From assembly GCF_019722725.1 (NCBI RefSeq), contig NZ_CP077941.1:1116001-1180000 (forward strand): a stretch of 64,000 nt of DNA, given 5' to 3'. The DNA comes from Vreelandella profundi. GTDB taxonomy: Bacteria > Pseudomonadota > Gammaproteobacteria > Pseudomonadales > Halomonadaceae. The translations under genes were made by a program, and so were the position numbers. Below, piece after piece: positions 1-64,000 of this stretch. Within the stretch, counting starts at the first letter, position 1. Each line of letters opens with the position of its first letter. The notes below the pieces were generated by a model. It saw nothing but the letters and a program-made list of their open reading frames with translations. It was not told where the DNA came from and searched no databases.

Positions 1-546
1 TTCCTCGGCGCTCATGCTGCGCCCGCTATAGAGCAAATCCGCGGCCCGGCCTTGGCCGATAATGCGCGGTAGTATCGCGCAGGCGCCCATATCACAACCC
101 GCTAGCCCCACGCGAGTAAACAGGAATGCGGTGCTGGCGCGGGGGGTGGCAAAGCGTATATCCGAGGCCATGGCGATAATCGCCCCGGCACCGACGCAAA
201 TGCCGTCGACGGCGGCGATAATCGGTTTTCCGCAGTTCAGCATCGCCTTGACTAAATCGCCGGTCATGCGGGTGAATTCAAGCAGGCCTTTCATGTCGCG
301 GCCAACTAGGGGGCCAATAATTTCATGCACATCGCCGCCCGAGCAGAAGTTATCGCCGTTAGCGGTAAACACCACCGCGTGAACGTCCGTGGCGTAGGCA
401 AGGTCGCGAAAGGTATCGCGCAGCTCAGCGTAGCTTTCGAAGGTCAGCGGGTTTTTACGTTCCGGACGGTTCAGCCGAATAACCGCGACATCACCCTTCA
501 TTTCCCAGATAAAGTGCTCTGGGACTAATTCCGTCATGCTTTTCAT
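1..546 (-). CDS. Crotonase (enoyl-CoA hydratase/isomerase family), 3' end cut by window edge
   Basis: The first 182 residues are visible and the gene runs off the left edge. The crotonase fold is clear from NFCSGGDV (oxyanion-hole loop, about 66-73) and [15 protein letters not shown] (about 107-121). By eye against rat enoyl-CoA hydratase, the two catalytic glutamates fall on Ile123 and Arg145. Asp152 in GCDMG sits where dienoyl-CoA isomerases keep an aspartate. It may therefore act as an isomerase or as a ring-opening or thioester enzyme rather than a plain hydratase. Its ATG overlaps the stop of the MarR gene (ATGA), so it is the last visible gene of an operon that starts at 4014. A role in breakdown of an aromatic acyl-CoA is inferred from that context. 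Confidence 0.85.
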
Positions 547-995
547 TTTATTGTTCTCGTATCGGTAGGTAAGCGGTGAAGCAGCTCGCCTATATGATGA
601 GCATCCGCTTCGGTGACTTCTTCAAACAGTGCGTTCACCCAGCGCTCATGGGCAGCGGCCATGCCGTTAAAGCTTTCCTGGCCGGCCTTCGTAAGACACA
701 CACGGGTGGCACGACGGTCGCCCTCAATTGCAATGCGTTGCACGGCGCCATCCTCCACCAGGCGATCAATAATGCCGGTGACGTTGCCGTTGGAAACCCG
801 CAGGCGGCGAGATAGCTCGTTCATTTTCAGGCCCTCTGCATTGGCAGATAAAGCGGCCATGACATCAAAGCGTGGCAGCGTAGAGTCATATTCCGTCCGC
901 AGGCGTTCACGCAGCGCGGACTCTACCTGGCGGGTAACGCGTAGCATGCGCAGCCACAGGCGCAGGCGCTCTTTGGTTAAACGTTCGTCCGTCAT
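543..995 (-). CDS. MarR-family transcriptional regulator
   Basis: A 150-residue winged-helix protein with the MarR layout: N-terminal dimerisation helices, a helix-turn-helix around [17 protein letters not shown] (about 58-74), and the wing and DR motif near [16 protein letters not shown] (about 91-106). MarR proteins usually repress a neighbouring operon and are released by a small ligand, often an aromatic acid or its CoA ester. The gene sits inside the operon, with ATGA overlaps to the SDR gene before it and the crotonase gene after it, so autoregulation together with the pathway is likely. The operator would be expected in the 4015-4433 intergenic region. The ligand cannot be read from the sequence. 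Confidence 0.9.
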
Positions 996-1732
996 ACTTC
1001 ACCGCCTGAAATAGAAATTGCCTGTCCGGTGATCGCGCTACTGTGGGCGCCACATAGCCAAAGGGCCGTTGCACTGACTTCCGCCGGCGTGACCAATCGC
1101 CCGGTTGGGTTAGTCGATTCAAAGTGTGAGGTTGCCTGCTCGGCTGACTGGCCCGTTTTGGCCACAATGGTGTCAACGCTGGCAGCCAATAACGGCGTGT
1201 CGGTAAAGCCGGGGCACAGTGCATTTACGGTAATGTTGCGAGTGGCCGTTTCGATAGCGAGGGAACGTACCAGGCCGATCACGCCATGCTTTGCTGCGCA
1301 GTAAGCGCCCACATAGGCATAGCCTTTAAGGCCTGCGGTGGATGCGACGGCAATCAGGCGGCCGCCGTCATTCAACTTTTTAAGGCCTTCGCGTAGCGTC
1401 AGAAACACGCCGCTAAGATTAACGTTGAGCATGCGCTGCCATTGTTCAAGCGACGTTTTGGCGAAGGGCGCGCTTTCCGCCGCACCCGCGTTTGCAACCA
1501 CAATATCGACTCTGCCCAGCTGTGCAAAAAAAGCCACCATGGCGGCTTCATCGGTGACATCAACGACCGCGAATTGAATACAACGATGCTGGTCAGCGAC
1601 AGCTTTAAGAGCCGCTTCGCGACGCCCGGTAATCGTCACGTTAGCCCCTGCATTGGCAAAAGCTAGCGCCATGTCGGCGCCGATACCGCTACCGCCACCG
1701 GTAATCACCGCTCGCTTGCCGGTCAGGCTCAT
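992..1732 (-). CDS. SDR-family NAD(P)-dependent oxidoreductase
   Basis: A classical short-chain dehydrogenase of 246 residues. The Rossmann motif is TGGGSGIG near the N-terminus, NAG follows strand 4, and the catalytic Ser and YCAAK motif (Tyr-x-x-x-Lys) are present. The start is set at 1732 because [13 protein letters not shown] is a normal SDR N-terminus and its ATG overlaps the stop of the upstream gene (ATGA). An in-frame upstream extension has no support. Family members include 3-hydroxybutyrate and 3-hydroxyacyl-CoA dehydrogenases. Here it probably oxidises or reduces an intermediate of the aromatic-CoA route encoded by its neighbours; the substrate is unknown. Confidence 0.88.
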
Positions 1733-4014
1733 ACCCAGCCCTCGCCACGTTCTGCCAAACGCTGCAGCTGATCGGCACCTGCTCGGTAGGGCGCTGGCCA
1801 CTCAACGCCGCTGTCGCCTAGCCCTGCCGCCACGTGAAGAAGCCAGTAAGGGTCAGCGAGGTGAGGGCGGGCGATACAGACTAGATCGGCGCGACCGGCC
1901 ATCAGAATCGAGTTCACGTGGTCGGCCTGGTAAATATTGCCCACGGCCATGGTGGCAATGGGGGTCTCGTTGCGTATGCGGTCAGAAAAGGGCGTTTGGA
2001 ACATGCGCCCATACACCGGCTTGGCGTGGGGCGACGTTTGCCCGGCTGAAACATCAATGATATCTACCTGGGCATCGCGCAGTCGCTTGGCAATCTCAAC
2101 GGCATCATCGGGTGTAATGCCTTCTTCGCCACACCAGTCGTTGGCGGAAATACGTACCGAGAGCGGCTTATGAGCAGGCCAAACGCTGCGCACAGCGTTA
2201 ATTACTTCCAGCGGATAGCGGAGTCGGTTATCAAGATTGCCGCCGTATTCGTCGTCGCGATGGTTGGTCAGCGGGGTAATAAATGAAGAGAGCAAGTAGC
2301 CATGCGCCGCGTGAATCTCAATCATGTCAAAGCCCGCGCGATCCGCCATTTGCACAGCGCTGACAAATTCATCGCGCACGCGGTCCATATCGTTGCGGTC
2401 CATTGCTTTGGGCACTTGGTTACGCGCGGCCCACGGCACAGCGGAGGCTGAAAGCAGTGGCCAGTTGCCGTCGGCAAGCGGCGCATCCATCTCTTGCCAG
2501 CCCAGCTGAGTGGAGCCTTTAGCGCCGGAGTGGCCCAGCTGCGCGCACAGCTTGGCCTTGGTTTCCGCGTGCACGAAATCACATAGCCTGCGCCACGCCG
2601 CCTCGTGTTCAGGTGCGTACAGCCCTGGGCAGCCTGGGGTAATCCGGCCGGTGGGGCTAACGCAGGTCATTTCGGTATACATCAAACCAGCGCCGCCTTT
2701 AGCACGCTCGGCGTAATGGCTAAAGTGCCAATCGGTAGGGCAGCCATCAATGGCCTTATACTGCGCCATGGGTGAGACCACGACGCGATTGATCAGCGTC
2801 ATATCACGCAGCTGGTAAGGCGCGAACATCGGTGCGCGGGCGCTGCCAGGGTTGCCCGCTTGGGTTTGAAACCAGCGCTCAGCGCTTTCTAGCCACTGCG
2901 GGTCGCGTACTCGAAGATTTTCATGGCTAATGCGCTGGGAGCGCGTCAATAGCGAATAGTTGAACTGCACCGGGTCGAGATCTAAATAGCGTTCTACTTC
3001 TTCAAACCATTCGGTGGAGTTACGGGCGGCCGACTGTAAGCGCAGCACCTCGAAACGACGCTCTTCCTCATAGCGCGCAACCGCCGTGGTAATGCTGCTC
3101 TCGCTGTGGAGGCAGTTAGCCAGCGCAATGGCGCTTTCAAGCGCGAGCTTGGAGCCCGAACCAATCGAGAAGTGCGCCGTCGCGGCGGCATCGCCCATGA
3201 GCACGACGTTTTCATAGCGCCACTGTTCACACAGCACGCGCGGGAAGTTGATCCACGCCGAGCCGCGCACATGGTGGGCATTGGTCATCAGCGAGTGTCC
3301 ATCTAAGTGCTTGGCAAAGATGCGTTCGCAGACGTCAATCGATGCTTGCTGGCTCAGCTCGCCGAAGCCAAACGCCTGCCAGGTGGCTTCGCTGCATTCG
3401 ACGATAAAGGTCGCAGTGTCATTATCAAACTGATAGGCGTGCGCCCAGACCCAGCCATGTTCGGTCTTTTCGAAAATAAAGGTAAACGCATCGTTAAAGG
3501 TTTGGTGCGTTCCTAGCCAGACAAACTTACACGCTCGTACGTCAATATCAGGTTTGAAATGTTCCGCGTAGGTTTGGCGCGTACGCGAGTTAAGGCCATC
3601 GGCAGCCAGTACCAAATCGTACTCGTGCCGATAACGGTCAATGCTGGCTTCCGTGGCATCGGTTTCAAAGCGCATCTCTACGCCCAGTTCACGTGCGCGT
3701 GCCTGTAAGAGAATTAGTAGCTGACGCCGGCCAATGCCACAAAAACCGTGGCCTGTGGAAACGGTTTTAACGCCTTTATGAACGACTGCCACATCATCCC
3801 AATAAGCGAAATGCTCGCGAATACGCGCTGCACTCACCGGATCATTAGCGGCTAGGTTGTCTAAGGTTTCGTCTGATAAAACCACGCCCCAGCCGAACGT
3901 GTCGTCTGCACGGTTGCGTTCGATCACTACGATGTCATGGGAAGGGTCCTGCAGTTTCATACTGATGGCAAAATAAAGGCCGGCGGGCCCTCCACCTAGG
4001 CAGGCAATTCTCAT
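1729..4014 (-). CDS. Bifunctional flavin monooxygenase / old-yellow-enzyme fusion (salicylyl-CoA or 2-aminobenzoyl-CoA type)
   Basis: A 761-residue two-domain flavoenzyme. The N-terminal half is an FAD aromatic hydroxylase: [12 protein letters not shown] near residue 5 binds the dinucleotide, and [17 protein letters not shown] is the second FAD motif. From about residue 390 an old-yellow-enzyme domain follows ([44 protein letters not shown]). Known relatives are 2-aminobenzoyl-CoA monooxygenase/reductase of anthranilate catabolism and salicylyl-CoA 5-hydroxylase; both hydroxylate and dearomatise an aryl-CoA. ATG at 4014 is chosen because the FAD motif must be N-terminal and GGAG lies just upstream. 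First gene of the operon. The matching CoA ligase is not in the window and may lie beyond the left edge. The choice between the two substrates is open. Confidence 0.9.
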
Positions 4015-4433
4015 TTTTGTTCTCCACAGGGAAACACGCTCTTTTATGAAGATAGAAAAAGACCCAATAAAATTCAAGTATAAAATGTTTAAGTATAAAA
4101 TATATTTTCAAAATGCTTGCCACTGCACGTATTGCTGCTTTGCTCGCAAAAGCCGCCGGAAGGTGAGAGCATAAAAACGTTAACACCACGCCACGGCCTG
4201 CTGCTTGGAGGCGCTTGCCATCGGGCATAGAAGAAAGTGTTATGGTGAGTGAGTTTTTAGTGCTACGGAAACCGTACTGGCTGGGATTGACAGGGGTAGG
4301 TAGAGAAGAGAGTCTAAGCCTATTCAATGTTAGTCGCGGCTAAACGAGTCGTTAAATAAATACTTACGCATAGGATTATGCAGAGCGTCACGCATAATTA
4401 TGAAGAGTTATGCATCGTTAAGGAGATAGCTCC
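4015..4433. other. Divergent intergenic region, probable promoters for the aryl-CoA operon and rsd
   Basis: No credible gene here. Two direct repeats of AAGTATAAAAT lie at 4076-4086 and 4091-4101. On the minus strand each carries a TATACT -10-like hexamer, 15 bp apart, just upstream of the monooxygenase gene. A second pair of imperfect direct repeats, ACGCATAGGATTATGCAGAG (4366-4385) and ACGCATAATTATGAAGAG (4390-4407), precedes rsd. These are candidate regulatory sites seen only as repeats; no -35 box is convincing. Confidence 0.4.
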
Positions 4434-4922
4434 ATGCTCGAAGATTGCAAAAATGCCCTGGAGCGCTGGGGAGGCGTGCACGCCTTGATCGACCGCTGGC
4501 TAGATCAGCGTCGCCAGCTGTTAATAAGCTTCATTGAGCTAAAAGAGGCGTGTGATGCTGAGCTAGAAGCGGTGAGCAAAGCGCCTATCGATACCTTCAG
4601 TGAGCAGTTGATGGACTACATCAGCGCCGGTCATTTTGAAATTTACCCTCAGCTTTCGGAAGAAGCGCAGGCGTTTGGTGATGAGGCCGCGCTAGTCATC
4701 GCGGCTAAATTACTGGAGCGCTTAGAGATGTCGACCGAAATGGTGCTGGAGTTTGATGCTGACTTTGGCTCTACGCTCAGCTGCGAGCAGAACATTGCCC
4801 GTCTGCCTGCCTGGATTGACCGTTTGGCCCGGGGCCTGACGGAGCGCTTCGCGCTTGAAGATCAACTGATTGCGCGCCTGCATGCCGCTAACAGCCCGCA
4901 AAACGCCAAAGCACCTGCTTAA
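4434..4922 (+). CDS. rsd: Rsd/AlgQ-family anti-sigma-70 regulator
   Basis: 162 residues, close to E. coli Rsd (158) and Pseudomonas AlgQ (160). The all-helical Rsd pattern is recognisable, with the N-terminal ERWGGVHALIDRWLDQRRQL segment followed by DYISAGHFEIYPQL. Rsd binds sigma-70 region 4 and, in stationary phase, helps free RNA polymerase core for alternative sigma factors. AlgQ also influences alginate and virulence genes in Pseudomonas. The start has a strong AAGGAG eight bases upstream. Monocistronic, divergent from the aryl-CoA operon. The short imperfect repeats upstream may contribute to growth-phase control, which is inference. Confidence 0.88.
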   Translation: MLEDCKNALERWGGVHALIDRWLDQRRQLLISFIELKEACDAELEAVSKAPIDTFSEQLMDYISAGHFEIYPQLSEEAQAFGDEAALVIAAKLLERLEMSTEMVLEFDADFGSTLSCEQNIARLPAWIDRLARGLTERFALEDQLIARLHAANSPQNAKAPA

Positions 4923-5021
4923 TTTCCTCATATAAGCTAACGCAGACAATCTAATAGGCGCCGCCATGCGGCGCTTTTGTCGTCGTGGCACCTTGTTGTT
5001 TCTCTGCTTACTTTTACTTGC

Positions 5022-8000
5022 TTATCGTTCGCTGCTGGCTACTCGTGATTGACGGTGCAATTTGCCGCCAATTACCAGCATGCAGGGGGTGAGCAGTAGT
5101 GTGAGCGCGGTGGCGAAGGTGAGGCCGCCTGCAATCGCGCTCGACATCTGTGTCCACCACTGGGCGGAAGGCGCATTAAAGCCTAGCGCAGGGGTAAATA
5201 GGTCGACGTTGATACCCAGTACCATCGGCATCAGCCCCAGCACCGTGGTGATCGCCGTTAGTAGTACCGGGCGTAAACGCAAACAGCCCGCTTCCAGGGC
5301 CGCCTCGCTTGGCGCCATGCCCTCGCCACGCAGCTCGTTATAGGTGTCAATCAAGACAATATTGTTGTTGACGACGATGCCCGCCAGGGCAATGACGCCC
5401 ATGCCCACCATCACAATGCCAAACGCCTGACCGGTTATTAGCAGGCCCATCAGTACACCGGCGGTAGAGAAAACGATCGCCGATAGCACCAGACCCGCCT
5501 GATAGAAACTGTTGAACTGGGTCACCAAAATAATCGCCATCAGGCCGATAGCGATTAAGAACGCGCTGACCAGAAACTGCATCGACTCCTGCTGGTCTTC
5601 CTGCTCGCCAGCAACGTTCACCATTAGCCCGTCGGGTAGGCTGTCGCGGCTGGCATCAAGCAAGGCGCGCAGGCGTTCGTCGGCGAGATAGCCCGGGGCT
5701 AGGTCAGCGTCGACCGTAATGGCGCGGCGGCCATCAATACGGCTAAGGGTGCCCACTTTAGGCGCGGGCTCTAGCGTCACGAAATGCGAGATCGGCACCT
5801 GCCCGCGCTGAGTGTTTATGGTCAGGCGCTCTAACTGATCTAACGAGCGCCAGTGTTGCGGTAGGCGCACGCGAATATCGACCTCATCGCTGACTTCCGG
5901 CGGCCGGTAGCTCGCTACCTGAAGGCCCGTGGTGAGCAGCTGCACCGCGCTACCAATCGTGGTGATGTCGGTGCCCATGCGCGCGGCGGCCTCGCGGTCC
6001 ACGTTTACCTGCCATTCCACGCCCGGCAGGCTGCGGTTGTCCTGAATATCTACAAAGCCACCCAGGTCGCGCATTAGCTGGGTGAGCTGGCCGACCCCAG
6101 TGTCAGCGATATCGGGGTTGGTGGCACTTACTTCTAGCACAATCGGTTTGCCGCCGCCGGGGCCCGATTCCTGCTCCTGAAACTCAAGTGTAATGCCGGG
6201 AATGTCGCGGGCGCGATCGGCCATGTCGGCTAATATGTCCCGGGCAGGGCGGCGCTCATGCCAGTCAATAAACTGGAATTGCAGCATGCCAATCACATCA
6301 TTGCCCATCTGCTCGTTGGGTAGCGCAAAGGAGCGTGCATAGAGCGCCCTCACTTCGCTCAGGCCCGAGAGCTTGGCTTCCACTCGTTGGACAATGGCAT
6401 CGGTTTCTTCTGCCGAGAAATCACCGCGGGCGCGAACAAGCACCTGAGCACTGTCAGGCTCAACGTTAGGGAAAAAATCGATGCCGTGATTAAAGCGTGC
6501 ATAGCCGGTATACAGCAGCACCATCAGCAACACGCTGACCAGCAGCACCCACGCCGGATGCTTGAGTAGGCGGCCGAGCACATGTCGGTAGCCGCGGCCA
6601 AACGAGGTCGTGGCAGGCTCAAAGCTAGCATCCGCTTGATTCTTGGCAGTGCGGGTAAACAAGCGGCCTAGCGTAGGTAAAAATATCAGCGCCATGGCCA
6701 GCGACGCCAGTAGGCACAAAATCACCGTAGCGGGCAGATACTTCATAAATTGACCCACCACGCCGGGCCAAAACAGTAAGGGGATAAAAACGGCTAGCGT
6801 GGTGGCGGTAGAGGCAATCACCGGCCAGCTCATACGTGATGCGGCGTTTAGCCACGCCTGGTGAGGCGTTTGGCCATCACGTAAGTAGCGATCAGCAAGC
6901 TCGCTCACCACGATCGCGCCGTCAACCAGCATGCCGGCCACCAGAATCAGCGCGAACAGCACCACAATGTTGAGCGTAAAGCCAAACGCCCACACCAGCA
7001 GTATGCCGGTTAAGAAGGCACCTGGAATCGTCAGGCCGACTAGCAGCGCCATGCGCCATCCCATCACCGCGACCACCACAATCAGCACCAGCACCACGGC
7101 GGTCAGTACGTTGTTTAATAGCTCGGAAAGCATATTTTCAACGGTTATCGACTCATCCAAAATAGTGGTGAAGCTCAGCTGCTCGGGCAGTAAATCACCC
7201 GCTTGTTCTAAACTCTCACGCACCGCGCTAATCGTTGCGATGATGTTCGCCCCGGCGCGCTTGGAAACCTCTAGCACTACAGCTGGCTGGCCATCTATAC
7301 GGGCAAAGCCCTCGGGAGATTTATAGGTAGGCTGAATCCATGCCACGTCGCCAAAGGTGACGACCCGGTCATCCTCGACCTTGACCGGCATGTTCATGAC
7401 GTCTTCAAGGGACTCAATGATGCCAGGCACTTTGAGCGCTAAACGCCCGGCGCCGGTATCGATACTGCCCGCAGCGACCAAGCGATTATTGCGCGACACT
7501 TGATTAAACAGGGCATCAAAATCGACGCCGTAGCTTTCGAGCACTAGCGGATCAACGACTATTTCCAGCAGGTCTTCACGATCGCCGGCAATATCGACTT
7601 CTAGCACATCGGCGATGCCTTCAATTTCCTCTTGCAAGCGCCTGGCTACAGTAATGCGTTCGCGGGTATCCAGCTGCCCGGAAAGGCCAATCGTTAGCAC
7701 CGGGAACTCTGAAACGTTGACCTCCATTACTCGCGGCTCATCGGCTTCTGAAGGTAGTTCGCTACGAGCAATATCTACCCGGTCGCGAACGTCAGTCAGC
7801 GCGGTGTCCGGGTCAAAGCCAGGATCAAACTCTAGCGTGATGGAGCCATGCCCTTCGCTGGATTGGGCGGTGAACTTGCGTAGCCCCTCAATGCCGCGAA
7901 GCTCTTGCTCCATGGGCCGAATGAGCAGCCGTTCTCCGTCCTCTGGGCTAACGCCTTCCAACGACAGCGAGACATAAATCATCGGAATCGTGACGTCAGG

Positions 8001-8114
8001 GTTGGCTTCTTTAGGAATCATCTTCCAGGCGACGGTGCCCGCGAGCAGTAAGCTTACCAACAGCAGCAGCGTCGTGCGTGTGTGGGCTAGCGCCGCACTA
8101 ATCAGCTGGCGCAT
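5022..8114 (-). CDS. RND-family efflux transporter permease (HAE1/AcrB-like)
   Basis: 1030 residues, the usual size for an AcrB-type inner-membrane proton/drug antiporter. TM1 (about 13-31) is followed by the conserved NPDVTIPMIYVSLSLEGVSP periplasmic entry, then large periplasmic loops and helical bundles typical of RND pumps. TM4 carries GMLVDGAIVV: the first of the paired AcrB aspartates is present and the second is Gly, a common variation outside the AcrB subgroup. ATG at 8114 is preferred over the GTG two codons earlier because AGGA lies eight bases before the ATG. It overlaps the end of the adaptor gene. No outer-membrane channel gene is nearby, so the pump probably borrows a TolC-type partner. 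Substrate unknown. Confidence 0.92.
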   Translation of the reverse strand: MRQLISAALAHTRTTLLLLVSLLLAGTVAWKMIPKEANPDVTIPMIYVSLSLEGVSPEDGERLLIRPMEQELRGIEGLRKFTAQSSEGHGSITLEFDPGFDPDTALTDVRDRVDIARSELPSEADEPRVMEVNVSEFPVLTIGLSGQLDTRERITVARRLQEEIEGIADVLEVDIAGDREDLLEIVVDPLVLESYGVDFDALFNQVSRNNRLVAAGSIDTGAGRLALKVPGIIESLEDVMNMPVKVEDDRVVTFGDVAWIQPTYKSPEGFARIDGQPAVVLEVSKRAGANIIATISAVRESLEQAGDLLPEQLSFTTILDESITVENMLSELLNNVLTAVVLVLIVVVAVMGWRMALLVGLTIPGAFLTGILLVWAFGFTLNIVVLFALILVAGMLVDGAIVVSELADRYLRDGQTPHQAWLNAASRMSWPVIASTATTLAVFIPLLFWPGVVGQFMKYLPATVILCLLASLAMALIFLPTLGRLFTRTAKNQADASFEPATTSFGRGYRHVLGRLLKHPAWVLLVSVLLMVLLYTGYARFNHGIDFFPNVEPDSAQVLVRARGDFSAEETDAIVQRVEAKLSGLSEVRALYARSFALPNEQMGNDVIGMLQFQFIDWHERRPARDILADMADRARDIPGITLEFQEQESGPGGGKPIVLEVSATNPDIADTGVGQLTQLMRDLGGFVDIQDNRSLPGVEWQVNVDREAAARMGTDITTIGSAVQLLTTGLQVASYRPPEVSDEVDIRVRLPQHWRSLDQLERLTINTQRGQVPISHFVTLEPAPKVGTLSRIDGRRAITVDADLAPGYLADERLRALLDASRDSLPDGLMVNVAGEQEDQQESMQFLVSAFLIAIGLMAIILVTQFNSFYQAGLVLSAIVFSTAGVLMGLLITGQAFGIVMVGMGVIALAGIVVNNNIVLIDTYNELRGEGMAPSEAALEAGCLRLRPVLLTAITTVLGLMPMVLGINVDLFTPALGFNAPSAQWWTQMSSAIAGGLTFATALTLLLTPCMLVIGGKLHRQSRVASSER

Positions 8115-9243
8115 GAACACTGTCCTGAGCGGTTGAGTGCGAATTCGGCTCTTGGGTAGTCATCTGCGACTGTGCGGGCACCGGCGAGACGGTTTCGCCA
8201 ATAGCGACTATGCCCGCACCTAGCGTAATCAGGCGCAGCGGGTCAGGTAAGCCCGTGACGTAGGCACGCTGTATGTCGGCGCTGACCAGCTGTACAGCGG
8301 TCTGCTGCACTTGGTCGTTAGCATCTAAATGTTTAACGGCCAGTTGGCCTTCGCTGTTAAGGCTGAGTAGCGCCGGCGAAAGCGTATGCACTTGGCGAGG
8401 CGGCAGAATAATCGTGAGCTCCGCACTGGCGCCGGCTAGGCGCTTACCGGCCGGGTTATCCAGCGTGGCTTCAATATAAAAGGTGCGTGTGGCTTCTTCG
8501 GCACGGTGACTTATAAAGGTCAGCTCGCCTTCCAGGTGGTCGCCATTCAGCAGCCGTGCGGTGACCGGCAAACCCTCGGTCAAATCGCCTACCTGCTGTT
8601 GAGATACCCAGGCTGCGCCCTTTAAACGGCGGTCATCCACTAGCTGGGCCCACTCTTCACCGGGCTGCAATAGATCACCCACCTCTACCTGCACGCGATC
8701 TAGCACACCATCAAAAGGCGCCGTGGGGCGACTATCATTGAGTTGTTTCTGTAGCTGTGCCACCGAGGCCGCGCTAGCGCTGAGTGCACTCTGTAAGCGC
8801 AATAATTCGGGTTGCGAAATTAGCTCTCGCTGGCGCAGATTGCGCGCACCGCTGTACTCCGCTTCGGCCACTGCCAGTTCGTCGCGGGCTTGCTGCAACT
8901 GCTCGGGCAGGGCATCGTTATCCAGTACTAATAAAGTATCGCCCGCCTGAACACGGCTGCCTTGAGCCACCGGCTTTTCCGCCACAAAACCCGCCAAGTT
9001 GGCACGCAGCGTGGTTTCACGTTCGGCGGTTAGCTGGCCTTGGATAATCTGCTGTGGAATGAACGGCGTGCTCTGCTGCTCAATTACTTCAACGCGCGGA
9101 CCTGCTTGGCTGCGCGGGGGTGCATCTGGCGGCGTTGTTTGGAAACGCTGGAAATTACCAAACGCTAGCCATATCACCAGTGCCAGCACCAGTAGGCTGG
9201 CCAGAGCATAAGAGAAGGGGATTCGTCGCATGGGGGCGTCCAT
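8098..9243 (-). CDS. RND efflux periplasmic adaptor (membrane fusion protein)
   Basis: About 381 residues. An N-terminal membrane anchor (about 9-28, no lipobox) is followed by a barrel-sandwich half (ANLAGFVAEKPVAQGSRVQAG), a coiled-coil hairpin (about 100-150), the second barrel-sandwich half (PFDGVLDRVQVEVGDLLQPG) and a beta-barrel region. Adaptors of this kind bridge the inner-membrane RND pump and the outer-membrane channel. The next gene is the permease, overlapped by a few codons. Start choice is awkward: ATG 9243 has AAGG only two bases upstream and ATG 9231 has it about 13 upstream. A perfect 14-bp tandem duplication of the SD-ATG block lies here (9241-9268). Confidence 0.9.
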   Translation of the reverse strand: MDAPMRRIPFSYALASLLVLALVIWLAFGNFQRFQTTPPDAPPRSQAGPRVEVIEQQSTPFIPQQIIQGQLTAERETTLRANLAGFVAEKPVAQGSRVQAGDTLLVLDNDALPEQLQQARDELAVAEAEYSGARNLRQRELISQPELLRLQSALSASAASVAQLQKQLNDSRPTAPFDGVLDRVQVEVGDLLQPGEEWAQLVDDRRLKGAAWVSQQQVGDLTEGLPVTARLLNGDHLEGELTFISHRAEEATRTFYIEATLDNPAGKRLAGASAELTIILPPRQVHTLSPALLSLNSEGQLAVKHLDANDQVQQTAVQLVSADIQRAYVTGLPDPLRLITLGAGIVAIGETVSPVPAQSQMTTQEPNSHSTAQDSVHAPAD

Positions 9244-9268
9244 GTCCTTAATAACATGTCCTTAATAA
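9241..9268. repeat. Perfect 14-bp tandem duplication over the adaptor start
   Basis: CATGTCCTTAATAA occurs twice in tandem (9241-9254 and 9255-9268). On the minus strand each copy carries AAGGAC directly followed by ATG. The extra ATG is out of frame with the adaptor because 14 is not a multiple of three. Confidence 0.85.
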
Positions 9269-9408
9269 AAAGCTTAACAAAAAAAGCGTAGCAGCAAGCA
9301 AGGAGGGCGTTAAGCCGATGACACCATAACGCAACTCGGTGTTTTCAGCGAGTAGCAAGCCGATGGGGAGCGGTAAGTTGTTTAAATGGGTCGTAGTCGC
9401 ATGTCTGA

Positions 9409-9437
9409 TTGAGTTTTTGCCCGGCTGGGCATACCAT
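9409..9437 (+). promoter_or_regulatory. Candidate sigma-70 promoter for mdh
   Basis: TTGAGT (9409-9414), a 17-bp spacer and TACCAT (9432-9437) match the -35/-10 consensus at four of six positions each. It lies about 70 bp before the mdh start. Read by eye only. Confidence 0.3.
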
Positions 9438-9511
9438 CTTGGCGTCTTGAGTTCTGTTGAACCACTCCTCAGGCGAGAACCATCCCTAGGCGAACCAATC
9501 AAGGAGCAATG

Positions 9512-10486
9512 ATGAAAGATCCAGTACGTATTGCGATTACCGGCGGTGCCGGCCAGATCAGCTACTCTCTTATTTTCCGCATCGCCGCTGGCGACATGCT
9601 GGGGCCGGATCAGCCTGTCATTCTCCAGCTTCTGGAAATTCCTCAGGCAATGGACGCCCTGAACGGCGTGGTCATGGAAGTTAACGACTGTGCCTTCCCG
9701 CTGGTGAAAGACATCGTCGCGACTGACGATCCGAACGTCGCGTTTAAAGACGTCGACTTCGCTCTGCTGGTTGGCGCACGTCCGCGTGGCCCGGGCATGG
9801 AGCGTAAAGACCTGCTGGAAGCCAACGCAGCGATCTTCTCTGTCCAGGGTAAAGCGCTGAACGACCATGCTAGCCGTGACGTTAAAGTGCTGGTGGTGGG
9901 TAATCCTGCCAACACCAACGCGCTGATTGCTTCTTGCAACGCGCCGGACCTAAATGCCGGTCAGTTCACCGCCATGACGCGTTTGGATCACAACCGCGCC
10001 CTGACGCAGCTGGCACAGAAAACCGGCAAACACGTGACTGACGTTGAAAGCATGATCATCTGGGGCAACCACAGTGCCACCCAGTATCCGGACCTGGCCC
10101 AGTGCAAAGTCGACGGCAAAGCGGCGTTTGATCTAGTTGAGCGCGACTGGTACGAAAACGACTTTATCCCCACCGTGCAGCAGCGCGGCGCGGCTATCAT
10201 TAAAGCTCGTGGCGCCTCTTCTGCCGCCTCTGCTGCCTCTTCAGCCATCGACCATATGCACGACTGGGCGCTGGGCTCTAAAGGTATCGTCAGCATGGCG
10301 ATTCCGTCAGACGGCAGCTACGGCATCAAAGAAGGCATCATCTACTCCTACCCAGTGCGCTGCCAGGGTGGCAAGTATGAAATCGTTCAAGGCTTTGAGC
10401 TGGACGAATTCAGCCAAGAGAAAATGAAAGCGAGCGAGAAAGAACTGCGCGAAGAGCGTGCAGCGGTTGAGCACCTGCTCGGCTAA
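9512..10486 (+). CDS. mdh: Malate dehydrogenase (NAD-dependent, cytosolic-type)
   Basis: 324 residues, matching the roughly 325-residue MDH class found in many proteobacteria. The NAD site [11 protein letters not shown] is at the N-terminus. [10 protein letters not shown], the MTRLDHNRA segment and the catalytic histidine motif [11 protein letters not shown] are intact. It interconverts malate and oxaloacetate in the TCA cycle. Two adjacent ATGs exist: the second (9512) gives AAGGAG a five-base spacing and the usual MKxPVR N-terminus, so I prefer it to 9509. The gene stands alone and is closed by a strong intrinsic terminator. Its GC-rich, regular codon use fits a highly expressed housekeeping gene. 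Confidence 0.96.
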
Positions 10487-10505
10487 ACGCATTAACTGCT
10501 ACGCC

Positions 10506-10537
10506 AACCCCACAAGCCATGCTTGTGGGGTTTTTTA
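10506..10537 (+). terminator. Rho-independent terminator of mdh
   Basis: Perfect 10-bp stem CCCCACAAGC / GCTTGTGGGG (10508-10517 with 10521-10530), loop CAT, followed by six T. Confidence 0.95.
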
Positions 10538-10580
10538 TTGGCACTGACTCCTTACTACTTACTACAACGGTCTACTGATA

Positions 10581-11246
10581 TCAGTCGCGCAGGCTCATGA
10601 TCCGCCATTGGCGTTCTTCGGCCACTTGGCGCAGGGTGTCGTCGGGGTCTACCGCGACGGGGTGGTCGACTTTTTCCAGTAACGGCAGGTCATTGTGCGA
10701 GTCGCTGTAAAACCAAGCGCCGTCCATCGAGAGATCCTGCTGCTCTAACCATTGATTCAAGCGAGTCACTTTGCCTTCACGAAAACTGGGAATGCCGGAA
10801 ACGCGTCCCGTGTAGCGGCCTTCTTTCACTTCCGGGTTCACGGCGATCAAGTTATCCACACCCAGTCGCTCGGCGATCGGTGCAGTAATAAAGCGGTTGG
10901 TGGCGGTAATGATCAGTAACGTATCGCCTTGGGTGCGGTGACGCGCCAGCAATTCTTCTGCTTTGGGCAAAATATGCGGTTCAATTTTGCTAGCCATAAA
11001 CTGCTGATGCCAAGCAGCCAGCTGTTCGGGCAAATTATCGGCCAGCGGTTTAAGGGCTACTTCCAAAAATGCCGCCATATCCAGCTTGCCCGCATTGTAG
11101 TCGGCCATAAAGCGTTCATTGGCTTCGCGGTAAGCAATGGGATCAACGACGCCCTGTTCAAGTAAAAACTCACCCCACGCATGATCGCTGTCGGTGGATA
11201 GCAGCGTATTATCCAAATCGAAAATGGCCAGACTCACGATGCTCAC
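10581..11246 (-). CDS. HAD-IB family phosphatase, PA0335-like (candidate histidinol-phosphatase)
   Basis: 221 residues of the SerB-like HAD subclass. DLDNTL at residues 10-15 is motif I with the nucleophile Asp10. ITATNRF is motif II. YSDSHNDLPLL near the C-terminus is the metal-binding motif. The position next to rppH-ptsP matches Pseudomonas PA0335, which from memory was shown to be a histidinol-phosphate phosphatase; that role is plausible here but unproven. It is divergent from rppH, with about 180 bp between them. General HAD or phosphoserine phosphatase activity remains an alternative. Confidence 0.85.
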   Translation of the reverse strand: MSIVSLAIFDLDNTLLSTDSDHAWGEFLLEQGVVDPIAYREANERFMADYNAGKLDMAAFLEVALKPLADNLPEQLAAWHQQFMASKIEPHILPKAEELLARHRTQGDTLLIITATNRFITAPIAERLGVDNLIAVNPEVKEGRYTGRVSGIPSFREGKVTRLNQWLEQQDLSMDGAWFYSDSHNDLPLLEKVDHPVAVDPDDTLRQVAEERQWRIMSLRD

Positions 11247-11355
11247 CCTTTTTAATCAGTGGTTATAAGTGCTTGGTATTGGTCTACAAAGGGGCGAATT
11301 ATCGCAGAGTCGCCCAGGCTTTCCCACCTGCGCAGCATAAGCATTCAACACATGG

Positions 11356-11364
11356 CGTTATAAT
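11356..11364 (+). promoter_or_regulatory. Candidate -10 element for rppH-ptsP
   Basis: A perfect TATAAT hexamer (11359-11364) lies about 66 bp upstream of the rppH start. No good -35 is seen at 16-18 bp spacing, so the promoter call is tentative. Confidence 0.3.
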
Positions 11365-11429
11365 GTATTGATACGCTTGTCACCCTTGTGGAAAAATGGG
11401 GGTAACTGAAAATTTATAAGGTGATGTCC

Positions 11430-11945
11430 GTGATCGACGCTGACGGCTTTCGCCCCAATGTTGGCATTATCATTGCCAATAGCCAGGGGCAGCTGCTTTG
11501 GGCGCGTCGGGTAGGACAGAATGCGTGGCAATTTCCCCAGGGGGGCATCAATGCAAGCGAGACGCCACAACAAGCGCTTTTTCGTGAGCTTTTTGAGGAG
11601 ATCGGTTTAACCGCCGACGATGTTGATATTGTTGCTTGCACCCGGGGCTGGCTACGCTACCGTCTGCCACGACGTATGATTCGCACACATTCGCGTCCGG
11701 TCTGTATAGGCCAGAAGCAGAAGTGGTTTTTACTTAAAATTCGTTGCCAGGAAAGCCAAATATGCATGACGGCTACCCCAACGCCTGAGTTTGATGGTTG
11801 GCGCTGGGTCAGCTATTGGTATCCGCTAGGGCAAGTAGTGCCTTTTAAGCGAGAGGTTTATCGGCGTGCGCTGCGGGAGCTTTCTCCCCGCGTTCAGCGC
11901 CTGGCACAGGATGATGAATGGGGCGACTGCCCGCTGCCAAACTAG
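11430..11945 (+). CDS. rppH: RNA pyrophosphohydrolase RppH (Nudix)
   Basis: About 171 residues. The Nudix box [11 protein letters not shown]...REL.EE.GL is complete (Gly-x5-Glu-x7-Arg-Glu-Leu-x-Glu-Glu-x-Gly-Leu), and the N-terminal [15 protein letters not shown] is the RppH signature. It removes pyrophosphate from 5'-triphosphate mRNA and so starts RNase E-dependent decay. The GTG at 11430 is chosen because it gives the E. coli N-terminus and sits eight bases after the GG of AAGGTGAT. Upstream in-frame starts at 11421 (GTG) and 11424 (ATG) are possible but fall inside that SD. ptsP follows about 60 bp later, the usual arrangement in pseudomonads and relatives. Confidence 0.95.
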
Positions 11946-12008
11946 GGCGGCGCGAGTCTGCCAGGAAATTCCTCAGCGAGGCAAATAACAGTGAAAGGTA
12001 AAACGTCC

Positions 12009-14270
12009 ATGCTTGAGGTGCTGCGCCGCGTTATTCAGGAAGTGAATAGCGCGCGTACCCTCGACGCCGCGCTGTCTACGATGGTACGCCGAATCCGTAA
12101 GGCTATGCAGACCGATGTGTGCTCCTTCTACCTTTATGATAAAGCGCTTGATTCACTGGTATTGATGGAAACCATTGGCCTGCGCACTCAGGCCGTGGGC
12201 CGCGTTGTGCTGCCGTTAGGGGAAGGCCTAGTTGGCTTGGTGGCCAAGCGCAGCGAGCCGCTTAATCTTGAAGATGCCCAGGCTCACCCGCTGTTTCGCT
12301 ATTTTGAATCCACCGGTGAGGAGCGCTACTCAAGCTTCTTAGGCGTGCCAATCATTCACCAACGGCAAATGCTCGGCGTACTGGTTGTTCAGCAGGCTGA
12401 AAAGCGCAGCTATGATGATGAAGATGAGGCCTTTCTGGTCACGATGGCCGCTCAGTTGGCGGGCGTGTTGGCGCATGCCTTGGCCACCGGTAACCTAATG
12501 CGCCCGGCGCTTGCGGGTGGCCAGGCAATGTTTAAAGGCGTTGCGGCCTCGCCAGGTATGGCTATGGGTGAAGCGGTGGTCATTACGCCACCGGCTGATC
12601 TGAACAGCGTGCCGGATCTAGTGCCTAGCGATCAGGACTACGAAGTCGCGCGCTTAAAAGAGGCGATCGGCAAAACCCGTAGCGAAATTCGCGCGGCGGC
12701 CGAGCGGTTGGCAAGCCGTATATCGGTTCAAGAGCTGGCGCTGTTTGATGTTTATCAGCAAATGCTGGGCGAAGCGGCGCTGGCCGATGAAGTTGAAAAA
12801 CGTATTCGTGAAGGGCAGTGGGCCCCCGGCGCTCTGGCCGACGTTGTTCGTCGTCACGTGCAGTACTTGGAGCGGGTTGATGATAACTACCTGCGTGAAC
12901 GTGCGGCCGATATTCGTGATTTAGGCCGCCGCGTCCTTGCCCATCTGCAGGAAGACACGCCCTCTACGCCAGAAACCTATCCCGATAACGCCATTTTAGT
13001 GGGCGATGAAATTAGCGTAGCGATGCTTGGTGAAGTCCCCCGCGATAAGCTTAAGGGGCTGGTATCGGTACGCGGCTCCAGCACGTCGCATGTGGCGATT
13101 GTCGCCCGCGCGATGGGTATTCCCACCGTGCTAGGCATGGTGGATTTGCCGCTGCCGCGCCTAGGCGGAGCACCGGTGGTGTTAGATGGCCATCGCGGCC
13201 GCCTATTTGTGCGCCCAGCCCCCGAATTGACTGCGCGCTACGCAAGCCTGATTGCGGAAGAGAAGGCGCTTAGCGAGTTTCTGGAGCATGAGCAGGATTT
13301 GCCCAGCGTAACGCCCGATGGCTATACCATGCCGCTCATGGTCAATACCGGGCTTGCGGTAGATGCCACCGCGCTGCTGAAAAGTCGCATAGGGGGCGTA
13401 GGCCTTTATCGTACCGAAGTGCCTTTTATGATTACCGAGCGCTTCCCCGGCGAAAAAGAACAGACTCGTCTTTACCGCGACCAGTTAGAAGGCTTTGCGC
13501 CGCTGCCAGTCGTTATGCGTACGCTGGATATCGGTGGCGATAAAGATTTGCCCTACTTCCCGATTGAAGAGGCTAATCCGTTTCTTGGCTGGCGCGGGAT
13601 GCGCGTTACGCTTGATCATCCGGAAGTGCTGATGGTGCAGCTGCGCGCCATGCTAAAAGCGTCGGTGGATCTGGATAATCTCTACGTTCTGTTTCCGATG
13701 ATCACCAACGTAGAAGAAGTGGATGAGGCGCTGCGCCTGCTGGACCGCGCTATTTTGGAGCTAGGCGAGGAAGGTATCAGCGTCATCCGACCTCAGGTGG
13801 GGGTAATGATCGAAGTGCCCGCGACCATTTATCAAATGGATGCCCTGGCCAAGCGTATCGACTTTTTCTCCGTGGGTAGCAACGATCTTACCCAGTATCT
13901 GCTGGCGGTAGACCGTAATAATCCACGGGTATCCAGCCTTTACGATGCTATGCATCCGGCGCTGCTGGGCGCCTTACAGGAGCTTTCCCACGACGCTAAG
14001 CGGCTCAATAAACCTATTTCGCTATGCGGTGAATTGGCCGGTGACCCGGCCGGGGCGCTGTTGCTCATGGCGATGGGCTTTACTAGCCTCTCCATGAATG
14101 CCCCCAGCCTGCCTAAAGTGCGCGCGGCCATTCGCCGAGTACCGATGACGGATGCCCAGCAGCTGCTCAAAGAAGTCATGACGTTAGATACGCCTGCGCT
14201 TGTGCATGCGCATCTTGAGGCTCGTCTAGATGAATGGCAGCTTTCGCACCTGATGCCGCCGCGAGACTAG
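12009..14270 (+). CDS. ptsP: PtsP, enzyme I of the nitrogen phosphotransferase system
   Basis: 753 residues. An N-terminal GAF domain (about 15-160) is followed by the PEP-utilising enzyme-N domain, the swivel domain with phospho-accepting His361 in GSSTSHVAIVARAMG, and the TIM-barrel PEP-binding domain (GLYRTEVPFM, FPMITNVEEV, FFSVGSNDLTQYLLAVDRNN). It passes phosphate from PEP to NPr and regulates nitrogen, potassium and carbon physiology. The start at 12009 (MLEVLRRVIQEVN) aligns with E. coli PtsP. A GTG six codons earlier is an in-frame alternative. The GAF domain senses glutamine in E. coli; that is family knowledge. Downstream of rppH on the same strand. Confidence 0.96.
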   Translation: MLEVLRRVIQEVNSARTLDAALSTMVRRIRKAMQTDVCSFYLYDKALDSLVLMETIGLRTQAVGRVVLPLGEGLVGLVAKRSEPLNLEDAQAHPLFRYFESTGEERYSSFLGVPIIHQRQMLGVLVVQQAEKRSYDDEDEAFLVTMAAQLAGVLAHALATGNLMRPALAGGQAMFKGVAASPGMAMGEAVVITPPADLNSVPDLVPSDQDYEVARLKEAIGKTRSEIRAAAERLASRISVQELALFDVYQQMLGEAALADEVEKRIREGQWAPGALADVVRRHVQYLERVDDNYLRERAADIRDLGRRVLAHLQEDTPSTPETYPDNAILVGDEISVAMLGEVPRDKLKGLVSVRGSSTSHVAIVARAMGIPTVLGMVDLPLPRLGGAPVVLDGHRGRLFVRPAPELTARYASLIAEEKALSEFLEHEQDLPSVTPDGYTMPLMVNTGLAVDATALLKSRIGGVGLYRTEVPFMITERFPGEKEQTRLYRDQLEGFAPLPVVMRTLDIGGDKDLPYFPIEEANPFLGWRGMRVTLDHPEVLMVQLRAMLKASVDLDNLYVLFPMITNVEEVDEALRLLDRAILELGEEGISVIRPQVGVMIEVPATIYQMDALAKRIDFFSVGSNDLTQYLLAVDRNNPRVSSLYDAMHPALLGALQELSHDAKRLNKPISLCGELAGDPAGALLLMAMGFTSLSMNAPSLPKVRAAIRRVPMTDAQQLLKEVMTLDTPALVHAHLEARLDEWQLSHLMPPRD

Positions 14271-14279
14271 AGGGCGTTA

Positions 14280-15062
14280 TTACAAGCCGCTGGGCAGCGC
14301 TAGGGACGTTTCACCTTCATCGCTTCCCAGTGGCCCAAAGCGCTGTTCAGTGATGTCGATATTACCTTGGGCATCAAGCGTGAGCCACGACGTGGCGCGC
14401 GTGCCATAGCGCTCGCCAACAATAAACGCCGCGGAAAGCTGGCGTTCTAAAGCAACACCTACTCCTGTATCAGGCAGCTCTTCATTGGCGGCTTCTTGCG
14501 GGTTTTGCATTGCTTGCTGAACGACGCTGGGCCAACCGCCCAAGAAATTGTTTTCAAATGCGCTGCCAAGTGCACTGCGCACATGCAATAGCTTGGGCCA
14601 CGGTGAATTAAGGTCGGCGTTGGATAAGCCGTGCACGCCAGGCGGTACTTCATTGAGCGTAAGACGCTCTCGGCTACGGTGCAGTAGCCACAGTCGCTGC
14701 GGTGTTGCCACTAACAGGTTAAAGCCGGCGTAGCGTAACGCCTCACCTTGGCTGAGCGCTGTCAGCCACACGTCAATATCATTACATTGCAGGGCATCAG
14801 TCACTAACTCACCTCGACTTGGCGCGCCGGGCGGTACGGCGAGCTGGGGGTCGCGGACATTGGTTAATGCAGCCACTACGCCGCCTCGCTTGGCCGCAAG
14901 CCAGGAACCACCTGCTTCTAAATCACGCCCGCCTGCAATGTCAGCGCTTCCTTCCCAGTAGCCAAGCGGTGCAGTAGGCCGCGCGTGGAGTTCATCGCGA
15001 TTGCCGATGAGGCGTAACGGCATGGAGGTATTGGGCTGCCAGGCGAACGTTATTAAGCACAT
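14280..15062 (-). CDS. NRDE-family protein (TANGO2-like)
   Basis: 260 residues beginning MCLITFAWQP, with IGNRDE at about 19-24, the motif that names the family. Cys2 could act as an N-terminal nucleophile after Met removal, as in the Ntn-like fold proposed for this family. Human TANGO2 is a distant relative and bacterial functions are poorly defined; a role in haem or acyl handling has been suggested. It is convergent with ptsP (a 9-bp gap) and divergent from the receiver-domain gene. Placement beside ptsP and lgt is conserved in related genera as I recall. No function is assigned. Confidence 0.85.
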   Translation of the reverse strand: MCLITFAWQPNTSMPLRLIGNRDELHARPTAPLGYWEGSADIAGGRDLEAGGSWLAAKRGGVVAALTNVRDPQLAVPPGAPSRGELVTDALQCNDIDVWLTALSQGEALRYAGFNLLVATPQRLWLLHRSRERLTLNEVPPGVHGLSNADLNSPWPKLLHVRSALGSAFENNFLGGWPSVVQQAMQNPQEAANEELPDTGVGVALERQLSAAFIVGERYGTRATSWLTLDAQGNIDITEQRFGPLGSDEGETSLALPSGL

Positions 15063-15189
15063 AGCGGAAACTCACTGATCAGGAAAGTAAAAGGCGTTCA
15101 ATCAACGGCCTGCATGACAGTCACGAAGTGTAGACGTACACTTAGGCCGGTATCATTATTACAGGCCCTATGGCCACCAGGAAGGCGAG

Positions 15190-16392
15190 ATGACGCAACG
15201 CTATCAAAGGGAGCATTTTTGGGGAGCCATTATATGGCCACTCCTTTGGCCGTTGTTTTTTTTACAAGCAGCGCTAATACTTCTGTGCCTAGCCGTAGCT
15301 GCGATGGTGTGGTGGATGTCGCCAAGCTACGTGTCATGGAGCACTATGCTTTGGTTGGCGCTGGCAATGCTGATCGGCAGTAGTCTGAATGTCGGTGCTT
15401 TCCTGATGCTGATTAAAACCCGAGCGCGGCGTAAAGATAGCCACTTTATGCAAGAGCTTGCTGAGCTTGAACGCCATGGTCAGGCGCTGTACGCCACGGC
15501 ATCACGTTCGCTGCCAGAACAGCGCTGCGCGCCACTTAAAGCCGCCGACGAGTCCCAGCTGCCGCTTCAGCGATTGGCCAGCGTTAATGTGGTATTAGCC
15601 GATATCGAACGCTGCATTGTCTGCTCACAAACAGCCGGCGCCGCCGCTAAACAGACGCAGCAAGAGCACGAACAGTCGCTGCTGGACGATATTCAGCAGC
15701 AGCAGCGCCAGCTGAAACATTTAACGACGGGGCGTGAACGGGCGCGTGAAGAGTCGCGGTTAAAGTCCGGTTACTTAGCGTTACTGCAGAATGAGACTGA
15801 CAAGCTGTTCGAGTATCTGAATGCGATGGCTGAGCAGGATCTGACGAATGGCTGCCGACAGCGGGTGCTTGACGTGCGAGAGCGCCTTTCGGATATCCGG
15901 TCGCTGCTGGACAACCTTGCTCACCACAATGCTGACAAAAATAGTGATCAGCAGAGAGATCGTTCGGTGCTCCAGGACGATGCCTCGCAACGACACTTGC
16001 GTGTGCTGGTGGTCGATGATGGGCCTGTCAATTTGATGCTGGCGCGCCAAATGCTTGAGGCCCAGGGGCTTCAGGTGGAAAGCGTTAGCAGTGGTGAGGA
16101 AGCGCTTGAGCGCCAGCGAAGCGCTATGTTTGATTTAGTGTTTATGGATATTTTTATGCCCACGCTTGATGGGCTCGAAACGACCCGGCGCTGGCGCGAT
16201 TACGAGCGCACTCATGATTGCGGTAAAAGCGTGCTGGTAGCATTAACGGCTAACGGCGACAACGCAGGGCGCGATGCCTGCCTGGCGGCGGGTATGGACG
16301 ATCTATTAGCAAAGCCGTATCAGCCAGAAACCCTGCTCAATATTATCGTTCACTGGTTTCCGGATACGGTAGAAGCGGATGCTCCTGCATGA
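15190..16392 (+). CDS. Membrane-anchored receiver-domain protein with a degenerate HisKA-like segment
   Basis: 400 residues. Two transmembrane helices lie at about 15-40 and 52-75, then a Gln/Glu-rich coiled-coil cytoplasmic stretch (about 80-250), then a complete receiver domain from about 270. The receiver has LVVDD, phospho-acceptor Asp320 in FMDIFMP, Thr in LTAN and Lys in AKPYQP. The segment KSGYLALLQNE (about 192-202) aligns without gaps with the kinase H-box pattern KSxFLAxMSHE, but Asn201 replaces the phosphorylated His. No ATPase domain follows. It looks like a hybrid histidine kinase that lost its kinase core and kept the anchor and receiver. The phosphate source and output are unknown. 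Confidence 0.85.
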   Translation: MTQRYQREHFWGAIIWPLLWPLFFLQAALILLCLAVAAMVWWMSPSYVSWSTMLWLALAMLIGSSLNVGAFLMLIKTRARRKDSHFMQELAELERHGQALYATASRSLPEQRCAPLKAADESQLPLQRLASVNVVLADIERCIVCSQTAGAAAKQTQQEHEQSLLDDIQQQQRQLKHLTTGRERAREESRLKSGYLALLQNETDKLFEYLNAMAEQDLTNGCRQRVLDVRERLSDIRSLLDNLAHHNADKNSDQQRDRSVLQDDASQRHLRVLVVDDGPVNLMLARQMLEAQGLQVESVSSGEEALERQRSAMFDLVFMDIFMPTLDGLETTRRWRDYERTHDCGKSVLVALTANGDNAGRDACLAAGMDDLLAKPYQPETLLNIIVHWFPDTVEADAPA

Positions 16393-16474
16393 GCTGTCGA
16401 CTCCTTAGTGAAACTCGGGCTGCTGTTTTAATAGCCTCGATTATTGATCCCTTTAGTTAGATTAGAGAGTGTAA

Positions 16475-17278
16475 ATGATTAACTATCCGACGATTGACCC
16501 GGTGGCTATTTCTTTAGGCCCGCTGCAAGTGCATTGGTATGGCTTGATGTACGTAGTAGGTTTTGTAGCGGCCTGGTGGCTTGGCTGCCGGCGCGCCTCG
16601 CGCTTAGGTCTCAATAATGATGACATTGGTGACTTGCTTTTCTACTGTGCGATAGGCGTGGTGGCGGGTGGGCGGCTAGGTTACGCGCTATTTTATGGGC
16701 TGGGGCAGTGGTCCGCCGATATTTTGTGGATTTTCCGCGTGTGGGATGGCGGGATGAGTTTTCACGGTGGCCTGCTCGGCGTATTGCTCGCTGCCTGGAT
16801 CTTCGCAAGACGGAAAAAGTTAGCGTTTCTAACGCTGACAGACTTTATCGCGCCGCTAGTGCCGATTGGTTTAGGCGCGGGGCGTATCGGTAATTTCATT
16901 AATCACGAGCTGCCTGGACGTTTAACGTCGTTGCCATGGGGTATGCCATTTCCAGGCATGGGGCCTGAGCCGCGTCATCCATCAGCGCTGTATGAGGCGC
17001 TACTGGAAGGAGCCGTGCTCTTTGCCATTTTATGGTGGGTTTCTGCTAAGCCAACCGCGCGAGGATTTCTCTCGGGCCTGTTTTTAGTCTGCTACGGCGT
17101 TTTCCGCTTTATGGTCGAGTTTGTGCGCCTGCCAGATGCCCACATTGGATTTATTGCTTTCGATTGGGTAACGATGGGCATGCTGCTAACGCTACCTATG
17201 ATTGCGTTAGGACTGATAATCATCGCCTGGTCACGCTCCCAGCCAGTTGATGTTCAAATGCCAAGTACCAATGGGTAA
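16475..17278 (+). CDS. lgt: Prolipoprotein diacylglyceryl transferase
   Basis: 267 residues with about seven transmembrane helices. The Lgt signature GRIGNFINHELPGR is present and HWYGLMYVVGF is the typical N-terminal segment. It transfers the diacylglyceryl group from phosphatidylglycerol to the lipobox cysteine of prolipoproteins in the inner membrane, the first step of lipoprotein maturation. thyA follows 75 bp later, an order conserved in many gammaproteobacteria. One lipoprotein it would process is encoded at 29928. Confidence 0.97.
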   Translation: MINYPTIDPVAISLGPLQVHWYGLMYVVGFVAAWWLGCRRASRLGLNNDDIGDLLFYCAIGVVAGGRLGYALFYGLGQWSADILWIFRVWDGGMSFHGGLLGVLLAAWIFARRKKLAFLTLTDFIAPLVPIGLGAGRIGNFINHELPGRLTSLPWGMPFPGMGPEPRHPSALYEALLEGAVLFAILWWVSAKPTARGFLSGLFLVCYGVFRFMVEFVRLPDAHIGFIAFDWVTMGMLLTLPMIALGLIIIAWSRSQPVDVQMPSTNG

Positions 17279-17353
17279 GTATTAGCTGGTTGAGTAAAGG
17301 TATCTCTCCACCTAAAATGAACCGCTACTATCGCCTGTTAATTTGGAAATTCT

Positions 17354-18172
17354 GTGACTGCTATAACGCCCGCGCTAGAGCAACCCTATTTAGATTTGAT
17401 GCAGACCGTTTTAGAGCATGGCGTTGATCGCCACGACCGCACCGGCGTAGGCACTCGCTCCGTGTTTGGCCATCAGATGCGCTTTGATTTGTCGCGCGGA
17501 TTTCCGCTGCTGACGACTAAAAAGCTGCACCTGCGCTCCATTATTCACGAGCTTCTGTGGTTCCTGAAAGGCGACACTAATATCGCTTACCTAAAAGACC
17601 ACGGTGTGCGGATATGGGACGACTGGGCGGATGAAAAGGGTGATTTGGGCCCCGTTTACGGCTACCAATGGCGTAGCTGGCCCGACCCAAAGGGGGGAAG
17701 CGTTGACCAAATCGCTAAGGTGCTAGAACAAATTCGTACGACGCCCGAATCGCGCAGGCTGATTGTGTCCGCCTGGAACCCAGCCCAGGTAGATGAAATG
17801 CAGCTGCCGCCGTGCCACTGCCTTTTTCAGTTTTATGTGGCTAACGGCAAGTTATCGTGTCAGCTTTACCAGCGCAGTGCCGATATTTTCTTAGGCGTGC
17901 CGTTCAATATCGCCAGCTACGCATTGCTGCTAACGATGGTAGCTCAGGTGGCCGGCCTTCAGCCCGGCGAGTTTATTCATACGCTGGGCGATGCTCACCT
18001 GTACAGTAATCATAGGGAGCAGGCACAAGAACAGCTGGCCCGCACGCCAAAGGCAGCGCCGCAGCTAGTGCTTAATCCAGAGATCAACGACTTGTTTGCG
18101 TTCCGATTTGAAGATATCCAGATTAATGCATACGAGGCACACCCTCACATCAAAGCCAAGGTGGCGGTATGA
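17354..18172 (+). CDS. thyA: Thymidylate synthase
   Basis: 272 residues, the standard ThyA length with a short N-terminal extension. Catalytic Cys154 lies in [18 protein letters not shown], the dUMP-binding QRSAD and the folate-site region are present. It methylates dUMP to dTMP using methylene-tetrahydrofolate and yields dihydrofolate. The start is GTG at 17354; later ATGs would remove conserved N-terminal sequence. Its stop overlaps the folA start (ATGA), coupling synthesis with the enzyme that recycles its dihydrofolate product. Confidence 0.97.
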
Positions 18173-18699
18173 CCAATAACGTCGACCCATTAGTGCCGGT
18201 GGCTATGATTGTCGCTATGGCGAGAAATAGAGTGATTGGCGTAGAGGGCAAGCTACCTTGGTATTTGCCTGAGGATTTGAAGTTCTTCAAGCGTATGACA
18301 CAGGCAAAGCCGCTGGTAATGGGGCGCAAAACGTTTGCATCGATTGGCAAAGCGCTGCCGAACCGGCTCAATGTTGTGGTAACTCGTAATGCTGAGTTTG
18401 CTCACGAAGGCGTACGTGTTTGCCATGATCTTCCAGCAGCGCTTGCACTAGCCGACCAGCATGCCACCATTGAGGCAGCAGAAGAGATTATGGTGATGGG
18501 GGGCGGCGAGATTTATCGCCAGGCGTTACCCTTTGCTCAGAGGCTCTATATAACAGAAGTGGATTGTGACGTAGAGGGTGATGCCACGTTTCCGGAAATC
18601 GATGGCCGGATGTGGCGCGAAGTGCAGCGCGTAGCGGGGCAGCCAGCGGAAGGGCAGCCAAATTACGATTTCGTCGTCTACGAGCGCACCGCCGACTGA
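18169..18699 (+). CDS. folA: Dihydrofolate reductase
   Basis: 176 residues. [19 protein letters not shown] is the substrate and M20-loop region, [10 protein letters not shown] and [14 protein letters not shown] are the NADPH-site motifs, and a Glu in the LPEDLKFFK segment replaces the usual catalytic Asp/Glu as in many bacterial DHFRs. It reduces dihydrofolate to tetrahydrofolate and is the trimethoprim target. It overlaps thyA by four bases, so translational coupling is likely. Confidence 0.97.
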
Positions 18700-18719
18700 T
18701 AAGGTCAAAGGAGAAGGCT

Positions 18720-19532
18720 ATGGCCGCCAGCTTAATAACTATGCTAGATGATTTGGAGCAGCGTCTTGAGAGCACCCAAGCTGAGCTGCAGGCCCTGCGT
18801 GAGGAAAATCAGCGCTTAAACCAGTTGGTAGGCAGCAATGCACTACCGCAGAGCGAGCCGAATGCGACTACGTCCCAGGACTCTCCCGCAGCCGAAGCAG
18901 TCACTGCCACTGAAGGCAGTGCGGTAGCTGAAGAAGCTGAAGCTGAAAATCCCGCCGAAGCGTCATCTAATGCTCCGTCTACAGAGCTAGTAAGCAGTGA
19001 GGGCCCAGTTGAAAGGCAAAAGGCTGAACCTGCAGCACAACAGCCTTCTTCTGTCGCGCCGCAAGCACCTTCGCCACACGCGCTGCTAAATGAATGGTAC
19101 GAGCGCTACCCGAAGGCGTTCTTCAAAGGTCATACTAAGCCGCTTAAGGTAGGTATTCATCAAGATTTAGCCGAGCGCGAAGCATGGCCGAGCAAGCTTG
19201 TACGTAGAGCTTTGGCTAACTATGTTAATCTGCCGCGCTATATAAAAGCCGTGCGCGCAGGCGTCGAGCGGGTTGATTTGGATGGGCAGCCGGCGGGTAA
19301 TGTTGATAAGCAGGCGGCGTTGCACGCATCAGAAAAACGCGGTGAGCCGCAAGATGGTGAGTCGAAAGTACGTAAACCGCAAAAAAAAGCTCAATCTAAA
19401 TCTACCCCAGTCGTTGAGAAAAAACGCCAGGAAGTGCCGAAGTCTGCAGAAGTGGAAAAAATTGAGCCACGCAGCTCGCTTAGCATGGAAGACAAATTGT
19501 TAGGGCTACAGCAGAAGTTCAAGGGCGGCTGA
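18720..19532 (+). CDS. ProQ/FinO-domain RNA chaperone with N-terminal coiled coil
   Basis: 270 residues. A short coiled coil (about 5-40) is followed by an Ala/Glu/Ser/Pro-rich low-complexity linker (about 45-115), a ProQ/FinO RNA-binding domain (about 118-200; LNEWYERYPKAFF, KPLKVGIHQDL, RALANYVNLPRYIKAV) and a Lys-rich tail. ProQ proteins bind structured sRNAs and mRNA 3' ends. The start is ATG 18720 with AGGAG eight bases upstream; a longer in-frame extension lies inside folA and is rejected. E. coli ProQ has the domain at the N-terminus, so the N-terminal coiled coil plus acidic linker is a different architecture that could give oligomerisation. Confidence 0.88.
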   Translation: MAASLITMLDDLEQRLESTQAELQALREENQRLNQLVGSNALPQSEPNATTSQDSPAAEAVTATEGSAVAEEAEAENPAEASSNAPSTELVSSEGPVERQKAEPAAQQPSSVAPQAPSPHALLNEWYERYPKAFFKGHTKPLKVGIHQDLAEREAWPSKLVRRALANYVNLPRYIKAVRAGVERVDLDGQPAGNVDKQAALHASEKRGEPQDGESKVRKPQKKAQSKSTPVVEKKRQEVPKSAEVEKIEPRSSLSMEDKLLGLQQKFKGG

Positions 19533-19796
19533 GACCGGATGGCGGGGCAGGGGTTCCATAAAAAAGTGCAAATAGTAAAGAAACACTGTTTTTTTCTATT
19601 GCGTTCATAGTAATCCCGGTATAGAGTTTGTCCTGCGAGCATTGGACTATAACAAGGCTTAGTTGAGGACATGCCGCATACCTCCGGAAAAGACCGGCGG
19701 ATGGGAAAAGAGCATGGCCCGCAAAAGCCACCTGCCGGCTTATTAAGAGCCGAGCAGCAACGATCGAAACAGTATACGAGTTAAGGAACTTACATC

Positions 19797-20891
19797 ATGA
19801 AAAAAACACTTTTAGCGACTGCTATCGTTGGTGCCTTGGGTGCCTCTGCTGCAGCACAAGCAGCAACTGTATACGACCAAGACGGTACTAAGCTGGATAT
19901 CTATGGCCGTATCGCCATGGGTATCGCTGGTGGCGGCCCTGAATTCAACAATGACGGCAACCGTGTTGATGACGGCGCTGAGTTCGTAGACGTTTTCTCT
20001 CGTCTTGGTCTGCGCATGAGCCATGAAGTTTCTCGTGACCTGACTGCTTTCGGTCGTCTTGAGTGGCGCTTTACTGGCGATGAAAACCGTTCAGATCGCG
20101 GTTTTGACTCTATTCGTCAGAGCTACTTAGGACTGCAGAGCGACCAGTTTGGTACTTTCCAAGCGGGTAACTTTGACAGCTTCTACAACCAGTTCGTTTC
20201 TCTGCCGTTCGATGTTTACATCGATCGTGGCCTAGAATTCGCTGGTCACCGCAAGCAGTCGCGTGGCGACTCTATCGGTTACTACACGCCTGACCTGAGC
20301 GGTTTCACTGCCTTCCTGCAGCTGAAACACTACAGCGAGCGTGGCCTGACTGAAGGCGAACAGTCAGGTGAAGGCTCTGTTGTTGCACCGCAAGGTGGTG
20401 TTCGTTACGCACAAGGCCCTGTGACTGTCGGTTTAGGTTTTGTTGAAGACGTTGAGCGTCTTGATACCAACAGCCGTGGTAACGGTGGTGGTAACGGCGA
20501 GATGATGTACGGTCTGATCGGTTCTTACGACTTTACTGATCAGTTCTCTGCACGCCTTGGCTATGAAACTCGTGACAACAACAGCGGCTACGATCTTCGT
20601 GGCGCTACCGATGAAAATGGCTACGACAAAGTTGGCCTAGGTGGTACTTTCACCACCGGCCCTTGGGCATTCACTGGTGATTTCTACAACGTCGAGCGTG
20701 ACGGTGAAGAGACCAGCAAATCCTGGGCACTGGGTAGCTATTACAACGTTTCTAGCAGCTTCGACGTATTCCTAGAAGTAGCCGATGCTGATGCGTCTAA
20801 CCGCATCAACAGCGATACTGATCTTGGCGACGTAGTTGGCGATCTGACTGACGACGTATACTGGCTAACAGGCGCTCGTTACCACTTCTAA
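19797..20891 (+). CDS. Gram-negative general porin (first of a tandem pair)
   Basis: 364 residues with a signal peptide cleaved after about Ala22. The mature part starts ATVYDQDGTKLDIYGR, the hallmark of OmpC-like trimeric porins, alternates beta strands and ends in a C-terminal Phe (GARYHF) for BAM recognition. It forms a diffusion pore in the outer membrane. Highly regular codon use suggests strong expression. The 264-bp region before it contains no gene, and its promoter is not clear to me. It ends at a strong terminator. The next gene is a paralogue. Confidence 0.93.
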   Translation: MKKTLLATAIVGALGASAAAQAATVYDQDGTKLDIYGRIAMGIAGGGPEFNNDGNRVDDGAEFVDVFSRLGLRMSHEVSRDLTAFGRLEWRFTGDENRSDRGFDSIRQSYLGLQSDQFGTFQAGNFDSFYNQFVSLPFDVYIDRGLEFAGHRKQSRGDSIGYYTPDLSGFTAFLQLKHYSERGLTEGEQSGEGSVVAPQGGVRYAQGPVTVGLGFVEDVERLDTNSRGNGGGNGEMMYGLIGSYDFTDQFSARLGYETRDNNSGYDLRGATDENGYDKVGLGGTFTTGPWAFTGDFYNVERDGEETSKSWALGSYYNVSSSFDVFLEVADADASNRINSDTDLGDVVGDLTDDVYWLTGARYHF

Positions 20892-20942
20892 GCTTGGTTT
20901 AACCACCTTGCTTTAAGGGTAACTGCCTAGCAGAACCAATAG

Positions 20943-20973
20943 AACCGACCTCTTATGAGGTCGGTTTTTTTTA
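20943..20973 (+). terminator. Rho-independent terminator of the first porin
   Basis: Stem AACCGACCTC / GAGGTCGGTT (20943-20952 with 20957-20966), loop TTAT, followed by a T run. Confidence 0.93.
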
Positions 20974-21112
20974 TGGTTTTTTATAAACACACCTAATGCA
21001 AATAAGAACGATTTTTCTTTAATAATAACTTGATATTGTATAACATTAGTTCGCCGCGTAGCTGCATAGCTAAAGCTGCCAACAATATTGGTGTATCAAG
21101 GGATTATTTCTA

Positions 21113-22132
21113 ATGCAAAAGAAGCAGTTAGCAGTGTGTGTCGCAGGTCTGTTAAGTATTTGCTCGGTTCAAGCTGCAACGCTTTATGATCAAGATGGCA
21201 CTCAGCTGGATATTTATGGGCGTATCGCTATGGGCATTGCGGGTGGCGGCCCGGAGTATGATAGTACTGGTAATAAAGTCAATAACGACGCTGAATTTGT
21301 TGATGTCTACTCCCGGTTAGGGTTTCGAATGAGCCATGCGGTCACTTCTGATCTAACGGCGCTAGGGCATTTGGAGTGGCGCTTTACCGGTGATGAGAAC
21401 AATACGGGCCAGGGCTTCAACGAAATCCGCCAAAGTTACATTGGTTTATCAAGTCAACAGTACGGCACCCTGCTGGCGGGTAATTTTAATAGCATGTATG
21501 CCCAGTTTGTCTCGCTGCCGTTTGATGTGTATCAGGATCGCGGTTTGCTGTTTAAGTCGTCTGGCCTGCAGTCGAGGGGTGACTCAGTGGCCTATTACAC
21601 GCCGGAGCTCAGCGGCTTTACCTCCTTCGTACAGTTAAAGCACTACAGTGAGCGAGGGCTGGTGAGCGCAGAACAGAGGAGTGAGGGTGACGTCGTTGCT
21701 GCACAGGGCGGTGTTCGCTATCAGCATGGCCCGCTCAAAGTGGGGCTGGGTGCGGTAGAAAATGCCGTGCGCGGTGGCGGTAATGGCGAAATGCTCTATG
21801 GCGTAATAGGCGCCTACAGCATCACTGATCAATTCTCCACGCGCCTGGGGTTTGAAACACAGGAGAATAGCGACATCTATGGTGGAGGGTTCGACACAGT
21901 GGGTTTAGGCGGTACCTACACTACCGGCTCGTGGGCATTTACCGCAGACTACTACAACGTAGACCGCGACGAAGGCAAGCAACGCAATGCCTGGGCAGCA
22001 GGCACGTATTACAAGGTGTCTAGCGCGTTTGACGTATTTGTAGAGTTAGCTGATGGTGATGTGCCTAACACACGTTATGAAAGCGTGACTGATAGGACGT
22101 ATTGGTTGGCAGGGGCGCGCTATCGTTTTTGA
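21113..22132 (+). CDS. Gram-negative general porin (second of a tandem pair)
   Basis: 339 residues with a signal peptide through about Ala21, mature start ATLYDQDGTQLDIYGR, and C-terminal GARYRF. It aligns along its whole length with the preceding porin. It lacks several loop segments (for example the region between the two glycine-rich loops and the end loop), which makes it 25 residues shorter. Tandem duplication followed by loop divergence is the simplest reading; differential regulation or phage/antibody escape is possible. It has its own upstream region (about 220 bp) after the first porin's terminator, so it is probably transcribed separately. Confidence 0.92.
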   Translation: MQKKQLAVCVAGLLSICSVQAATLYDQDGTQLDIYGRIAMGIAGGGPEYDSTGNKVNNDAEFVDVYSRLGFRMSHAVTSDLTALGHLEWRFTGDENNTGQGFNEIRQSYIGLSSQQYGTLLAGNFNSMYAQFVSLPFDVYQDRGLLFKSSGLQSRGDSVAYYTPELSGFTSFVQLKHYSERGLVSAEQRSEGDVVAAQGGVRYQHGPLKVGLGAVENAVRGGGNGEMLYGVIGAYSITDQFSTRLGFETQENSDIYGGGFDTVGLGGTYTTGSWAFTADYYNVDRDEGKQRNAWAAGTYYKVSSAFDVFVELADGDVPNTRYESVTDRTYWLAGARYRF

Positions 22133-22181
22133 CCCGGTAGCTTAACGAAAAATCCTGATATTTAGCGTTAAAGTGCATTTG

Positions 22182-22212
22182 CGCCTTCATTATTAAGTGA
22201 AGGCGTTTCTTT
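22182..22212 (+). terminator. Probable terminator of the second porin
   Basis: Stem CGCCTTCA / TGAAGGCG (22182-22189 with 22198-22205), 8-base loop, then TTTCTTT. Confidence 0.7.
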
Positions 22213-22542
22213 ATGGCATCGGTTGCCAATAAATTATCATGGATGCTTTAGGAGTGCTATTGTTAGCGTTTGCTTATTTAGTAGGCTACATACTGCTATT
22301 TTTTATGCTTGCTAAGTGCTTGGCTACATAAAATTAATCAAAAAAGGCATGATGGCGGCAGTTTTAGGGTGTGTATTGTGAGACTTCCATCGTGTGTGGT
22401 GGAGCGTGCAGAAGGATGTGCCTCCTTGATGCTACCTTATGTCCATAATAAATTGAGAGGCGTGCCTAAAGTCAAGCGAGCCAGAGTGGCGTGAGAGTTG
22501 ACGTTGAAAGTATGTTGATGGCATCGTGTTAAATGGAAATGC

Positions 22543-22551
22543 TGTTATAAT
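22543..22551 (+). promoter_or_regulatory. Extended -10 promoter candidate for the O-antigen/EPS operon
   Basis: TGTTATAAT is a perfect extended -10 (TG-n-TATAAT). The -35 region is poor, as expected for extended -10 promoters. The implied leader to the first gene is roughly 80 bases. Confidence 0.5.
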
Positions 22552-22635
22552 GTGCCAAGGCATGTTTTTTATTAATTACATTTATTTAGTTGATCAAAGC
22601 TTAAGTCGCTGCTATGCAAAAAAAGGAGATAGGTA

Positions 22636-23430
22636 ATGAGGGACGTAGATAGCTATAGTCAGAAAGATCATTCAAAGAGAGTGGAAGATTTAGGTCTTGT
22701 TGAGTTTTCTGTAATGCTTTTGAAGCAATGGAAGACTATGCTGCTATCCGTGTTGTTTTTGCTTGCTGCTACTATTGCTATCACTTTTTTAAAGCCTGTT
22801 AAATATGATTATACGACTATGTATGGTATAGCTTCTTTTGAAACCTCGGAAGGCATTAAGCGAGGTGTGGAGACTCCTCAGGAGGTTATTGCAAAAATAG
22901 AAAATATATTCCTTGAGCAAGAGCGTAGGGCTATATTCTCAGAGGGTGAAACAGCTAGCCTTCCTTTTGAAATGAATATCAGTAATCCAAGTAATACGAT
23001 TTTATTAAGAATAACAAGTATTGCAGATAGTACACATCAGCCTCTAATCGAGCGTTTTCATGAGGGATTGATAGAGGCGCTTAAAATAGATCAGGCGAGC
23101 CTAGTTGACTCATTGCGTGGTAGTTTGGAACAGCAGTATGAGGCTTATTCAGAAGCTCTGTCAGTTGCTCAGAATTCAGTTAGTGAAAATGCGAGCGAAT
23201 TGACAGCTTCGTATTTTGAAAAAGTTTTTTTGATAGAGCGACGCCTTGGGTCTATTAATGAGGGTGATGCTTCCCAGATTGCTGTTAGAAGTATAGAGCC
23301 AGTGGGAGTTGGGAGAGGGGTTGTTTTAGCAATAGGTTTAATGCTGGCTTTTGTTTTAGCGCCTTTAGTCGCTGTTTTGGGTATATTTGTTAGGAAGGTG
23401 GTTTTTGTTTATCGTAAAGGTAGTCGATAA
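22636..23430 (+). CDS. Wzz-like polysaccharide chain-length determinant
   Basis: 264 residues with polysaccharide co-polymerase topology: a cytoplasmic N-terminus, TM1 at about 33-52, a periplasmic helical domain with coiled-coil character (about 150-205) and TM2 at about 228-250. There is no C-terminal Walker kinase domain, so it resembles Wzz of O-antigen systems rather than Wzc. KPVKYDYTT after TM1 follows the family's periplasmic entry pattern. It would set chain length with the Wzy-like protein encoded next. First gene of the AT-rich block, with AAGGAGAT upstream of its ATG. Confidence 0.8.
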   Translation: MRDVDSYSQKDHSKRVEDLGLVEFSVMLLKQWKTMLLSVLFLLAATIAITFLKPVKYDYTTMYGIASFETSEGIKRGVETPQEVIAKIENIFLEQERRAIFSEGETASLPFEMNISNPSNTILLRITSIADSTHQPLIERFHEGLIEALKIDQASLVDSLRGSLEQQYEAYSEALSVAQNSVSENASELTASYFEKVFLIERRLGSINEGDASQIAVRSIEPVGVGRGVVLAIGLMLAFVLAPLVAVLGIFVRKVVFVYRKGSR

Positions 23431-23539
23431 AATATTTTTATGATCTATGTTTGATGCTGATGAGATTTTCTTCTCGTTAGACTGATGCAGGTTTACGTAA
23501 AGATTCGTTTTTTATAATTAGATTCGCTGAGGTTATTAG

Positions 23540-24784
23540 ATGATTCAAGAAGCGGATGTTAGCCTTAAAAGAGTTTTAAATTTATGCTTATTAGCCTTTC
23601 TGCTTCTTTGGCCTGTGGTGGATGCCCTTAACGGGTATCTATATTATAACTATTCCTCTTTTACTAGCGTGTCGGCCCCATATAAGGCTTTAGGATTTGT
23701 TTTTGTTTTAATGCTGCTTTTTGTTTTTGAGATATTTTCTTTTATAAAGCTCTTTATTCTTGCTGCATTGTCTGTTTTTTGTATAGTGTATCAATACTTG
23801 GTTTATGGTTATGCCGTCGAAAGCATTTCTTGGATTGTTAGAGCTTTGCTGACAGTTGCGTTAATACTTTATTTGGTGAGTGGGCGAGGGTGTGATTTTT
23901 TTTGGTGTAAAAATAAGCTGGCAAAATTGATGATGTTTTATTTTTTTGTAATGGCTTTTAATGTTGCTCTAGGTGTTTTGGGGGTGGGCGAGTCTCAGTA
24001 TTCTGGAGGGATAGGTGGTAAGGGATTTATTATCGCAGGGAATGAGATGAGTTTCCTTATGCTTGTGTCTGCAAGTATTATGCTTGTACATGTTTCTGAT
24101 AGGGTGTGTTTCTTAAAGTTGTTTTTTTTGCTTTTAGTGTTATTAGTATTTTTTTTAATGAAGGCAACTAAGGTTGCTATATTAGGTATATGTTTAGTTT
24201 ATTTTTGTGTTTTGATACACCGAGGATGTTTTAAAGTAAAATACTTGCCTGTAGTATATTTATCTATGTTGGTGGGTGGAGCCATTGTCTTTTTTTTAGG
24301 TTATCAGTTTGTGGTTGCAACGGGCCTTATGGACAGGATGATTTATTTATATCACTTACATGGGGGCTTTTGGGGGGCCATGCTAAGCGGTAGGATAATT
24401 TTTTTACAAGATGCTTTTAACGAATTGATTGTTGGTTTTAGTTTTTTTGATGTGCTGTTTGGTATTGGGGTAGATCAGTTGCTTTTTGTCGAAGACTTAT
24501 TAGTTGAAATAGATCTTATTGATGTGTTCATGGCGTTTGGTGTTGTAGGGCCTTTGGTTTTTTATTTTCCATGGATATTAGGGTTGGTATGGTCATGTGA
24601 ATTATTTAAAGAAAGCCCTCGAAGCGGCGTGTGTTTCATCTTCCTTATTTTTATTTTCATAGTCGTGAGTGTAACAGCAGGTCACGTAGTCAACTCAGGT
24701 ATATCCTCTAGCGCAACAGCTTTTTTTATTAGTTACCTGTATATGCTCAAAGAAGAGCAGAAAAATGCAAGGAGAGATGAATGA
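23540..24784 (+). CDS. Wzy-like O-antigen/EPS polymerase (polytopic membrane protein)
   Basis: 414 residues, about 10-12 transmembrane helices, very rich in Phe, Leu and Val, with a large loop around 260-330. This is the usual look of Wzy polymerases, which share little sequence. It would join repeat units at the periplasmic face. The gene is strongly T-rich on the coding strand and has unusual codon use compared with flanks, a sign of horizontal transfer. Its stop overlaps the next start (ATGA). The function rests on topology and context only. Confidence 0.65.
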   Translation: MIQEADVSLKRVLNLCLLAFLLLWPVVDALNGYLYYNYSSFTSVSAPYKALGFVFVLMLLFVFEIFSFIKLFILAALSVFCIVYQYLVYGYAVESISWIVRALLTVALILYLVSGRGCDFFWCKNKLAKLMMFYFFVMAFNVALGVLGVGESQYSGGIGGKGFIIAGNEMSFLMLVSASIMLVHVSDRVCFLKLFFLLLVLLVFFLMKATKVAILGICLVYFCVLIHRGCFKVKYLPVVYLSMLVGGAIVFFLGYQFVVATGLMDRMIYLYHLHGGFWGAMLSGRIIFLQDAFNELIVGFSFFDVLFGIGVDQLLFVEDLLVEIDLIDVFMAFGVVGPLVFYFPWILGLVWSCELFKESPRSGVCFIFLIFIFIVVSVTAGHVVNSGISSSATAFFISYLYMLKEEQKNARRDE

Positions 24785-25242
24785 AAATACTTATGGTGGC
24801 ATCTTTTGGAGGACATTTTATACAGTTGAAACGCTTGCATCAGCAAATCAGAGAAAGAATTGAAGGTGAGGAGGTGATGTTTGAGTTTGCTACCACGGCT
24901 GAAAATGTAGCTCTAAATAATGACAAGGCTCATAACTTCCCGAATGTGCACCGTGGCAGTGGCTGGGGAGTAATGATCGTTGTTTTTAAAAGGGCTTATA
25001 AGTTGTTAAAATTGATAAAACCTGATGTTGTTATATCGACAGGTGCTTTGCCAGGGCTAATTGTATGCCTAATGGCCAAGCTATTAGGCAAAAAAGTGAT
25101 ATGGGTAGATAGTATGGCGAACTATCAGAAGCTTTCTTTTTCTGGTCATGTGGCTAAGTATTTTTGCAATATATGCCTTACTCAATGGGAACATTTAGCT
25201 GAAAATGATGATCGTGTCGTCTATTGGGGTAAAGTGCTATGA
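24781..25242 (+). CDS. Alg14/PssD-like glycosyltransferase subunit
   Basis: 153 residues. MKILMVASFGGHFIQLKRL and the segment DVVISTGALPGLIVCLMAKL match Alg14-type anchoring subunits, which recruit the catalytic Alg13-like partner to the membrane; in rhizobia PssD/PssE act as a glucuronosyltransferase pair. The partner gene follows with an ATGA overlap, exactly the PssDE arrangement. Part of a run of four coupled genes (23540-26830). A UDP-GlcA donor would fit the ugd gene at 53769, but this is inference. Confidence 0.85.
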   Translation: MKILMVASFGGHFIQLKRLHQQIRERIEGEEVMFEFATTAENVALNNDKAHNFPNVHRGSGWGVMIVVFKRAYKLLKLIKPDVVISTGALPGLIVCLMAKLLGKKVIWVDSMANYQKLSFSGHVAKYFCNICLTQWEHLAENDDRVVYWGKVL

Positions 25243-25745
25243 TATTTATCACTGTTGGGACTCAGCTTCCTTTTGACCGATTAATCAATCTTTTCACTGA
25301 ATGGCAAGAGTATTCAAGATATGGTGGTGATGTTATCGCGCAGGTTGGCGAGGGCAGTCACTTCACCAGTTCACGAATTAAGGTAGTCGATTCTCTTTCT
25401 AGTGATCAATACTATCATTGGTTTTCCCGTGCAGATGGCGTTGTTTCTCATGCCGGAATGGGCAGCATCTTATCTTGTTTAGACTATTCTAAAAGAGGCG
25501 TTTTTCTGCCAAGAGAATATGCATTAGGCGAACATCGTAATGACCATCAATTAGATACCGTCAATGCATTTGAGAGACAGTACGAAACGCTTTATTTTTG
25601 TACAGATAAAGAGTCTTTTTTTAATGCTATGAATGTGTTAGTAGAGAATATAGGTGTAGAAGTGCAACCTATGGTTCCAAAAAATGAAAGTGAGCTAGGG
25701 AAAAACATTGCAGCTTACCTTGGGTTGGGGGGGCGCTTGCCATGA
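25239..25745 (+). CDS. Alg13/PssE-like glycosyltransferase subunit (GT28 C-terminal type)
   Basis: 168 residues starting MIFITVGTQLPFDRLI, the Alg13/MurG C-terminal-domain opening. GVVSHAGMGSILSCL is the nucleotide-sugar binding loop, and LPREYALGEHRNDHQ completes the donor site. It forms a split glycosyltransferase with the preceding Alg14-like subunit at the cytoplasmic face. ATGA overlaps occur at both ends. Probably adds the second sugar to the lipid-linked repeat unit, by analogy with PssDE. Confidence 0.87.
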   Translation: MIFITVGTQLPFDRLINLFTEWQEYSRYGGDVIAQVGEGSHFTSSRIKVVDSLSSDQYYHWFSRADGVVSHAGMGSILSCLDYSKRGVFLPREYALGEHRNDHQLDTVNAFERQYETLYFCTDKESFFNAMNVLVENIGVEVQPMVPKNESELGKNIAAYLGLGGRLP

Positions 25746-26830
25746 GGCAGCTAGTACTTTGGACAAATATGTACCCGACGCGACTAGCACCTTATTATGG
25801 TACTTTTGTGCGCTCTACCGAGCAGGCATGGAGGAAGTCTTTAGGCGCTGAAAATGTGCAGCTCGTTGCTATTCGAGATAAGCCTGTTGGCGCTTTACAA
25901 AAAATTTATTTTTATGCAGAGTTAATGATTAAGTGTTTTCTTTCAATTTATAGAAACCCGAAAGGGGCGATTTTAGAGATTCATTATCCCGTTTATTTTT
26001 TGCCGGTTTTATATGCAGCAAAAATTTTTAAACGAAGAAATTATCTTGTATTACGATTTCATGGTAACGATTTAAAACAAATTATCAATTCGAAATTTTT
26101 TATGTATTTATATCGAAGCATAAAGAGTCAAGTAGATCTTTACGTTGTGCCGTCCGATTTCTATCGGGAAAAAGTTAGTAAAAACCTAAAAGTTCCCATA
26201 GAAAGAGTGATCAAGGTGTTTCCTGACTGTGTAGGAGCGGAGTTTGCCGACACGTCACTTGATAAACCTGCCAATGACAGTGAAAGGTTCGTTTTAGGTT
26301 TTGTATCTCGGTTAGAAAGGAAAAAAAATTGCCATGAGCTAATAGAGGCATTTGCTAAGCTTAAAATTCCAAATGCACACCTTGTAATAGCTGGAGATGG
26401 CTCGCAGCGTAAAAATTTAGAAGATTTAGCCGAAGAGCGCGGTGTGTCCTCATCTGTTACTTTTTTGGGCGCAGTGCCACGTGAACGGCTGCCCAACATT
26501 ATGTCGCAGTTTTCGGTGTTTATTTTTCCTTCAGTTTCTAAGACTGAAAGCTTTGGGTTGGTGGCGATTGAGGCGCTAGCTTGTGGAGCGCCTGTAATTG
26601 CTAATGAACAACTTGAAGCGGCTTCAGAGTACTTGGAGGTTGACCGCAACGGCTACTATTATAGCGGAGGTGTAGAAGGGCTATGCCATGCGATAGAGAC
26701 ATTTTATGCTTTGGCTGGATCTAAAAAAATCGCGCTTGCAACTCATGCTAGAACGGTTGTGCAGCGGTTTGACTATGATCGTGTATTTACCCGAGGTGTA
26801 GAAAAAATATTGAGTAGTCTAAACCGCTAA
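25742..26830 (+). CDS. Glycosyltransferase family 4
   Basis: 362 residues with GT-B fold features: LRFHGNDL in the N-terminal domain, FVSRLERKKNCHELIEAFAK opening the C-terminal domain, AGDGSQRKNLE, and the E-x7-E motif ESFGLVAIE followed by ACGAPVIAN. Retaining GT4 enzymes extend lipid-linked oligosaccharides. The gene overlaps the Alg13-like gene by four bases. Donor and acceptor sugars are unknown. Confidence 0.88.
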   Translation: MRQLVLWTNMYPTRLAPYYGTFVRSTEQAWRKSLGAENVQLVAIRDKPVGALQKIYFYAELMIKCFLSIYRNPKGAILEIHYPVYFLPVLYAAKIFKRRNYLVLRFHGNDLKQIINSKFFMYLYRSIKSQVDLYVVPSDFYREKVSKNLKVPIERVIKVFPDCVGAEFADTSLDKPANDSERFVLGFVSRLERKKNCHELIEAFAKLKIPNAHLVIAGDGSQRKNLEDLAEERGVSSSVTFLGAVPRERLPNIMSQFSVFIFPSVSKTESFGLVAIEALACGAPVIANEQLEAASEYLEVDRNGYYYSGGVEGLCHAIETFYALAGSKKIALATHARTVVQRFDYDRVFTRGVEKILSSLNR

Positions 26831-26874
26831 CAAGGAATGTTTATGAGCGTGGATATGACTAGAGGGATGCCGTA

Positions 26875-28260
26875 ATGGGTAAGCTTAAGACAATGACGTT
26901 TTCTGAGCGTTACCCGCCTCAGGTAGTGTTTCCATTTTTTGATATATTTGCCATTTTTCTTGGTGGGTGGATAGCCTATGCCATTCGTTTCGACGTTGTT
27001 GAGCTTCATGAGCGATACGTATTAGCCATTATATGTATCGCGCTATTAGTATTGGTAATCAATAGCATGACGGGAAGCTATCGTCGCTGGCGGATCATTC
27101 CTGTTTATCAAATGCTTGGTAAATTGATGCTAGTGTGGGCGGCGGTAGGAATTACGGCGGCTTCATTAATATTTTTTGCCCATGCAGCTGAACGCTACTC
27201 CCGTTTATGGATTGGATTTACGCTAACGATTTCTTTTTTCTTAGCTGGTGGTGCGAGGCTGTTAGTTCAGCTAGGCCTACAGCATGTAAGAGTGCGAGGC
27301 GGTGCTCGGCGCCCCGTTTTTTTAGTTGGACCCAGTCAAAATGTATTAAACGTGGCACAGGGTATTCGCCGTGCTGCGTGGGAAGGCCACACCATAGCTG
27401 GCGTTGAGCGTTTAAAGGCAAGGCCTACCGATGATGGCGTTGAGCGTATCGTGCGCCGTATTATTCAGTCCAATGCTCGCGAAGTATGGATTTGTGTACC
27501 TCTGGAAATGGGGGAGACGGTGCGAGTGCTTTTTTATGCGCTGCGTAATCATACCGCTGAGGTGCGGTTTATCCCTGATTTTCAAGATATGCATTTGTTG
27601 AATCATCGCATGAGTGAAGTGGCGGACCATTACGCGATAGATCTTAGTGTTTCGCCGATGAGTGGCATGTCACGCTTTGTAAAGCGTGCTGAAGATCTCA
27701 TTCTTGGCTCACTCATATCTCTCTTCATCTTGCCAATATGTGCCATGATTGCCCTGGTCATTAAGGTCAACTCTCCCGGACCTGTGCTTTTTAAGCAGTA
27801 CCGGGAAGGTTCAAATGGACGTTTTTTTAAAGTTTACAAATTTCGTTCAATGTATGTTCATAAAGAAGATAGTGGTCATATCACTCAAGCCAAAAAACAT
27901 GATCTCCGCATTACCCCGATAGGTGCTTTTTTGCGGCGCACATCCTTAGATGAATTGCCTCAGTTCTTCAACGTGCTTCAAGGGCGCATGTCTATCGTAG
28001 GGCCTCGCCCTCATGCGTTAGCACACAATGAACAATACAAGAGTCTTGTCGAATCTTATATGCGCAGGCATAAAGTAAAGCCTGGCATTACTGGTTGGGC
28101 ACAGGTGAATGGCTTAAGAGGTGAAACGGATACGCTTCACAAAATGCAACGCCGGGTAGAGCACGATTTATGGTATATCGATAACTGGTCGCTTTGGATT
28201 GACTTGAAAATTATATTTTTAACCATTTTTAAAGGTTTTATTAATAAAAATGCCTACTAA
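26875..28260 (+). CDS. Polyprenyl-phosphate glycosylphosphotransferase (WbaP/WcaJ-like)
   Basis: 461 residues. Four N-terminal transmembrane helices (about 15-130) lead into a Rossmann-like CoA-binding-type domain (about 135-255), a further membrane helix or hairpin (about 275-300) and the catalytic bacterial sugar transferase domain (KVYKFRSM, RTSLDELPQFFNVL, MSIVGPRP, KPGITGWAQVNG). It transfers sugar-1-phosphate to undecaprenyl phosphate to start each repeat unit; glucose-1-P or galactose-1-P is usual for this class. It fits a Wzx/Wzy-dependent pathway with the flippase at 62065. Confidence 0.92.
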   Translation: MGKLKTMTFSERYPPQVVFPFFDIFAIFLGGWIAYAIRFDVVELHERYVLAIICIALLVLVINSMTGSYRRWRIIPVYQMLGKLMLVWAAVGITAASLIFFAHAAERYSRLWIGFTLTISFFLAGGARLLVQLGLQHVRVRGGARRPVFLVGPSQNVLNVAQGIRRAAWEGHTIAGVERLKARPTDDGVERIVRRIIQSNAREVWICVPLEMGETVRVLFYALRNHTAEVRFIPDFQDMHLLNHRMSEVADHYAIDLSVSPMSGMSRFVKRAEDLILGSLISLFILPICAMIALVIKVNSPGPVLFKQYREGSNGRFFKVYKFRSMYVHKEDSGHITQAKKHDLRITPIGAFLRRTSLDELPQFFNVLQGRMSIVGPRPHALAHNEQYKSLVESYMRRHKVKPGITGWAQVNGLRGETDTLHKMQRRVEHDLWYIDNWSLWIDLKIIFLTIFKGFINKNAY

Positions 28261-28370
28261 TATAAGTGTTAGCTTCGATAAGCGGAAAAACAAGCTGTGG
28301 TAGTATGCCGCTCTTCTCAACCGGCCGCGACTTGACCCGCGCTGTATGATCAATAGGATTTTGTATTCCG

Positions 28371-29645
28371 ATGCTTTCTTCAAACTTATCCTCCCACGAA
28401 ACCACTTTCTCTAAATTGAGCTGGTTCACTAACGTTGCCGTTTTCCTGTTCGGTGCGATCGCGCTGGTCATTCCTAGCGGTTATTCAGTGGGGGCAGCTT
28501 TGCTGCTATTAGGCGGGCTTGGCCTGCTGTTCACCATGCGCGTGCCGCGTCTTTCAAAAGAAGATGTTTGGATAGTAGGTGCTGTTTTGGCCTATGTCCT
28601 CGTTGCATTCGCAGAAGTTTGGTGGGATGGCCAGGGCAGCCGAGGATTAGATAAACCAAGTCGTTTCATTTTGGCAATACCTGCGCTTTGGTGGGTACTG
28701 CGTTATCCACCTAATATGGCATTTTTATGGAGTGGGATGGCTGTTGGTGCCATTGCTGCGGGAAGTTGGGCAGGATGGCAAAAACTATTTGAAGGTGTAG
28801 ATCGAGCCCAGGGCTACACATATGTCATTCAATTTGGCAATCTCAGTATGCTGCTGGGTGTCATGTGCTTAGCCGGGCTTGGGTGGGCGATCATGCAGCG
28901 CTATCGCCATGCGTGGATATGTCTTTTATTGCTGGGGGCATTAGCCGGTATTCTTGGGTCTTTGTTCTCAGGTAGCCGGGGCGGCTGGGTAGGTTTTCCT
29001 ATTGTGTTGCTAGTGCTTTACCGCGCCTATGGCAGAAACCTCTCCAACAAGTTAAAAACGGCTGTGGTCGCGGCTGTTATTGTAGGTGCTATCGTTGTGT
29101 ATGCCGTTCCGCAAGTAGGTGTGCAAGGGCGTGTTCACGAAGCATTTAATGACGTCAGTCTTTATGTATCTGGCGAGAATCGCACCACCTCAGTAGGCGC
29201 GCGTTTTGAAATGTGGCGTGGAGCGGCAAATCTCATCCAAGAAAAACCACTACTTGGGTGGGGATATAACGGCTACAAGAACGAGATGCTCGCATTGTCC
29301 GATCAAGGGTTCATCTCGCGTGAAATAGGGGAGTATGGCCATGCGCACAATGAGTTTATTGATGCTTTTGCTAAGCGTGGCCTGCTCGGGTTGGCAGTGC
29401 TAATTGGGCTTTATTTAATCCCGTTGAGGCTATTTTCAAAAGGGCTCTCTGCGGAGAATTTATCAGACCGAGCGTTAGCAACGGCGGGTGTGTTATTGCC
29501 CGTGACATATATCGATTTTGGCTTGTCGCAGGTGTTCCTTACTCATAATAGCGGCGTCATGATGTATGCCTTCTTGCTAGCCATTTTATGGGGTATTCAC
29601 TCGGGGCGTCTTAGGCGCTTAGCCCTGAAAGGGAACCATCCGTAA
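28371..29645 (+). CDS. O-antigen ligase-like membrane protein (WaaL/Wzy superfamily)
   Basis: 424 residues with about 10-12 transmembrane helices. GSLFSGSRGGWVGFPIVLL and the large periplasmic loop ending EYGHAHNEFIDAFAKRGLLG are the O-antigen ligase (PF04932-type) signature, including the conserved His. It would move polymer from undecaprenyl-PP to lipid A-core, or polymerise. Codon use is more like the chromosome than the preceding Wzy-like gene. It lies last in the block and is followed by an excellent terminator. With another Wzy-like gene present, the ligase role is the better guess. Confidence 0.82.
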   Translation: MLSSNLSSHETTFSKLSWFTNVAVFLFGAIALVIPSGYSVGAALLLLGGLGLLFTMRVPRLSKEDVWIVGAVLAYVLVAFAEVWWDGQGSRGLDKPSRFILAIPALWWVLRYPPNMAFLWSGMAVGAIAAGSWAGWQKLFEGVDRAQGYTYVIQFGNLSMLLGVMCLAGLGWAIMQRYRHAWICLLLLGALAGILGSLFSGSRGGWVGFPIVLLVLYRAYGRNLSNKLKTAVVAAVIVGAIVVYAVPQVGVQGRVHEAFNDVSLYVSGENRTTSVGARFEMWRGAANLIQEKPLLGWGYNGYKNEMLALSDQGFISREIGEYGHAHNEFIDAFAKRGLLGLAVLIGLYLIPLRLFSKGLSAENLSDRALATAGVLLPVTYIDFGLSQVFLTHNSGVMMYAFLLAILWGIHSGRLRRLALKGNHP

Positions 29646-29678
29646 AGAAGGCGTTCTTACCCAGGCGATCACAGGCGG

Positions 29679-29710
29679 CCGATCATTGAAAAATGGTCGG
29701 TTTTTTCTTT
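29679..29710 (+). terminator. Rho-independent terminator ending the O-antigen/EPS block
   Basis: Stem CCGATCATT / AATGGTCGG (29679-29687 with 29692-29700, one G-T pair) capped by a GAAA tetraloop and followed by TTTTTTCTTTTT. Confidence 0.92.
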
Positions 29711-29895
29711 TTGCCATCGCATGAGTATTGTCATACATATAGGGGCGTGGGAGATACTCCGGTCTCCAATGTAGAGGCGGCGGCGGTAATCCCCTACAAT
29801 GGAGGCTTGGTGTGAGGAAGTTTTGTCTACAATACACCACCCCATTCACCCGCACAGAAGAGTAGGGCAAGGGAATATGCCCGTTACGATCCCTG

Positions 29896-29907
29896 GGCGG
29901 TAGCGTG
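29896..29907 (+). promoter_or_regulatory. ops element (RfaH recruitment site) in the capsule leader
   Basis: GGCGGTAGCGTG is an exact match to the enterobacterial ops 12-mer and is followed by a short T-rich stretch. It lies about 20 bp before the first gene of the capsule locus. In E. coli, ops pauses RNA polymerase and loads RfaH, which suppresses termination across long surface-polysaccharide operons. An inverted repeat GGGCA / TGCCC (about 29864-29881) lies just upstream. RfaH itself is not in the window. Confidence 0.8.
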
Positions 29908-29927
29908 CCTTTTATTTGGAATCAATT

Positions 29928-30347
29928 ATGCCAATACCTCAGCGTTCATTTTTATTGCCAGTACGCATGCTGCTGGCAGCAGTGAGTGTGGCCGTTATCA
30001 GCGGTTGCGCTACGAATTACCCCTCTGGTAGCAACCAGCAAGAAGCGCGATACGTACTTAATAACGATGCTGCAACGCTGCTCAAGGACGAAAGTCTAAA
30101 TAATTTCCTTTCCCAAGCACCGGCCAGCGGCATTCTCAACGTGGCGCGCAGCCCCTGGGGTGATAACGTCGAAATTGTGGCTGACGAGTCCTACTTAGCC
30201 GCCAGCGGGCGGGAGTGCCGTAAACTTCGCGTAGTTGCAGCAGGAGGCAGCGCTAATAGCGCGCTTGTCTGTGAAACACCCAACGGCTGGGTAAATCAGC
30301 GCGTAGTGACGCAGACCGGTACGCAAACAGTTGAAGGGCGCTATTAA
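29928..30347 (+). CDS. Small outer-membrane-type lipoprotein heading the capsule operon
   Basis: 139 residues. A signal sequence ends in a lipobox (VISG-Cys27), so the mature protein should be lipid-anchored by Lgt. The C-terminal half (SGRECRKLRV...ALVCETPNGW) resembles the end of 17-kDa surface antigen-like proteins, seen by eye and weak. ATG 29928 is chosen. The gene lies directly after ops and its stop overlaps the kpsD start by one base, so it is expressed with the export machinery. It may help the outer-membrane stage of capsule export, which is inference; I do not recognise a precise family. Confidence 0.75.
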   Translation: MPIPQRSFLLPVRMLLAAVSVAVISGCATNYPSGSNQQEARYVLNNDAATLLKDESLNNFLSQAPASGILNVARSPWGDNVEIVADESYLAASGRECRKLRVVAAGGSANSALVCETPNGWVNQRVVTQTGTQTVEGRY

Positions 30348-32053
30348 TGTTCAAGCAAACCGCAGCAATCGTGTCTATTACTTTGTTCAGCGCGCTCATG
30401 GGAGGCAATGCCTTTGCGCAGTCGCTTAGCCTTTCCGATACTATTTTGCCGTCTCAGGGGAGCCAGCAAGGGGCTGCTCAGCAACAAGATGAGGTGAACG
30501 ATACACCTCGTGCAGATTGGCGCAGTGGTACTTATGGCCCTGTGACGCTGCCGCTACAAGGTGCCGATACCTTACCCCCGTTTGGCGCTAGCCTATTTAC
30601 TGGCGGCTTTCGTGGCGCCATGGGCGATGGTTTAAATCCGGATTATCGTATTAAGCCCGGCGACCAAGTCACCGTCCGTGCCTGGGGGGCGTTTGAGTTT
30701 GATCGCGTGCTACCAGTCGATGCTCAGGGCAATATCTTCATTCCTGGTTCCGGCCCGCTTAATGTAGAAGGACAAAGCAGTCAGGAAGTCGATAACAGCG
30801 TGCGACGGGCCATTACTGCTGTCTATCCGGATAACGTAGAGGTCTACACTAACTTACAAGGCGTGCAGCCAGTGGCGGTATACGTCACGGGTTATGTAGA
30901 AAACCCTGGCCGCTATGCAGGTACGCCCAACGACTCGCTGCTTTATTTCCTAGATCAATCAGGCGGTATTGATCAAGATCTAGGGAGCTATCGACAAATT
31001 CGCGTAGTGCGCGATGACCGTACCGTAGCGACCGTCGATCTTTATGATTTTTTAATTAACGGCGAGATTGCCCGCCCACAGTTTCAAGATGGTGACACCA
31101 TAGTGGTGGAGGAGCGTGGCCCCGCCATTGCCGTGGGCGGTGATGTGCATCGCGAATATCGCTATGAGCTTATTGGTAACCAGTTAAGCGGCGCCGAAGT
31201 TGTTACCCTTGCCCGCTTAAGAAGCGGCGTATCACACGTGCTGCTACGCGGTAACCGTGAAAGCGGCCCTATTGCTCAATACTTCCCCATTGATATGTTC
31301 TCTGGTCAAGTGATTCGCAGTGGTGACGAAGTGACGTTTAGCGCGGATAAGCGTAGCGAAACTATCGTAGTGCAAGTAGAGGGCAGCTATTACGGGCCTT
31401 CTCGCTATGCACTGCCACGTAATGCGCGTTTAAGTGAGCTGCTGGACGCTATTGCCGTACCTGAAAATATGACGGCCGTAGAAAGTATCTCTCTTCTGCG
31501 CGAAAGCGTACGTCAGCAGCAGGCTGAGGCTCTTGAAGACAGCTTAAGGCGTTTAGAAACTACCTACTTAGGTGCCGGTTCGCGTACCGACGAAGAAGCG
31601 AAAATTCGCCTGCAGGAAGCCGAGTTGATTGAGCGCTTTATCGCAAGAGCTCGCGACTTAGAGCCTAGCGGCCGGTTGGTAGTAGCCAACAGTGGGGGTA
31701 TTTCTGATATTCGTCTGCAGGATGGCGATGTGATCACCATTCCCGAAATTAGCGATTCAGTTTTGATCAGCGGTGAAATACTCGTTCCTCAAGCCGTTGT
31801 TTATCGCCCAGGAATGAGCGTCATTGACTATGTAGAAGGTGCAGGCGGCTTCACTGAGCGTGCCGATGAAGACCAGATTCTGTTGGTTCGCCAAAACGGT
31901 GCTGTTGAACATGCCAGCAATTCGCCGCTACGCCCGGGTGATGAGATTTTGGTGATGCCTGCCGCACCCATACACAACCTGCAGTTAGCGGCTACGCTAA
32001 CTCAAATCTTGTTCCAGATTGCGGTCACCACTCGTGTCGCTTTAGATCTGTAA
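30347..32053 (+). CDS. kpsD: Polysaccharide export protein, KpsD-like (OPX family)
   Basis: 568 residues, close to E. coli KpsD (558). A signal peptide runs to about Ala24 (GGNAFA). The Poly_export domain (YRIKPGDQVTVRAWG, about 104-180) is followed by SLBB-type beta-grasp repeats (VYVTGYVENPGRY; VLISGEILVPQAVVYRPG). OPX proteins form the periplasmic/outer-membrane channel for capsule export and work with a PCP-3 protein such as KpsE. It is followed by a 165-bp gap with two stem-loops and then kpsM. Confidence 0.9.
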   Translation: MFKQTAAIVSITLFSALMGGNAFAQSLSLSDTILPSQGSQQGAAQQQDEVNDTPRADWRSGTYGPVTLPLQGADTLPPFGASLFTGGFRGAMGDGLNPDYRIKPGDQVTVRAWGAFEFDRVLPVDAQGNIFIPGSGPLNVEGQSSQEVDNSVRRAITAVYPDNVEVYTNLQGVQPVAVYVTGYVENPGRYAGTPNDSLLYFLDQSGGIDQDLGSYRQIRVVRDDRTVATVDLYDFLINGEIARPQFQDGDTIVVEERGPAIAVGGDVHREYRYELIGNQLSGAEVVTLARLRSGVSHVLLRGNRESGPIAQYFPIDMFSGQVIRSGDEVTFSADKRSETIVVQVEGSYYGPSRYALPRNARLSELLDAIAVPENMTAVESISLLRESVRQQQAEALEDSLRRLETTYLGAGSRTDEEAKIRLQEAELIERFIARARDLEPSGRLVVANSGGISDIRLQDGDVITIPEISDSVLISGEILVPQAVVYRPGMSVIDYVEGAGGFTERADEDQILLVRQNGAVEHASNSPLRPGDEILVMPAAPIHNLQLAATLTQILFQIAVTTRVALDL

Positions 32054-32097
32054 AAGAATGATTCTGAATAGTAAGTGGTGAATCGAAAGTTTTGCAG

Positions 32098-32149
32098 CGC
32101 GGGTTAAGCCTCTGTAAACCCGCGAAGGCGATTCTCCCGAAAGTGGAGA
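32098..32149 (+). other. Two consecutive stem-loops between kpsD and kpsM
   Basis: Stem 1 is CGCGGGTT / AACCCGCG (32098-32105 with 32117-32124), 8 perfect pairs. Stem 2 is TCTCC / GGAGA (32133-32137 with 32145-32149). Neither has a T run, so they are more likely RNA-stability or pausing elements than full terminators. Confidence 0.5.
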
Positions 32150-32218
32150 GTTTCACCCAGCAAAACCGTCATATAATGCGCAGGAACATGCTTTGTTTAT
32201 CCCTAAAGAATTAACGCT

Positions 32219-33034
32219 ATGGAAAACATAAACGCTCAGCCTACGCCACGGCGTGCCCGCACGCCGTGGCAGGTAACACGGAGTGTGTGGTACGCCATGT
32301 TTATGCGCGAAGCCATTTCGCGCACTATGTCCGACCGCATGGGTTGGTTCTGGATGATTTTCGAGCCAGTAGCTTTTGTAGCTATCATGGTGGGGATTCG
32401 TAGTTTTATTCGCGGTGATAGGTTAGTCGTTAATGCTGAGTTTATCCCTTGGCTTATTGCTGGCTTGATGGGGTTCCTGTTAGTCCGAGAAGGAATGCTA
32501 CGAGGAATGGGTGCAATCGAAGCCAACAGTGCGCTATTTGCGTATCGTCAAGTTCAGCCCATCGACCCAGTATTAGTGCGCAACTTTTTGGAAGGCATGC
32601 TGCGCAGCTTTGTTTTCTTAATTTTTATTGTGGGTGGCCTAATGATCGGGCTGGATATGTATCCCGATAATGCCATTCGCGCCATGGGAGCTTGGCTATC
32701 GCTTTGGAGCTTAGGTATTGGCCTAGGGTTAGTCACTTCGGTATCTGCGACACTGGTTCCCGAAGTAGGCAGAGTAATACGCATGCTTTCTTTGCCGTTG
32801 TTAATTCTATCTGGCGTCATATTTCCACTCAACAACCTTCCACACTGGTTGCTGGAATACATAATGCTTAATCCAATACCCCATGCCTTGGAAACATTGC
32901 GCTTAGGCTTTTTCGAGAAGTACCAACCCATCCACGGAACCAGCATGCTGTATTTTTGGTTGGTAACGCTTAGCCTAAATGCTCTGGGAATTCTTATGCA
33001 CTTACGTTTTGTTGATCGGTTAAAGGCCAAATAA
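32219..33034 (+). CDS. kpsM: Capsule ABC exporter permease KpsM
   Basis: 271 residues, ABC-2 type permease with six predicted transmembrane helices. The N-terminal MFMREAISRTMSDRMGWFW segment and the central LEGMLRSFVFLIF and C-terminal NPIPHALETLRLGFF regions follow the KpsM/CtrC pattern. With KpsT it exports lipid-linked capsule polymer across the inner membrane. kpsE follows after three bases. Confidence 0.95.
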   Translation: MENINAQPTPRRARTPWQVTRSVWYAMFMREAISRTMSDRMGWFWMIFEPVAFVAIMVGIRSFIRGDRLVVNAEFIPWLIAGLMGFLLVREGMLRGMGAIEANSALFAYRQVQPIDPVLVRNFLEGMLRSFVFLIFIVGGLMIGLDMYPDNAIRAMGAWLSLWSLGIGLGLVTSVSATLVPEVGRVIRMLSLPLLILSGVIFPLNNLPHWLLEYIMLNPIPHALETLRLGFFEKYQPIHGTSMLYFWLVTLSLNALGILMHLRFVDRLKAK

Positions 33035-33037
33035 CAC

Positions 33038-34135
33038 ATGCAAGTATCATTGACGCGTTTTGTTAAAAAGTCGCCGCAGTGGGCCGTGGCAATAGCTGCA
33101 ATTTTAATCGTTTCCTTTTACTGGTTTGTTTGGGCGCAGGAACGTTACGTTTCACGCGCCACCGTGGTGTTAGAAAGCCCGCAGGTCGCCACGCCAGAGT
33201 TAAGCCTCTCATCGCTAATGGGTGGTGGCGGTGGTAATACTCATGACTTGCTGCTGTTACGTGAGCATTTACTTTCTGTCGATATGCTCCGCTTACTTGA
33301 TAATCAGCTGGATATTCGTAAGCACTATAGTGAGCATGGCGATATATTCGCTAAACTACGCAGTGCCGATGTGCCTATTGAGGACTTACATAAATACTAC
33401 CTTCGCAGAGTAGAAATAGAACTAGACGAGTATGCGGGCGTATTGAATATCGAAGTTCAGGGCTATACCCCCGAGTTTGCCAATCAGGTGACCACTCTGC
33501 TGCTAGAGGCAGGTGAAGACCACATGAATCAAATGGGCCACCGGTTAGCGGATGAGCAAGTGCGCTTTTTAGAGCAACAGATGGTGCGCCTGGATGAGCG
33601 CTTTAAAGAAACCCGCGCGGCGCTGCTAGAATACCAAAATGAGTTTGGCTTGGTATCGCCCACCGACACTGTCGCAAGCATTAATCAAGTAGTCGCCACA
33701 CTGGAAGCTGACTTGGCGCGCTATCAGGCCCAGCGCAATGCCTTGGCGAGTTTTCAAAGCTCACAATCGCCTGAGTTACGGCAAGTAGAGCGCAATATTA
33801 CCGCGCTGCGCGATCAAATTATTGAGCAGCGTGACCGAATAGCTCAAGCATCTGGCGGGTCTTTAAACAGTGTTTCCGCCGAGTATGAAACGCTAGAGCT
33901 GCAGGCGCAGTTTGCTCAAGAAACTTATTCCAGCGCGCTCGCCGCATTAGAGAACACCCGTTTAGAAGCTGCTCGCCAACTCAAGCAAGTAAGCGTGCTG
34001 CAGAGCCCGTTAATGCCTGAATACCCAACTGAACCCAACCGGCTATACAATAGCAGTGTCTTTGCGATCATCACCATCTTCCTGGCTTTCATTCTTAGCA
34101 TGATGATGATGATCATCAAAGATCACCGCGATTGA
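33038..34135 (+). CDS. kpsE: Capsule export inner-membrane protein KpsE (PCP-3)
   Basis: 365 residues. TM1 at about 16-33 ends in the YVSRATVVLESP start of the periplasmic domain. A long coiled coil (about 170-310) with EYQNEFGLVSP follows, and a C-terminal TM (about 338-358) preceded by PLMPEYPTEPNRLYN, the proline-rich motif of PCP proteins. It spans the periplasm and links KpsMT to the OPX channel. No kinase domain, as expected for ABC-dependent capsules. The next gene, 27 bp on, is unexpectedly a metallo-beta-lactamase-fold protein. Confidence 0.93.
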   Translation: MQVSLTRFVKKSPQWAVAIAAILIVSFYWFVWAQERYVSRATVVLESPQVATPELSLSSLMGGGGGNTHDLLLLREHLLSVDMLRLLDNQLDIRKHYSEHGDIFAKLRSADVPIEDLHKYYLRRVEIELDEYAGVLNIEVQGYTPEFANQVTTLLLEAGEDHMNQMGHRLADEQVRFLEQQMVRLDERFKETRAALLEYQNEFGLVSPTDTVASINQVVATLEADLARYQAQRNALASFQSSQSPELRQVERNITALRDQIIEQRDRIAQASGGSLNSVSAEYETLELQAQFAQETYSSALAALENTRLEAARQLKQVSVLQSPLMPEYPTEPNRLYNSSVFAIITIFLAFILSMMMMIIKDHRD

Positions 34136-34162
34136 CCATGTAAGTAAATAGAAAAGGTTTCA

Positions 34163-35596
34163 ATGCTTGATATCATCCACCACGGTGGCGCCACCGGTGT
34201 CACGGGTAGTTGTCATCAACTGCTGCTCAATCGCCATGAATCACTATTGGTAGATTGTGGACTTTTCCAGGGTGAAGATGCCGCCGAAGACAGCTTTGAG
34301 CAGCTACAAATTGAATTCGATATCAGCACGGTCAAAGCGCTGGTCATCACCCACGTTCATATCGATCACGTGGGACGGCTGCCTTACTTGCTGGCAGCAG
34401 GCTTTACCGGGCCTATCATCTGCTCCATACCTACCGCTAAACTATTGCCGCTAGTCATTGAAGATGCGTTAAAAATTGGCTTTACTCGCAAGGAGCAGCT
34501 GATTGAGCGCTTTCAAGCTCAGCCCGACAAGCAAATTGTTAGTGTTCCTTACGGTCAGTGGTACAGCTTAGATTTAATAAGCAACGAAAGCGGTAATGCT
34601 TGTATTAACTCTAAAAGTGACTATCTGGCTACAACTCGTGTAAAACTCAAACGAGCTGGGCACATTTTAGGCTCCAGTTTCTTCGAAGTAAGTTACCAAG
34701 ATGTTACAGCTGGCAAGAAAAAGCGTGTTATATTTTCTGGTGACCTGGGCGCCCATTATGCTCCGTTACTGGCTGCGCCCAAGTCACCCTACGGTTGTGA
34801 CCAGCTGATCCTTGAAAGCACCTACGGTAACCATCTTCATCCAGACCGCCGACAGCGCCGCGATACCTTAAAAGCCGCTGTGGAGCACGCTCTGGCTAAC
34901 GGCGGCACGGTGATGGTGCCAGCTTTTAGTATTGGCCGAACGCAGGAACTGCTTTACGAGCTGGAAACCATCATTCATCAGGCGCGCTCACCCCAGTGGA
35001 AGTCACTCGAAATCATTGTCGACTCACCACTAGCCGCACGCTTTACTCAGGTTTACCGCGAGCTAAAACCCTATTGGAATAAAGAAGCCCAGTGCCGCCT
35101 GCGCAGAGGCCGACATCCGCTCAACTTTGCCAATCTATATACCGTCGATAGCCACGCTGAGCACGAACAAACCGTTGAGTACTTGGCCAAAACTGGCCGC
35201 CCAGCGGTAGTGATTGCCGCCAGCGGTATGTGCGCAGGCGGCCGCATCATGAATTATTTAAAAGCCATGCTGAGTGATGAACGCCACCAAGTACTGTTCG
35301 TAGGTTATCAAGGTGCAGGCACCCCTGGGCGAACCATTCAGCAATATGGCCCGCAGGGTGGGTGGGTTGAAATTGACGGTCAGCGTCTTGATATTAAAGC
35401 AGGCGTTACCTCCATTAGCGGTTACTCCGCCCATGCGGATCAAAAAAATTTGCTCAACTTCGTAAAGCGGATGCATCGCTGGCCGCGCATCATACGCCTC
35501 GTGCACGGTGACCAAAACGCCCGCACTGCGCTTAAATACAAACTCGAAAGTCTATACCAGCGTAAAGGCAAGCACGTAAACATTGCTAATGGTTAG
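34163..35596 (+). CDS. Metallo-beta-lactamase/beta-CASP fold protein (RNA-processing exonuclease-like)
   Basis: 477 residues. The HxHxDH zinc motif is intact (His64, His66, Asp68, His69), with SGDLGAHY as a later metal ligand region. The beta-CASP insertion (about 200-330) and C-terminal RNA-specificity region follow: ASGMCAGGRIMNYL, GYQGAGTPGRTI, and SGYSAHADQ with its conserved His. Such proteins process RNA in archaea and eukaryotes (CPSF73-like) and occur in bacteria with less-known roles. It sits between kpsE and kpsT in a run of closely spaced genes, which is not the standard kps content. A role in capsule mRNA handling or simple insertion into the operon is equally possible. Confidence 0.88.
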   Translation: MLDIIHHGGATGVTGSCHQLLLNRHESLLVDCGLFQGEDAAEDSFEQLQIEFDISTVKALVITHVHIDHVGRLPYLLAAGFTGPIICSIPTAKLLPLVIEDALKIGFTRKEQLIERFQAQPDKQIVSVPYGQWYSLDLISNESGNACINSKSDYLATTRVKLKRAGHILGSSFFEVSYQDVTAGKKKRVIFSGDLGAHYAPLLAAPKSPYGCDQLILESTYGNHLHPDRRQRRDTLKAAVEHALANGGTVMVPAFSIGRTQELLYELETIIHQARSPQWKSLEIIVDSPLAARFTQVYRELKPYWNKEAQCRLRRGRHPLNFANLYTVDSHAEHEQTVEYLAKTGRPAVVIAASGMCAGGRIMNYLKAMLSDERHQVLFVGYQGAGTPGRTIQQYGPQGGWVEIDGQRLDIKAGVTSISGYSAHADQKNLLNFVKRMHRWPRIIRLVHGDQNARTALKYKLESLYQRKGKHVNIANG

Positions 35597-35637
35597 GTGC
35601 CTACTGCATACCACTCACACCTTACGATTCACTAAAC

Positions 35638-36750
35638 ATGATTGAAATTCGTAATCTCTACAAGCGTTACCACAATCACCACGGTAGCGATTGGGTACTT
35701 AAAGATATTAACCTCACGATTCCTAGAGGTGTAAGTGTCGGTTTAATTGGTCCTAATGGGGCCGGTAAGTCAACGTTATTGCGTCTTATCGCAGGTATGG
35801 ATTCACCCGACCGAGGAGAAGTGATTCGTCACAGCCGCGTTTCCTGGCCGGTTGGGCTATCGGGGGGAATGCAAGGCAATATGACCGGGCGCCAGAACGT
35901 TAAATTTGTAGCACGCGCCCAGGGAAGTGGCTCCCCAGAGGTAAAGCGTATCATTGAGTTTGTTGAAGAGTTCGCAGAAATAGGTGAAGCCTTTGATGAG
36001 CCCATTCGCACCTATTCTTCCGGCATGCGTTCAAGAATTTCGTTCGGTCTTTCGTTAGCATTTGACTTTGATGTTTACATTTCTGATGAGGCCACTGCAG
36101 TAGGTGACCGCTCCTTCAAAGCAAAGGCGAAAGAGTTATTTAAAAGTAAAGTAGGTAAGGCTTCCCTCATTATGGTATCGCATGGTGAAGGGATACTTCG
36201 TGATCTTTGTCAGGCAGGTATTTATCTTAAGCACGGTGGTGCCTATTGGTACGATGATGTCAATGAAGCAATAGCGACTTATCATGGCGATGTTGATCAT
36301 CTTTCGGGCTTAGAGCTAACAACCGGCTCACTGGCCGATGTTGATGTTCAGCAGTTGACCAAGGAACAACTGCGTGCGGTAAGGGAAGAGCATAAACGAA
36401 CCAAGCAATACATGAATGGGCTTGGGGTAATGGCAAAGCTTGCTCAGCAGCAACGGTGGGAAAAATATGAGGTTGAAGTATTAAAGTCTACACATCTTGA
36501 AGTGCGCAGAGCGCTCAACGGTTTGACCGAGGTCATTCAGCAAAGCCATGAAAGCCAAGTCAATCGCGCTAATGCAGAAATAAAAAAATTTCAAAACTCA
36601 ATTATGGCATATAAATTAAATATTAAAGAAGCTGAAAATAATAATCTGGATGTTCAGGAAAAACAGGTTCTTGAAAAAGCACTAAATGAAGCACAAAAAC
36701 AATTAGCCATAGCAGAATCAGCATTAGAGGAACTCGAAGGTGACGATTAA
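35638..36750 (+). CDS. kpsT: Capsule ABC exporter ATPase KpsT with a C-terminal coiled-coil extension
   Basis: 370 residues against about 220 for E. coli KpsT. The ATPase core occupies about 1-215: Walker A GPNGAGKST (38-46), signature YSSGMRSRISFG, Walker B-like DVYISDEATAVGD and the switch His in MVSHGEG. Residues about 230-370 form a Gln/Glu/Lys-rich helical tail with strong coiled-coil character that ordinary KpsT lacks. In the O-antigen exporter Wzt, C-terminal additions read the polymer, but those are beta-sandwiches, not coils. The tail may dock polymer-synthesising enzymes; that is inference. Confidence 0.92.
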   Translation: MIEIRNLYKRYHNHHGSDWVLKDINLTIPRGVSVGLIGPNGAGKSTLLRLIAGMDSPDRGEVIRHSRVSWPVGLSGGMQGNMTGRQNVKFVARAQGSGSPEVKRIIEFVEEFAEIGEAFDEPIRTYSSGMRSRISFGLSLAFDFDVYISDEATAVGDRSFKAKAKELFKSKVGKASLIMVSHGEGILRDLCQAGIYLKHGGAYWYDDVNEAIATYHGDVDHLSGLELTTGSLADVDVQQLTKEQLRAVREEHKRTKQYMNGLGVMAKLAQQQRWEKYEVEVLKSTHLEVRRALNGLTEVIQQSHESQVNRANAEIKKFQNSIMAYKLNIKEAENNNLDVQEKQVLEKALNEAQKQLAIAESALEELEGDD

Positions 36751-36751
36751 C

Positions 36752-36769
36752 TTGGCAATATATTGCCAA
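36752..36769. repeat. Perfect 18-bp palindrome after kpsT
   Basis: TTGGCAATATATTGCCAA is its own reverse complement and begins two bases after the kpsT stop, 43 bp before the next start. It could be an operator or an RNA hairpin. There is no T run. Confidence 0.7.
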
Positions 36770-36812
36770 TGTTAGGTGTCATAATAGAATTTACTTGAAA
36801 AGAGAAAAGAAA

Positions 36813-37274
36813 ATGGCTAAGACGATTATCACTTATGGCACGTTCGATATGTTTCATGTCGGGCACTTGAACTTATTAAAGCGTCTTAATGAAATGGCGG
36901 ATAATGTAATCGTTGCCGTTTCCACTGATGAATTCAATGAAGGAAAAGGAAAAAAAACACTGATCCCTTACGACCAACGAGCTTCGATTGTTGAGTCGAT
37001 TAAATATGTGCACAAAGTTATTCCTGAAAACTCTTGGGAACAAAAGCTTTCCGATGTGAAAGAACATGATGTTGATATTTTTGCTATCGGCAATGACTGG
37101 AAGGGAAAATTTGATTTTCTTTCTGAGCTTTGTGAAGTGGTTTACTTGGATCGTACTAAAAATATATCGACCACAGACCTTAAAAAATCGCTCACCCGAT
37201 TTCTTTCTATTCCCCATAAAGATTTAATGAAGGCATTTGAAGCGCTAGAAATGCTGCGCAGAGACCTGGAGTAA
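36813..37274 (+). CDS. Glycerol-3-phosphate cytidylyltransferase-like protein (TagD family)
   Basis: 153 residues, slightly longer than Bacillus TagD (129). TYGTFDMFHVGHLNLL carries the HxGH catalytic motif. RTKNISTTDLKKSL matches the RTEGISTT motif of cytidylyltransferases. It should make CDP-glycerol, or a related CDP-polyol, from the polyol phosphate and CTP. ATG 36813 is chosen as the family N-terminus; an in-frame ATG six codons upstream has no support. The genes after it encode LicD-like and TagF-like transferases, a coherent set for a phosphodiester-linked capsule. Confidence 0.88.
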   Translation: MAKTIITYGTFDMFHVGHLNLLKRLNEMADNVIVAVSTDEFNEGKGKKTLIPYDQRASIVESIKYVHKVIPENSWEQKLSDVKEHDVDIFAIGNDWKGKFDFLSELCEVVYLDRTKNISTTDLKKSLTRFLSIPHKDLMKAFEALEMLRRDLE

Positions 37275-37282
37275 CCCTCTGC

Positions 37283-38557
37283 ATGGAAAAAGCAACGTGG
37301 GCAAAGCGAGAGCCAAAAGTGCTTCGTGTTTCGAAAGGGCTGGTAACTCCTCAGCGTTGGACGAATCGCGCGCCCCAGCGCATTGAGCGTTTGTTTTGTC
37401 AAGCACGCCATGAAGAGCTGCGCGACTATTGCGAGTTGCTGGTGCATCGCAGTGATGCTAGTCACAATAAAACGGTAGATAGCATTGCCGCTAAAGCTCT
37501 TTTTTTCCATGCAAGAAGCCATTATTACCAAGGGCAGTGGCAAGCCGTATCCGAATCGTTGAAAAAACTCTTCCACTATTTGCCTAACCACGCAGATGCA
37601 CACTATTTGGCCGCTGATAATGCCCGGATGGCGGGTGATACCGTTGCGGCCAGAGATTATTTAGAAGCTCTATACCCTAAAAGTAAGCGCTTAAAAACCT
37701 GGCTATATATGGCAGAGCTGGTGCAAACGCCAGACGACTGGAAGCGTATGCAGCGCTGTATTAAGCACGCTCTTCAGCTCAAGAAAATACCAGAGTTTAA
37801 CCCCAGCCTGAACGACTATTTCGCTAAAGGCGCTCAGCGTGGGGGCGATTTTACCGTCGCAAAATCTTATTGGCGTCAGAATCTTAAGGACGCAATACAG
37901 AATTCTGAGTCTTTTAGGGTTCGCAGCAGGAAAGTGAATTTTTCGGTACTCGAAGCAAGCCAAGCATTAACGGATATTAAGGCAGCCTTAAGTCTAGCGG
38001 GAATTCCCATGTTTTTGGTAAGTGGTACTCTGTTGGGATGCATGCGTGAAGGCGGCTTATTAGGTCACGATCACGATATTGATATAGGTATATGGGACGA
38101 TATTAATCCCCAGAAATTGATAGAGATAATATCCCAGGCTGGCGTGTTTCACCTATTGCCCCAGCGCTATTCAGGCTGCCTACGGGTGAAACACATCAAT
38201 AGCACAGCTATTGATGTGTTCACTCACTATCGCGAACGGCATACGTACTGGCACGGCGGGGGTAAAGTCAGGTGGCACAATAGCGCTTTTACGCTAAAGC
38301 AGCATAAATTTCTTGCACAATACTATTTCGTTCCTGAAGATCACGACACATATTTGACGGAAAACTATGGTGAGTGGCGCATATCACAGCACACCTTCGA
38401 CTCAACGTTGGATACCCCAAATGCTGAAGTGCTTTGTGAAGAGGAATTAATTCTTCACGTCTATCAGCAATGCTATAAAGCCGTTGTTAATAATCGCGCT
38501 AACCAAATTGAACGTTACAGAACCTTGCTGGCTTCCTTGGGTGAGCAATCTATTTAA
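37283..38557 (+). CDS. LicD/fukutin-like phosphotransferase with N-terminal TPR-like region
   Basis: 424 residues. The N-terminal part (about 40-215) is helical and reads as degenerate tetratricopeptide-like repeats (HADAHYLAADNARMAGDTVA, LYMAELVQTPDDW). The C-terminal part has SGTLLGCMREGG and the DxDxD motif (Asp263, 265, 267) of the LicD/fukutin nucleotidyltransferase-fold family, whose members attach phosphocholine, ribitol-P or glycerol-P to glycans. It is paralogous to the next gene (both have HGG-KxxW-NSxFTL and VPEDxxxYLTENYG). Probably transfers or initiates a polyol phosphate on the capsule; exact substrate unknown. Confidence 0.8.
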   Translation: MEKATWAKREPKVLRVSKGLVTPQRWTNRAPQRIERLFCQARHEELRDYCELLVHRSDASHNKTVDSIAAKALFFHARSHYYQGQWQAVSESLKKLFHYLPNHADAHYLAADNARMAGDTVAARDYLEALYPKSKRLKTWLYMAELVQTPDDWKRMQRCIKHALQLKKIPEFNPSLNDYFAKGAQRGGDFTVAKSYWRQNLKDAIQNSESFRVRSRKVNFSVLEASQALTDIKAALSLAGIPMFLVSGTLLGCMREGGLLGHDHDIDIGIWDDINPQKLIEIISQAGVFHLLPQRYSGCLRVKHINSTAIDVFTHYRERHTYWHGGGKVRWHNSAFTLKQHKFLAQYYFVPEDHDTYLTENYGEWRISQHTFDSTLDTPNAEVLCEEELILHVYQQCYKAVVNNRANQIERYRTLLASLGEQSI

Positions 38558-38592
38558 TGCTATGAACTCAACAGACACTCGAAAGGACTCCA

Positions 38593-39903
38593 ATGAACCC
38601 TGTCGTTTACCGAAAGCTAAAGAAGCTGATAACCAAGCCAAGGCTCTATTTTGAAGATGCAAAATTAAACAAGCAGTCTTTTAATTTTAAAAAAATATCT
38701 GAAGAGTTAATTAAAGCCGAGATGTTTTTTGAAAAAGGGGAAATTGATAAAGCCAAAGCTTTGGCGGAAAATATACCTCGTTCTTCTCAATTAGGGGCTC
38801 TTTTTTTAGCAAAAATAGCATTGTTTGAAAAGCAATATGCTCAGTCAGAACAGGATGCCTTTCAAGTGATGCAACTTTTAAGCCCGTATAGCGCTGAGTT
38901 TAAAAAGGCCTTTTATTTGCATCAAGAGGCACTTCGTTGGCAACACCAATACGATTCTGCCCTAACCATGATCGAAAACATGCCATTTAAAGACAATGCT
39001 TCTCGATATTATAGAGCATTAAGGCTTGCTTGCTTGGGTGCTAATGCCCCAGCCAAATTTGAAAGACAGCTTATTAGGCTTACATCAAATCATAAGGAAT
39101 GGCTAAGGGCACGTAATCACTACATTATGCTGCTGCGAGATTTAGGTAAAGAGCAGCGCGCACTAATTGAGGCAAACCGATTAGTGCAGGAGATATTGCG
39201 CCAGCCTAAGGGTAAACCAAAATCACCCTGTCAGCGTACAGAATCCCAAAAAGTACAGTGGCAAGCAAAGGCAGCCACTGCACTCTTACAGTTAAAGCAG
39301 GATTTAAACAAACATGATATTGAGTTCTTTCTGGTAAGCGGTACTTTATTAGGTTGTGTACGAGAAGGCAGAATACTGGGCCACGATACCGATATAGATG
39401 TAGGGGTTCTTCCTCAGACATCTATGAAACAATTAAGACAAGCCCTTAGTGAGTCGTCGCGTTTCAAGTTTCTTGAAGTGTTTAGTGAAAATACTCTGTA
39501 TGTCGAGCACGCTAATGGCGTACATGTCGATATATTTCGTCACTATGAACAGGATGGAAAGCTTTATCACGGCGGTATTAAATGCCAGTGGTGGAATTCT
39601 CCATTTACACTCTTACCTCAAGTTTTTTTGGGGGAACAGTATCTAGTTCCCGAGGACACCAATAAATATCTCACCGAAAATTATGGAGACTGGCAAACTC
39701 CGGTCACAGATTTTGCTACTTTTTTAGATACGCCAAATATGGAAATAAATAATCCGGCCAACATGGCCCTATATTACGCCACACAAATTATAACGGCTTA
39801 TCGCCAAAGTGAAGTCGAAAAATACCAACGTTATCAATGTTTTTTTAAAGCGTTAATGACAAAACTTACGAAGAATATTCGCTTAGACACAAGCGAAAAG
39901 TAG
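38593..39903 (+). CDS. LicD/fukutin-like phosphotransferase, paralogue of the preceding gene
   Basis: 436 residues. The N-terminus carries KLKKLITKPRLYFEDA, a motif shared with the KpsC-like protein at 48665 and known from other capsule enzymes. A helical repeat region (about 30-225) follows, then the catalytic SGTLLGCVREGR and DxDxD (Asp265, 267, 269). The C-terminal half matches the preceding protein closely, so the pair arose by duplication and may add different residues or act as initiating and decorating enzymes. AAGGA lies upstream of ATG. AT content is high, as in the whole 36.8-44.6 kb stretch. Confidence 0.8.
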   Translation: MNPVVYRKLKKLITKPRLYFEDAKLNKQSFNFKKISEELIKAEMFFEKGEIDKAKALAENIPRSSQLGALFLAKIALFEKQYAQSEQDAFQVMQLLSPYSAEFKKAFYLHQEALRWQHQYDSALTMIENMPFKDNASRYYRALRLACLGANAPAKFERQLIRLTSNHKEWLRARNHYIMLLRDLGKEQRALIEANRLVQEILRQPKGKPKSPCQRTESQKVQWQAKAATALLQLKQDLNKHDIEFFLVSGTLLGCVREGRILGHDTDIDVGVLPQTSMKQLRQALSESSRFKFLEVFSENTLYVEHANGVHVDIFRHYEQDGKLYHGGIKCQWWNSPFTLLPQVFLGEQYLVPEDTNKYLTENYGDWQTPVTDFATFLDTPNMEINNPANMALYYATQIITAYRQSEVEKYQRYQCFFKALMTKLTKNIRLDTSEK

Positions 39904-39915
39904 GAACCTAAAAAT

Positions 39916-42726
39916 ATGACATCATCATTCGATTCTATGGTTACAACATTAAAAGGCTGGCTGCCGCTTAAAAATCCACCTAGCTATACGTTAGGGCTTC
40001 AGTTTTTTCGCAAAAAGGCTTGGAAAACAGCTCAGCAGCATTTTCAAAAAGCTGTACGAGAGAGGCCTAAGCATCCGGCCAGTCATTTTAAGCTAGGAAT
40101 GTGTTATTTTCATCAATTTGATTATACAAAGGCGAGCCGCTCTATCAGCAAGGCCGTGGCGCTTGCACCTGAACAAGTGCAATGGCAAGAACAACAGCAG
40201 CAAGTTAAGAATAAATTAAAAAAAATCAATAAGCCGAAAGTTTCTGAAAATAAAGTTATTGCTAATACCAGTGAGCCCCAAGCCTTATTGACTGTCATTC
40301 AATTAGCAGCGTTGAATGCTGAATATCACAAAGTAGTTGACCTATCCCGTTGGGTTGAAGAGCTGCTTGGAGCCTCTAAAGCACATAGTATTAGTCTTAA
40401 AAAAATACGACATTTCGCCTGCGAAAGTGCTTTAATGAGTGGTGATTTAAACGTTTTTGAAGAATCCTTATTACGGTTGGATGAGCAAGATTCGGCTAGA
40501 TATCGATATAGTGCTATCGCAAACTATTATCGAGGCAACCTGCAGAAGGCTATTGATGAGTTTCAGTTATTGATCACCGTATCAAATAGTCCCGATGTTA
40601 TTTATTGGTATTCTAAAGTTCTGGTGGCAAATGGTGATAAGCAGCTTGCTTGGCAGTTATTAGAAAATGTCGCTCGAAAAAGCCGTCGTGCCGCTACTTG
40701 GCAACACCTTGCTGATCTAGTGGATACTCTTCCCCAGCTACAGCAGTACTTAATGTTATTAGATGAGTGGTGCGTTAAAAGCTCCACAGCACGGCACCAT
40801 CGTGACGTAGCTGTGGCAACGTCAAAAGCAGCCATTGCGGGCGGAAACGGGGCCTTAGCTCGCAAAGTCCTTCACGACAGCATTGAGTATCATCAAAAAC
40901 GTCAAGGAGGGCCAAGCTCCGTATTGCCTGACGATGTAAAGAACGTCCAGGATGCTGGAACACCCATATGGGTAACGCCCTTTGCCTCAGTACCCTATAT
41001 TGCATTGAAGAGCAGCCGATCAGCTCGGGCAAAAGAGTGCTTACAATCGCTAATGGCGGTCGCGAGTAAAACTGCGAGCACACCCATTGCGTTGCAGTAC
41101 ACGCTTCAGTGGATGCTCAATGATCTACGCAGTGATGCTCCTGCCACGCTTCTGTTTGGTGTCGAGGCGACAGAAAGCCTAGAGTCTTTTTTCGAGTCTC
41201 TAGTTAATCAGACTTTTTTTATTCAACAGCACCGAGAAAAAAATAGGTTGGAGCTAAGCCACACGAACGGGTTAAGTGTCACAATTGTTGTGTTTGAGTC
41301 GGAGGGAGGTCTCGAAAAATATCATGAGCATGGTGCTACCTATACTCATGCAGTGCTGGAAGCGTCTGTGTTTGAAACGCAAGATTTGAAGTGTTATGTG
41401 CCAAAAGAGATTGGTATATATTTCAGTGAAAGCGGCATTGATCAAAACCGCTTAACCGAAGAGTGGTTGTTGATATCTGAAAATAAAACTAAGGTTGATG
41501 AAGATGTATATACAGCGCATGCTTACAAGGTTTGGCTATACGCACTGATTAATCAATCAAGTGAATTAGAAGGCCAAGCGGTGCGCGCGCTACGCAAAAG
41601 CAATGAGCATAAGCAGCCTTATCAGCGTCAACTCCAAAGCTATACTATTCCTGATGCTGAAACTATCCGCCGCGATGGCGTTAAAGTTGTCCTATATGTT
41701 AGTGGCCTTGAAAAAGTGGGCTATCAAGCTAATATGTGGATTCCTGTTCTGGAACGATTAAGCAAGCCAGCTGCGATTGTTGTGCGTGAGAAGCGCATAG
41801 CAGAAGAGTTGATTTCTACACAATTACCTATTTATTTTATGAGGACAATGCGTGACGTTGAGTGTTTAGAAGAAGCTGATGTTGAAACTATTTTATATCC
41901 TGCTAATACACAAAAAAATATTCACACGCTGCGTTTTCATCGTATGCAACACTATTTTATTAACCACGGCGAAAGCGATAAAGTAGTTAATCAAAGTAAG
42001 TTTTTAATGGCCTATGATAAATTATTAGTTGCTGGCCCACTGGCTGAGCGCAGGCTCAGAGAAGCTGGGTTGCCTCTACGTGATAATCAAGTGGTGCACG
42101 TGGGTCGCCCCCAAGTTGAGCTGCTGTTAGATAGGGTAGATAGCCCATGTGTTGATATTAAAACAATACTCTATGCCCCTACATGGGAAGGCTTTGTGGA
42201 AGAGGCAAATTATTCATCAGTTAGCGAGTTTGGCTACAATTTACTCAAGAGACTCGCTGCAAGTGAAAGTCTTGAAGTTTTATTCAAACCTCATCCTTAT
42301 ACTGGTTACAATAAAAATGATAATAAAGGTTACTATCTGAAAGAGATGATTGCTCTATGCAATAGCAAAGATAATTTGCATTATATTGACTCATCTGAAG
42401 GCATACATAAGTATATGAATCAGTCAGACATGCTGATCACAGATATATCAAGCGTGCTGAATGATTATTTATATACGCAGAAACCACTCGCCTTATGTAA
42501 TGTTCAATGCCTTAGTCTTGAGGAGATGAAGCAACAGTTTCCGTCGTCGAAGGCTGCTTATGTTTTAAACGATAGTGATGAAATTATACCCACTTTAGAG
42601 GGGATGATTGATGGCGATGAGAAATTTAATGATCGAAATTTAACACGTGCAGACTCTTTAGGTAGTTTCAATGAGGGGTATATGCGTCGCTTTGATGATG
42701 TAGTTACAGATCGTAATGAGGTTTAA
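39916..42726 (+). CDS. Large TPR protein with C-terminal CDP-glycerol glycerophosphotransferase (TagF-like) domain
   Basis: 936 residues. The N-terminal region (about 20-330) has TPR-like repeats (AQQHFQKAVRERPKHPASHF). A middle part of unknown fold (about 350-580) follows. The C-terminal GT-B region from about 585 carries NHGESDK (His684), LYAPTWEGF, KPHP (His793) and SDMLITDISSVLNDY, the landmarks of TagF/TagB glycerol-phosphate transferases. It would polymerise or add a polyol-phosphate from the CDP-donor made by the TagD-like enzyme. Similar TagF-like capsule polymerases are known in Actinobacillus and Neisseria. Overlaps the next gene's first ATG. Confidence 0.85.
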   Translation: MTSSFDSMVTTLKGWLPLKNPPSYTLGLQFFRKKAWKTAQQHFQKAVRERPKHPASHFKLGMCYFHQFDYTKASRSISKAVALAPEQVQWQEQQQQVKNKLKKINKPKVSENKVIANTSEPQALLTVIQLAALNAEYHKVVDLSRWVEELLGASKAHSISLKKIRHFACESALMSGDLNVFEESLLRLDEQDSARYRYSAIANYYRGNLQKAIDEFQLLITVSNSPDVIYWYSKVLVANGDKQLAWQLLENVARKSRRAATWQHLADLVDTLPQLQQYLMLLDEWCVKSSTARHHRDVAVATSKAAIAGGNGALARKVLHDSIEYHQKRQGGPSSVLPDDVKNVQDAGTPIWVTPFASVPYIALKSSRSARAKECLQSLMAVASKTASTPIALQYTLQWMLNDLRSDAPATLLFGVEATESLESFFESLVNQTFFIQQHREKNRLELSHTNGLSVTIVVFESEGGLEKYHEHGATYTHAVLEASVFETQDLKCYVPKEIGIYFSESGIDQNRLTEEWLLISENKTKVDEDVYTAHAYKVWLYALINQSSELEGQAVRALRKSNEHKQPYQRQLQSYTIPDAETIRRDGVKVVLYVSGLEKVGYQANMWIPVLERLSKPAAIVVREKRIAEELISTQLPIYFMRTMRDVECLEEADVETILYPANTQKNIHTLRFHRMQHYFINHGESDKVVNQSKFLMAYDKLLVAGPLAERRLREAGLPLRDNQVVHVGRPQVELLLDRVDSPCVDIKTILYAPTWEGFVEEANYSSVSEFGYNLLKRLAASESLEVLFKPHPYTGYNKNDNKGYYLKEMIALCNSKDNLHYIDSSEGIHKYMNQSDMLITDISSVLNDYLYTQKPLALCNVQCLSLEEMKQQFPSSKAAYVLNDSDEIIPTLEGMIDGDEKFNDRNLTRADSLGSFNEGYMRRFDDVVTDRNEV

Positions 42727-42727
42727 A

Positions 42728-44575
42728 ATGTCTTTAGTAACAGTTGCTATCACTGGCTATAATATCAGTGAATATGTGGAAACCGCTATTGATTCGATTT
42801 TGAATCAAACCTATAAAAATTTAGAAATAGTTTTTGTGGATGATGGTTCCAAAGATGACACCTTCAGAAAGGCTTGCCAACTTTTACAAGCTTATTCAAA
42901 GCGAGTGTTAGTTGCGCAGTATAATAAGGCAGCGGGGGGAGCTAGAAATACGGCAATTAATGTTTCAACTGGAAAGTACATTGTATTTCTCGATGGTGAT
43001 GATTGGCTAGCCCCCGGTGCCGTTCAGGATTTAGTTGCTACTGCTGCTAAAAAACCTGTTCAAGCTGTATTTAGCGATAGAAACACTTACTATGATAAGA
43101 CTGGAGTCTCAAAGCCGTCTATCCTTTTCAAGGAAAGAGTAGGTGTTGATATTAAAAAAATTCCTTATATTAAGAAGAGGATAGCTATCCATGGAAAACT
43201 TTTTGATAGAAAGTTCTTAGTTGATAATAATGTTTTCTTTCCAGAGAATATGAGTGTTGAAGATTTTGTTTTCTCATATGATTTTTTGGCTAAGGCTAGC
43301 TCGGTTTCTACTTTGCCAGTAGCAACTTATTTTTATAGAAAAAGGCAAGGAGGTAATAAGTCTTTAACTCAAGATAGACTTACGGAGTTCTCATTAACTA
43401 GTCGCTTTAAGCAAATTGAGATGACCCAAAAGATAGCTGCTACAGAAGGATTTAAAGAAAAATATCCTAATGTAAATGAGATGAAAACAAATTTTCAACA
43501 CCGATTGATGCGACACATTGTTTGTTTGCCAAAAGAGCAGAATGTTGATTTGAAAGATAACGCTTTTGCTCTCATCAAGAAGTTTGTGAGTAAAAATGAG
43601 GAAGATATTTTTCAGAATGTAAGTGCAGGATGTGCTGAGGTTTATTCTGAAATATTATGTGCCTCTCAAAAAGTTGCATTAATTGCTATAGATAATTATG
43701 TAAAAAAAAGAATTCAGACTTCTAAACCACTGTTGAATTCTCTTCCAAAAAGTAAAGTTGGCGTTATTAATTTATTCTATTGGGATAAGAAGAAAAATTT
43801 TGGCGATAAAATTGGACCTTTTTTGGTGAAGCAGGCATCTGGTCGGCTAGTGCAAAATGTATTTCAGCAGCCAGATGAGGATCATGGATTATTAGTGGTT
43901 GGTTCGATAATTGGTATGCTAGACCGGCCGGGTCTTGATATTTGGGGGAGTGGCTTAATCCGACCTCTTTCTAAATCAAAAGCAGCTGAGTTAGCAAAGT
44001 TTGAACCTAGAATGATTTTGGCTGTACGTGGTTACAAGACCTATTCTGAATTGCGTCAAAAGCTTGGCTGGGATGTGCCTCGTGTATTTGGCGATCCTGC
44101 GTTACTGCTACCTAATTATCTTTCTAAGAATAAGAATAAATCGAAAACTTTAGGTAAAGTGTGCATGGTTCCACATTATAGCCATGCTTCACTCTTTAGT
44201 CATCTGCCAGAAAGTGAAAATCTTTCTGTTTTGAGTGTTAAAGATGATCCGCTAAGTGTAGTGAATGATATTGCCACATCAAAGGTATGTATATCTACTT
44301 CCTTACACGGCATCATTGTTGCACACGCATATGGTGTGCCATGGGTATGGTTGCGCATTGCTGACAAAGTCTTAGTTGGAGATGCATTTAAGTTTGAGGA
44401 CTTTTTTACTGTTTTGAATGCTGGTGCAGTTGCAACCTGCGATGTAAAAGAGGAACAAGCTTTATTGTTGTCTGAGTTAGAAATTTTAAAGTTGGCAGAA
44501 AAAGCAAATTTGCCGAAGAATAAATTCGATTTCACGGATTTGGATGATGCGTTGAAGAACTATATAAATTCGTGA
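42728..44575 (+). CDS. GT2 glycosyltransferase fused to a polysaccharide pyruvyltransferase-like domain
   Basis: 615 residues. The N-terminal GT2 domain (about 1-230) has VTVAITGYNISEYVETAIDS, VDDGSKDDT and the FLDGDDW Asp motif. The C-terminal domain (about 335-600) has NFGDKIGPFLVKQASG and STSLHGIIVAHAYGVPW, typical of the polysaccharide pyruvyltransferase family, which adds ketal pyruvate to sugars. The fusion would couple sugar addition and pyruvylation. The start at 42728 is preferred (GAGG six bases upstream) over ATG 42716, which overlaps the previous gene. Last gene before a 444-bp gap. The GT donor is unknown. Confidence 0.85.
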   Translation: MSLVTVAITGYNISEYVETAIDSILNQTYKNLEIVFVDDGSKDDTFRKACQLLQAYSKRVLVAQYNKAAGGARNTAINVSTGKYIVFLDGDDWLAPGAVQDLVATAAKKPVQAVFSDRNTYYDKTGVSKPSILFKERVGVDIKKIPYIKKRIAIHGKLFDRKFLVDNNVFFPENMSVEDFVFSYDFLAKASSVSTLPVATYFYRKRQGGNKSLTQDRLTEFSLTSRFKQIEMTQKIAATEGFKEKYPNVNEMKTNFQHRLMRHIVCLPKEQNVDLKDNAFALIKKFVSKNEEDIFQNVSAGCAEVYSEILCASQKVALIAIDNYVKKRIQTSKPLLNSLPKSKVGVINLFYWDKKKNFGDKIGPFLVKQASGRLVQNVFQQPDEDHGLLVVGSIIGMLDRPGLDIWGSGLIRPLSKSKAAELAKFEPRMILAVRGYKTYSELRQKLGWDVPRVFGDPALLLPNYLSKNKNKSKTLGKVCMVPHYSHASLFSHLPESENLSVLSVKDDPLSVVNDIATSKVCISTSLHGIIVAHAYGVPWVWLRIADKVLVGDAFKFEDFFTVLNAGAVATCDVKEEQALLLSELEILKLAEKANLPKNKFDFTDLDDALKNYINS

Positions 44576-45019
44576 ATTTTGTTGTTTCTTTGGTTTTGCT
44601 TAGAGCCGGACTAATAATAGCGCCCATTTTTTTCAGCTTGGTTGGTATTTGGTGGTAGTGTAACAGTGCTGATTGATTCGTTATTTATGCCTGCTAATTA
44701 GATTGCATGTAGTGTGAATTTGCCAAATAGAGGCTTGATTATCGAGTGGTGGATATATGCTTATAATGGAAGGTGGAGGCTGCTGTACAGGAATTTGAAC
44801 TCATTAGATAATCGATGTCTTTATAGTCAAGCTTGAGCAATGTTAGCAGCCGAAATTTACGGATTTACCTGTCATTATCCGCCATGGTTGGCCTTGGATA
44901 AGAAGATAGCTGGGCATTAAGATACTTTCTTGCATCTAGTTGTCATTACATTGTCGCATTCTTTTGGGCGGAATAAGCCAGCTATTATGCTGGTTTTTTT
45001 ATTACGGGAAATTCATTGG
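44576..45019. other. Intergenic region before kpsC, with a terminator-like hairpin
   Basis: No gene recognised. It holds a degenerate ops-like GGTGGTAGTGTA (44651-44662; two non-conservative differences from ops, low weight) and ends in a repeat unit (44941-45000) also found upstream of the second KpsC-like gene. No clear promoter. Confidence 0.45.
44975..45000 (+). terminator. Terminator-like hairpin just upstream of kpsC
   Basis: CCAGC / GCTGG (44978-44982 with 44989-44993), extendable through G-T and A-T pairs to about 8 bp, loop TATTAT, then seven T. It ends 20 bases before the chosen kpsC start, leaving no room for a promoter after it, so transcription must read through. Confidence 0.65.
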
Positions 45020-47101
45020 GTGTTTATTGCAACCTCTAAACCGATAGCTGAATCACCGGTGACTACTCTTTTGCTTGGAGGGGAGTGTTGCTGGAAAAAG
45101 CGCTGGCCCCGATTTCGTCGAGTGCAGGCGGTTGTTGGCTGGGGTGCTAAGCCCAGCGGGCAGCGGGCTGAGGCGTGGGCGCTGAAGTACAGGGTGCCAT
45201 GTTGGCATCTTGAAGATGGCTTTTTACGCTCTTATTTGCCTGGTCACTCATCGGTGGGATTGTCCCTAGTAGTGGATGAACAGGGTATCTACTACGATGC
45301 CACCCGTCCTTCTGATCTTGAATCACTTCTGGCGTCTAATGCCGATCTACTGAGTGGCCTGGAAGACAAAGTGGCTCTAGCCCGTTCTTTGATCACCACA
45401 CATGAATTAAGTAAGTACAACCATGCGCCCACCTTTAAGACTTCGGACTTGTCTAGCCAAGATGAAGAGCGGGTGTTGGTGGTTGATCAAACCTTTGGTG
45501 ATCTTAGCGTGATGCTTGGGTTGGCAGATATTGAAACGTTTGACCTGATGGTTGAAACGGCTTTGGCTGAGAACCCGCATGCGACTATTTATATTAAGAC
45601 GCATCCTGAGGTAAGCAGCGGCAGTAAGACGGGTTTTTTGTCGGCGTGGCCTGTGCATCCTCGAGTCGTCATGCTACGTGATGCGGCCAACCCTATCAGC
45701 CTCTTAAAGCATATGAGCCGTGTCTATGTGGTTAGCTCTACGTTGGGATTTGAGGCGTTATTGGCAGGTAAGCCCGTTACTGTTTTCGGTATGCCTTGGT
45801 ATGCCGGGTGGGGATCGACTGATGATCGCCAAATCTGTGAGCGTCGAAATCGCCAGCGTTCAGTAGCGGAACTTTTTGCTGCGGGCTATTTTCACTATAC
45901 CCGCTACGTAAACCCAGAAACTCATGACCCAGGCAGTATATTTGATGTAATCAGGTGGCTAATTCGGCAGAAAGAGTCTGAAACGAGCGTTACTGGGCGT
46001 AGAGTGGCTGTTGGATTAAACGCTTGGAAGGCTGTGAACCTAGCGCCTTTACTAAGTTTGTCAGCTCATCGCCTTCATTTTGTACCAAATGTGGAAGAGG
46101 CTCGCGCGTTAAACCTTACCCAGAGAGACAGCCTGTTGGCCTGGGGGCGAGATGCTCCTGAGGGTGTGAAAGAACTGTCAGATGAAACCGGTGCGAGACG
46201 CTGGCGGATCGAGGATGGATTTATACGATCGGTTGGGCTGGGGGCGCATATGGTGCAGCCTCTTTCCTTAGTGTTGGATGGTCAGGGTATCTACTTTGAT
46301 CCATCTGAACCTTCTGATCTTGAAGCTTTGCTGGCAGCCATCGACTGTTCCGAAGAGGAGCTATCAAGTGCTCGGTTGGCTCGTCATATCATCGTTCGTG
46401 AGGGGCTGACTAAGTATAACGTTGATCCGCGGGCGAAGCCTCAATGGGCAGGCCAGGCGCGGGAGGTTGTCTTTGTTCCAGGCCAGGTGGAGGACGATGC
46501 CTCTATTCGTTATGGCACTTCAACGATCAGTACCAATCTTGGCTTGCTGCAGGCAGCTCGTAAAGCTCACCCTGATTCCTATGTCGTTTACAAGCCGCAT
46601 CCGGATGTCATGTTTGCGATGCGTCAGGGCAATCTGGCGGATGCCAAGCAGTGGGCTGACTATATAGAAACCAAGTGTTCGGTTGTGAGTTGTTTGGAGC
46701 ATTGCGATGTGGTCCACACCATGACGTCATTAACCGGCTTTGATGCGCTGTTGCGAGGTAAGAAAGTGGTCACCTACGGTGAGCCTTTTTATGCAGGCTG
46801 GGGGTTGACCGAAGATCGCGTCCAGAGTGGTAAAGCGCTGAACCGGAGGCAGCGGAAGTTGACGTTAGATGAGCTGGTAGTGGGTGCATTGCTGCGCTAT
46901 CCGCGGTATTGGGATCCTGTCATGAAAGGATTTACCACCTGTGAGTCTGTTCTTCGGCAGATCATTGCTCAGCGTAATGCGTTGGAAATAACGGGCAAAT
47001 TAGGGAATAAAAAATTGAGCTTTTGGCGGCGTAAATGGCGTAAAAAACAGATACTCAAGAGTGCGCGTTCCAGTGCCGTTAAGCCTGTTGATGTGCATTA
47101 A
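45020..47101 (+). CDS. kpsC: Capsule beta-Kdo transferase KpsC
   Basis: About 693 residues (E. coli KpsC 675). There are two tandem Capsule_synth modules. The N-module has GWGAKPSGQRA, EDGFLRS, VLVVDQTFGDLSV and a TSSLGFEAL-like segment (VSSTLGFEALLAGKPVTV). The C-module has EDGFIRSVGLG, PGQVEDDASIRYGT, YKPHPDV and GKKVVTYGEPFYAGWG. KpsC builds the poly-beta-Kdo linker on lysophosphatidylglycerol with KpsS. The start is uncertain: GTG 45020 matches E. coli in length and avoids placing the hairpin inside the gene. ATG 44987 or TTG 44930 are in-frame alternatives without a good SD. Confidence 0.88.
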   Translation: MFIATSKPIAESPVTTLLLGGECCWKKRWPRFRRVQAVVGWGAKPSGQRAEAWALKYRVPCWHLEDGFLRSYLPGHSSVGLSLVVDEQGIYYDATRPSDLESLLASNADLLSGLEDKVALARSLITTHELSKYNHAPTFKTSDLSSQDEERVLVVDQTFGDLSVMLGLADIETFDLMVETALAENPHATIYIKTHPEVSSGSKTGFLSAWPVHPRVVMLRDAANPISLLKHMSRVYVVSSTLGFEALLAGKPVTVFGMPWYAGWGSTDDRQICERRNRQRSVAELFAAGYFHYTRYVNPETHDPGSIFDVIRWLIRQKESETSVTGRRVAVGLNAWKAVNLAPLLSLSAHRLHFVPNVEEARALNLTQRDSLLAWGRDAPEGVKELSDETGARRWRIEDGFIRSVGLGAHMVQPLSLVLDGQGIYFDPSEPSDLEALLAAIDCSEEELSSARLARHIIVREGLTKYNVDPRAKPQWAGQAREVVFVPGQVEDDASIRYGTSTISTNLGLLQAARKAHPDSYVVYKPHPDVMFAMRQGNLADAKQWADYIETKCSVVSCLEHCDVVHTMTSLTGFDALLRGKKVVTYGEPFYAGWGLTEDRVQSGKALNRRQRKLTLDELVVGALLRYPRYWDPVMKGFTTCESVLRQIIAQRNALEITGKLGNKKLSFWRRKWRKKQILKSARSSAVKPVDVH

Positions 47102-47185
47102 TGGTTGTGTTTTTTGAAGCGGACGTTTTTACCATATATTATTTTTGAACCGAGTTCGTTTTGAATTCAGGTTAAGGAGTTGTGA

Positions 47186-48475
47186 GTGTCTGAGTCACAG
47201 CGCGTTGTTTTAGTTATTCCTGCACGCTATGGTTCCAGCCGTTTGCCGGGTAAACCACTGGCTGACTTACTTGGCAAACCCATGGTGCAGTGGGTATACG
47301 AAAAAGCACAGCAGGTTCCTTCGGCCAGTCAGGTAGTGGTGGCAACCGACGATGGACGTATTGTTGAGGCGGTACGCCGTTTTGGTGGCAACGTTATTTT
47401 GACATCATCTGATCATCCCTCTGGTACCGACCGGTTAGTGGAAGTGATGGAGCAGGTGGATGCCGATGTGTATATCAATCTGCAGGGAGATGAGCCGTTG
47501 GTGCGTCCCGACGACGTGGAGCGATTGGCCCAGGGGATGTTAGCGGATAGCGCAACTGATGTAGGCACTCTTTATCACGCCATCGAGCCTGAGGAAGCGC
47601 AGAATCCCAATGCGGTGAAAGTGGTGCTTGGTCATCAAGGTAATGCGCTATATTTCAGCCGTTCACCCATCCCATATCCACGTGAGCTTGAGCACCACCC
47701 TGGCTATTTTAAGCATGTGGGTGTTTATGCATATAGAAAGGGGGTTTTGAAGGCATATTCTAGCTTGCCGGCCTCGTCACTGGAGCAGACAGAGCAGCTT
47801 GAACAGCTGCGGCTACTTTCGGCGGGAATGCGAATTCGCGGGTTTGAAGTTGAGCCTACCGGCCCCGGCGTTGATACACCAGAATGCCTGCAAAAGGTGC
47901 GCGCCATACTCGCCGGTGAGCCCTACGTTCTTGTCTCTCCATTGGCCCGTATTAAGTTATTGATCACGGATGTGGACGGGGTGCTTACCGACGGTGGTAT
48001 TTATTACGATGCTACCGGTGAGTGCATGAAGAGGTTCCATGTGCGTGATGGGTTGGGAATACGGCTATTGGAAGAGAGTGGTATACGTGTTGCTGTTCTC
48101 TCGGGACGTGATTCAGCTACGCTCCGAAAGCGTGTTGCCGATTTAGGGATAACGCTATGTGCCTTTGGTGTTAAGGATAAAGAGACTGCGTGTTATCGCC
48201 TGATGGAAGAGGCTGGCTTTACAGCGGAACAAACCGCCTGTATTGGAGATGATTCCATTGATCTACCGGCATTTTCAGCCTGTGGGTTATCCTATGCGGT
48301 GGCAGATGCCCCTATTTATGTTAAGCAGCAGGCCTCAGGTGGCGTGCTTACGCTGGCGGGTGGGCAAGGCGCACTGCGGGAACTGGCGGATGCGATTCTG
48401 GTTGCCCACGGTAAGGCCGATGTTTTCAATTCAGCCGTAGGTTTTAATGCGGTGGCGGGAGGCGTGACCCAATAG
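47186..48475 (+). CDS. KdsB-KdsC fusion: CMP-Kdo synthetase plus Kdo-8-P phosphatase
   Basis: 429 residues. Residues about 6-250 are KdsB (VVLVIPARYGSSRLPGKPL, NLQGDEP, YFSRSPIPYPR, KHVGVYAYR, TEQLEQLRLL). Residues about 255-415 are KdsC, a HAD phosphatase (Asp262/Asp264 in TDVDGVLTDGG, CIGDDSIDLPAF). Together they dephosphorylate Kdo-8-P and activate Kdo with CTP, two consecutive steps. Normally these are separate proteins. The GTG start has AAGGAG six bases upstream. It sits between the two KpsC-type genes that would consume CMP-Kdo. Related sialate-type cytidylyltransferases can carry a C-terminal HAD domain. Confidence 0.93.
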   Translation: MSESQRVVLVIPARYGSSRLPGKPLADLLGKPMVQWVYEKAQQVPSASQVVVATDDGRIVEAVRRFGGNVILTSSDHPSGTDRLVEVMEQVDADVYINLQGDEPLVRPDDVERLAQGMLADSATDVGTLYHAIEPEEAQNPNAVKVVLGHQGNALYFSRSPIPYPRELEHHPGYFKHVGVYAYRKGVLKAYSSLPASSLEQTEQLEQLRLLSAGMRIRGFEVEPTGPGVDTPECLQKVRAILAGEPYVLVSPLARIKLLITDVDGVLTDGGIYYDATGECMKRFHVRDGLGIRLLEESGIRVAVLSGRDSATLRKRVADLGITLCAFGVKDKETACYRLMEEAGFTAEQTACIGDDSIDLPAFSACGLSYAVADAPIYVKQQASGGVLTLAGGQGALRELADAILVAHGKADVFNSAVGFNAVAGGVTQ

Positions 48476-48529
48476 CGTTACGGTGGTTTTTTTACTGTCA
48501 TCAATTTGTCGTAATTCCCTGCATAAAAT

Positions 48530-48555
48530 AGCCAGCCATAGTGCTGGCTTTTTTT
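48530..48555 (+). terminator. Intrinsic terminator after the kdsBC fusion
   Basis: AGCCAGC / GCTGGCT (48530-48536 with 48543-48549), loop CATAGT, then a T run. It is part of a repeat unit similar to the one before kpsC. Confidence 0.85.
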
Positions 48556-48664
48556 ATGGATTAAAAAGCACGCGCTTTCTGGCGATAGTCTGGCGAATGA
48601 AGTGGCTGAAATAAGAGGGGCTATCGAGATGGACTGTTCGCTGCCGAAAAAGGGTATTAAGTAC

Positions 48665-50965
48665 ATGAGCAAGCTGACCAAGTTTTTCAAGCATCCTGTA
48701 CGGTTTTTCAAAGATGCTCAGAAAAAAGCGCTTTATAGGAAAAGAGCTGGTGAGCTGATTAATCCCATCTTTGCCTTTCATGTGAATGATTGGAAAAAGC
48801 CGATACTTCAGCGTTGGTTTCCCGATAGGACATTTGTTTTTGTACCTATAAAGGTGAAACAGGATGAGCTAAAGCGTAAATGGATACCGCTCATCAAGGC
48901 TTCCCGGCAGGGGGAGGTATTTAGCTGGGGGGTAAATTTACCGGACGAGGTTAAAAGGCTGGGCAAAAAGGTGACTCACATTGAGGATGGTTTTATACGC
49001 TCGATGGAGCTTGGGGCGTTTCATACGCCGCCCTTGTCTTTGAATTTCGATACCTCTGCGGTTTACTTCGATAGCTCCCAGCCTTCCGATTTGGAGCAAC
49101 TGCTCGCTAACTACAATTTTGATGCGGATTCTGAGTTGATGCAGCGGGCCGTCAAATTACGAGAATGCATCGTGGCCCATGGGATCAGTAAATATAACCA
49201 TGCCGCCCATGTGGATATCATCAGCGTGTATGGCCCGAAAACGAAAGAGCGAATTTTGGTGATTGGGCAGGTTGAAGACGATGCTTCAATCCGCTACGGC
49301 TGCGATAAAAATTACACCAATAACGATTTGGTGCGTATAGCCAGCCTTGAGAACCCAGATGCAGAGATCATCTATAAACCACATCCAGATGTTCTCAATA
49401 GGAAAAGACAATTTCTGTCTGACCCCGAAGAAGTAAAGGATATTGCTAGCATTATCTATAGCGATATTCCTCTGACCGATGCATTCGAAACGATTGATCG
49501 TGTTTATACCATTACCTCTCAAGCGGGCATTGAAGCGTTGATCAGAGGTATCCCTGTCACAACGCTGGGCTGCCCGTTTTATGCTGGATGGGGGATCACC
49601 GATGATCGCCAGCAGAACCCAAGGCGGAATCGAACACTGACTGTCGATCAAGTATTTGCCGCTTCTTTTATTCTCTATCCCCGTTACTTCAGTGATGTAT
49701 ATAAACGTGATGCGTCGCCAGAGGAAATTGTGGAGCACATCATTAAGGCCAAAAAATTGCGCGCTGCGTTGTTGCTCAATCAACAGATCGAGCGGAAAAG
49801 TCTCTATGCATTTCACGTTAATGATTGGAAGCGTGACTTTCTGAACACCATTTTCGATGACAAGCATATTATCTATTTACCATTCAAAATAACGGATAAA
49901 GAGTTCACATCTAATTGGCTAGAAAAGATCAAAAAGGATCGGCAGGCAGAAATACTTGTTTGGGGTATGAATGCGCCTGGCTCAATCAAGGCTGCCGGTA
50001 AAAAGATCACTTATGTTGAAGATGGTTTCGTTAGGTCTGTTGGGTTGGGCTCAGCGAGAACGCTACCGTTTTCACTTAATTTCGATACCCGAACGCCTTA
50101 CTTCAATGCACAAGAACCCTCTGATCTGGAAACGCTGCTGAATACCTATGATTTCAAGCGCGATCCTGAGTTGCTTGATAGGGCACGGGTGCTAATGGAG
50201 AAGATTCTGGCGCTGAAAATGAGTAAATATAACCACGCTAAGCCTGTTTCGGTTAGTGATATATATGGTCCTAAACAGCAAAAACGGGTACTGGTAGTCG
50301 GTCAGGTCGAAGATGACGCTTCTATTCTATATGGCTCCAATAAGCGTATGAATAATAATGACTTGGTGCATTGTGCATTTATGGAAAACCCCGACGCCCA
50401 TATTATTTATAAGCCTCACCCAGATGTTCTCGCAGGGCGGCGTAAGCACCTTTCAAATTCTGCCGATGTCGCACACATCGCTCAAATTGTTGATCAAAGC
50501 TTATCGATAGCGGATGCCCTAGAAACCATCGACCATGTTTATACCATCACTTCCCAGGTGGGTTTCGAAGCGCTGCTGAGAAATATTCATGTCACCACCT
50601 TCGGTTGCCCGTTCTATGCAGGGTGGGGGCTGACGGATGATAGGCAGCTCAATTCCAGAAGACAGACCAAATTAAGTGTTCTCGAACTGTTTGCAGGTTC
50701 CTATCTGCTATATCCCCAATATTTCAATCCCTACTCTAAAGAGCGGATTTCAGCCGAAGAGGCTATCGGTGCGCTGGCTCAATTGATCGCTGCCCATAAT
50801 AGCTACACTCCGCCTGATGAAAGTGCGGCACATTGTGCTGATGGGTTGTTAAATGAGCAGACCACGATTATCTCTGCCCCCAATGCCATGCCAGATGATA
50901 CAGAACATTCCCTGATGTTCACGGTCAAGGTGAGGAAGTCACAGCTAGCACTGGAAGGTGCATGA
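48665..50965 (+). CDS. Second KpsC-like protein made of two C-type Capsule_synth modules
   Basis: About 766 residues. The N-terminal KLTKFFKHPVRFFKDA motif is followed by two homologous halves (about 35-370 and 375-720). Each half begins FAFHVNDWK and contains IEDGFIRS or VEDGFVRS, PSDLE, GQVEDDASI, YKPHPDVL and CPFYAGWG. Both halves resemble the C-module of KpsC; neither has the N-module's DQTFGD motif. It therefore looks like a tandem duplication of one Kdo-transferase domain. No KpsS is present in the window, and this protein may replace it. ATG 48665 gives the conserved N-terminus; ATG 48629, with GAGGGG eight bases before it, is a fair alternative. Confidence 0.85.
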   Translation: MSKLTKFFKHPVRFFKDAQKKALYRKRAGELINPIFAFHVNDWKKPILQRWFPDRTFVFVPIKVKQDELKRKWIPLIKASRQGEVFSWGVNLPDEVKRLGKKVTHIEDGFIRSMELGAFHTPPLSLNFDTSAVYFDSSQPSDLEQLLANYNFDADSELMQRAVKLRECIVAHGISKYNHAAHVDIISVYGPKTKERILVIGQVEDDASIRYGCDKNYTNNDLVRIASLENPDAEIIYKPHPDVLNRKRQFLSDPEEVKDIASIIYSDIPLTDAFETIDRVYTITSQAGIEALIRGIPVTTLGCPFYAGWGITDDRQQNPRRNRTLTVDQVFAASFILYPRYFSDVYKRDASPEEIVEHIIKAKKLRAALLLNQQIERKSLYAFHVNDWKRDFLNTIFDDKHIIYLPFKITDKEFTSNWLEKIKKDRQAEILVWGMNAPGSIKAAGKKITYVEDGFVRSVGLGSARTLPFSLNFDTRTPYFNAQEPSDLETLLNTYDFKRDPELLDRARVLMEKILALKMSKYNHAKPVSVSDIYGPKQQKRVLVVGQVEDDASILYGSNKRMNNNDLVHCAFMENPDAHIIYKPHPDVLAGRRKHLSNSADVAHIAQIVDQSLSIADALETIDHVYTITSQVGFEALLRNIHVTTFGCPFYAGWGLTDDRQLNSRRQTKLSVLELFAGSYLLYPQYFNPYSKERISAEEAIGALAQLIAAHNSYTPPDESAAHCADGLLNEQTTIISAPNAMPDDTEHSLMFTVKVRKSQLALEGA

Positions 50966-51029
50966 CCAACAGGCATTAATCATAAAACGGTGGTTGTCTT
51001 TATTCACTGACCGTTACTGATCCCACTAA

Positions 51030-51911
<882 letters not shown>

Positions 51912-51986
51912 CTACCACGGAAGCATAAAAATGTGGTTGGTGGGAGTAGATGATTGAATAACGTGATGGAAAAGGAAACTAAGTAC

Positions 51987-52934
51987 ATGTCGAGCGTCAG
52001 CATCGGTAAACAGGTTTTTGAAGTACAGGCCAGGGCATTGGAAGCGACGACCGCTCGACTCAATGGTACCTTCGACCAAGCTGTCAATATGATTCTCGAA
52101 ACATCTGGACGCGTAGTAGTATCTGGCATGGGTAAGTCTGGCATTATCGGTAACAAGATTGCAGCCACCTTAGCTTCCACCGGTACGCCTAGTTTCGCTG
52201 TGCATCCTGCTGAAGCTTACCATGGTGATTTAGGTATGTTCACTGGTGGGGATATAGCGATTCTGATCTCATACAGCGGCGAAACGGAGGAAGTGATTCG
52301 GCTAATTCCTTCATTGCGCCACTTCGGAGTTAAAATTATCGCTGTGGTTGGCAACCCGGATTCCACGCTGGGCCGCAACAGTGATCTGATACTGGATGTC
52401 TCGGTGGAGCGTGAAGCGTGCCCGAATAACTTGGCACCAACCACGTCAACGACCGTCGCCCTGGTAATGGGCGATGCGTTGGCGGTTGCGTTGATCGAAC
52501 GGCGTGATTTTAAACCCCACGATTTTGCGGCCTTCCACCCAGGCGGCAGCCTTGGTCGTCGTTTGCTGACGCGCGTTAAGGATGTCATGCATACTGACCT
52601 ACCTATATGTAGCCCTCAAGGTAGTCTCAAAGAAGTCATCATGACGATTACACAGGTTGGACTTGGGCTTGCCGTCGTTGTAAATCGGGGATTCATTCAG
52701 GGCGTAATCACCGATGGTGATCTGCGTCGTGCCCTATTTAATTACAACAGCCTGGATGGCATGACTGCCTCTGATGTGATGACTCTTAGCCCTCTGACGG
52801 TCAATGAGAAAGAAATGTTTGCTGACGCCGAAAACATTATGTTGAGAGCAAATGTCACGGCGCTATTGGTGGTGAGCGAAGAAGGTGTTCTAAGTGGTGT
52901 GCTTAAACTCCAAGACGCCAGTAAGGTGTCCTGA
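51987..52934 (+). CDS. kdsD: Arabinose-5-phosphate isomerase (KdsD/KpsF family)
   Basis: About 315 residues. An N-terminal SIS domain (GMGKSGIIGNKIAATLASTG, VHPAEAYHGDLGM, ISYSGETEEV) is followed by two CBS domains (DVMHTDLP...GVITDGDLRRAL; DVMTLSPLTV). It converts ribulose-5-P to arabinose-5-P, the first step of Kdo synthesis. In E. coli group 2 loci the dedicated copy is called KpsF. Start uncertain: ATG 51987 fits family length, but TTG 51954 has GGGAG seven bases upstream, and ATG 51966 is in frame too. Confidence 0.93.
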   Translation: MSSVSIGKQVFEVQARALEATTARLNGTFDQAVNMILETSGRVVVSGMGKSGIIGNKIAATLASTGTPSFAVHPAEAYHGDLGMFTGGDIAILISYSGETEEVIRLIPSLRHFGVKIIAVVGNPDSTLGRNSDLILDVSVEREACPNNLAPTTSTTVALVMGDALAVALIERRDFKPHDFAAFHPGGSLGRRLLTRVKDVMHTDLPICSPQGSLKEVIMTITQVGLGLAVVVNRGFIQGVITDGDLRRALFNYNSLDGMTASDVMTLSPLTVNEKEMFADAENIMLRANVTALLVVSEEGVLSGVLKLQDASKVS

Positions 52935-52991
52935 TTCTAAAGAAACCGACTCAGGTCGACTTCTTTAATTAAGCTAGGAAGAGCCGCAACT

Positions 52992-53582
52992 ATGAATGTG
53001 ACGGGTAGCATTGAGCATAATTCGGTACTGCTTGGAAAAGGGGCGGTCCTGAAGGGGGAGTGTGTCATCAATTTTTGGCGGGCCTCAAGCAAGAATGTCG
53101 TCAAAATAGGTGAACGTGCTAGCTTTAATAATCTAAAGGTGGTTTTTAAAGGACACGGTAGCACTTTGCATATCGGTGATGATGTTAAATGGACTGGTCA
53201 CATACTAATCGTCGGCAATAATAGAAGCGTGCACATTGGTTCGCGATCAACAGCCCAGGGTGTTTACCTTTTATGTAGAGATAAAGACGTTACCATCGGT
53301 GCAGACTGCATGTTGTCTCGGGAGATCGAAATAAGGTCAACAGATGTCCATAAGATTTTTTCAATGGATACCGAGGTACAGGTAAACGAGCCTGGTGATG
53401 TAGTGATTGGCGACAGGGTGTGGGTGGCGGCGAGAGCACTTATCTCTAAAGGAGCCATCATACCTTCCGGATGCGTGGTGGGAGCATGTTCGTTTGTTAA
53501 CAAGCCATTCTCTTCCGAAAATACGCTATTGGCTGGTGCGCCTGCTAAAATAATAAGAGAAAAGATTCGTTGGGAGAGGTAG
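52992..53582 (+). CDS. Left-handed beta-helix acyltransferase (probable capsule O-acetyltransferase)
   Basis: 196 residues with hexapeptide repeats throughout (IGERASFNNL, IGDDVKWTG, IGSRSTAQG, IGADCMLSREIEIRSTD), then VVIGDRVWVAARALISKGAIIPSG and LLAGAPAKIIREKI, the standard C-terminal coil of acetyl-CoA dependent O-acetyltransferases. The His of STDVHKIF is in the place of the catalytic His. It likely acetylates the capsule repeat unit or a precursor. Last gene of the capsule locus; the following 186 bp separate it from ugd. Confidence 0.85.
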   Translation: MNVTGSIEHNSVLLGKGAVLKGECVINFWRASSKNVVKIGERASFNNLKVVFKGHGSTLHIGDDVKWTGHILIVGNNRSVHIGSRSTAQGVYLLCRDKDVTIGADCMLSREIEIRSTDVHKIFSMDTEVQVNEPGDVVIGDRVWVAARALISKGAIIPSGCVVGACSFVNKPFSSENTLLAGAPAKIIREKIRWER

Positions 53583-53725
53583 GGTTACTTGTTCTGGCAA
53601 ATGCTCCTGGACTTATTGTTGTCAACAATTCTGCATGGCATTTTGTCAAAATAAAAAATGATAGAATGCTGTTTGACAGGCTTTAGTCATTTTTTTAACC
53701 GTCATTGCGGTACTTCATTCTGAAT

Positions 53726-53745
53726 CTCAATACGTTGAGGTTTTT
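53726..53745 (+). terminator. Weak terminator-like hairpin after the capsule locus
   Basis: CTCAA / TTGAG (53726-53730 with 53735-53739), loop TACG, followed by GTTTTTATGTTTTTTT. The stem is short and AT-rich. Confidence 0.35.
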
Positions 53746-53768
53746 ATGTTTTTTTGAGTAATGTTTAG

Positions 53769-54935
53769 ATGAAAATTGCCGTTGCTGGAACAGGCTATGT
53801 AGGTTTATCCAACGCGATGCTGCTAGCGCAGCACCATGAAGTGGTCGCGGTGGATATTGTGCCGGAAAAAGTCGAGCTGCTGAATAATCGCTGCTCGCCG
53901 ATTGAAGATACTGAAATAACGGCCTTCTTAGGCCGAGATGACCTAAATTTTATAGCCACATTAGATGCCGAACGAGCCTACACGGATGCTCAGTTCGTCA
54001 TCATCGCCACGCCCACAGATTACGATGCGCAAACGAACTATTTTAATACTCAAAGCGTAGAAGCGGTCATCGAGCAGGTAATGAGTATTAATCCTCATGC
54101 CGTAATGGTTATTAAGTCTACGGTGCCGGTGGGGTACACCAAAGGGGCTTCTGAGCGTTTTAATACCCAAAACCTTATTTTTTCGCCTGAGTTTTTGCGC
54201 GAAGGTAAGGCGCTTTACGATAACCTTTATCCTTCGCGCATCATTGTGGGTGAGCGCTCTGAGCGTGGCGAGGCATTTGCTGAACTTCTTAAGCAGGGGG
54301 CGAAGATTGACGATGTCGAGGTGCTGCTGACTAATAGCACCGAAGCCGAGGCGATAAAGTTATTTGCGAATACCTACCTGGCAATGCGAGTGGCTTATTT
54401 TAACGAACTAGACACCTATGCGGAAACCCACGGCTTAGATGCCAAGCAGATTATTCAAGGCGTTGGCCTCGACCCGCGAATTGGTAAGCATTACAACAAC
54501 CCAAGCTTTGGGTACGGCGGTTATTGTTTGCCGAAGGATACTAAGCAGCTGCTTGCCAATTATGCCGACGTGCCGAGTAATATGGTTCAAGCGATTGTTG
54601 ATGCGAATCGTACGCGCAAAGATTTTATTGCTGAATCAGTGCTGCGACGCAATCCGACCGTGGTAGGCGTTTATCGGCTTATCATGAAAACAGGCTCGGA
54701 TAATTTTCGCGCCAGCGCCATGCAGGGCGTTATGAAGCGCATCAAGGCAAAAGGTGTGGAAGTGGTCGTTTATGAACCGGTGTTGCAAGACGATAAGTTC
54801 TTCGGCTCAACCGTGATGCGTGATTTGGCCACCTTTAAAGACAAGTGTGACGTCATATTGACTAATCGAATGGTGGCTGAGCTTAGCGACGTGGAAGCGA
54901 AAGTATATACCCGCGACCTGTTTGGCAGTGATTGA
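53769..54935 (+). CDS. ugd: UDP-glucose 6-dehydrogenase
   Basis: 388 residues, the same as E. coli Ugd. The NAD site is [19 protein letters not shown], followed by [10 protein letters not shown] and [20 protein letters not shown], and the catalytic Cys253 lies in [14 protein letters not shown]. It oxidises UDP-glucose twice to UDP-glucuronate for surface polysaccharides. First of the precursor genes (ugd, pgm, pgi, galU). A hairpin terminator follows, so it may be a single-gene unit. Confidence 0.95.
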
Positions 54936-54969
54936 AAACAGGCAGTGTTGAAAAGGAAGCATTAATGAT

Positions 54970-54996
54970 GACATGGCCCCTTGCTCAGGGGCTTTA
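54970..54996 (+). terminator. Probable terminator of ugd
   Basis: GCCCCT / AGGGGC (54976-54981 with 54987-54992), loop TGCTC, then TTTAG. An outer ATGAC/GTCAT pairing can extend the structure. The T run is short. Confidence 0.5.
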
Positions 54997-55075
54997 GTCA
55001 TTATGGTGCTTGTTATTATAGACTTGTTATCTGTGATCATCGCTCGCGGGTCTTGTTGTTAAAAGGAGTTTACAA

Positions 55076-56671
55076 ATGGAAGCCATTTTAAAAGCATTTC
55101 ACGAACAACAGCCCGATGCTAGTGTGGCTAAAGAGCTAGTCTCTTTTGGCACATCCGGTCACCGTGGCCGCTCACTTGAGCGAACGTTCAATGCTGCACA
55201 TATCTACGCAATCACCCAAGCGGTAGTCGATTATCGACGTGAAGAGGGCTATCAAGGGCCGCTGTTTTTAGGCTTTGATACTCATGCGCTTTCTCGCCCA
55301 GCTTGGGAGTGCGTGCTGCAGGTGTTGGCCGCTAATAAGGTTCCGGTCTTTGTTGAGAAGGCTCACGGCTATACCGCGACACCCTTAGTTAGCCACGCCA
55401 TTTTGCAGCATAATCGCTCTCAAGATCAGATTGAATCTCATACCGGCTTGGCGGATGGCTTGATCATCACGCCATCACATAACCCTCCGGAAGATGGTGG
55501 CATTAAGTACAACCCCCACCATGGCGGTCCCGCTGACACGGATGCGACGGGCTGGATAGAGCAACGCGCCAATGAGTATCTACTTCGCCATTTAGACGAT
55601 GTTCTCACCGTCTCTATTGAAGAGGCGATTGCGCACGCTCAAGAGTACGATTACACCGCGCATTATGTGACTCAGCTTGGCACCGTGGTGGACATGAGTG
55701 CGATTCAGAAATCGAACCTAACGCTGGGCGCTGACCCGATGGGCGGCACGGCGCTGCCGGTATGGCAGGCGGTCGCGGCGCATTACCAATTGAATCTTGA
55801 GGTGGTGAATACCACCATTGATCCTGAATTTGGGTTTATGCCGCCGGATCACGACGGTAAAATCCGCATGGATTGCTCAAGCCCCGCTGCCATGGCCAAT
55901 TTATTAAAGATTAAAGATCGCTTTGATATCGCCTTTGGTAATGATCCTGATGCGGATCGCCACGGCATTGTTGATGCTAGCGGATTGATGAATCCGAACC
56001 ACTTTTTAGCCGTGTGTATTGATTATCTGATCACACATCGCCCAGAGTGGGGCGCTACCTTGAAAATAGGTAAAACACTGGTCTCATCTTCCATGATTGA
56101 TCGCGTGGTTGATTCGCATCAGCGTGAGCTTTATGAGGTGCCAGTAGGCTTTAAGTGGTTTGTGGAGGGCCTGCATGAAGGGTGGTTGGCCTTTGGCGGT
56201 GAAGAAAGCGCTGGCGCCAGCTTGCTGACTTGCGATGGAAGTGCATGGTCTACTGATAAAGACGGCATTGTGTTGTGCCTTTTAGCGGCTGAGATCATGG
56301 CAGTCACGGGCAAAACGCCTAGCGAGTATTACCGTACACTCACTGAGCGCTTTGGCGAGCCTTTCTACAAGCGTGTTGATACTGCCTGTTCGTCTGAAGA
56401 GAAAGCAGCATTTAAAAAGTTAAGCGCTGATAGTGTGACTGAAAAAAACCTGGCAGGTGATGCCATTACTGCCGTGCTAGTCGCAGCGTCTGGTAATGGC
56501 GCTTCTATCGGCGGTATTAAAGTCACCACTGAAAACGGCTGGTTTGCCGCACGCCCCAGTGGCACTGAGTCACTTTACAAAGTGTATGCAGAAAGCTTTA
56601 AAGGCGAACAGCACTTAGATGAGCTGATTGAGAATGCCAAGACGTTACTTTCAAGTGTGTTAAAGGGATAG
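55076..56671 (+). CDS. pgm: Phosphoglucomutase (alpha-D-glucose specific)
   Basis: 531 residues, E. coli Pgm type (546). SFGTSGHRGRSL opens domain 1, the phosphoserine is Ser134 in ITPSHNPPEDGG, the metal loop is NDPDADRHG, the sugar loop is FGGEESAG, and the C-terminal phosphate-binding ARPSGTESLYK is present. It interconverts glucose-1-P and glucose-6-P. Strong AAAGGAG lies upstream of the ATG. It feeds GalU and Ugd. With pgi broken, it is the main visible exit for glucose-6-P. Confidence 0.95.
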   Translation: MEAILKAFHEQQPDASVAKELVSFGTSGHRGRSLERTFNAAHIYAITQAVVDYRREEGYQGPLFLGFDTHALSRPAWECVLQVLAANKVPVFVEKAHGYTATPLVSHAILQHNRSQDQIESHTGLADGLIITPSHNPPEDGGIKYNPHHGGPADTDATGWIEQRANEYLLRHLDDVLTVSIEEAIAHAQEYDYTAHYVTQLGTVVDMSAIQKSNLTLGADPMGGTALPVWQAVAAHYQLNLEVVNTTIDPEFGFMPPDHDGKIRMDCSSPAAMANLLKIKDRFDIAFGNDPDADRHGIVDASGLMNPNHFLAVCIDYLITHRPEWGATLKIGKTLVSSSMIDRVVDSHQRELYEVPVGFKWFVEGLHEGWLAFGGEESAGASLLTCDGSAWSTDKDGIVLCLLAAEIMAVTGKTPSEYYRTLTERFGEPFYKRVDTACSSEEKAAFKKLSADSVTEKNLAGDAITAVLVAASGNGASIGGIKVTTENGWFAARPSGTESLYKVYAESFKGEQHLDELIENAKTLLSSVLKG

Positions 56672-56863
56672 CACCGCCATAAGGTGCCATATTGTGCCGC
56701 AATGACACATTGATGCGCGTTCTTTGTGGCTTTGGATAATATACCATATTGATGCCATCGTACTGTAAATTATACAGTTACCTATAAAGGTGGCGTGGCT
56801 GGCTTGGAGCTTGCTTTGCAAAGGTAACGGTTGTTATCTAGTCATTATCACGGAAGATACACT

Positions 56864-57607
56864 ATGAATGCTCCTCTCACTGCGGTGAATCACCGCCTAT
56901 ATACGCCTGCTAATGAGCTAGCGGCTCATGCTGAGCATTTGCAGGCGATGTCGTTAAGCGATTTACTCGTCAGCGATTCTGCGTCTGCCGTTCAACGTGC
57001 TGAGTCACTGGCGTTTACTGTTGGTACGCTTCATGTGGACTTCAGTAAGCAGCGCCTGACGACAAGAACTATCGCTTTACTCGTAGAGTGGGCGCAGAGC
57101 TGTGGGTTGGAAAAAAAACGCGAGGCACTATTTGCGGGTGATGTGGTTAACCCTTCAGAGCATCGTGCAGCGCTGCACATGGCCGCTAGATGGCCTGCTG
57201 GTGTGACACCCCCTGAGGGCATGGCACCCGGCGTGAGTTTTTGCCAACAGCAGCGTTTAAACATGGCTGAAATGGTTGAGCGTTTACATTGTGGCCAATG
57301 GTTTGGCGCAATCGGCCAGGCCATCACTGATGTGGTACATATTGGCGTTGGTGGCTCTGATTTAGGGCCCAAAATGATCAGTGAAGCGTTATCCGATCGA
57401 CCAAGCCAAGCTCACTTAAACGTTCACTATGTATCGAGTATGGATGGGGCTCAGCTTCTGCCGCTAATGGAACGTTTAGATCCAGCTACTACGCTGTTAG
57501 TGCTGGCTTCTAAATCGTTTACCACCGCGGATACTCAGTTCAATGCTCGTACTGCCCTGGCATGGCTGAGTGATTCCCTTGAGGTCGATGTGGCAACGGT
57601 TTGTCGC
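56864..57607 (+). pseudogene. pgi: Glucose-6-phosphate isomerase, 5' part (gene split by an IS element)
   Basis: The first 248 codons of Pgi. IGVGGSDLGPKM and the SKSFTTADTQFNA phosphate-binding segment are intact. The reading frame runs into the IS after TGT CGC and would stop nine or ten codons later (57637). Joining base 57607 to 59294, that is removing the IS and one GTCGC copy, restores one 557-codon frame with VCRH at the junction, close to E. coli Pgi (549). Start ATG 56864 has GGAAG nine bases upstream. Otherwise undamaged, which suggests a recent insertion. Confidence 0.93.
57603..57607. repeat. Target-site duplication, left copy (GTCGC)
   Basis: Matches GTCGC at 59289-59293; one copy is needed to rebuild the pgi frame. 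Confidence 0.75.
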
Positions 57608-57643
57608 GGTAATCGTCAAGTAAGTTGTCGTCTCTGACTATAT

Positions 57644-58717
57644 TTATGCAGCCTTCTTTTCTGGTTCGTTTACCGTCACACTCAGCTCTCTTTCTGGGTT
57701 AAGTGATACTGTCTTTACGGGTGTCCAGTTACGTGTGTTGCCGCTCCATCGCGCTGGGTTGGCGTTGCGCGCTGCTCGATTGATTTGATCGCGCTTAATC
57801 AGTATTTCCGTGTCCTGACCCGCGTGCCGTTGGGCGGGGGTGACGAGACGGATTCCGCTGTGGCGGTGCTCGTGGTTGTACCACTGAACGAAGCCAGCTA
57901 CCCATTCCCGTGCAGCATCAACATGGGCGAAGCCCTTCGTTGGATAACAGGGACGATACTTGCACGTACGGAACAGCGACTCTGAGTAAGGGTTATCGTT
58001 GCTGACCCGGGGTCGACTGAACGAGGGGGTGATGCCTAGCTCATGCAGTTTCTCTAATAGCGTGGCCCCCTTAAACGGGCTGCCATTATCGGCATGAAGT
58101 ACCAAGGGCTGATCGACGACCTGCTCGGCCAGCACTGCACGTTCCAGCACCGTGCGGGAGTTATGGGCTGATTCCGCGAGGAAGACTTCCCAGCCGATGA
58201 TTTTGCGGCTGTAAATATCAAGCATCATGACCAGATAGTAATACTCACCTTTGATGGGGCCACCCAGCCAGGTCGCGTCCCACGTCCAAACGCAGTTAGG
58301 CGCCGTCGCCTGATACGTCGTCGGTCGGGCGTGACGCTTCGGCAACTTGGCGCGGCCCCGATGGATCGCTTCTTTGTGTTTATGCAACACGCGATAGAAG
58401 GTGGAAGCTGAGGCGAGGTAGCGCGCTTCCTCATCGAACAGTCTTACCACGATCTGTTCCGGCGGCAAGTGGGCATAGTCTGGCCGGTGGCAAATGTCGA
58501 GGATTTCCTGCTGCTCTATCGGCGTGAGCGCATTCGCCGGTGTGGGCCGCTCAACTAAAGGCCGCAGGTCTTCGCGAAGTTCACCATCGCGTGTCCAGCG
58601 TTGATACGTCCGAGCACTCATGCCCAGTTCACGGCAGGCGGCTGCTAAACGTGCACCGTGAGCACGGGCGTTATCGATCAGCGCAATGGCATGTCGGCGA
58701 TCAGGGGTGCTAATCAT
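57644..58717 (-). CDS. IS3-family transposase OrfB (DDE integrase core)
   Basis: 357 residues. An N-terminal helix-turn-helix region (ACRELGMSARTYQRWTRDG) precedes the rve core, with the DDE triad visible in WTWDATW, LHADNGSPFKG and NDNPYSESLFR. It catalyses strand cutting and joining for the IS. Its ATG overlaps the orfA stop (ATGA), and it lies in the -1 frame of orfA. As in other IS3 elements the active enzyme is probably an OrfAB fusion made by frameshifting at the A7 run (58747-58753). Intact. Confidence 0.93.
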   Translation of the reverse strand: MISTPDRRHAIALIDNARAHGARLAAACRELGMSARTYQRWTRDGELREDLRPLVERPTPANALTPIEQQEILDICHRPDYAHLPPEQIVVRLFDEEARYLASASTFYRVLHKHKEAIHRGRAKLPKRHARPTTYQATAPNCVWTWDATWLGGPIKGEYYYLVMMLDIYSRKIIGWEVFLAESAHNSRTVLERAVLAEQVVDQPLVLHADNGSPFKGATLLEKLHELGITPSFSRPRVSNDNPYSESLFRTCKYRPCYPTKGFAHVDAAREWVAGFVQWYNHEHRHSGIRLVTPAQRHAGQDTEILIKRDQINRAARNANPARWSGNTRNWTPVKTVSLNPERELSVTVNEPEKKAA

Positions 58718-59211
58718 TCGTCCTCGTCCCCCCAGATCGCCGCTGCTTTTTTTCGCAGCGTTAACAAGGCCGCTGTTTCGGCTAACGCACTGTTCTTGCG
58801 AGCCAGTTCTTTCTCCAGTGCTTTAATATGTTTGCGCTGCTGTTTGAGCTCATCTGCCTCACGCTGGCGTTCTGACTGTGACAAGCAGGCCGCCTGTTCA
58901 CAGTCAGAACGCCATTGCTCCAATTGTTCTGGATAGAGGCCGCGACGGCGGCAATACTCAGCCACGTCGTGAGCATTCATTGAGGCCGTCTCAACAACAG
59001 CGCTAAATTTATCACGGGAAGACCATCCATCAGCGCCTTTGCCCAAGGCATCTGGTAAACATTTTCCATTAATACGTGCTTCTTTACGCCATTTATAAAC
59101 CGTGGCTAATGAGATGCCTTCCTGTGCTGCAATCTCATGGGGTGAAAGGGCATGAGGCGGCAGTAATTTGGCCACCACCGCTTGCCGACGTTCATCTGAA
59201 TAGCGAGGCAT
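58714..59211 (-). CDS. IS3-family transposase OrfA (DNA-binding helix-turn-helix)
   Basis: 165 residues starting MPRYSDERRQAVVAKLLPP. The helix-turn-helix is HEIAAQEGISLATVYKWRKE, and a C-terminal leucine-zipper-like coiled coil (about 110-155) follows, as in other IS3 OrfA proteins that recognise the ends and dimerise. The ATG at 59211 has AGGAG upstream. It ends LRKKAAAIWGDEDE, where the LRKKA codons contain the A7 slippery run. Confidence 0.93.
   Translation of the reverse strand: MPRYSDERRQAVVAKLLPPHALSPHEIAAQEGISLATVYKWRKEARINGKCLPDALGKGADGWSSRDKFSAVVETASMNAHDVAEYCRRRGLYPEQLEQWRSDCEQAACLSQSERQREADELKQQRKHIKALEKELARKNSALAETAALLTLRKKAAAIWGDEDE
58747..58753 (-). other. Candidate -1 programmed frameshift site (A7) in orfA
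   Basis: On the minus strand the codons CGA AAA AAA GCA give a seven-A slippery run. The -1 frame after it stays open through SSGDLGGRGR into MISTPD of OrfB, so slippage would yield an OrfAB fusion as in classical IS3 elements. Confidence 0.7.
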
Positions 59212-59288
59212 GAGTGTCTCCTTTGACCCCCTGATCAATGTTTAAGAAAGAATATCAGAGGGTGCGACACTTATCCTGACACTGGGGG

Positions 59289-59293
59289 GTCGC
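59289..59293. repeat. Target-site duplication, right copy (GTCGC)
   Basis: Right-hand partner of 57603-57607. Confidence 0.75.
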
Positions 59294-60223
59294 CACCAAT
59301 TGATCGGGGTGTCTTCCAAGCCTGAAAAAATGACCGAGTTTGGCGTCCCAGAGGCTCACCAACTGGTTTTTAAAGACTGGATCGGCGGGCGTTTCTCGCT
59401 GTGGTCGCCCATTGGTGTCAGCATTGCTATTCAGCTAGGTATGAGGAGCTTTAATGCGTTGCTGGAAGGCGCGCATGCTATGGATCATCATTTTCTTGAA
59501 ACACCGCTTACAGAGAATGTACCTGCACTGCTCGCATTAGTGGGCGCTTGGAATTGCCAGTTTCTCAATATCTCGACCCATGCGGTATTACCCTATGATG
59601 GCCGGTTAAAAAGCCTGCCTGCTTATTTACAGCAGTTAGAGATGGAGTCGAACGGTAAGAGTGTGTGTCTTGATGGTCGCTCGGTTACCCATACGACCTG
59701 TCCCATTATTTGGGGGGATGTGGGGCCGAATGCGCAGCATGCATTTTACCAATTGTTGCACCAGGGCAGTCATACGGTAAGCGCAGATTTTGTGGCCGTC
59801 GCCAAGCGCAAGGTGAACGCAACGCCACGAGTAGAAAAATCGCTGGCGACTCAGGAGCAGCTAACCTTAGCTAACTGCTTAGCGCAGGCTCAGTTGTTTG
59901 CATTGGGGGATGATGCTATTCCTAGCGCACTGCGTGGGCACATGGCACAAGGTTATCGCGGTAATCAACCCAATTCGGTGCTATTGCTTAAGCAATTAGA
60001 CGCGTGGAGTATGGGGGCCTTAATAGCGCTTTATGAGCACAAGGTGTTTGTGCAATCGGTGTTGTGGAATCTTAATCCCTTTGATCAACCAGGTGTTGAG
60101 CTAGGTAAAAAGCTTGCAAATAGCTTGTGCCATACATTGGAAGGCAACCCCGCTGAGCAAAGTGTGGTGAGCGATCCAAGCACCGAACAGCTGGTGCGAA
60201 AAGTAGGCGAATGGCGTCACTGA
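59294..60223 (+). pseudogene. pgi: Glucose-6-phosphate isomerase, 3' part (gene split by an IS element)
   Basis: The last 310 codons, beginning HQLIGVSSKPEKM. Both Pgi signatures are intact: DWIGGRFSLWSPIG, and the C-terminal signature reading FDQPGVELGK. There are no frameshifts or internal stops. The fragment lacks a native start; a TTG at 59300 could be misread as one, but a C-terminal half alone should not form the active site. It keeps normal codon use, consistent with recent inactivation. galU follows 56 bp later. Confidence 0.92.
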
Positions 60224-60279
60224 TGGTGCCAGCTCAGCCATGAATCAAACGACTAGTAACGTTATAAAGGAAATCATTA

Positions 60280-61140
60280 ATGACGCAGGTGCGTAAAGCG
60301 ATTATTCCCGTAGCAGGTTTTGGTACCCGTTTATTGCCAATCAGTAAGGCAATTCCCAAAGAGATGGTGCCGGTAGTCGACCGTCCATTGATTCAGCATG
60401 TGGTGGAAGAAGCGCTGGCGGCAGGGATTAATGAGATTATCTTGGTGACGCGATCAGGAAAATCCGCCATTGAAGATCACTTCGATGCGCATGCTGAGCT
60501 TGAAGACTCACTGGCTAGCAAAGGTAAAGACGCGCTGTTAGAAGTATTGGCTGCTATCGCCCCGCCGCAGTTAAAAATTACCAGCGTGCGACAGCCTAAC
60601 GCGAAAGGTCTTGGGCATGCGGTATTTTGCGCAGCTCATTTACTAGGCGAGAACGAGCCCTTCGCTGTGATTCTGCCCGATGTGCTGGTCAAACCACAGG
60701 CGGGCGATGCTCGCTGTGACCTTGGTGACATGGTGATGCGCTGGGATGCGAACAGCGCTGCGCAAATCATGGTGGAAGCCGTGCCGGAGAATGAAGTGTA
60801 TCGCTACGGCATTGTGGACTGTGGCGGCAGCGAACCGAATGCAGGTGAAAGCGCCGATATGCGTGGCGTGGTTGAAAAGCCTAAGCCAGAAGAAGCGCCT
60901 TCGCGTCTTTCTGTCATTGGGCGCTACGTGCTGCCTTACCGTGTGATGGAGCTATTAAGCGATCAGTCACCCGGTGCCGGTAACGAGATCCAACTGACCG
61001 ATGCGATTGACCGTTTAATGCAGGAAGGCCATTCAGTGCAGGCTTTCCGCATGACAGGCCGTACCTTTGATTGCGGTCACATTGAGGGCTGGTTGAAAGC
61101 GAATACTGTTCTCGCTCGGGAAGCAGGTTATGATGTATAG
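60280..61140 (+). CDS. galU: UTP-glucose-1-phosphate uridylyltransferase
   Basis: 286 residues. The nucleotidyltransferase motif VAGFGTRLLPISKAIPKEM is complete, followed by VVDRPLIQHVVEEA, and VILPDVLV, VVEKPKPEEAPS, GAGNEIQLTDAI and FDCGHIEGWL are typical GalU blocks. It makes UDP-glucose from glucose-1-P and UTP, the substrate of Ugd and of many glycosyltransferases. AAAGGA lies upstream of ATG. Transcription from upstream pgi could be affected by the IS insertion (polar effect). Confidence 0.96.
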   Translation: MTQVRKAIIPVAGFGTRLLPISKAIPKEMVPVVDRPLIQHVVEEALAAGINEIILVTRSGKSAIEDHFDAHAELEDSLASKGKDALLEVLAAIAPPQLKITSVRQPNAKGLGHAVFCAAHLLGENEPFAVILPDVLVKPQAGDARCDLGDMVMRWDANSAAQIMVEAVPENEVYRYGIVDCGGSEPNAGESADMRGVVEKPKPEEAPSRLSVIGRYVLPYRVMELLSDQSPGAGNEIQLTDAIDRLMQEGHSVQAFRMTGRTFDCGHIEGWLKANTVLAREAGYDV

Positions 61141-61177
61141 CTAGTGACGAAGCCTAATACATATAATCATGAAGTTG

Positions 61178-61206
61178 GCAGGCGACATAGGCCGCCTGCT
61201 GTCGTT
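61178..61206 (+). terminator. Terminator-like hairpin after galU
   Basis: GCAGGCG / CGCCTGC (61178-61184 with 61193-61199), 8-base loop, then TGTCGTTT. The T run is poor; an alternative CGACA/TGTCG pairing exists. Confidence 0.4.
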
Positions 61207-61302
61207 TAAAGACTTTATTATTACGAATAAATGGCTTCTAAAGTTGCAGGTATGAGGATTGAATCTCAGCCTAAAAACATCCATGTTTGATGGAGAATTC
61301 TA

Positions 61303-62055
61303 GTGAGAAAGGAGTCTTTTGATTTTTATGTTTTGACCATGAGAACCCCTGAAAGGGTTGAATCAATTGAACGTCAGCTATCTAATATGTCTATTGATTA
61401 TAAGTTGATTGATGCTGTTCGATATAGCAAGGAGACTTTTAATGATTCTGTTTTTATTGACAAAAAAATTGTTTTCGGTAGAAATGGTAGAGCACTTACC
61501 AACGGTGAAGTAGGTTGTTTCTTAAGCCATAAGAAAATATGGGAACAAGTTTTTCTGTCTTGTAATGCTGGAGTTGTTTTTGAAGATGATGCCATTGTCG
61601 ATAAAAGACTTGTGGGTTTTTTGGCACAGCTTGAATGTAGCAAGCTTGACTATGATGTTATTCTTCTTGGTCACTCTAAAAAAGATCATCGATCTCGTAA
61701 ACTTTACCATTTTTTAGAGCCTCTTAAAAATCACATTAAATTAGGAGATTACTCTGTCGGTAGAGGATTTAAAACCTGGCCTTCTGGCGCTGTCGGATAC
61801 GTTGTGACTCCACAAGGAGCTGAGAAACTTCTAAATTCTTCTATTGAAATTAAAAGCGTTTTAGATGATTGGCCTTTGTTTGAGCAGCAAGGCGCTATTG
61901 TTAAAGAAGTTAGGCCTTTGCTTGTTTGGGAAGATTTTATCAATATGAAAAGTTCTTTAGAAAATGATAGGAAAACGCCAGCAAGAAAAAAAATATTTTT
62001 TCTTGCTCGCATTTTAAGAGGTCTTGTTAGAAATGCTATCTCTAAATTAGGTTGA
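61303..62055 (+). CDS. Glycosyltransferase family 25 (LPS/O-antigen type)
   Basis: 250 residues. FDFYVLTMRTPERVESIERQ is the GT25 opening, TNGEVGCFLSHKKIWE is the conserved central motif, and VVFEDDAIVD carries the acidic pair. GT25 enzymes add galactose or glucose in LPS and capsule synthesis. GTG start with GGAG eight bases upstream. The gene is AT-rich and unlike galU in codon use, matching the 22.6-26.8 kb block. It probably belongs functionally with that block and the next gene. Confidence 0.87.
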   Translation: MRKESFDFYVLTMRTPERVESIERQLSNMSIDYKLIDAVRYSKETFNDSVFIDKKIVFGRNGRALTNGEVGCFLSHKKIWEQVFLSCNAGVVFEDDAIVDKRLVGFLAQLECSKLDYDVILLGHSKKDHRSRKLYHFLEPLKNHIKLGDYSVGRGFKTWPSGAVGYVVTPQGAEKLLNSSIEIKSVLDDWPLFEQQGAIVKEVRPLLVWEDFINMKSSLENDRKTPARKKIFFLARILRGLVRNAISKLG

Positions 62056-62064
62056 TACTGATAT

Positions 62065-63306
62065 ATGGCACGATTTTTTAGTATGCTTGATAGAAGCCTT
62101 CCCTTTTTAACCGCCGCTAGCCCAGGTGGTTTTAGAATATTTGTGCTGGGCTTTACTGGTTTTTTTATGGCCCGAGAAGATATTACATACTTTTCGGCTG
62201 AATATACATTGGCATCATTTTTCGTGATGATATCTGGAATCGGATTTGCCACCATTTTGATGAAAAGTATGGCAGAAAAAGAAAGCTTTGCGCTTTTTCT
62301 GAACTATGCAATTTCTTCGGTCTTCATCGGAGGGGGGGTGTCGATATTTTGTTTGTTTTTGATCTCTTATATCGTACCCGTGCCAGATTTCTATTCGGTT
62401 TTCGTATTGATAGTGGTTACTTCAGTTTATCAGGTGTTTCGTAATTACTTGGTTTTTAAGCGAAGCTTTTTAATGCTGTTGGTTAATGATTTATTAGTTG
62501 GCATTTTCTTTGTCGCAGTATCGTTGGTGCTGTTTTTGAACTTTGGTCATTTAGATGTCGCTGATGTGTTAGATCTACTGTCAGTTTCATATTCTTTAGC
62601 CTTGCTAATGATGATTTCATTTATGTTGATAATCAAAAAGGTACGATTGGCAGATGGAGTGGGATGGGTGTCTAAACAGAGTGTTATATCTAGTTTAGTT
62701 GTAGGTCTATCTAATTCTGCCAGTAGCGGAGTCGGTTTTATTCTTCCATCGCTTTTTGTTTCACTAGGTGGAGGAGATGTCGCTATAGTAGCTTCGCTGG
62801 CAGCCGCTGTTTTTAGTGCGATGTCAGCTCTGCCCCGGGGTATGATCAATAATAATGCTGCCAGTTTGTCACGAATGGTTTTAGTTCGTGAATACTCTTA
62901 TCAATTTATTATTAAGCTAAAGCAAAAAATAAACAGATTGGTTTTTGTGTTGGTGCCTTTATTGTCTTTTCTAATAATTTTTTACTTCTATGTGATAGGC
63001 ACTGTCAGTGAGTTTTGGATGGTGATTTTTTTTGTATGTTCTTTTGGATTTAACGTCGCATCTGGGCAGTTAGGGGTAGTAGAGTCAGTGCTCATTAATT
63101 TTTGTGGATATGAACGTCTTTCACTTTATTTTAATGCCGCTGTCTTTAGCTTGATAATGACTTTGTTTTTTATCGTAAAATATTTGCCTTCCGCGGGTGA
63201 GCTTATATTTTTAGTTTATTTTATTCCCATTTTCCTAGGAATTGTTAATATTTTAAGGATGCTCTGGTATCAGAAATTAGTTAAGCGGTTTTTTCAACCA
63301 TGTTGA
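62065..63306 (+). CDS. Wzx-like oligosaccharide flippase
   Basis: 413 residues with about 12 predicted transmembrane helices in regular spacing, and few charged residues except Lys/Arg in short loops. This matches the MOP-superfamily polysaccharide flippases that move undecaprenyl-PP-linked repeat units to the periplasm. It begins nine bases after the GT25 gene and shares its AT-rich composition. The 22.6-29.6 kb block has a Wzy-like and a Wzz-like protein but no flippase, so this gene is the likely missing piece. Sequence motifs are weak in the family; the call rests on topology and context. Confidence 0.75.
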   Translation: MARFFSMLDRSLPFLTAASPGGFRIFVLGFTGFFMAREDITYFSAEYTLASFFVMISGIGFATILMKSMAEKESFALFLNYAISSVFIGGGVSIFCLFLISYIVPVPDFYSVFVLIVVTSVYQVFRNYLVFKRSFLMLLVNDLLVGIFFVAVSLVLFLNFGHLDVADVLDLLSVSYSLALLMMISFMLIIKKVRLADGVGWVSKQSVISSLVVGLSNSASSGVGFILPSLFVSLGGGDVAIVASLAAAVFSAMSALPRGMINNNAASLSRMVLVREYSYQFIIKLKQKINRLVFVLVPLLSFLIIFYFYVIGTVSEFWMVIFFVCSFGFNVASGQLGVVESVLINFCGYERLSLYFNAAVFSLIMTLFFIVKYLPSAGELIFLVYFIPIFLGIVNILRMLWYQKLVKRFFQPC

Positions 63307-63508
63307 TCTCTTCTCTCAGTCCAGTACAGTTCTTTTAGTCTAGCTGTAAGATTAGCTATGTTGTTTTCGTTTAAAAATCGTTTATTTTATTTTGATGTTG
63401 CACCAGCCTTGTGCAAAAAAATATAGACTTTGGTCTTAATTTTGCGCATTAAAACGTTATACCGAACCGGCATAGGGTATGCAGGAGGGCGCGCCCGCAG
63501 TTAAATAA

Positions 63509-64000
<492 letters not shown>

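Follow-up and report, generated by a model that had tools for sequence, protein, structure and literature searches.

The closest described systems are found in Actinobacillus pleuropneumoniae 3 and 7 (App3 and App7), Escherichia coli CFT073 and, with the capZB / CszB-CshB proteins, some Neisseria species. In the available sections of PMC11666461, the authors date the first identification of the enzymes joining the conserved Kdo primer to the variable group 2 capsule to 2024. By the same account, CpsC of A. pleuropneumoniae 7 (TPR + LicD) is a demonstrated Gro3P polymerase, and, as far as those authors know, no LicD protein had been described as a polyol-phosphate polymerase before it. The same sections state that two essential Asp residues of CpsC align with FKRP, an enzyme with CDP-ribitol as donor, that App3 and App7 share 93% identity in CpsA and 96% in CpsC, and that a TagD protein, a TPR-LicD protein and a TPR-TagF protein make up Cps7B, Cps7C and Cps7D. 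In the kps region 2 of E. coli CFT073 (C_RS17515-C_RS17535), genes for KpsM, KpsT, a TagD-like protein, a TPR-LicD protein and a TagF-type protein follow each other in that order, the TPR-LicD gene adjoining both the TagD-like gene and that of a TPR-containing CDP-glycerol glycerophosphotransferase. This region presumably belongs to serotype K2. For N. animalis, the accessible passages of PMC6202450 place homologs of cszA and cszB at the start of region A. TagD together with TPR-LicD is the CpsB/CpsC part of the known Actinobacillus, Neisseria and E. coli systems.

In the window, the 64,000-nucleotide stretch of Vreelandella profundi that was analysed, the comparable genes form a block at 36813-44575, in which all genes are open, lie on the + strand like every other feature of the window described below, and have the positions given in the first-pass annotation. 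The order is KpsT, TagD-type gene, LicD1, LicD2, a gene for a 936-aa fusion protein, GT2-pyruvyltransferase and KpsC, and gene positions and family matches agree with the earlier placing of a TagD-like gene, two LicD genes and the 936-residue protein in a row between KpsT and KpsC. A chance origin of this gene set is excluded because of the family scores and the same gene order in Salinicola. The cassette probably makes a surface polymer of glycerol-phosphate resembling teichoic acid, such as is already known from some pathogens of animals and humans, and the TagD, LicD and PF04464 family matches leave the original proposal, a polymer based on CDP-glycerol within a kps (ABC-transporter) locus, as the best reading. 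We put the probability that the product of the block is a capsule, or a capsule linker, that contains glycerol-phosphate and belongs to a group 2 (kps) system at about 60%. The two-LicD plus TPR-TagF combination had been called unfamiliar; TagD, TPR-LicD and TPR-TagF turn out to be the known Cps7B/C/D set, while the second LicD is indeed unusual. Features shared with A. pleuropneumoniae 3 and 7, as far as the available part of PMC11666461 describes them, are the TagD-type CDP-glycerol supply, a TPR + LicD protein whose essential Asp residues are equivalent, PF04464 enzymes, the Kdo primer and export by an ABC transporter, whereas the Vreelandella locus has two LicD genes and a GT2-pyruvyltransferase. 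Judged by its genes, the system thus appears to be of the known TagD/LicD/TagF kind, and the second LicD and the pseudoLicD fusion would be what differs.

The export genes of a group 2 ABC-transporter capsule are present around the block. A KpsD-like exporter of 568 aa (30347..32053; Poly_export and SLBB) is followed by the ABC permease KpsM (32219..33034; PF01061, 31% to the CFT073 ABC permease over 249 aa), and the ABC ATPase KpsT with a C-terminal extension lies directly ahead of the block (35638..36750; PF00005, 54% to CFT073 KpsT over 219 aa). A weak KpsE candidate (33038..34135) was assigned by its position, which relatives also occupy in other kps loci, and by a GNVR score of 16.8 bits, below the cut-off of 27.7. 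Behind the block, KpsC, a two-module beta-Kdo transferase (44930..47101), shows 41% to E. coli KpsC over 650 aa, and genes for a KdsB-KdsC fusion for CMP-Kdo synthesis (47186..48475), KdsA (51036..51911; PF00793) and KdsD (51954..52934; SIS + CBS) follow. No KpsS was found in the locus, a point that the first-pass annotation had not noted; among the PF05159 genes of the genome, the single full-length match to E. coli KpsS lies in a second cluster at genome positions 1193342-1194580, 13 kb past the window. The 787-aa protein encoded at 48602..50965 was considered as KpsS and rejected, as it matches KpsC in two modules, which are 56% identical to each other, and E. coli KpsS weakly. A motif pattern run on the KpsC-type modules proved incomplete, since it gave no match in KpsC2.

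The first gene of the block encodes a TagD-type glycerol-3-phosphate cytidylyltransferase of 153 aa (36813..37274), one of five PF01467 matches in the genome (81.7 bits, Pfam). It shows 44% to its CFT073 counterpart, matches PDB glycerol-3-phosphate cytidylyltransferases with E-values of 4e-45 and 7e-45, and scores 164.5 bits with NCBIfam TIGR01518, 0.9 bits short of the 165.4 cut-off. The HxGH and ISTT motifs on which a CDP-glycerol synthase had first been proposed are present in the translation as HVGH and ISTT. The LicD and PF04464 families act with several CDP-alcohols, and a donor such as CDP-ribitol, CDP-choline or another CDP-alcohol would lead to a ribitol- or choline-phosphate polymer. 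As the operon includes a gene of the TagD type, this is very unlikely; CDP-glycerol stands out as the likeliest donor also because the genome has one strong IspD match, besides a weaker match of 41.5 bits in a 462-aa frame, and no choline kinase match above the cut-off.

LicD1 (37283..38557, LicD domain at about 37940-38488) and LicD2 (38593..39903, LicD domain at about 39256-39804) gave the only two PF04991 matches in the genome, with 24.4 and 33.4 bits against a cut-off of 22.6 and covering short parts of the Pfam model. They were assigned to LicD because of our own family profile, the FKRP-like fold predicted for LicD2 and four invariant Asp residues. FKRP was the best fold match of LicD2, the one of the two that was modelled, and Asp265, Asp267, Asp269 and Asp313 are retained in 52/52 rows of an alignment of separate LicD proteins (50 of the 120 matches listed, plus LicD1 and LicD2). 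All catalytic aspartates are therefore present in the two LicD/fukutin-like proteins for which a DxDxD motif had been noted; they are equivalent to those of FKRP, and their equivalence to Cps7C D247 and D293 was judged by motif. Both proteins have the N-terminal TPR and C-terminal LicD domain of the CpsC class, the TPR of LicD2 being called from the predicted model (Pfam E 0.1, marginal). LicD1 shares 38% identity over 343 aa with the CFT073 TPR protein, across TPR and LicD (E 1e-79), and LicD2 is matched by Neisseria capZB proteins, at 44% (over 46%) for the TPR + LicD protein of N. weixii and 33% (over 83%) for that of N. animalis. The LicD proteins are likely chain builders, because TPR-LicD is the CpsC part of known systems, CpsC is a demonstrated polymerase and LicD1 has this likeness to the CFT073 protein. 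A recent tandem duplication was rejected as the origin of LicD1 and LicD2, as each groups with its own Salinicola counterpart in a quick tree with long branches (sets with SH-aLRT 95, and 97 for LicD2); two long-branch rows fall within the LicD1 set.

The next gene (39916..42726) encodes the 936-aa TPR-pseudoLicD-TagF fusion. Its residues 160-566 correspond to an entire TPR-LicD protein in degenerate form, a part overlooked in the first-pass annotation and the new element of this locus. In hhalign comparisons, with E-values from one template each, the TPR + LicD span matched the LicD family with probability 100 (E 8e-46) and the LicD domain alone (residues 360-566; 40993..41613) with probability 99.8 (E 1.6e-30), controls being negative in both cases; the reverse profile comparison of this domain to the CFT073 LicD protein gave E 2e-34. 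The catalytic Asp residues are lost. Among 29 aligned rows (from 86 matches, the first 31 minus P0012 and P0017), the second Asp was found in 0/29 and an intact DxDxD in 0/29, and two of the three triad Asp are retained in three rows (P0019, P0025, P0026). The pseudoLicD rows form one group in the LicD tree (SH-aLRT 91). Its fold is assigned from profile homology and from a visual comparison of how helices and strands follow each other in two models; FKRP was absent among the best 50 structure matches for the 936-aa model, which were filled by the TagF domain. An N-terminal helical module (residues 22-105; 39979..40230) is common to the TagF-type protein of CFT073: its profile, built after removal by eye of the 6/29 rows without the module, gave 88 bits to the N-terminus of that protein, and among the separate LicD proteins tested only LicD1 responded, with 13.9 bits. 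The CFT073 protein differs in its length of 1266 aa with several TPR-like stretches, stands beside only one LicD and, in the N-terminal half that was scanned, has no LicD-like part by our own profiles. In Neisseria, the CDP-glycerol glycerophosphotransferase genes are separate and a pseudoLicD fusion is not mentioned in the accessible passages of PMC6202450. No paper on a TPR-LicD-TagF fusion, and none linking Halomonas and LicD, was found in a literature search mostly of journals open without subscription and judged largely from its result lists; one paper, PMC11666461, brings LicD, TagF and tetratricopeptide together.

Residues 589-936 of the fusion form the TagF domain (41680..42723), the only PF04464 match in the genome (52.6 bits against a gathering score of 22.1, residues 709-859). 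His684 and His793, taken earlier as TagF-type motifs, are kept in 29/29 aligned rows including its own, with the equivalence to TagF H444 and H584 drawn by motif. Like the TagF/TarL wall teichoic acid polymerases, the domain has PF04464, a compatible GT-B fold and two catalytic His residues; it differs from them in NHG(E/D)SD in place of WHGTP and in being one of several fused domains encoded in the kps locus of a Gram-negative bacterium. The fold ranking returned GT-B without separating TagF from UDP-GlcNAc 2-epimerases, and the C-terminal domain at 39916 stays within the TagF family by PF04464, with which that fold is compatible. In a plasmid search, one match was obtained, to the TagF domain only. 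Compared with CpsD, as presented in the available part of PMC11666461, the PF04464 enzyme is fused to TPR-pseudoLicD and is without the galactosyltransferase half; Pfam found no glycosyltransferase domain in the 936 aa, GT2 being a separate gene, so that the protein does not combine a GroP transferase and a glycosyltransferase in one chain. No protein of the CpsA type (about 380 aa, PF04464, Tyr for the base His, following the description in the same part) was seen in the locus, the fusion having His684, 936 aa and TPR + LicD-like parts. The first-pass annotation had looked to TagF-like proteins as capsule polymerases; in this model, the TagF domain would be the capsule polymerase, making a poly-polyol-phosphate that the two LicD proteins only decorate. 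The invariant His pair, the N-terminal module in common with CFT073 and the lack of any other PF04464 match in the genome speak for it. The model is nevertheless rather unlikely, given that the partner class shown to polymerise Gro3P in App3 and App7 is the TPR-LicD protein CpsC (PMC11666461, sections available), that LicD1 resembles the CFT073 member across TPR and LicD, that the CpsD-like glycosyltransferase half is missing, and that Alkalimonas has a separate CpsD-type protein beside its fusion.

The fusion was found in 6/19 loci read (L009-L027 of 80 fetched, the other 61 being nearly all Streptomyces), with a separate LicD gene adjoining in 5/6 and a TagD gene in 5/6; some of the LicD genes counted are fragments at the end of a contig or locus (L011, L013, L025). 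The taxa are halomonads, Alkalimonas, Xanthomonas and MAGs of Desulfuromonas, Massilia and Verrucomicrobiaceae. Salinicola halimionae carries the whole TagD-LicD1-LicD2-fusion cassette in the same order with other neighbours: GT2-pyruvyl is replaced by a Stealth gene and by what looks like a pseudaminic-acid gene set, in which the Pse gene names are our assumption. In Alkalimonas, a TPR/PF04464/GT4 protein built like CpsD is encoded next to the fusion by a gene of its own, and the 22 kb retrieved there showed no LicD outside the fusion. The same cassette with different partners in two genera suggests a narrower, compatible form of the capsule reading, in which the four genes would, like CpsA/B/C, be limited to making a poly(GroP) linker and the serotype-specific polymer would be made by others: GT2-pyruvyl and the 787-residue KpsC-like protein here, the Stealth and Pse genes in Salinicola. 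This form is a real possibility, though not the one we would expect. The near identity of CpsA and CpsC in App3 and App7 (PMC11666461, available part) fits it, and a separate PF04464 protein stands beside TagF domains of the fusion clade in 5/19 loci by Pfam (L010, L016, L018, L024, L025) and in a sixth, L017, by our own profile, which was built from the five loci it later found plus CFT073. However, the whole cassette is comparable in only two loci, a second PF04464 protein is confirmed among the six fusion loci only in L010 (L012 gave an unclear 44-bit profile match), and the Vreelandella genome has no second PF04464 match.

For the capsule or capsule linker reading, the following sequence of steps can be proposed. 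TagD, by its family, would supply CDP-glycerol, while beta-Kdo would be built on lipid by the KpsC-type enzymes and the KpsS of the second cluster. The TagF domain of the fusion may then transfer glycerol-phosphate to a sugar or to the Kdo primer, after which LicD1, of the CpsC class, would elongate this into a poly(glycerol-3-phosphate) chain; LicD2, a different paralog retained next to it, could add a second, different glycerol-phosphate linkage or a branch. The GT2-pyruvyltransferase may add a pyruvate-carrying sugar, and KpsMTED would export the product. Most likely, the degenerate TPR-LicD part would act within the fusion as a subunit for docking or for holding the chain, linking the TagF domain with the active LicD enzymes. 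A stricter version, a conserved scaffold in which the dead copy docks LicD1/LicD2 or grips the poly(GroP) chain and makes priming and elongation one machine, is put forward tentatively, with the odds against it. The division of labour among the three transferases is a tentative part of this scheme: the fusion shares the N-terminal module of the CFT073 TagF-type protein, yet the Alkalimonas fusion adjoins a CpsD-type protein. The inactive LicD domain, a conserved copy of a neighbouring enzyme fused to TagF, offers a natural and testable hint at how polymer-making steps may be coupled and how such machines may stay assembled. With this cassette, capsule genes of the teichoic-acid-like kind are also present in halomonads.

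The last gene of the block (42716..44575) encodes a GT2 glycosyltransferase (99.2 bits, Pfam) fused to a pyruvyltransferase-like domain (PS_pyruv_trans, PF04230, 50.0 bits against a gathering score of 25.3), for which pyruvyltransferase activity is predicted. With the adjoining two-module KpsC relative, the product could be a mixed Kdo/glycerol-phosphate/pyruvylated-sugar capsule, a composition unfamiliar to us. A hexapeptide acetyltransferase (52992..53582) and a member of the UDP-glucose/GDP-mannose dehydrogenase family (Ugd, 53769..54935) are encoded further downstream; glycerol in the product, its pyruvylation and its acetylation are what we infer from these genes. Ahead of the kps operon, at 29896..29906, lies the element GGCGGTAGCGT, which we take to be ops/JUMPstart-like. 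Its surroundings showed no unusual RNA fold (z 0.33). It is the single exact match in the window; tolerating one mismatch gives 4 matches where 1.23 would be expected, a weak signal by itself.

The kps locus of Vreelandella profundi lies on the forward strand of a single-contig genome of 3.64 Mb and is preceded, upstream of kpsD, by the element GGCGGTAGCGT (29896, forward strand), which we take to be ops/JUMPstart-like. The genes follow in the order KpsD, KpsM, KpsE (assigned by position), a beta-CASP nuclease and KpsT, then TagD (36813..37274), LicD1 (37283..38557), LicD2 (38593..39903), a 936-residue protein (39916..42726), a GT2-pyruvyltransferase fusion, KpsC and a KdsB-KdsC fusion, and finally a 787-residue KpsC relative, KdsA, KdsD, an acetyltransferase and Ugd. 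The G+C content in 2-kb windows is 37-43% from 36 to 45 kb, against 45-53% in the kps genes on both sides of this stretch and 50-59% across the first 22 kb of the window; it is also low at 22-28 kb and 61-64 kb. The closest relative of the 936-residue protein (86% identical) is again from Vreelandella profundi. Among 82 same-genus genomes a match was found in only one, its own, and among 250 family genomes in eight, two of them full-length. The capsule cassette is accessory in appearance and was probably acquired.

The first-pass annotation had claimed a TagD-like CDP-glycerol synthase, and this was upheld by a PF01467 match of 81.7 bits and by glycerol-3-phosphate cytidylyltransferases in the PDB (E 4e-45 and 7e-45), with a TIGR01518 score 0.9 bits below the cut-off. 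Five PF01467 matches were found genome-wide, and the capsule locus holds the TagD one. The same annotation had not recognised the combination of two LicD proteins with a TPR-TagF. In PMC11666461, on the Actinobacillus pleuropneumoniae capsule enzymes, Cps7A puts a single glycerol-3-phosphate (Gro3P) on Kdo, Cps7C (TPR plus LicD) is a Gro3P polymerase requiring D247 and D293, and the TPR-CgoT-CgaT protein Cps7D produces the final polymer. Truncation of Cps7D into its TPR abolished poly(Gro3P) elongation, while removal of the N-terminal helix bundle only had no effect. Since the Cps7 enzymes have these builds, a set of TagD, a TPR-LicD and a TPR-TagF is of a kind already known; what remains unusual is the second LicD. 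In the E. coli CFT073 kps locus, used for comparison, no gene beyond the large one is named glycerophosphotransferase, so that a separate CpsA was not seen there by name.

The middle of the 936-residue protein is related to LicD. In profile-profile comparison, residues 160-566 aligned to residues 33-425 of LicD2 (probability 100, E 8e-46) and residues 340-588 to the LicD domain alone (probability 99.8, E 1.6e-30); the control alignments, TagF domain to LicD and residues 340-588 to TPR, gave probabilities of 0.4 or less. A reverse search with the profile of this degenerate domain (pseudoLicD) recovered LicD1 (E 3e-36), the CFT073 LicD (E 2e-34) and LicD2 (E 8e-33), and the order of helices and strands, compared by eye, matched between the predicted models of the fusion and LicD2. 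Across 29 aligned rows, the fusion's own included, the DxDxD triad was complete in none and the second catalytic Asp was missing in all; Asp was retained at single positions in 6, 4 and 4 rows, and two of the three were kept in three rows. The adjacent His449 was retained in 27/29 and Gly415 in 25/29. As the pseudoLicD domains form one group in the LicD tree (33 rows, SH-aLRT 91, long branches), the simplest history is a single fusion, with catalysis lost early on.

The first 105 residues constitute an additional module. A profile of residues 22-105 scored 88 bits at the N-terminal end of the TagF-type protein of CFT073, against 9.5-35 for its other stretches, and up to 33 bits in a 1511-residue Alkalimonas protein; when 120 LicDs from the database were scored together with the window and CFT073 proteins, LicD1 was the only LicD matched (13.9 bits). 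The module is missing in 6/29 rows, Alkalimonas among them. The match of the fusion to Cps3D spans residues 9-118 of that chain, roughly the stretch to which PMC11666461 assigns a four-helix bundle and a long helix. The 936-residue protein is thus, by homology, a mosaic of a CpsD-like N-terminus, a CpsC-like and apparently dead middle and a TagF catalytic end.

Eighty loci were fetched, and gene context was read in 19 (L009-L027). The full TPR-pseudoLicD-TagF fusion is present in six: Salinicola, Alkalimonas, Xanthomonas and metagenome-assembled genomes (MAGs) of Desulfuromonas, Verrucomicrobiaceae and Massilia. A separate LicD stands beside it in five (all except Alkalimonas), TagD likewise in five (all except Desulfuromonas, a 7-kb contig), and two separate LicDs in two, Salinicola and Massilia. 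Taking the 19 loci together, 14 have a separate LicD at E 1e-10 or better and 13 have a TagD at E 1e-20 or better. Pfam confirms a second PF04464 protein in 5/19; the one in L017 was seen with our own profile only, that in L015 is marginal (23.5 bits vs 22.1), and L012 is equivocal and stands outside the five. Salinicola has the identical four-gene cassette order, with a Stealth protein directly upstream and an apparent pseudaminic-acid gene set downstream, the Pse gene names being our assumption from the sequence starts. Alkalimonas has TagD, the fusion and a pyruvyltransferase, plus the 1511-residue TPR/PF04464/GT4 protein of CpsD build, and no separate LicD was found within the 22-kb stretch examined; this gene content counts against a simple picture. 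An Opitutus MAG (L026:9914-11995) encodes a fusion in which a TagF domain from this clade is joined to a glycerophosphodiester phosphodiesterase domain (PF03009).

Genome-wide there is one PF04464 match and two PF04991 matches, so that chain building by these families must depend on the fusion, LicD1 and LicD2. From families, residues and gene order we infer every capsule reaction of the following scheme. In the favoured version the fusion would attach glycerol-phosphate to Kdo or a sugar, LicD1 would extend the chain, LicD2 would form a different linkage and the GT2-pyruvyltransferase would add a pyruvylated sugar; the dead LicD may provide a docking site for the active LicDs or keep hold of the chain. 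The observation of the first-pass annotation was confirmed, and its interpretation, a decorated polyol-phosphate polymer on a beta-Kdo linker, borne out in part.

KpsC (44930) shares 41% identity with E. coli KpsC across 650 residues; KpsS is absent from the kps locus of the window. A KpsC-KpsS pair begins about 13 kb beyond the window end (22 kb beyond Ugd), in a second cluster on the reverse strand (G000:C1:1182157-1196597, 2-17 kb past the window) that encodes KpsC, KpsS, a short-chain dehydrogenase, a sulfatase-family protein, a 2483-aa polyketide synthase, of which 1639 residues were scanned, and an aminotransferase. Elsewhere in the family, five loci (L112, L114-L117) have comparable KpsC-KpsS pairs. 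The arrangement resembles the kpsSC and wcb operons described for Cobetia in PMC11766843; the Cobetia polymers contain Kdo, pyruvate and sulfate.

The two modules of the 787-residue protein (48602-50965, forward strand) are 56% identical to one another, and both carry the QXXXD and HP motifs, including the nucleophile motif, that PMC10148158 describes for KpsC. Other members of the family have relatives of 353, 1108, 1136 and 1424 aa in their kps loci, in which the nucleophile motif was found once, twice, once and twice, respectively. In PMC12887879, E. coli loci for Kdo-containing capsules are described with a variable region without obvious KpsC homologs. The protein is a candidate serotype-specific Kdo transferase; that it adds Kdo to the capsule proper is a guess.

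The beta-CASP metallo-nuclease gene (34163-35596, forward strand) lies between KpsE and KpsT. Its product scored 315 bits against the NCBIfam type VII CRISPR Cas14 model (cut-off 800), so it is no more than a relative. A gene 77% identical occupies the same position in one same-genus genome (G117), and none was found in the kps operons of genomes G087 and G112 and of Salinicola. We can offer no reason why an RNase-like gene should sit in an operon for capsule export. The stretch 22636-29645, immediately upstream of kpsD, is mostly low in G+C (37-45% at 22-28 kb) and encodes a glycosyltransferase of GT4 type, a bacterial sugar transferase and an O-antigen ligase/Wzy_C, perhaps for a second, Wzy-type polymer. 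The phosphoglucose isomerase gene (56831-60223) is split in two by an insertion sequence with transposase-type ORFs at 57644-58717 and 58714-59238 on the reverse strand.
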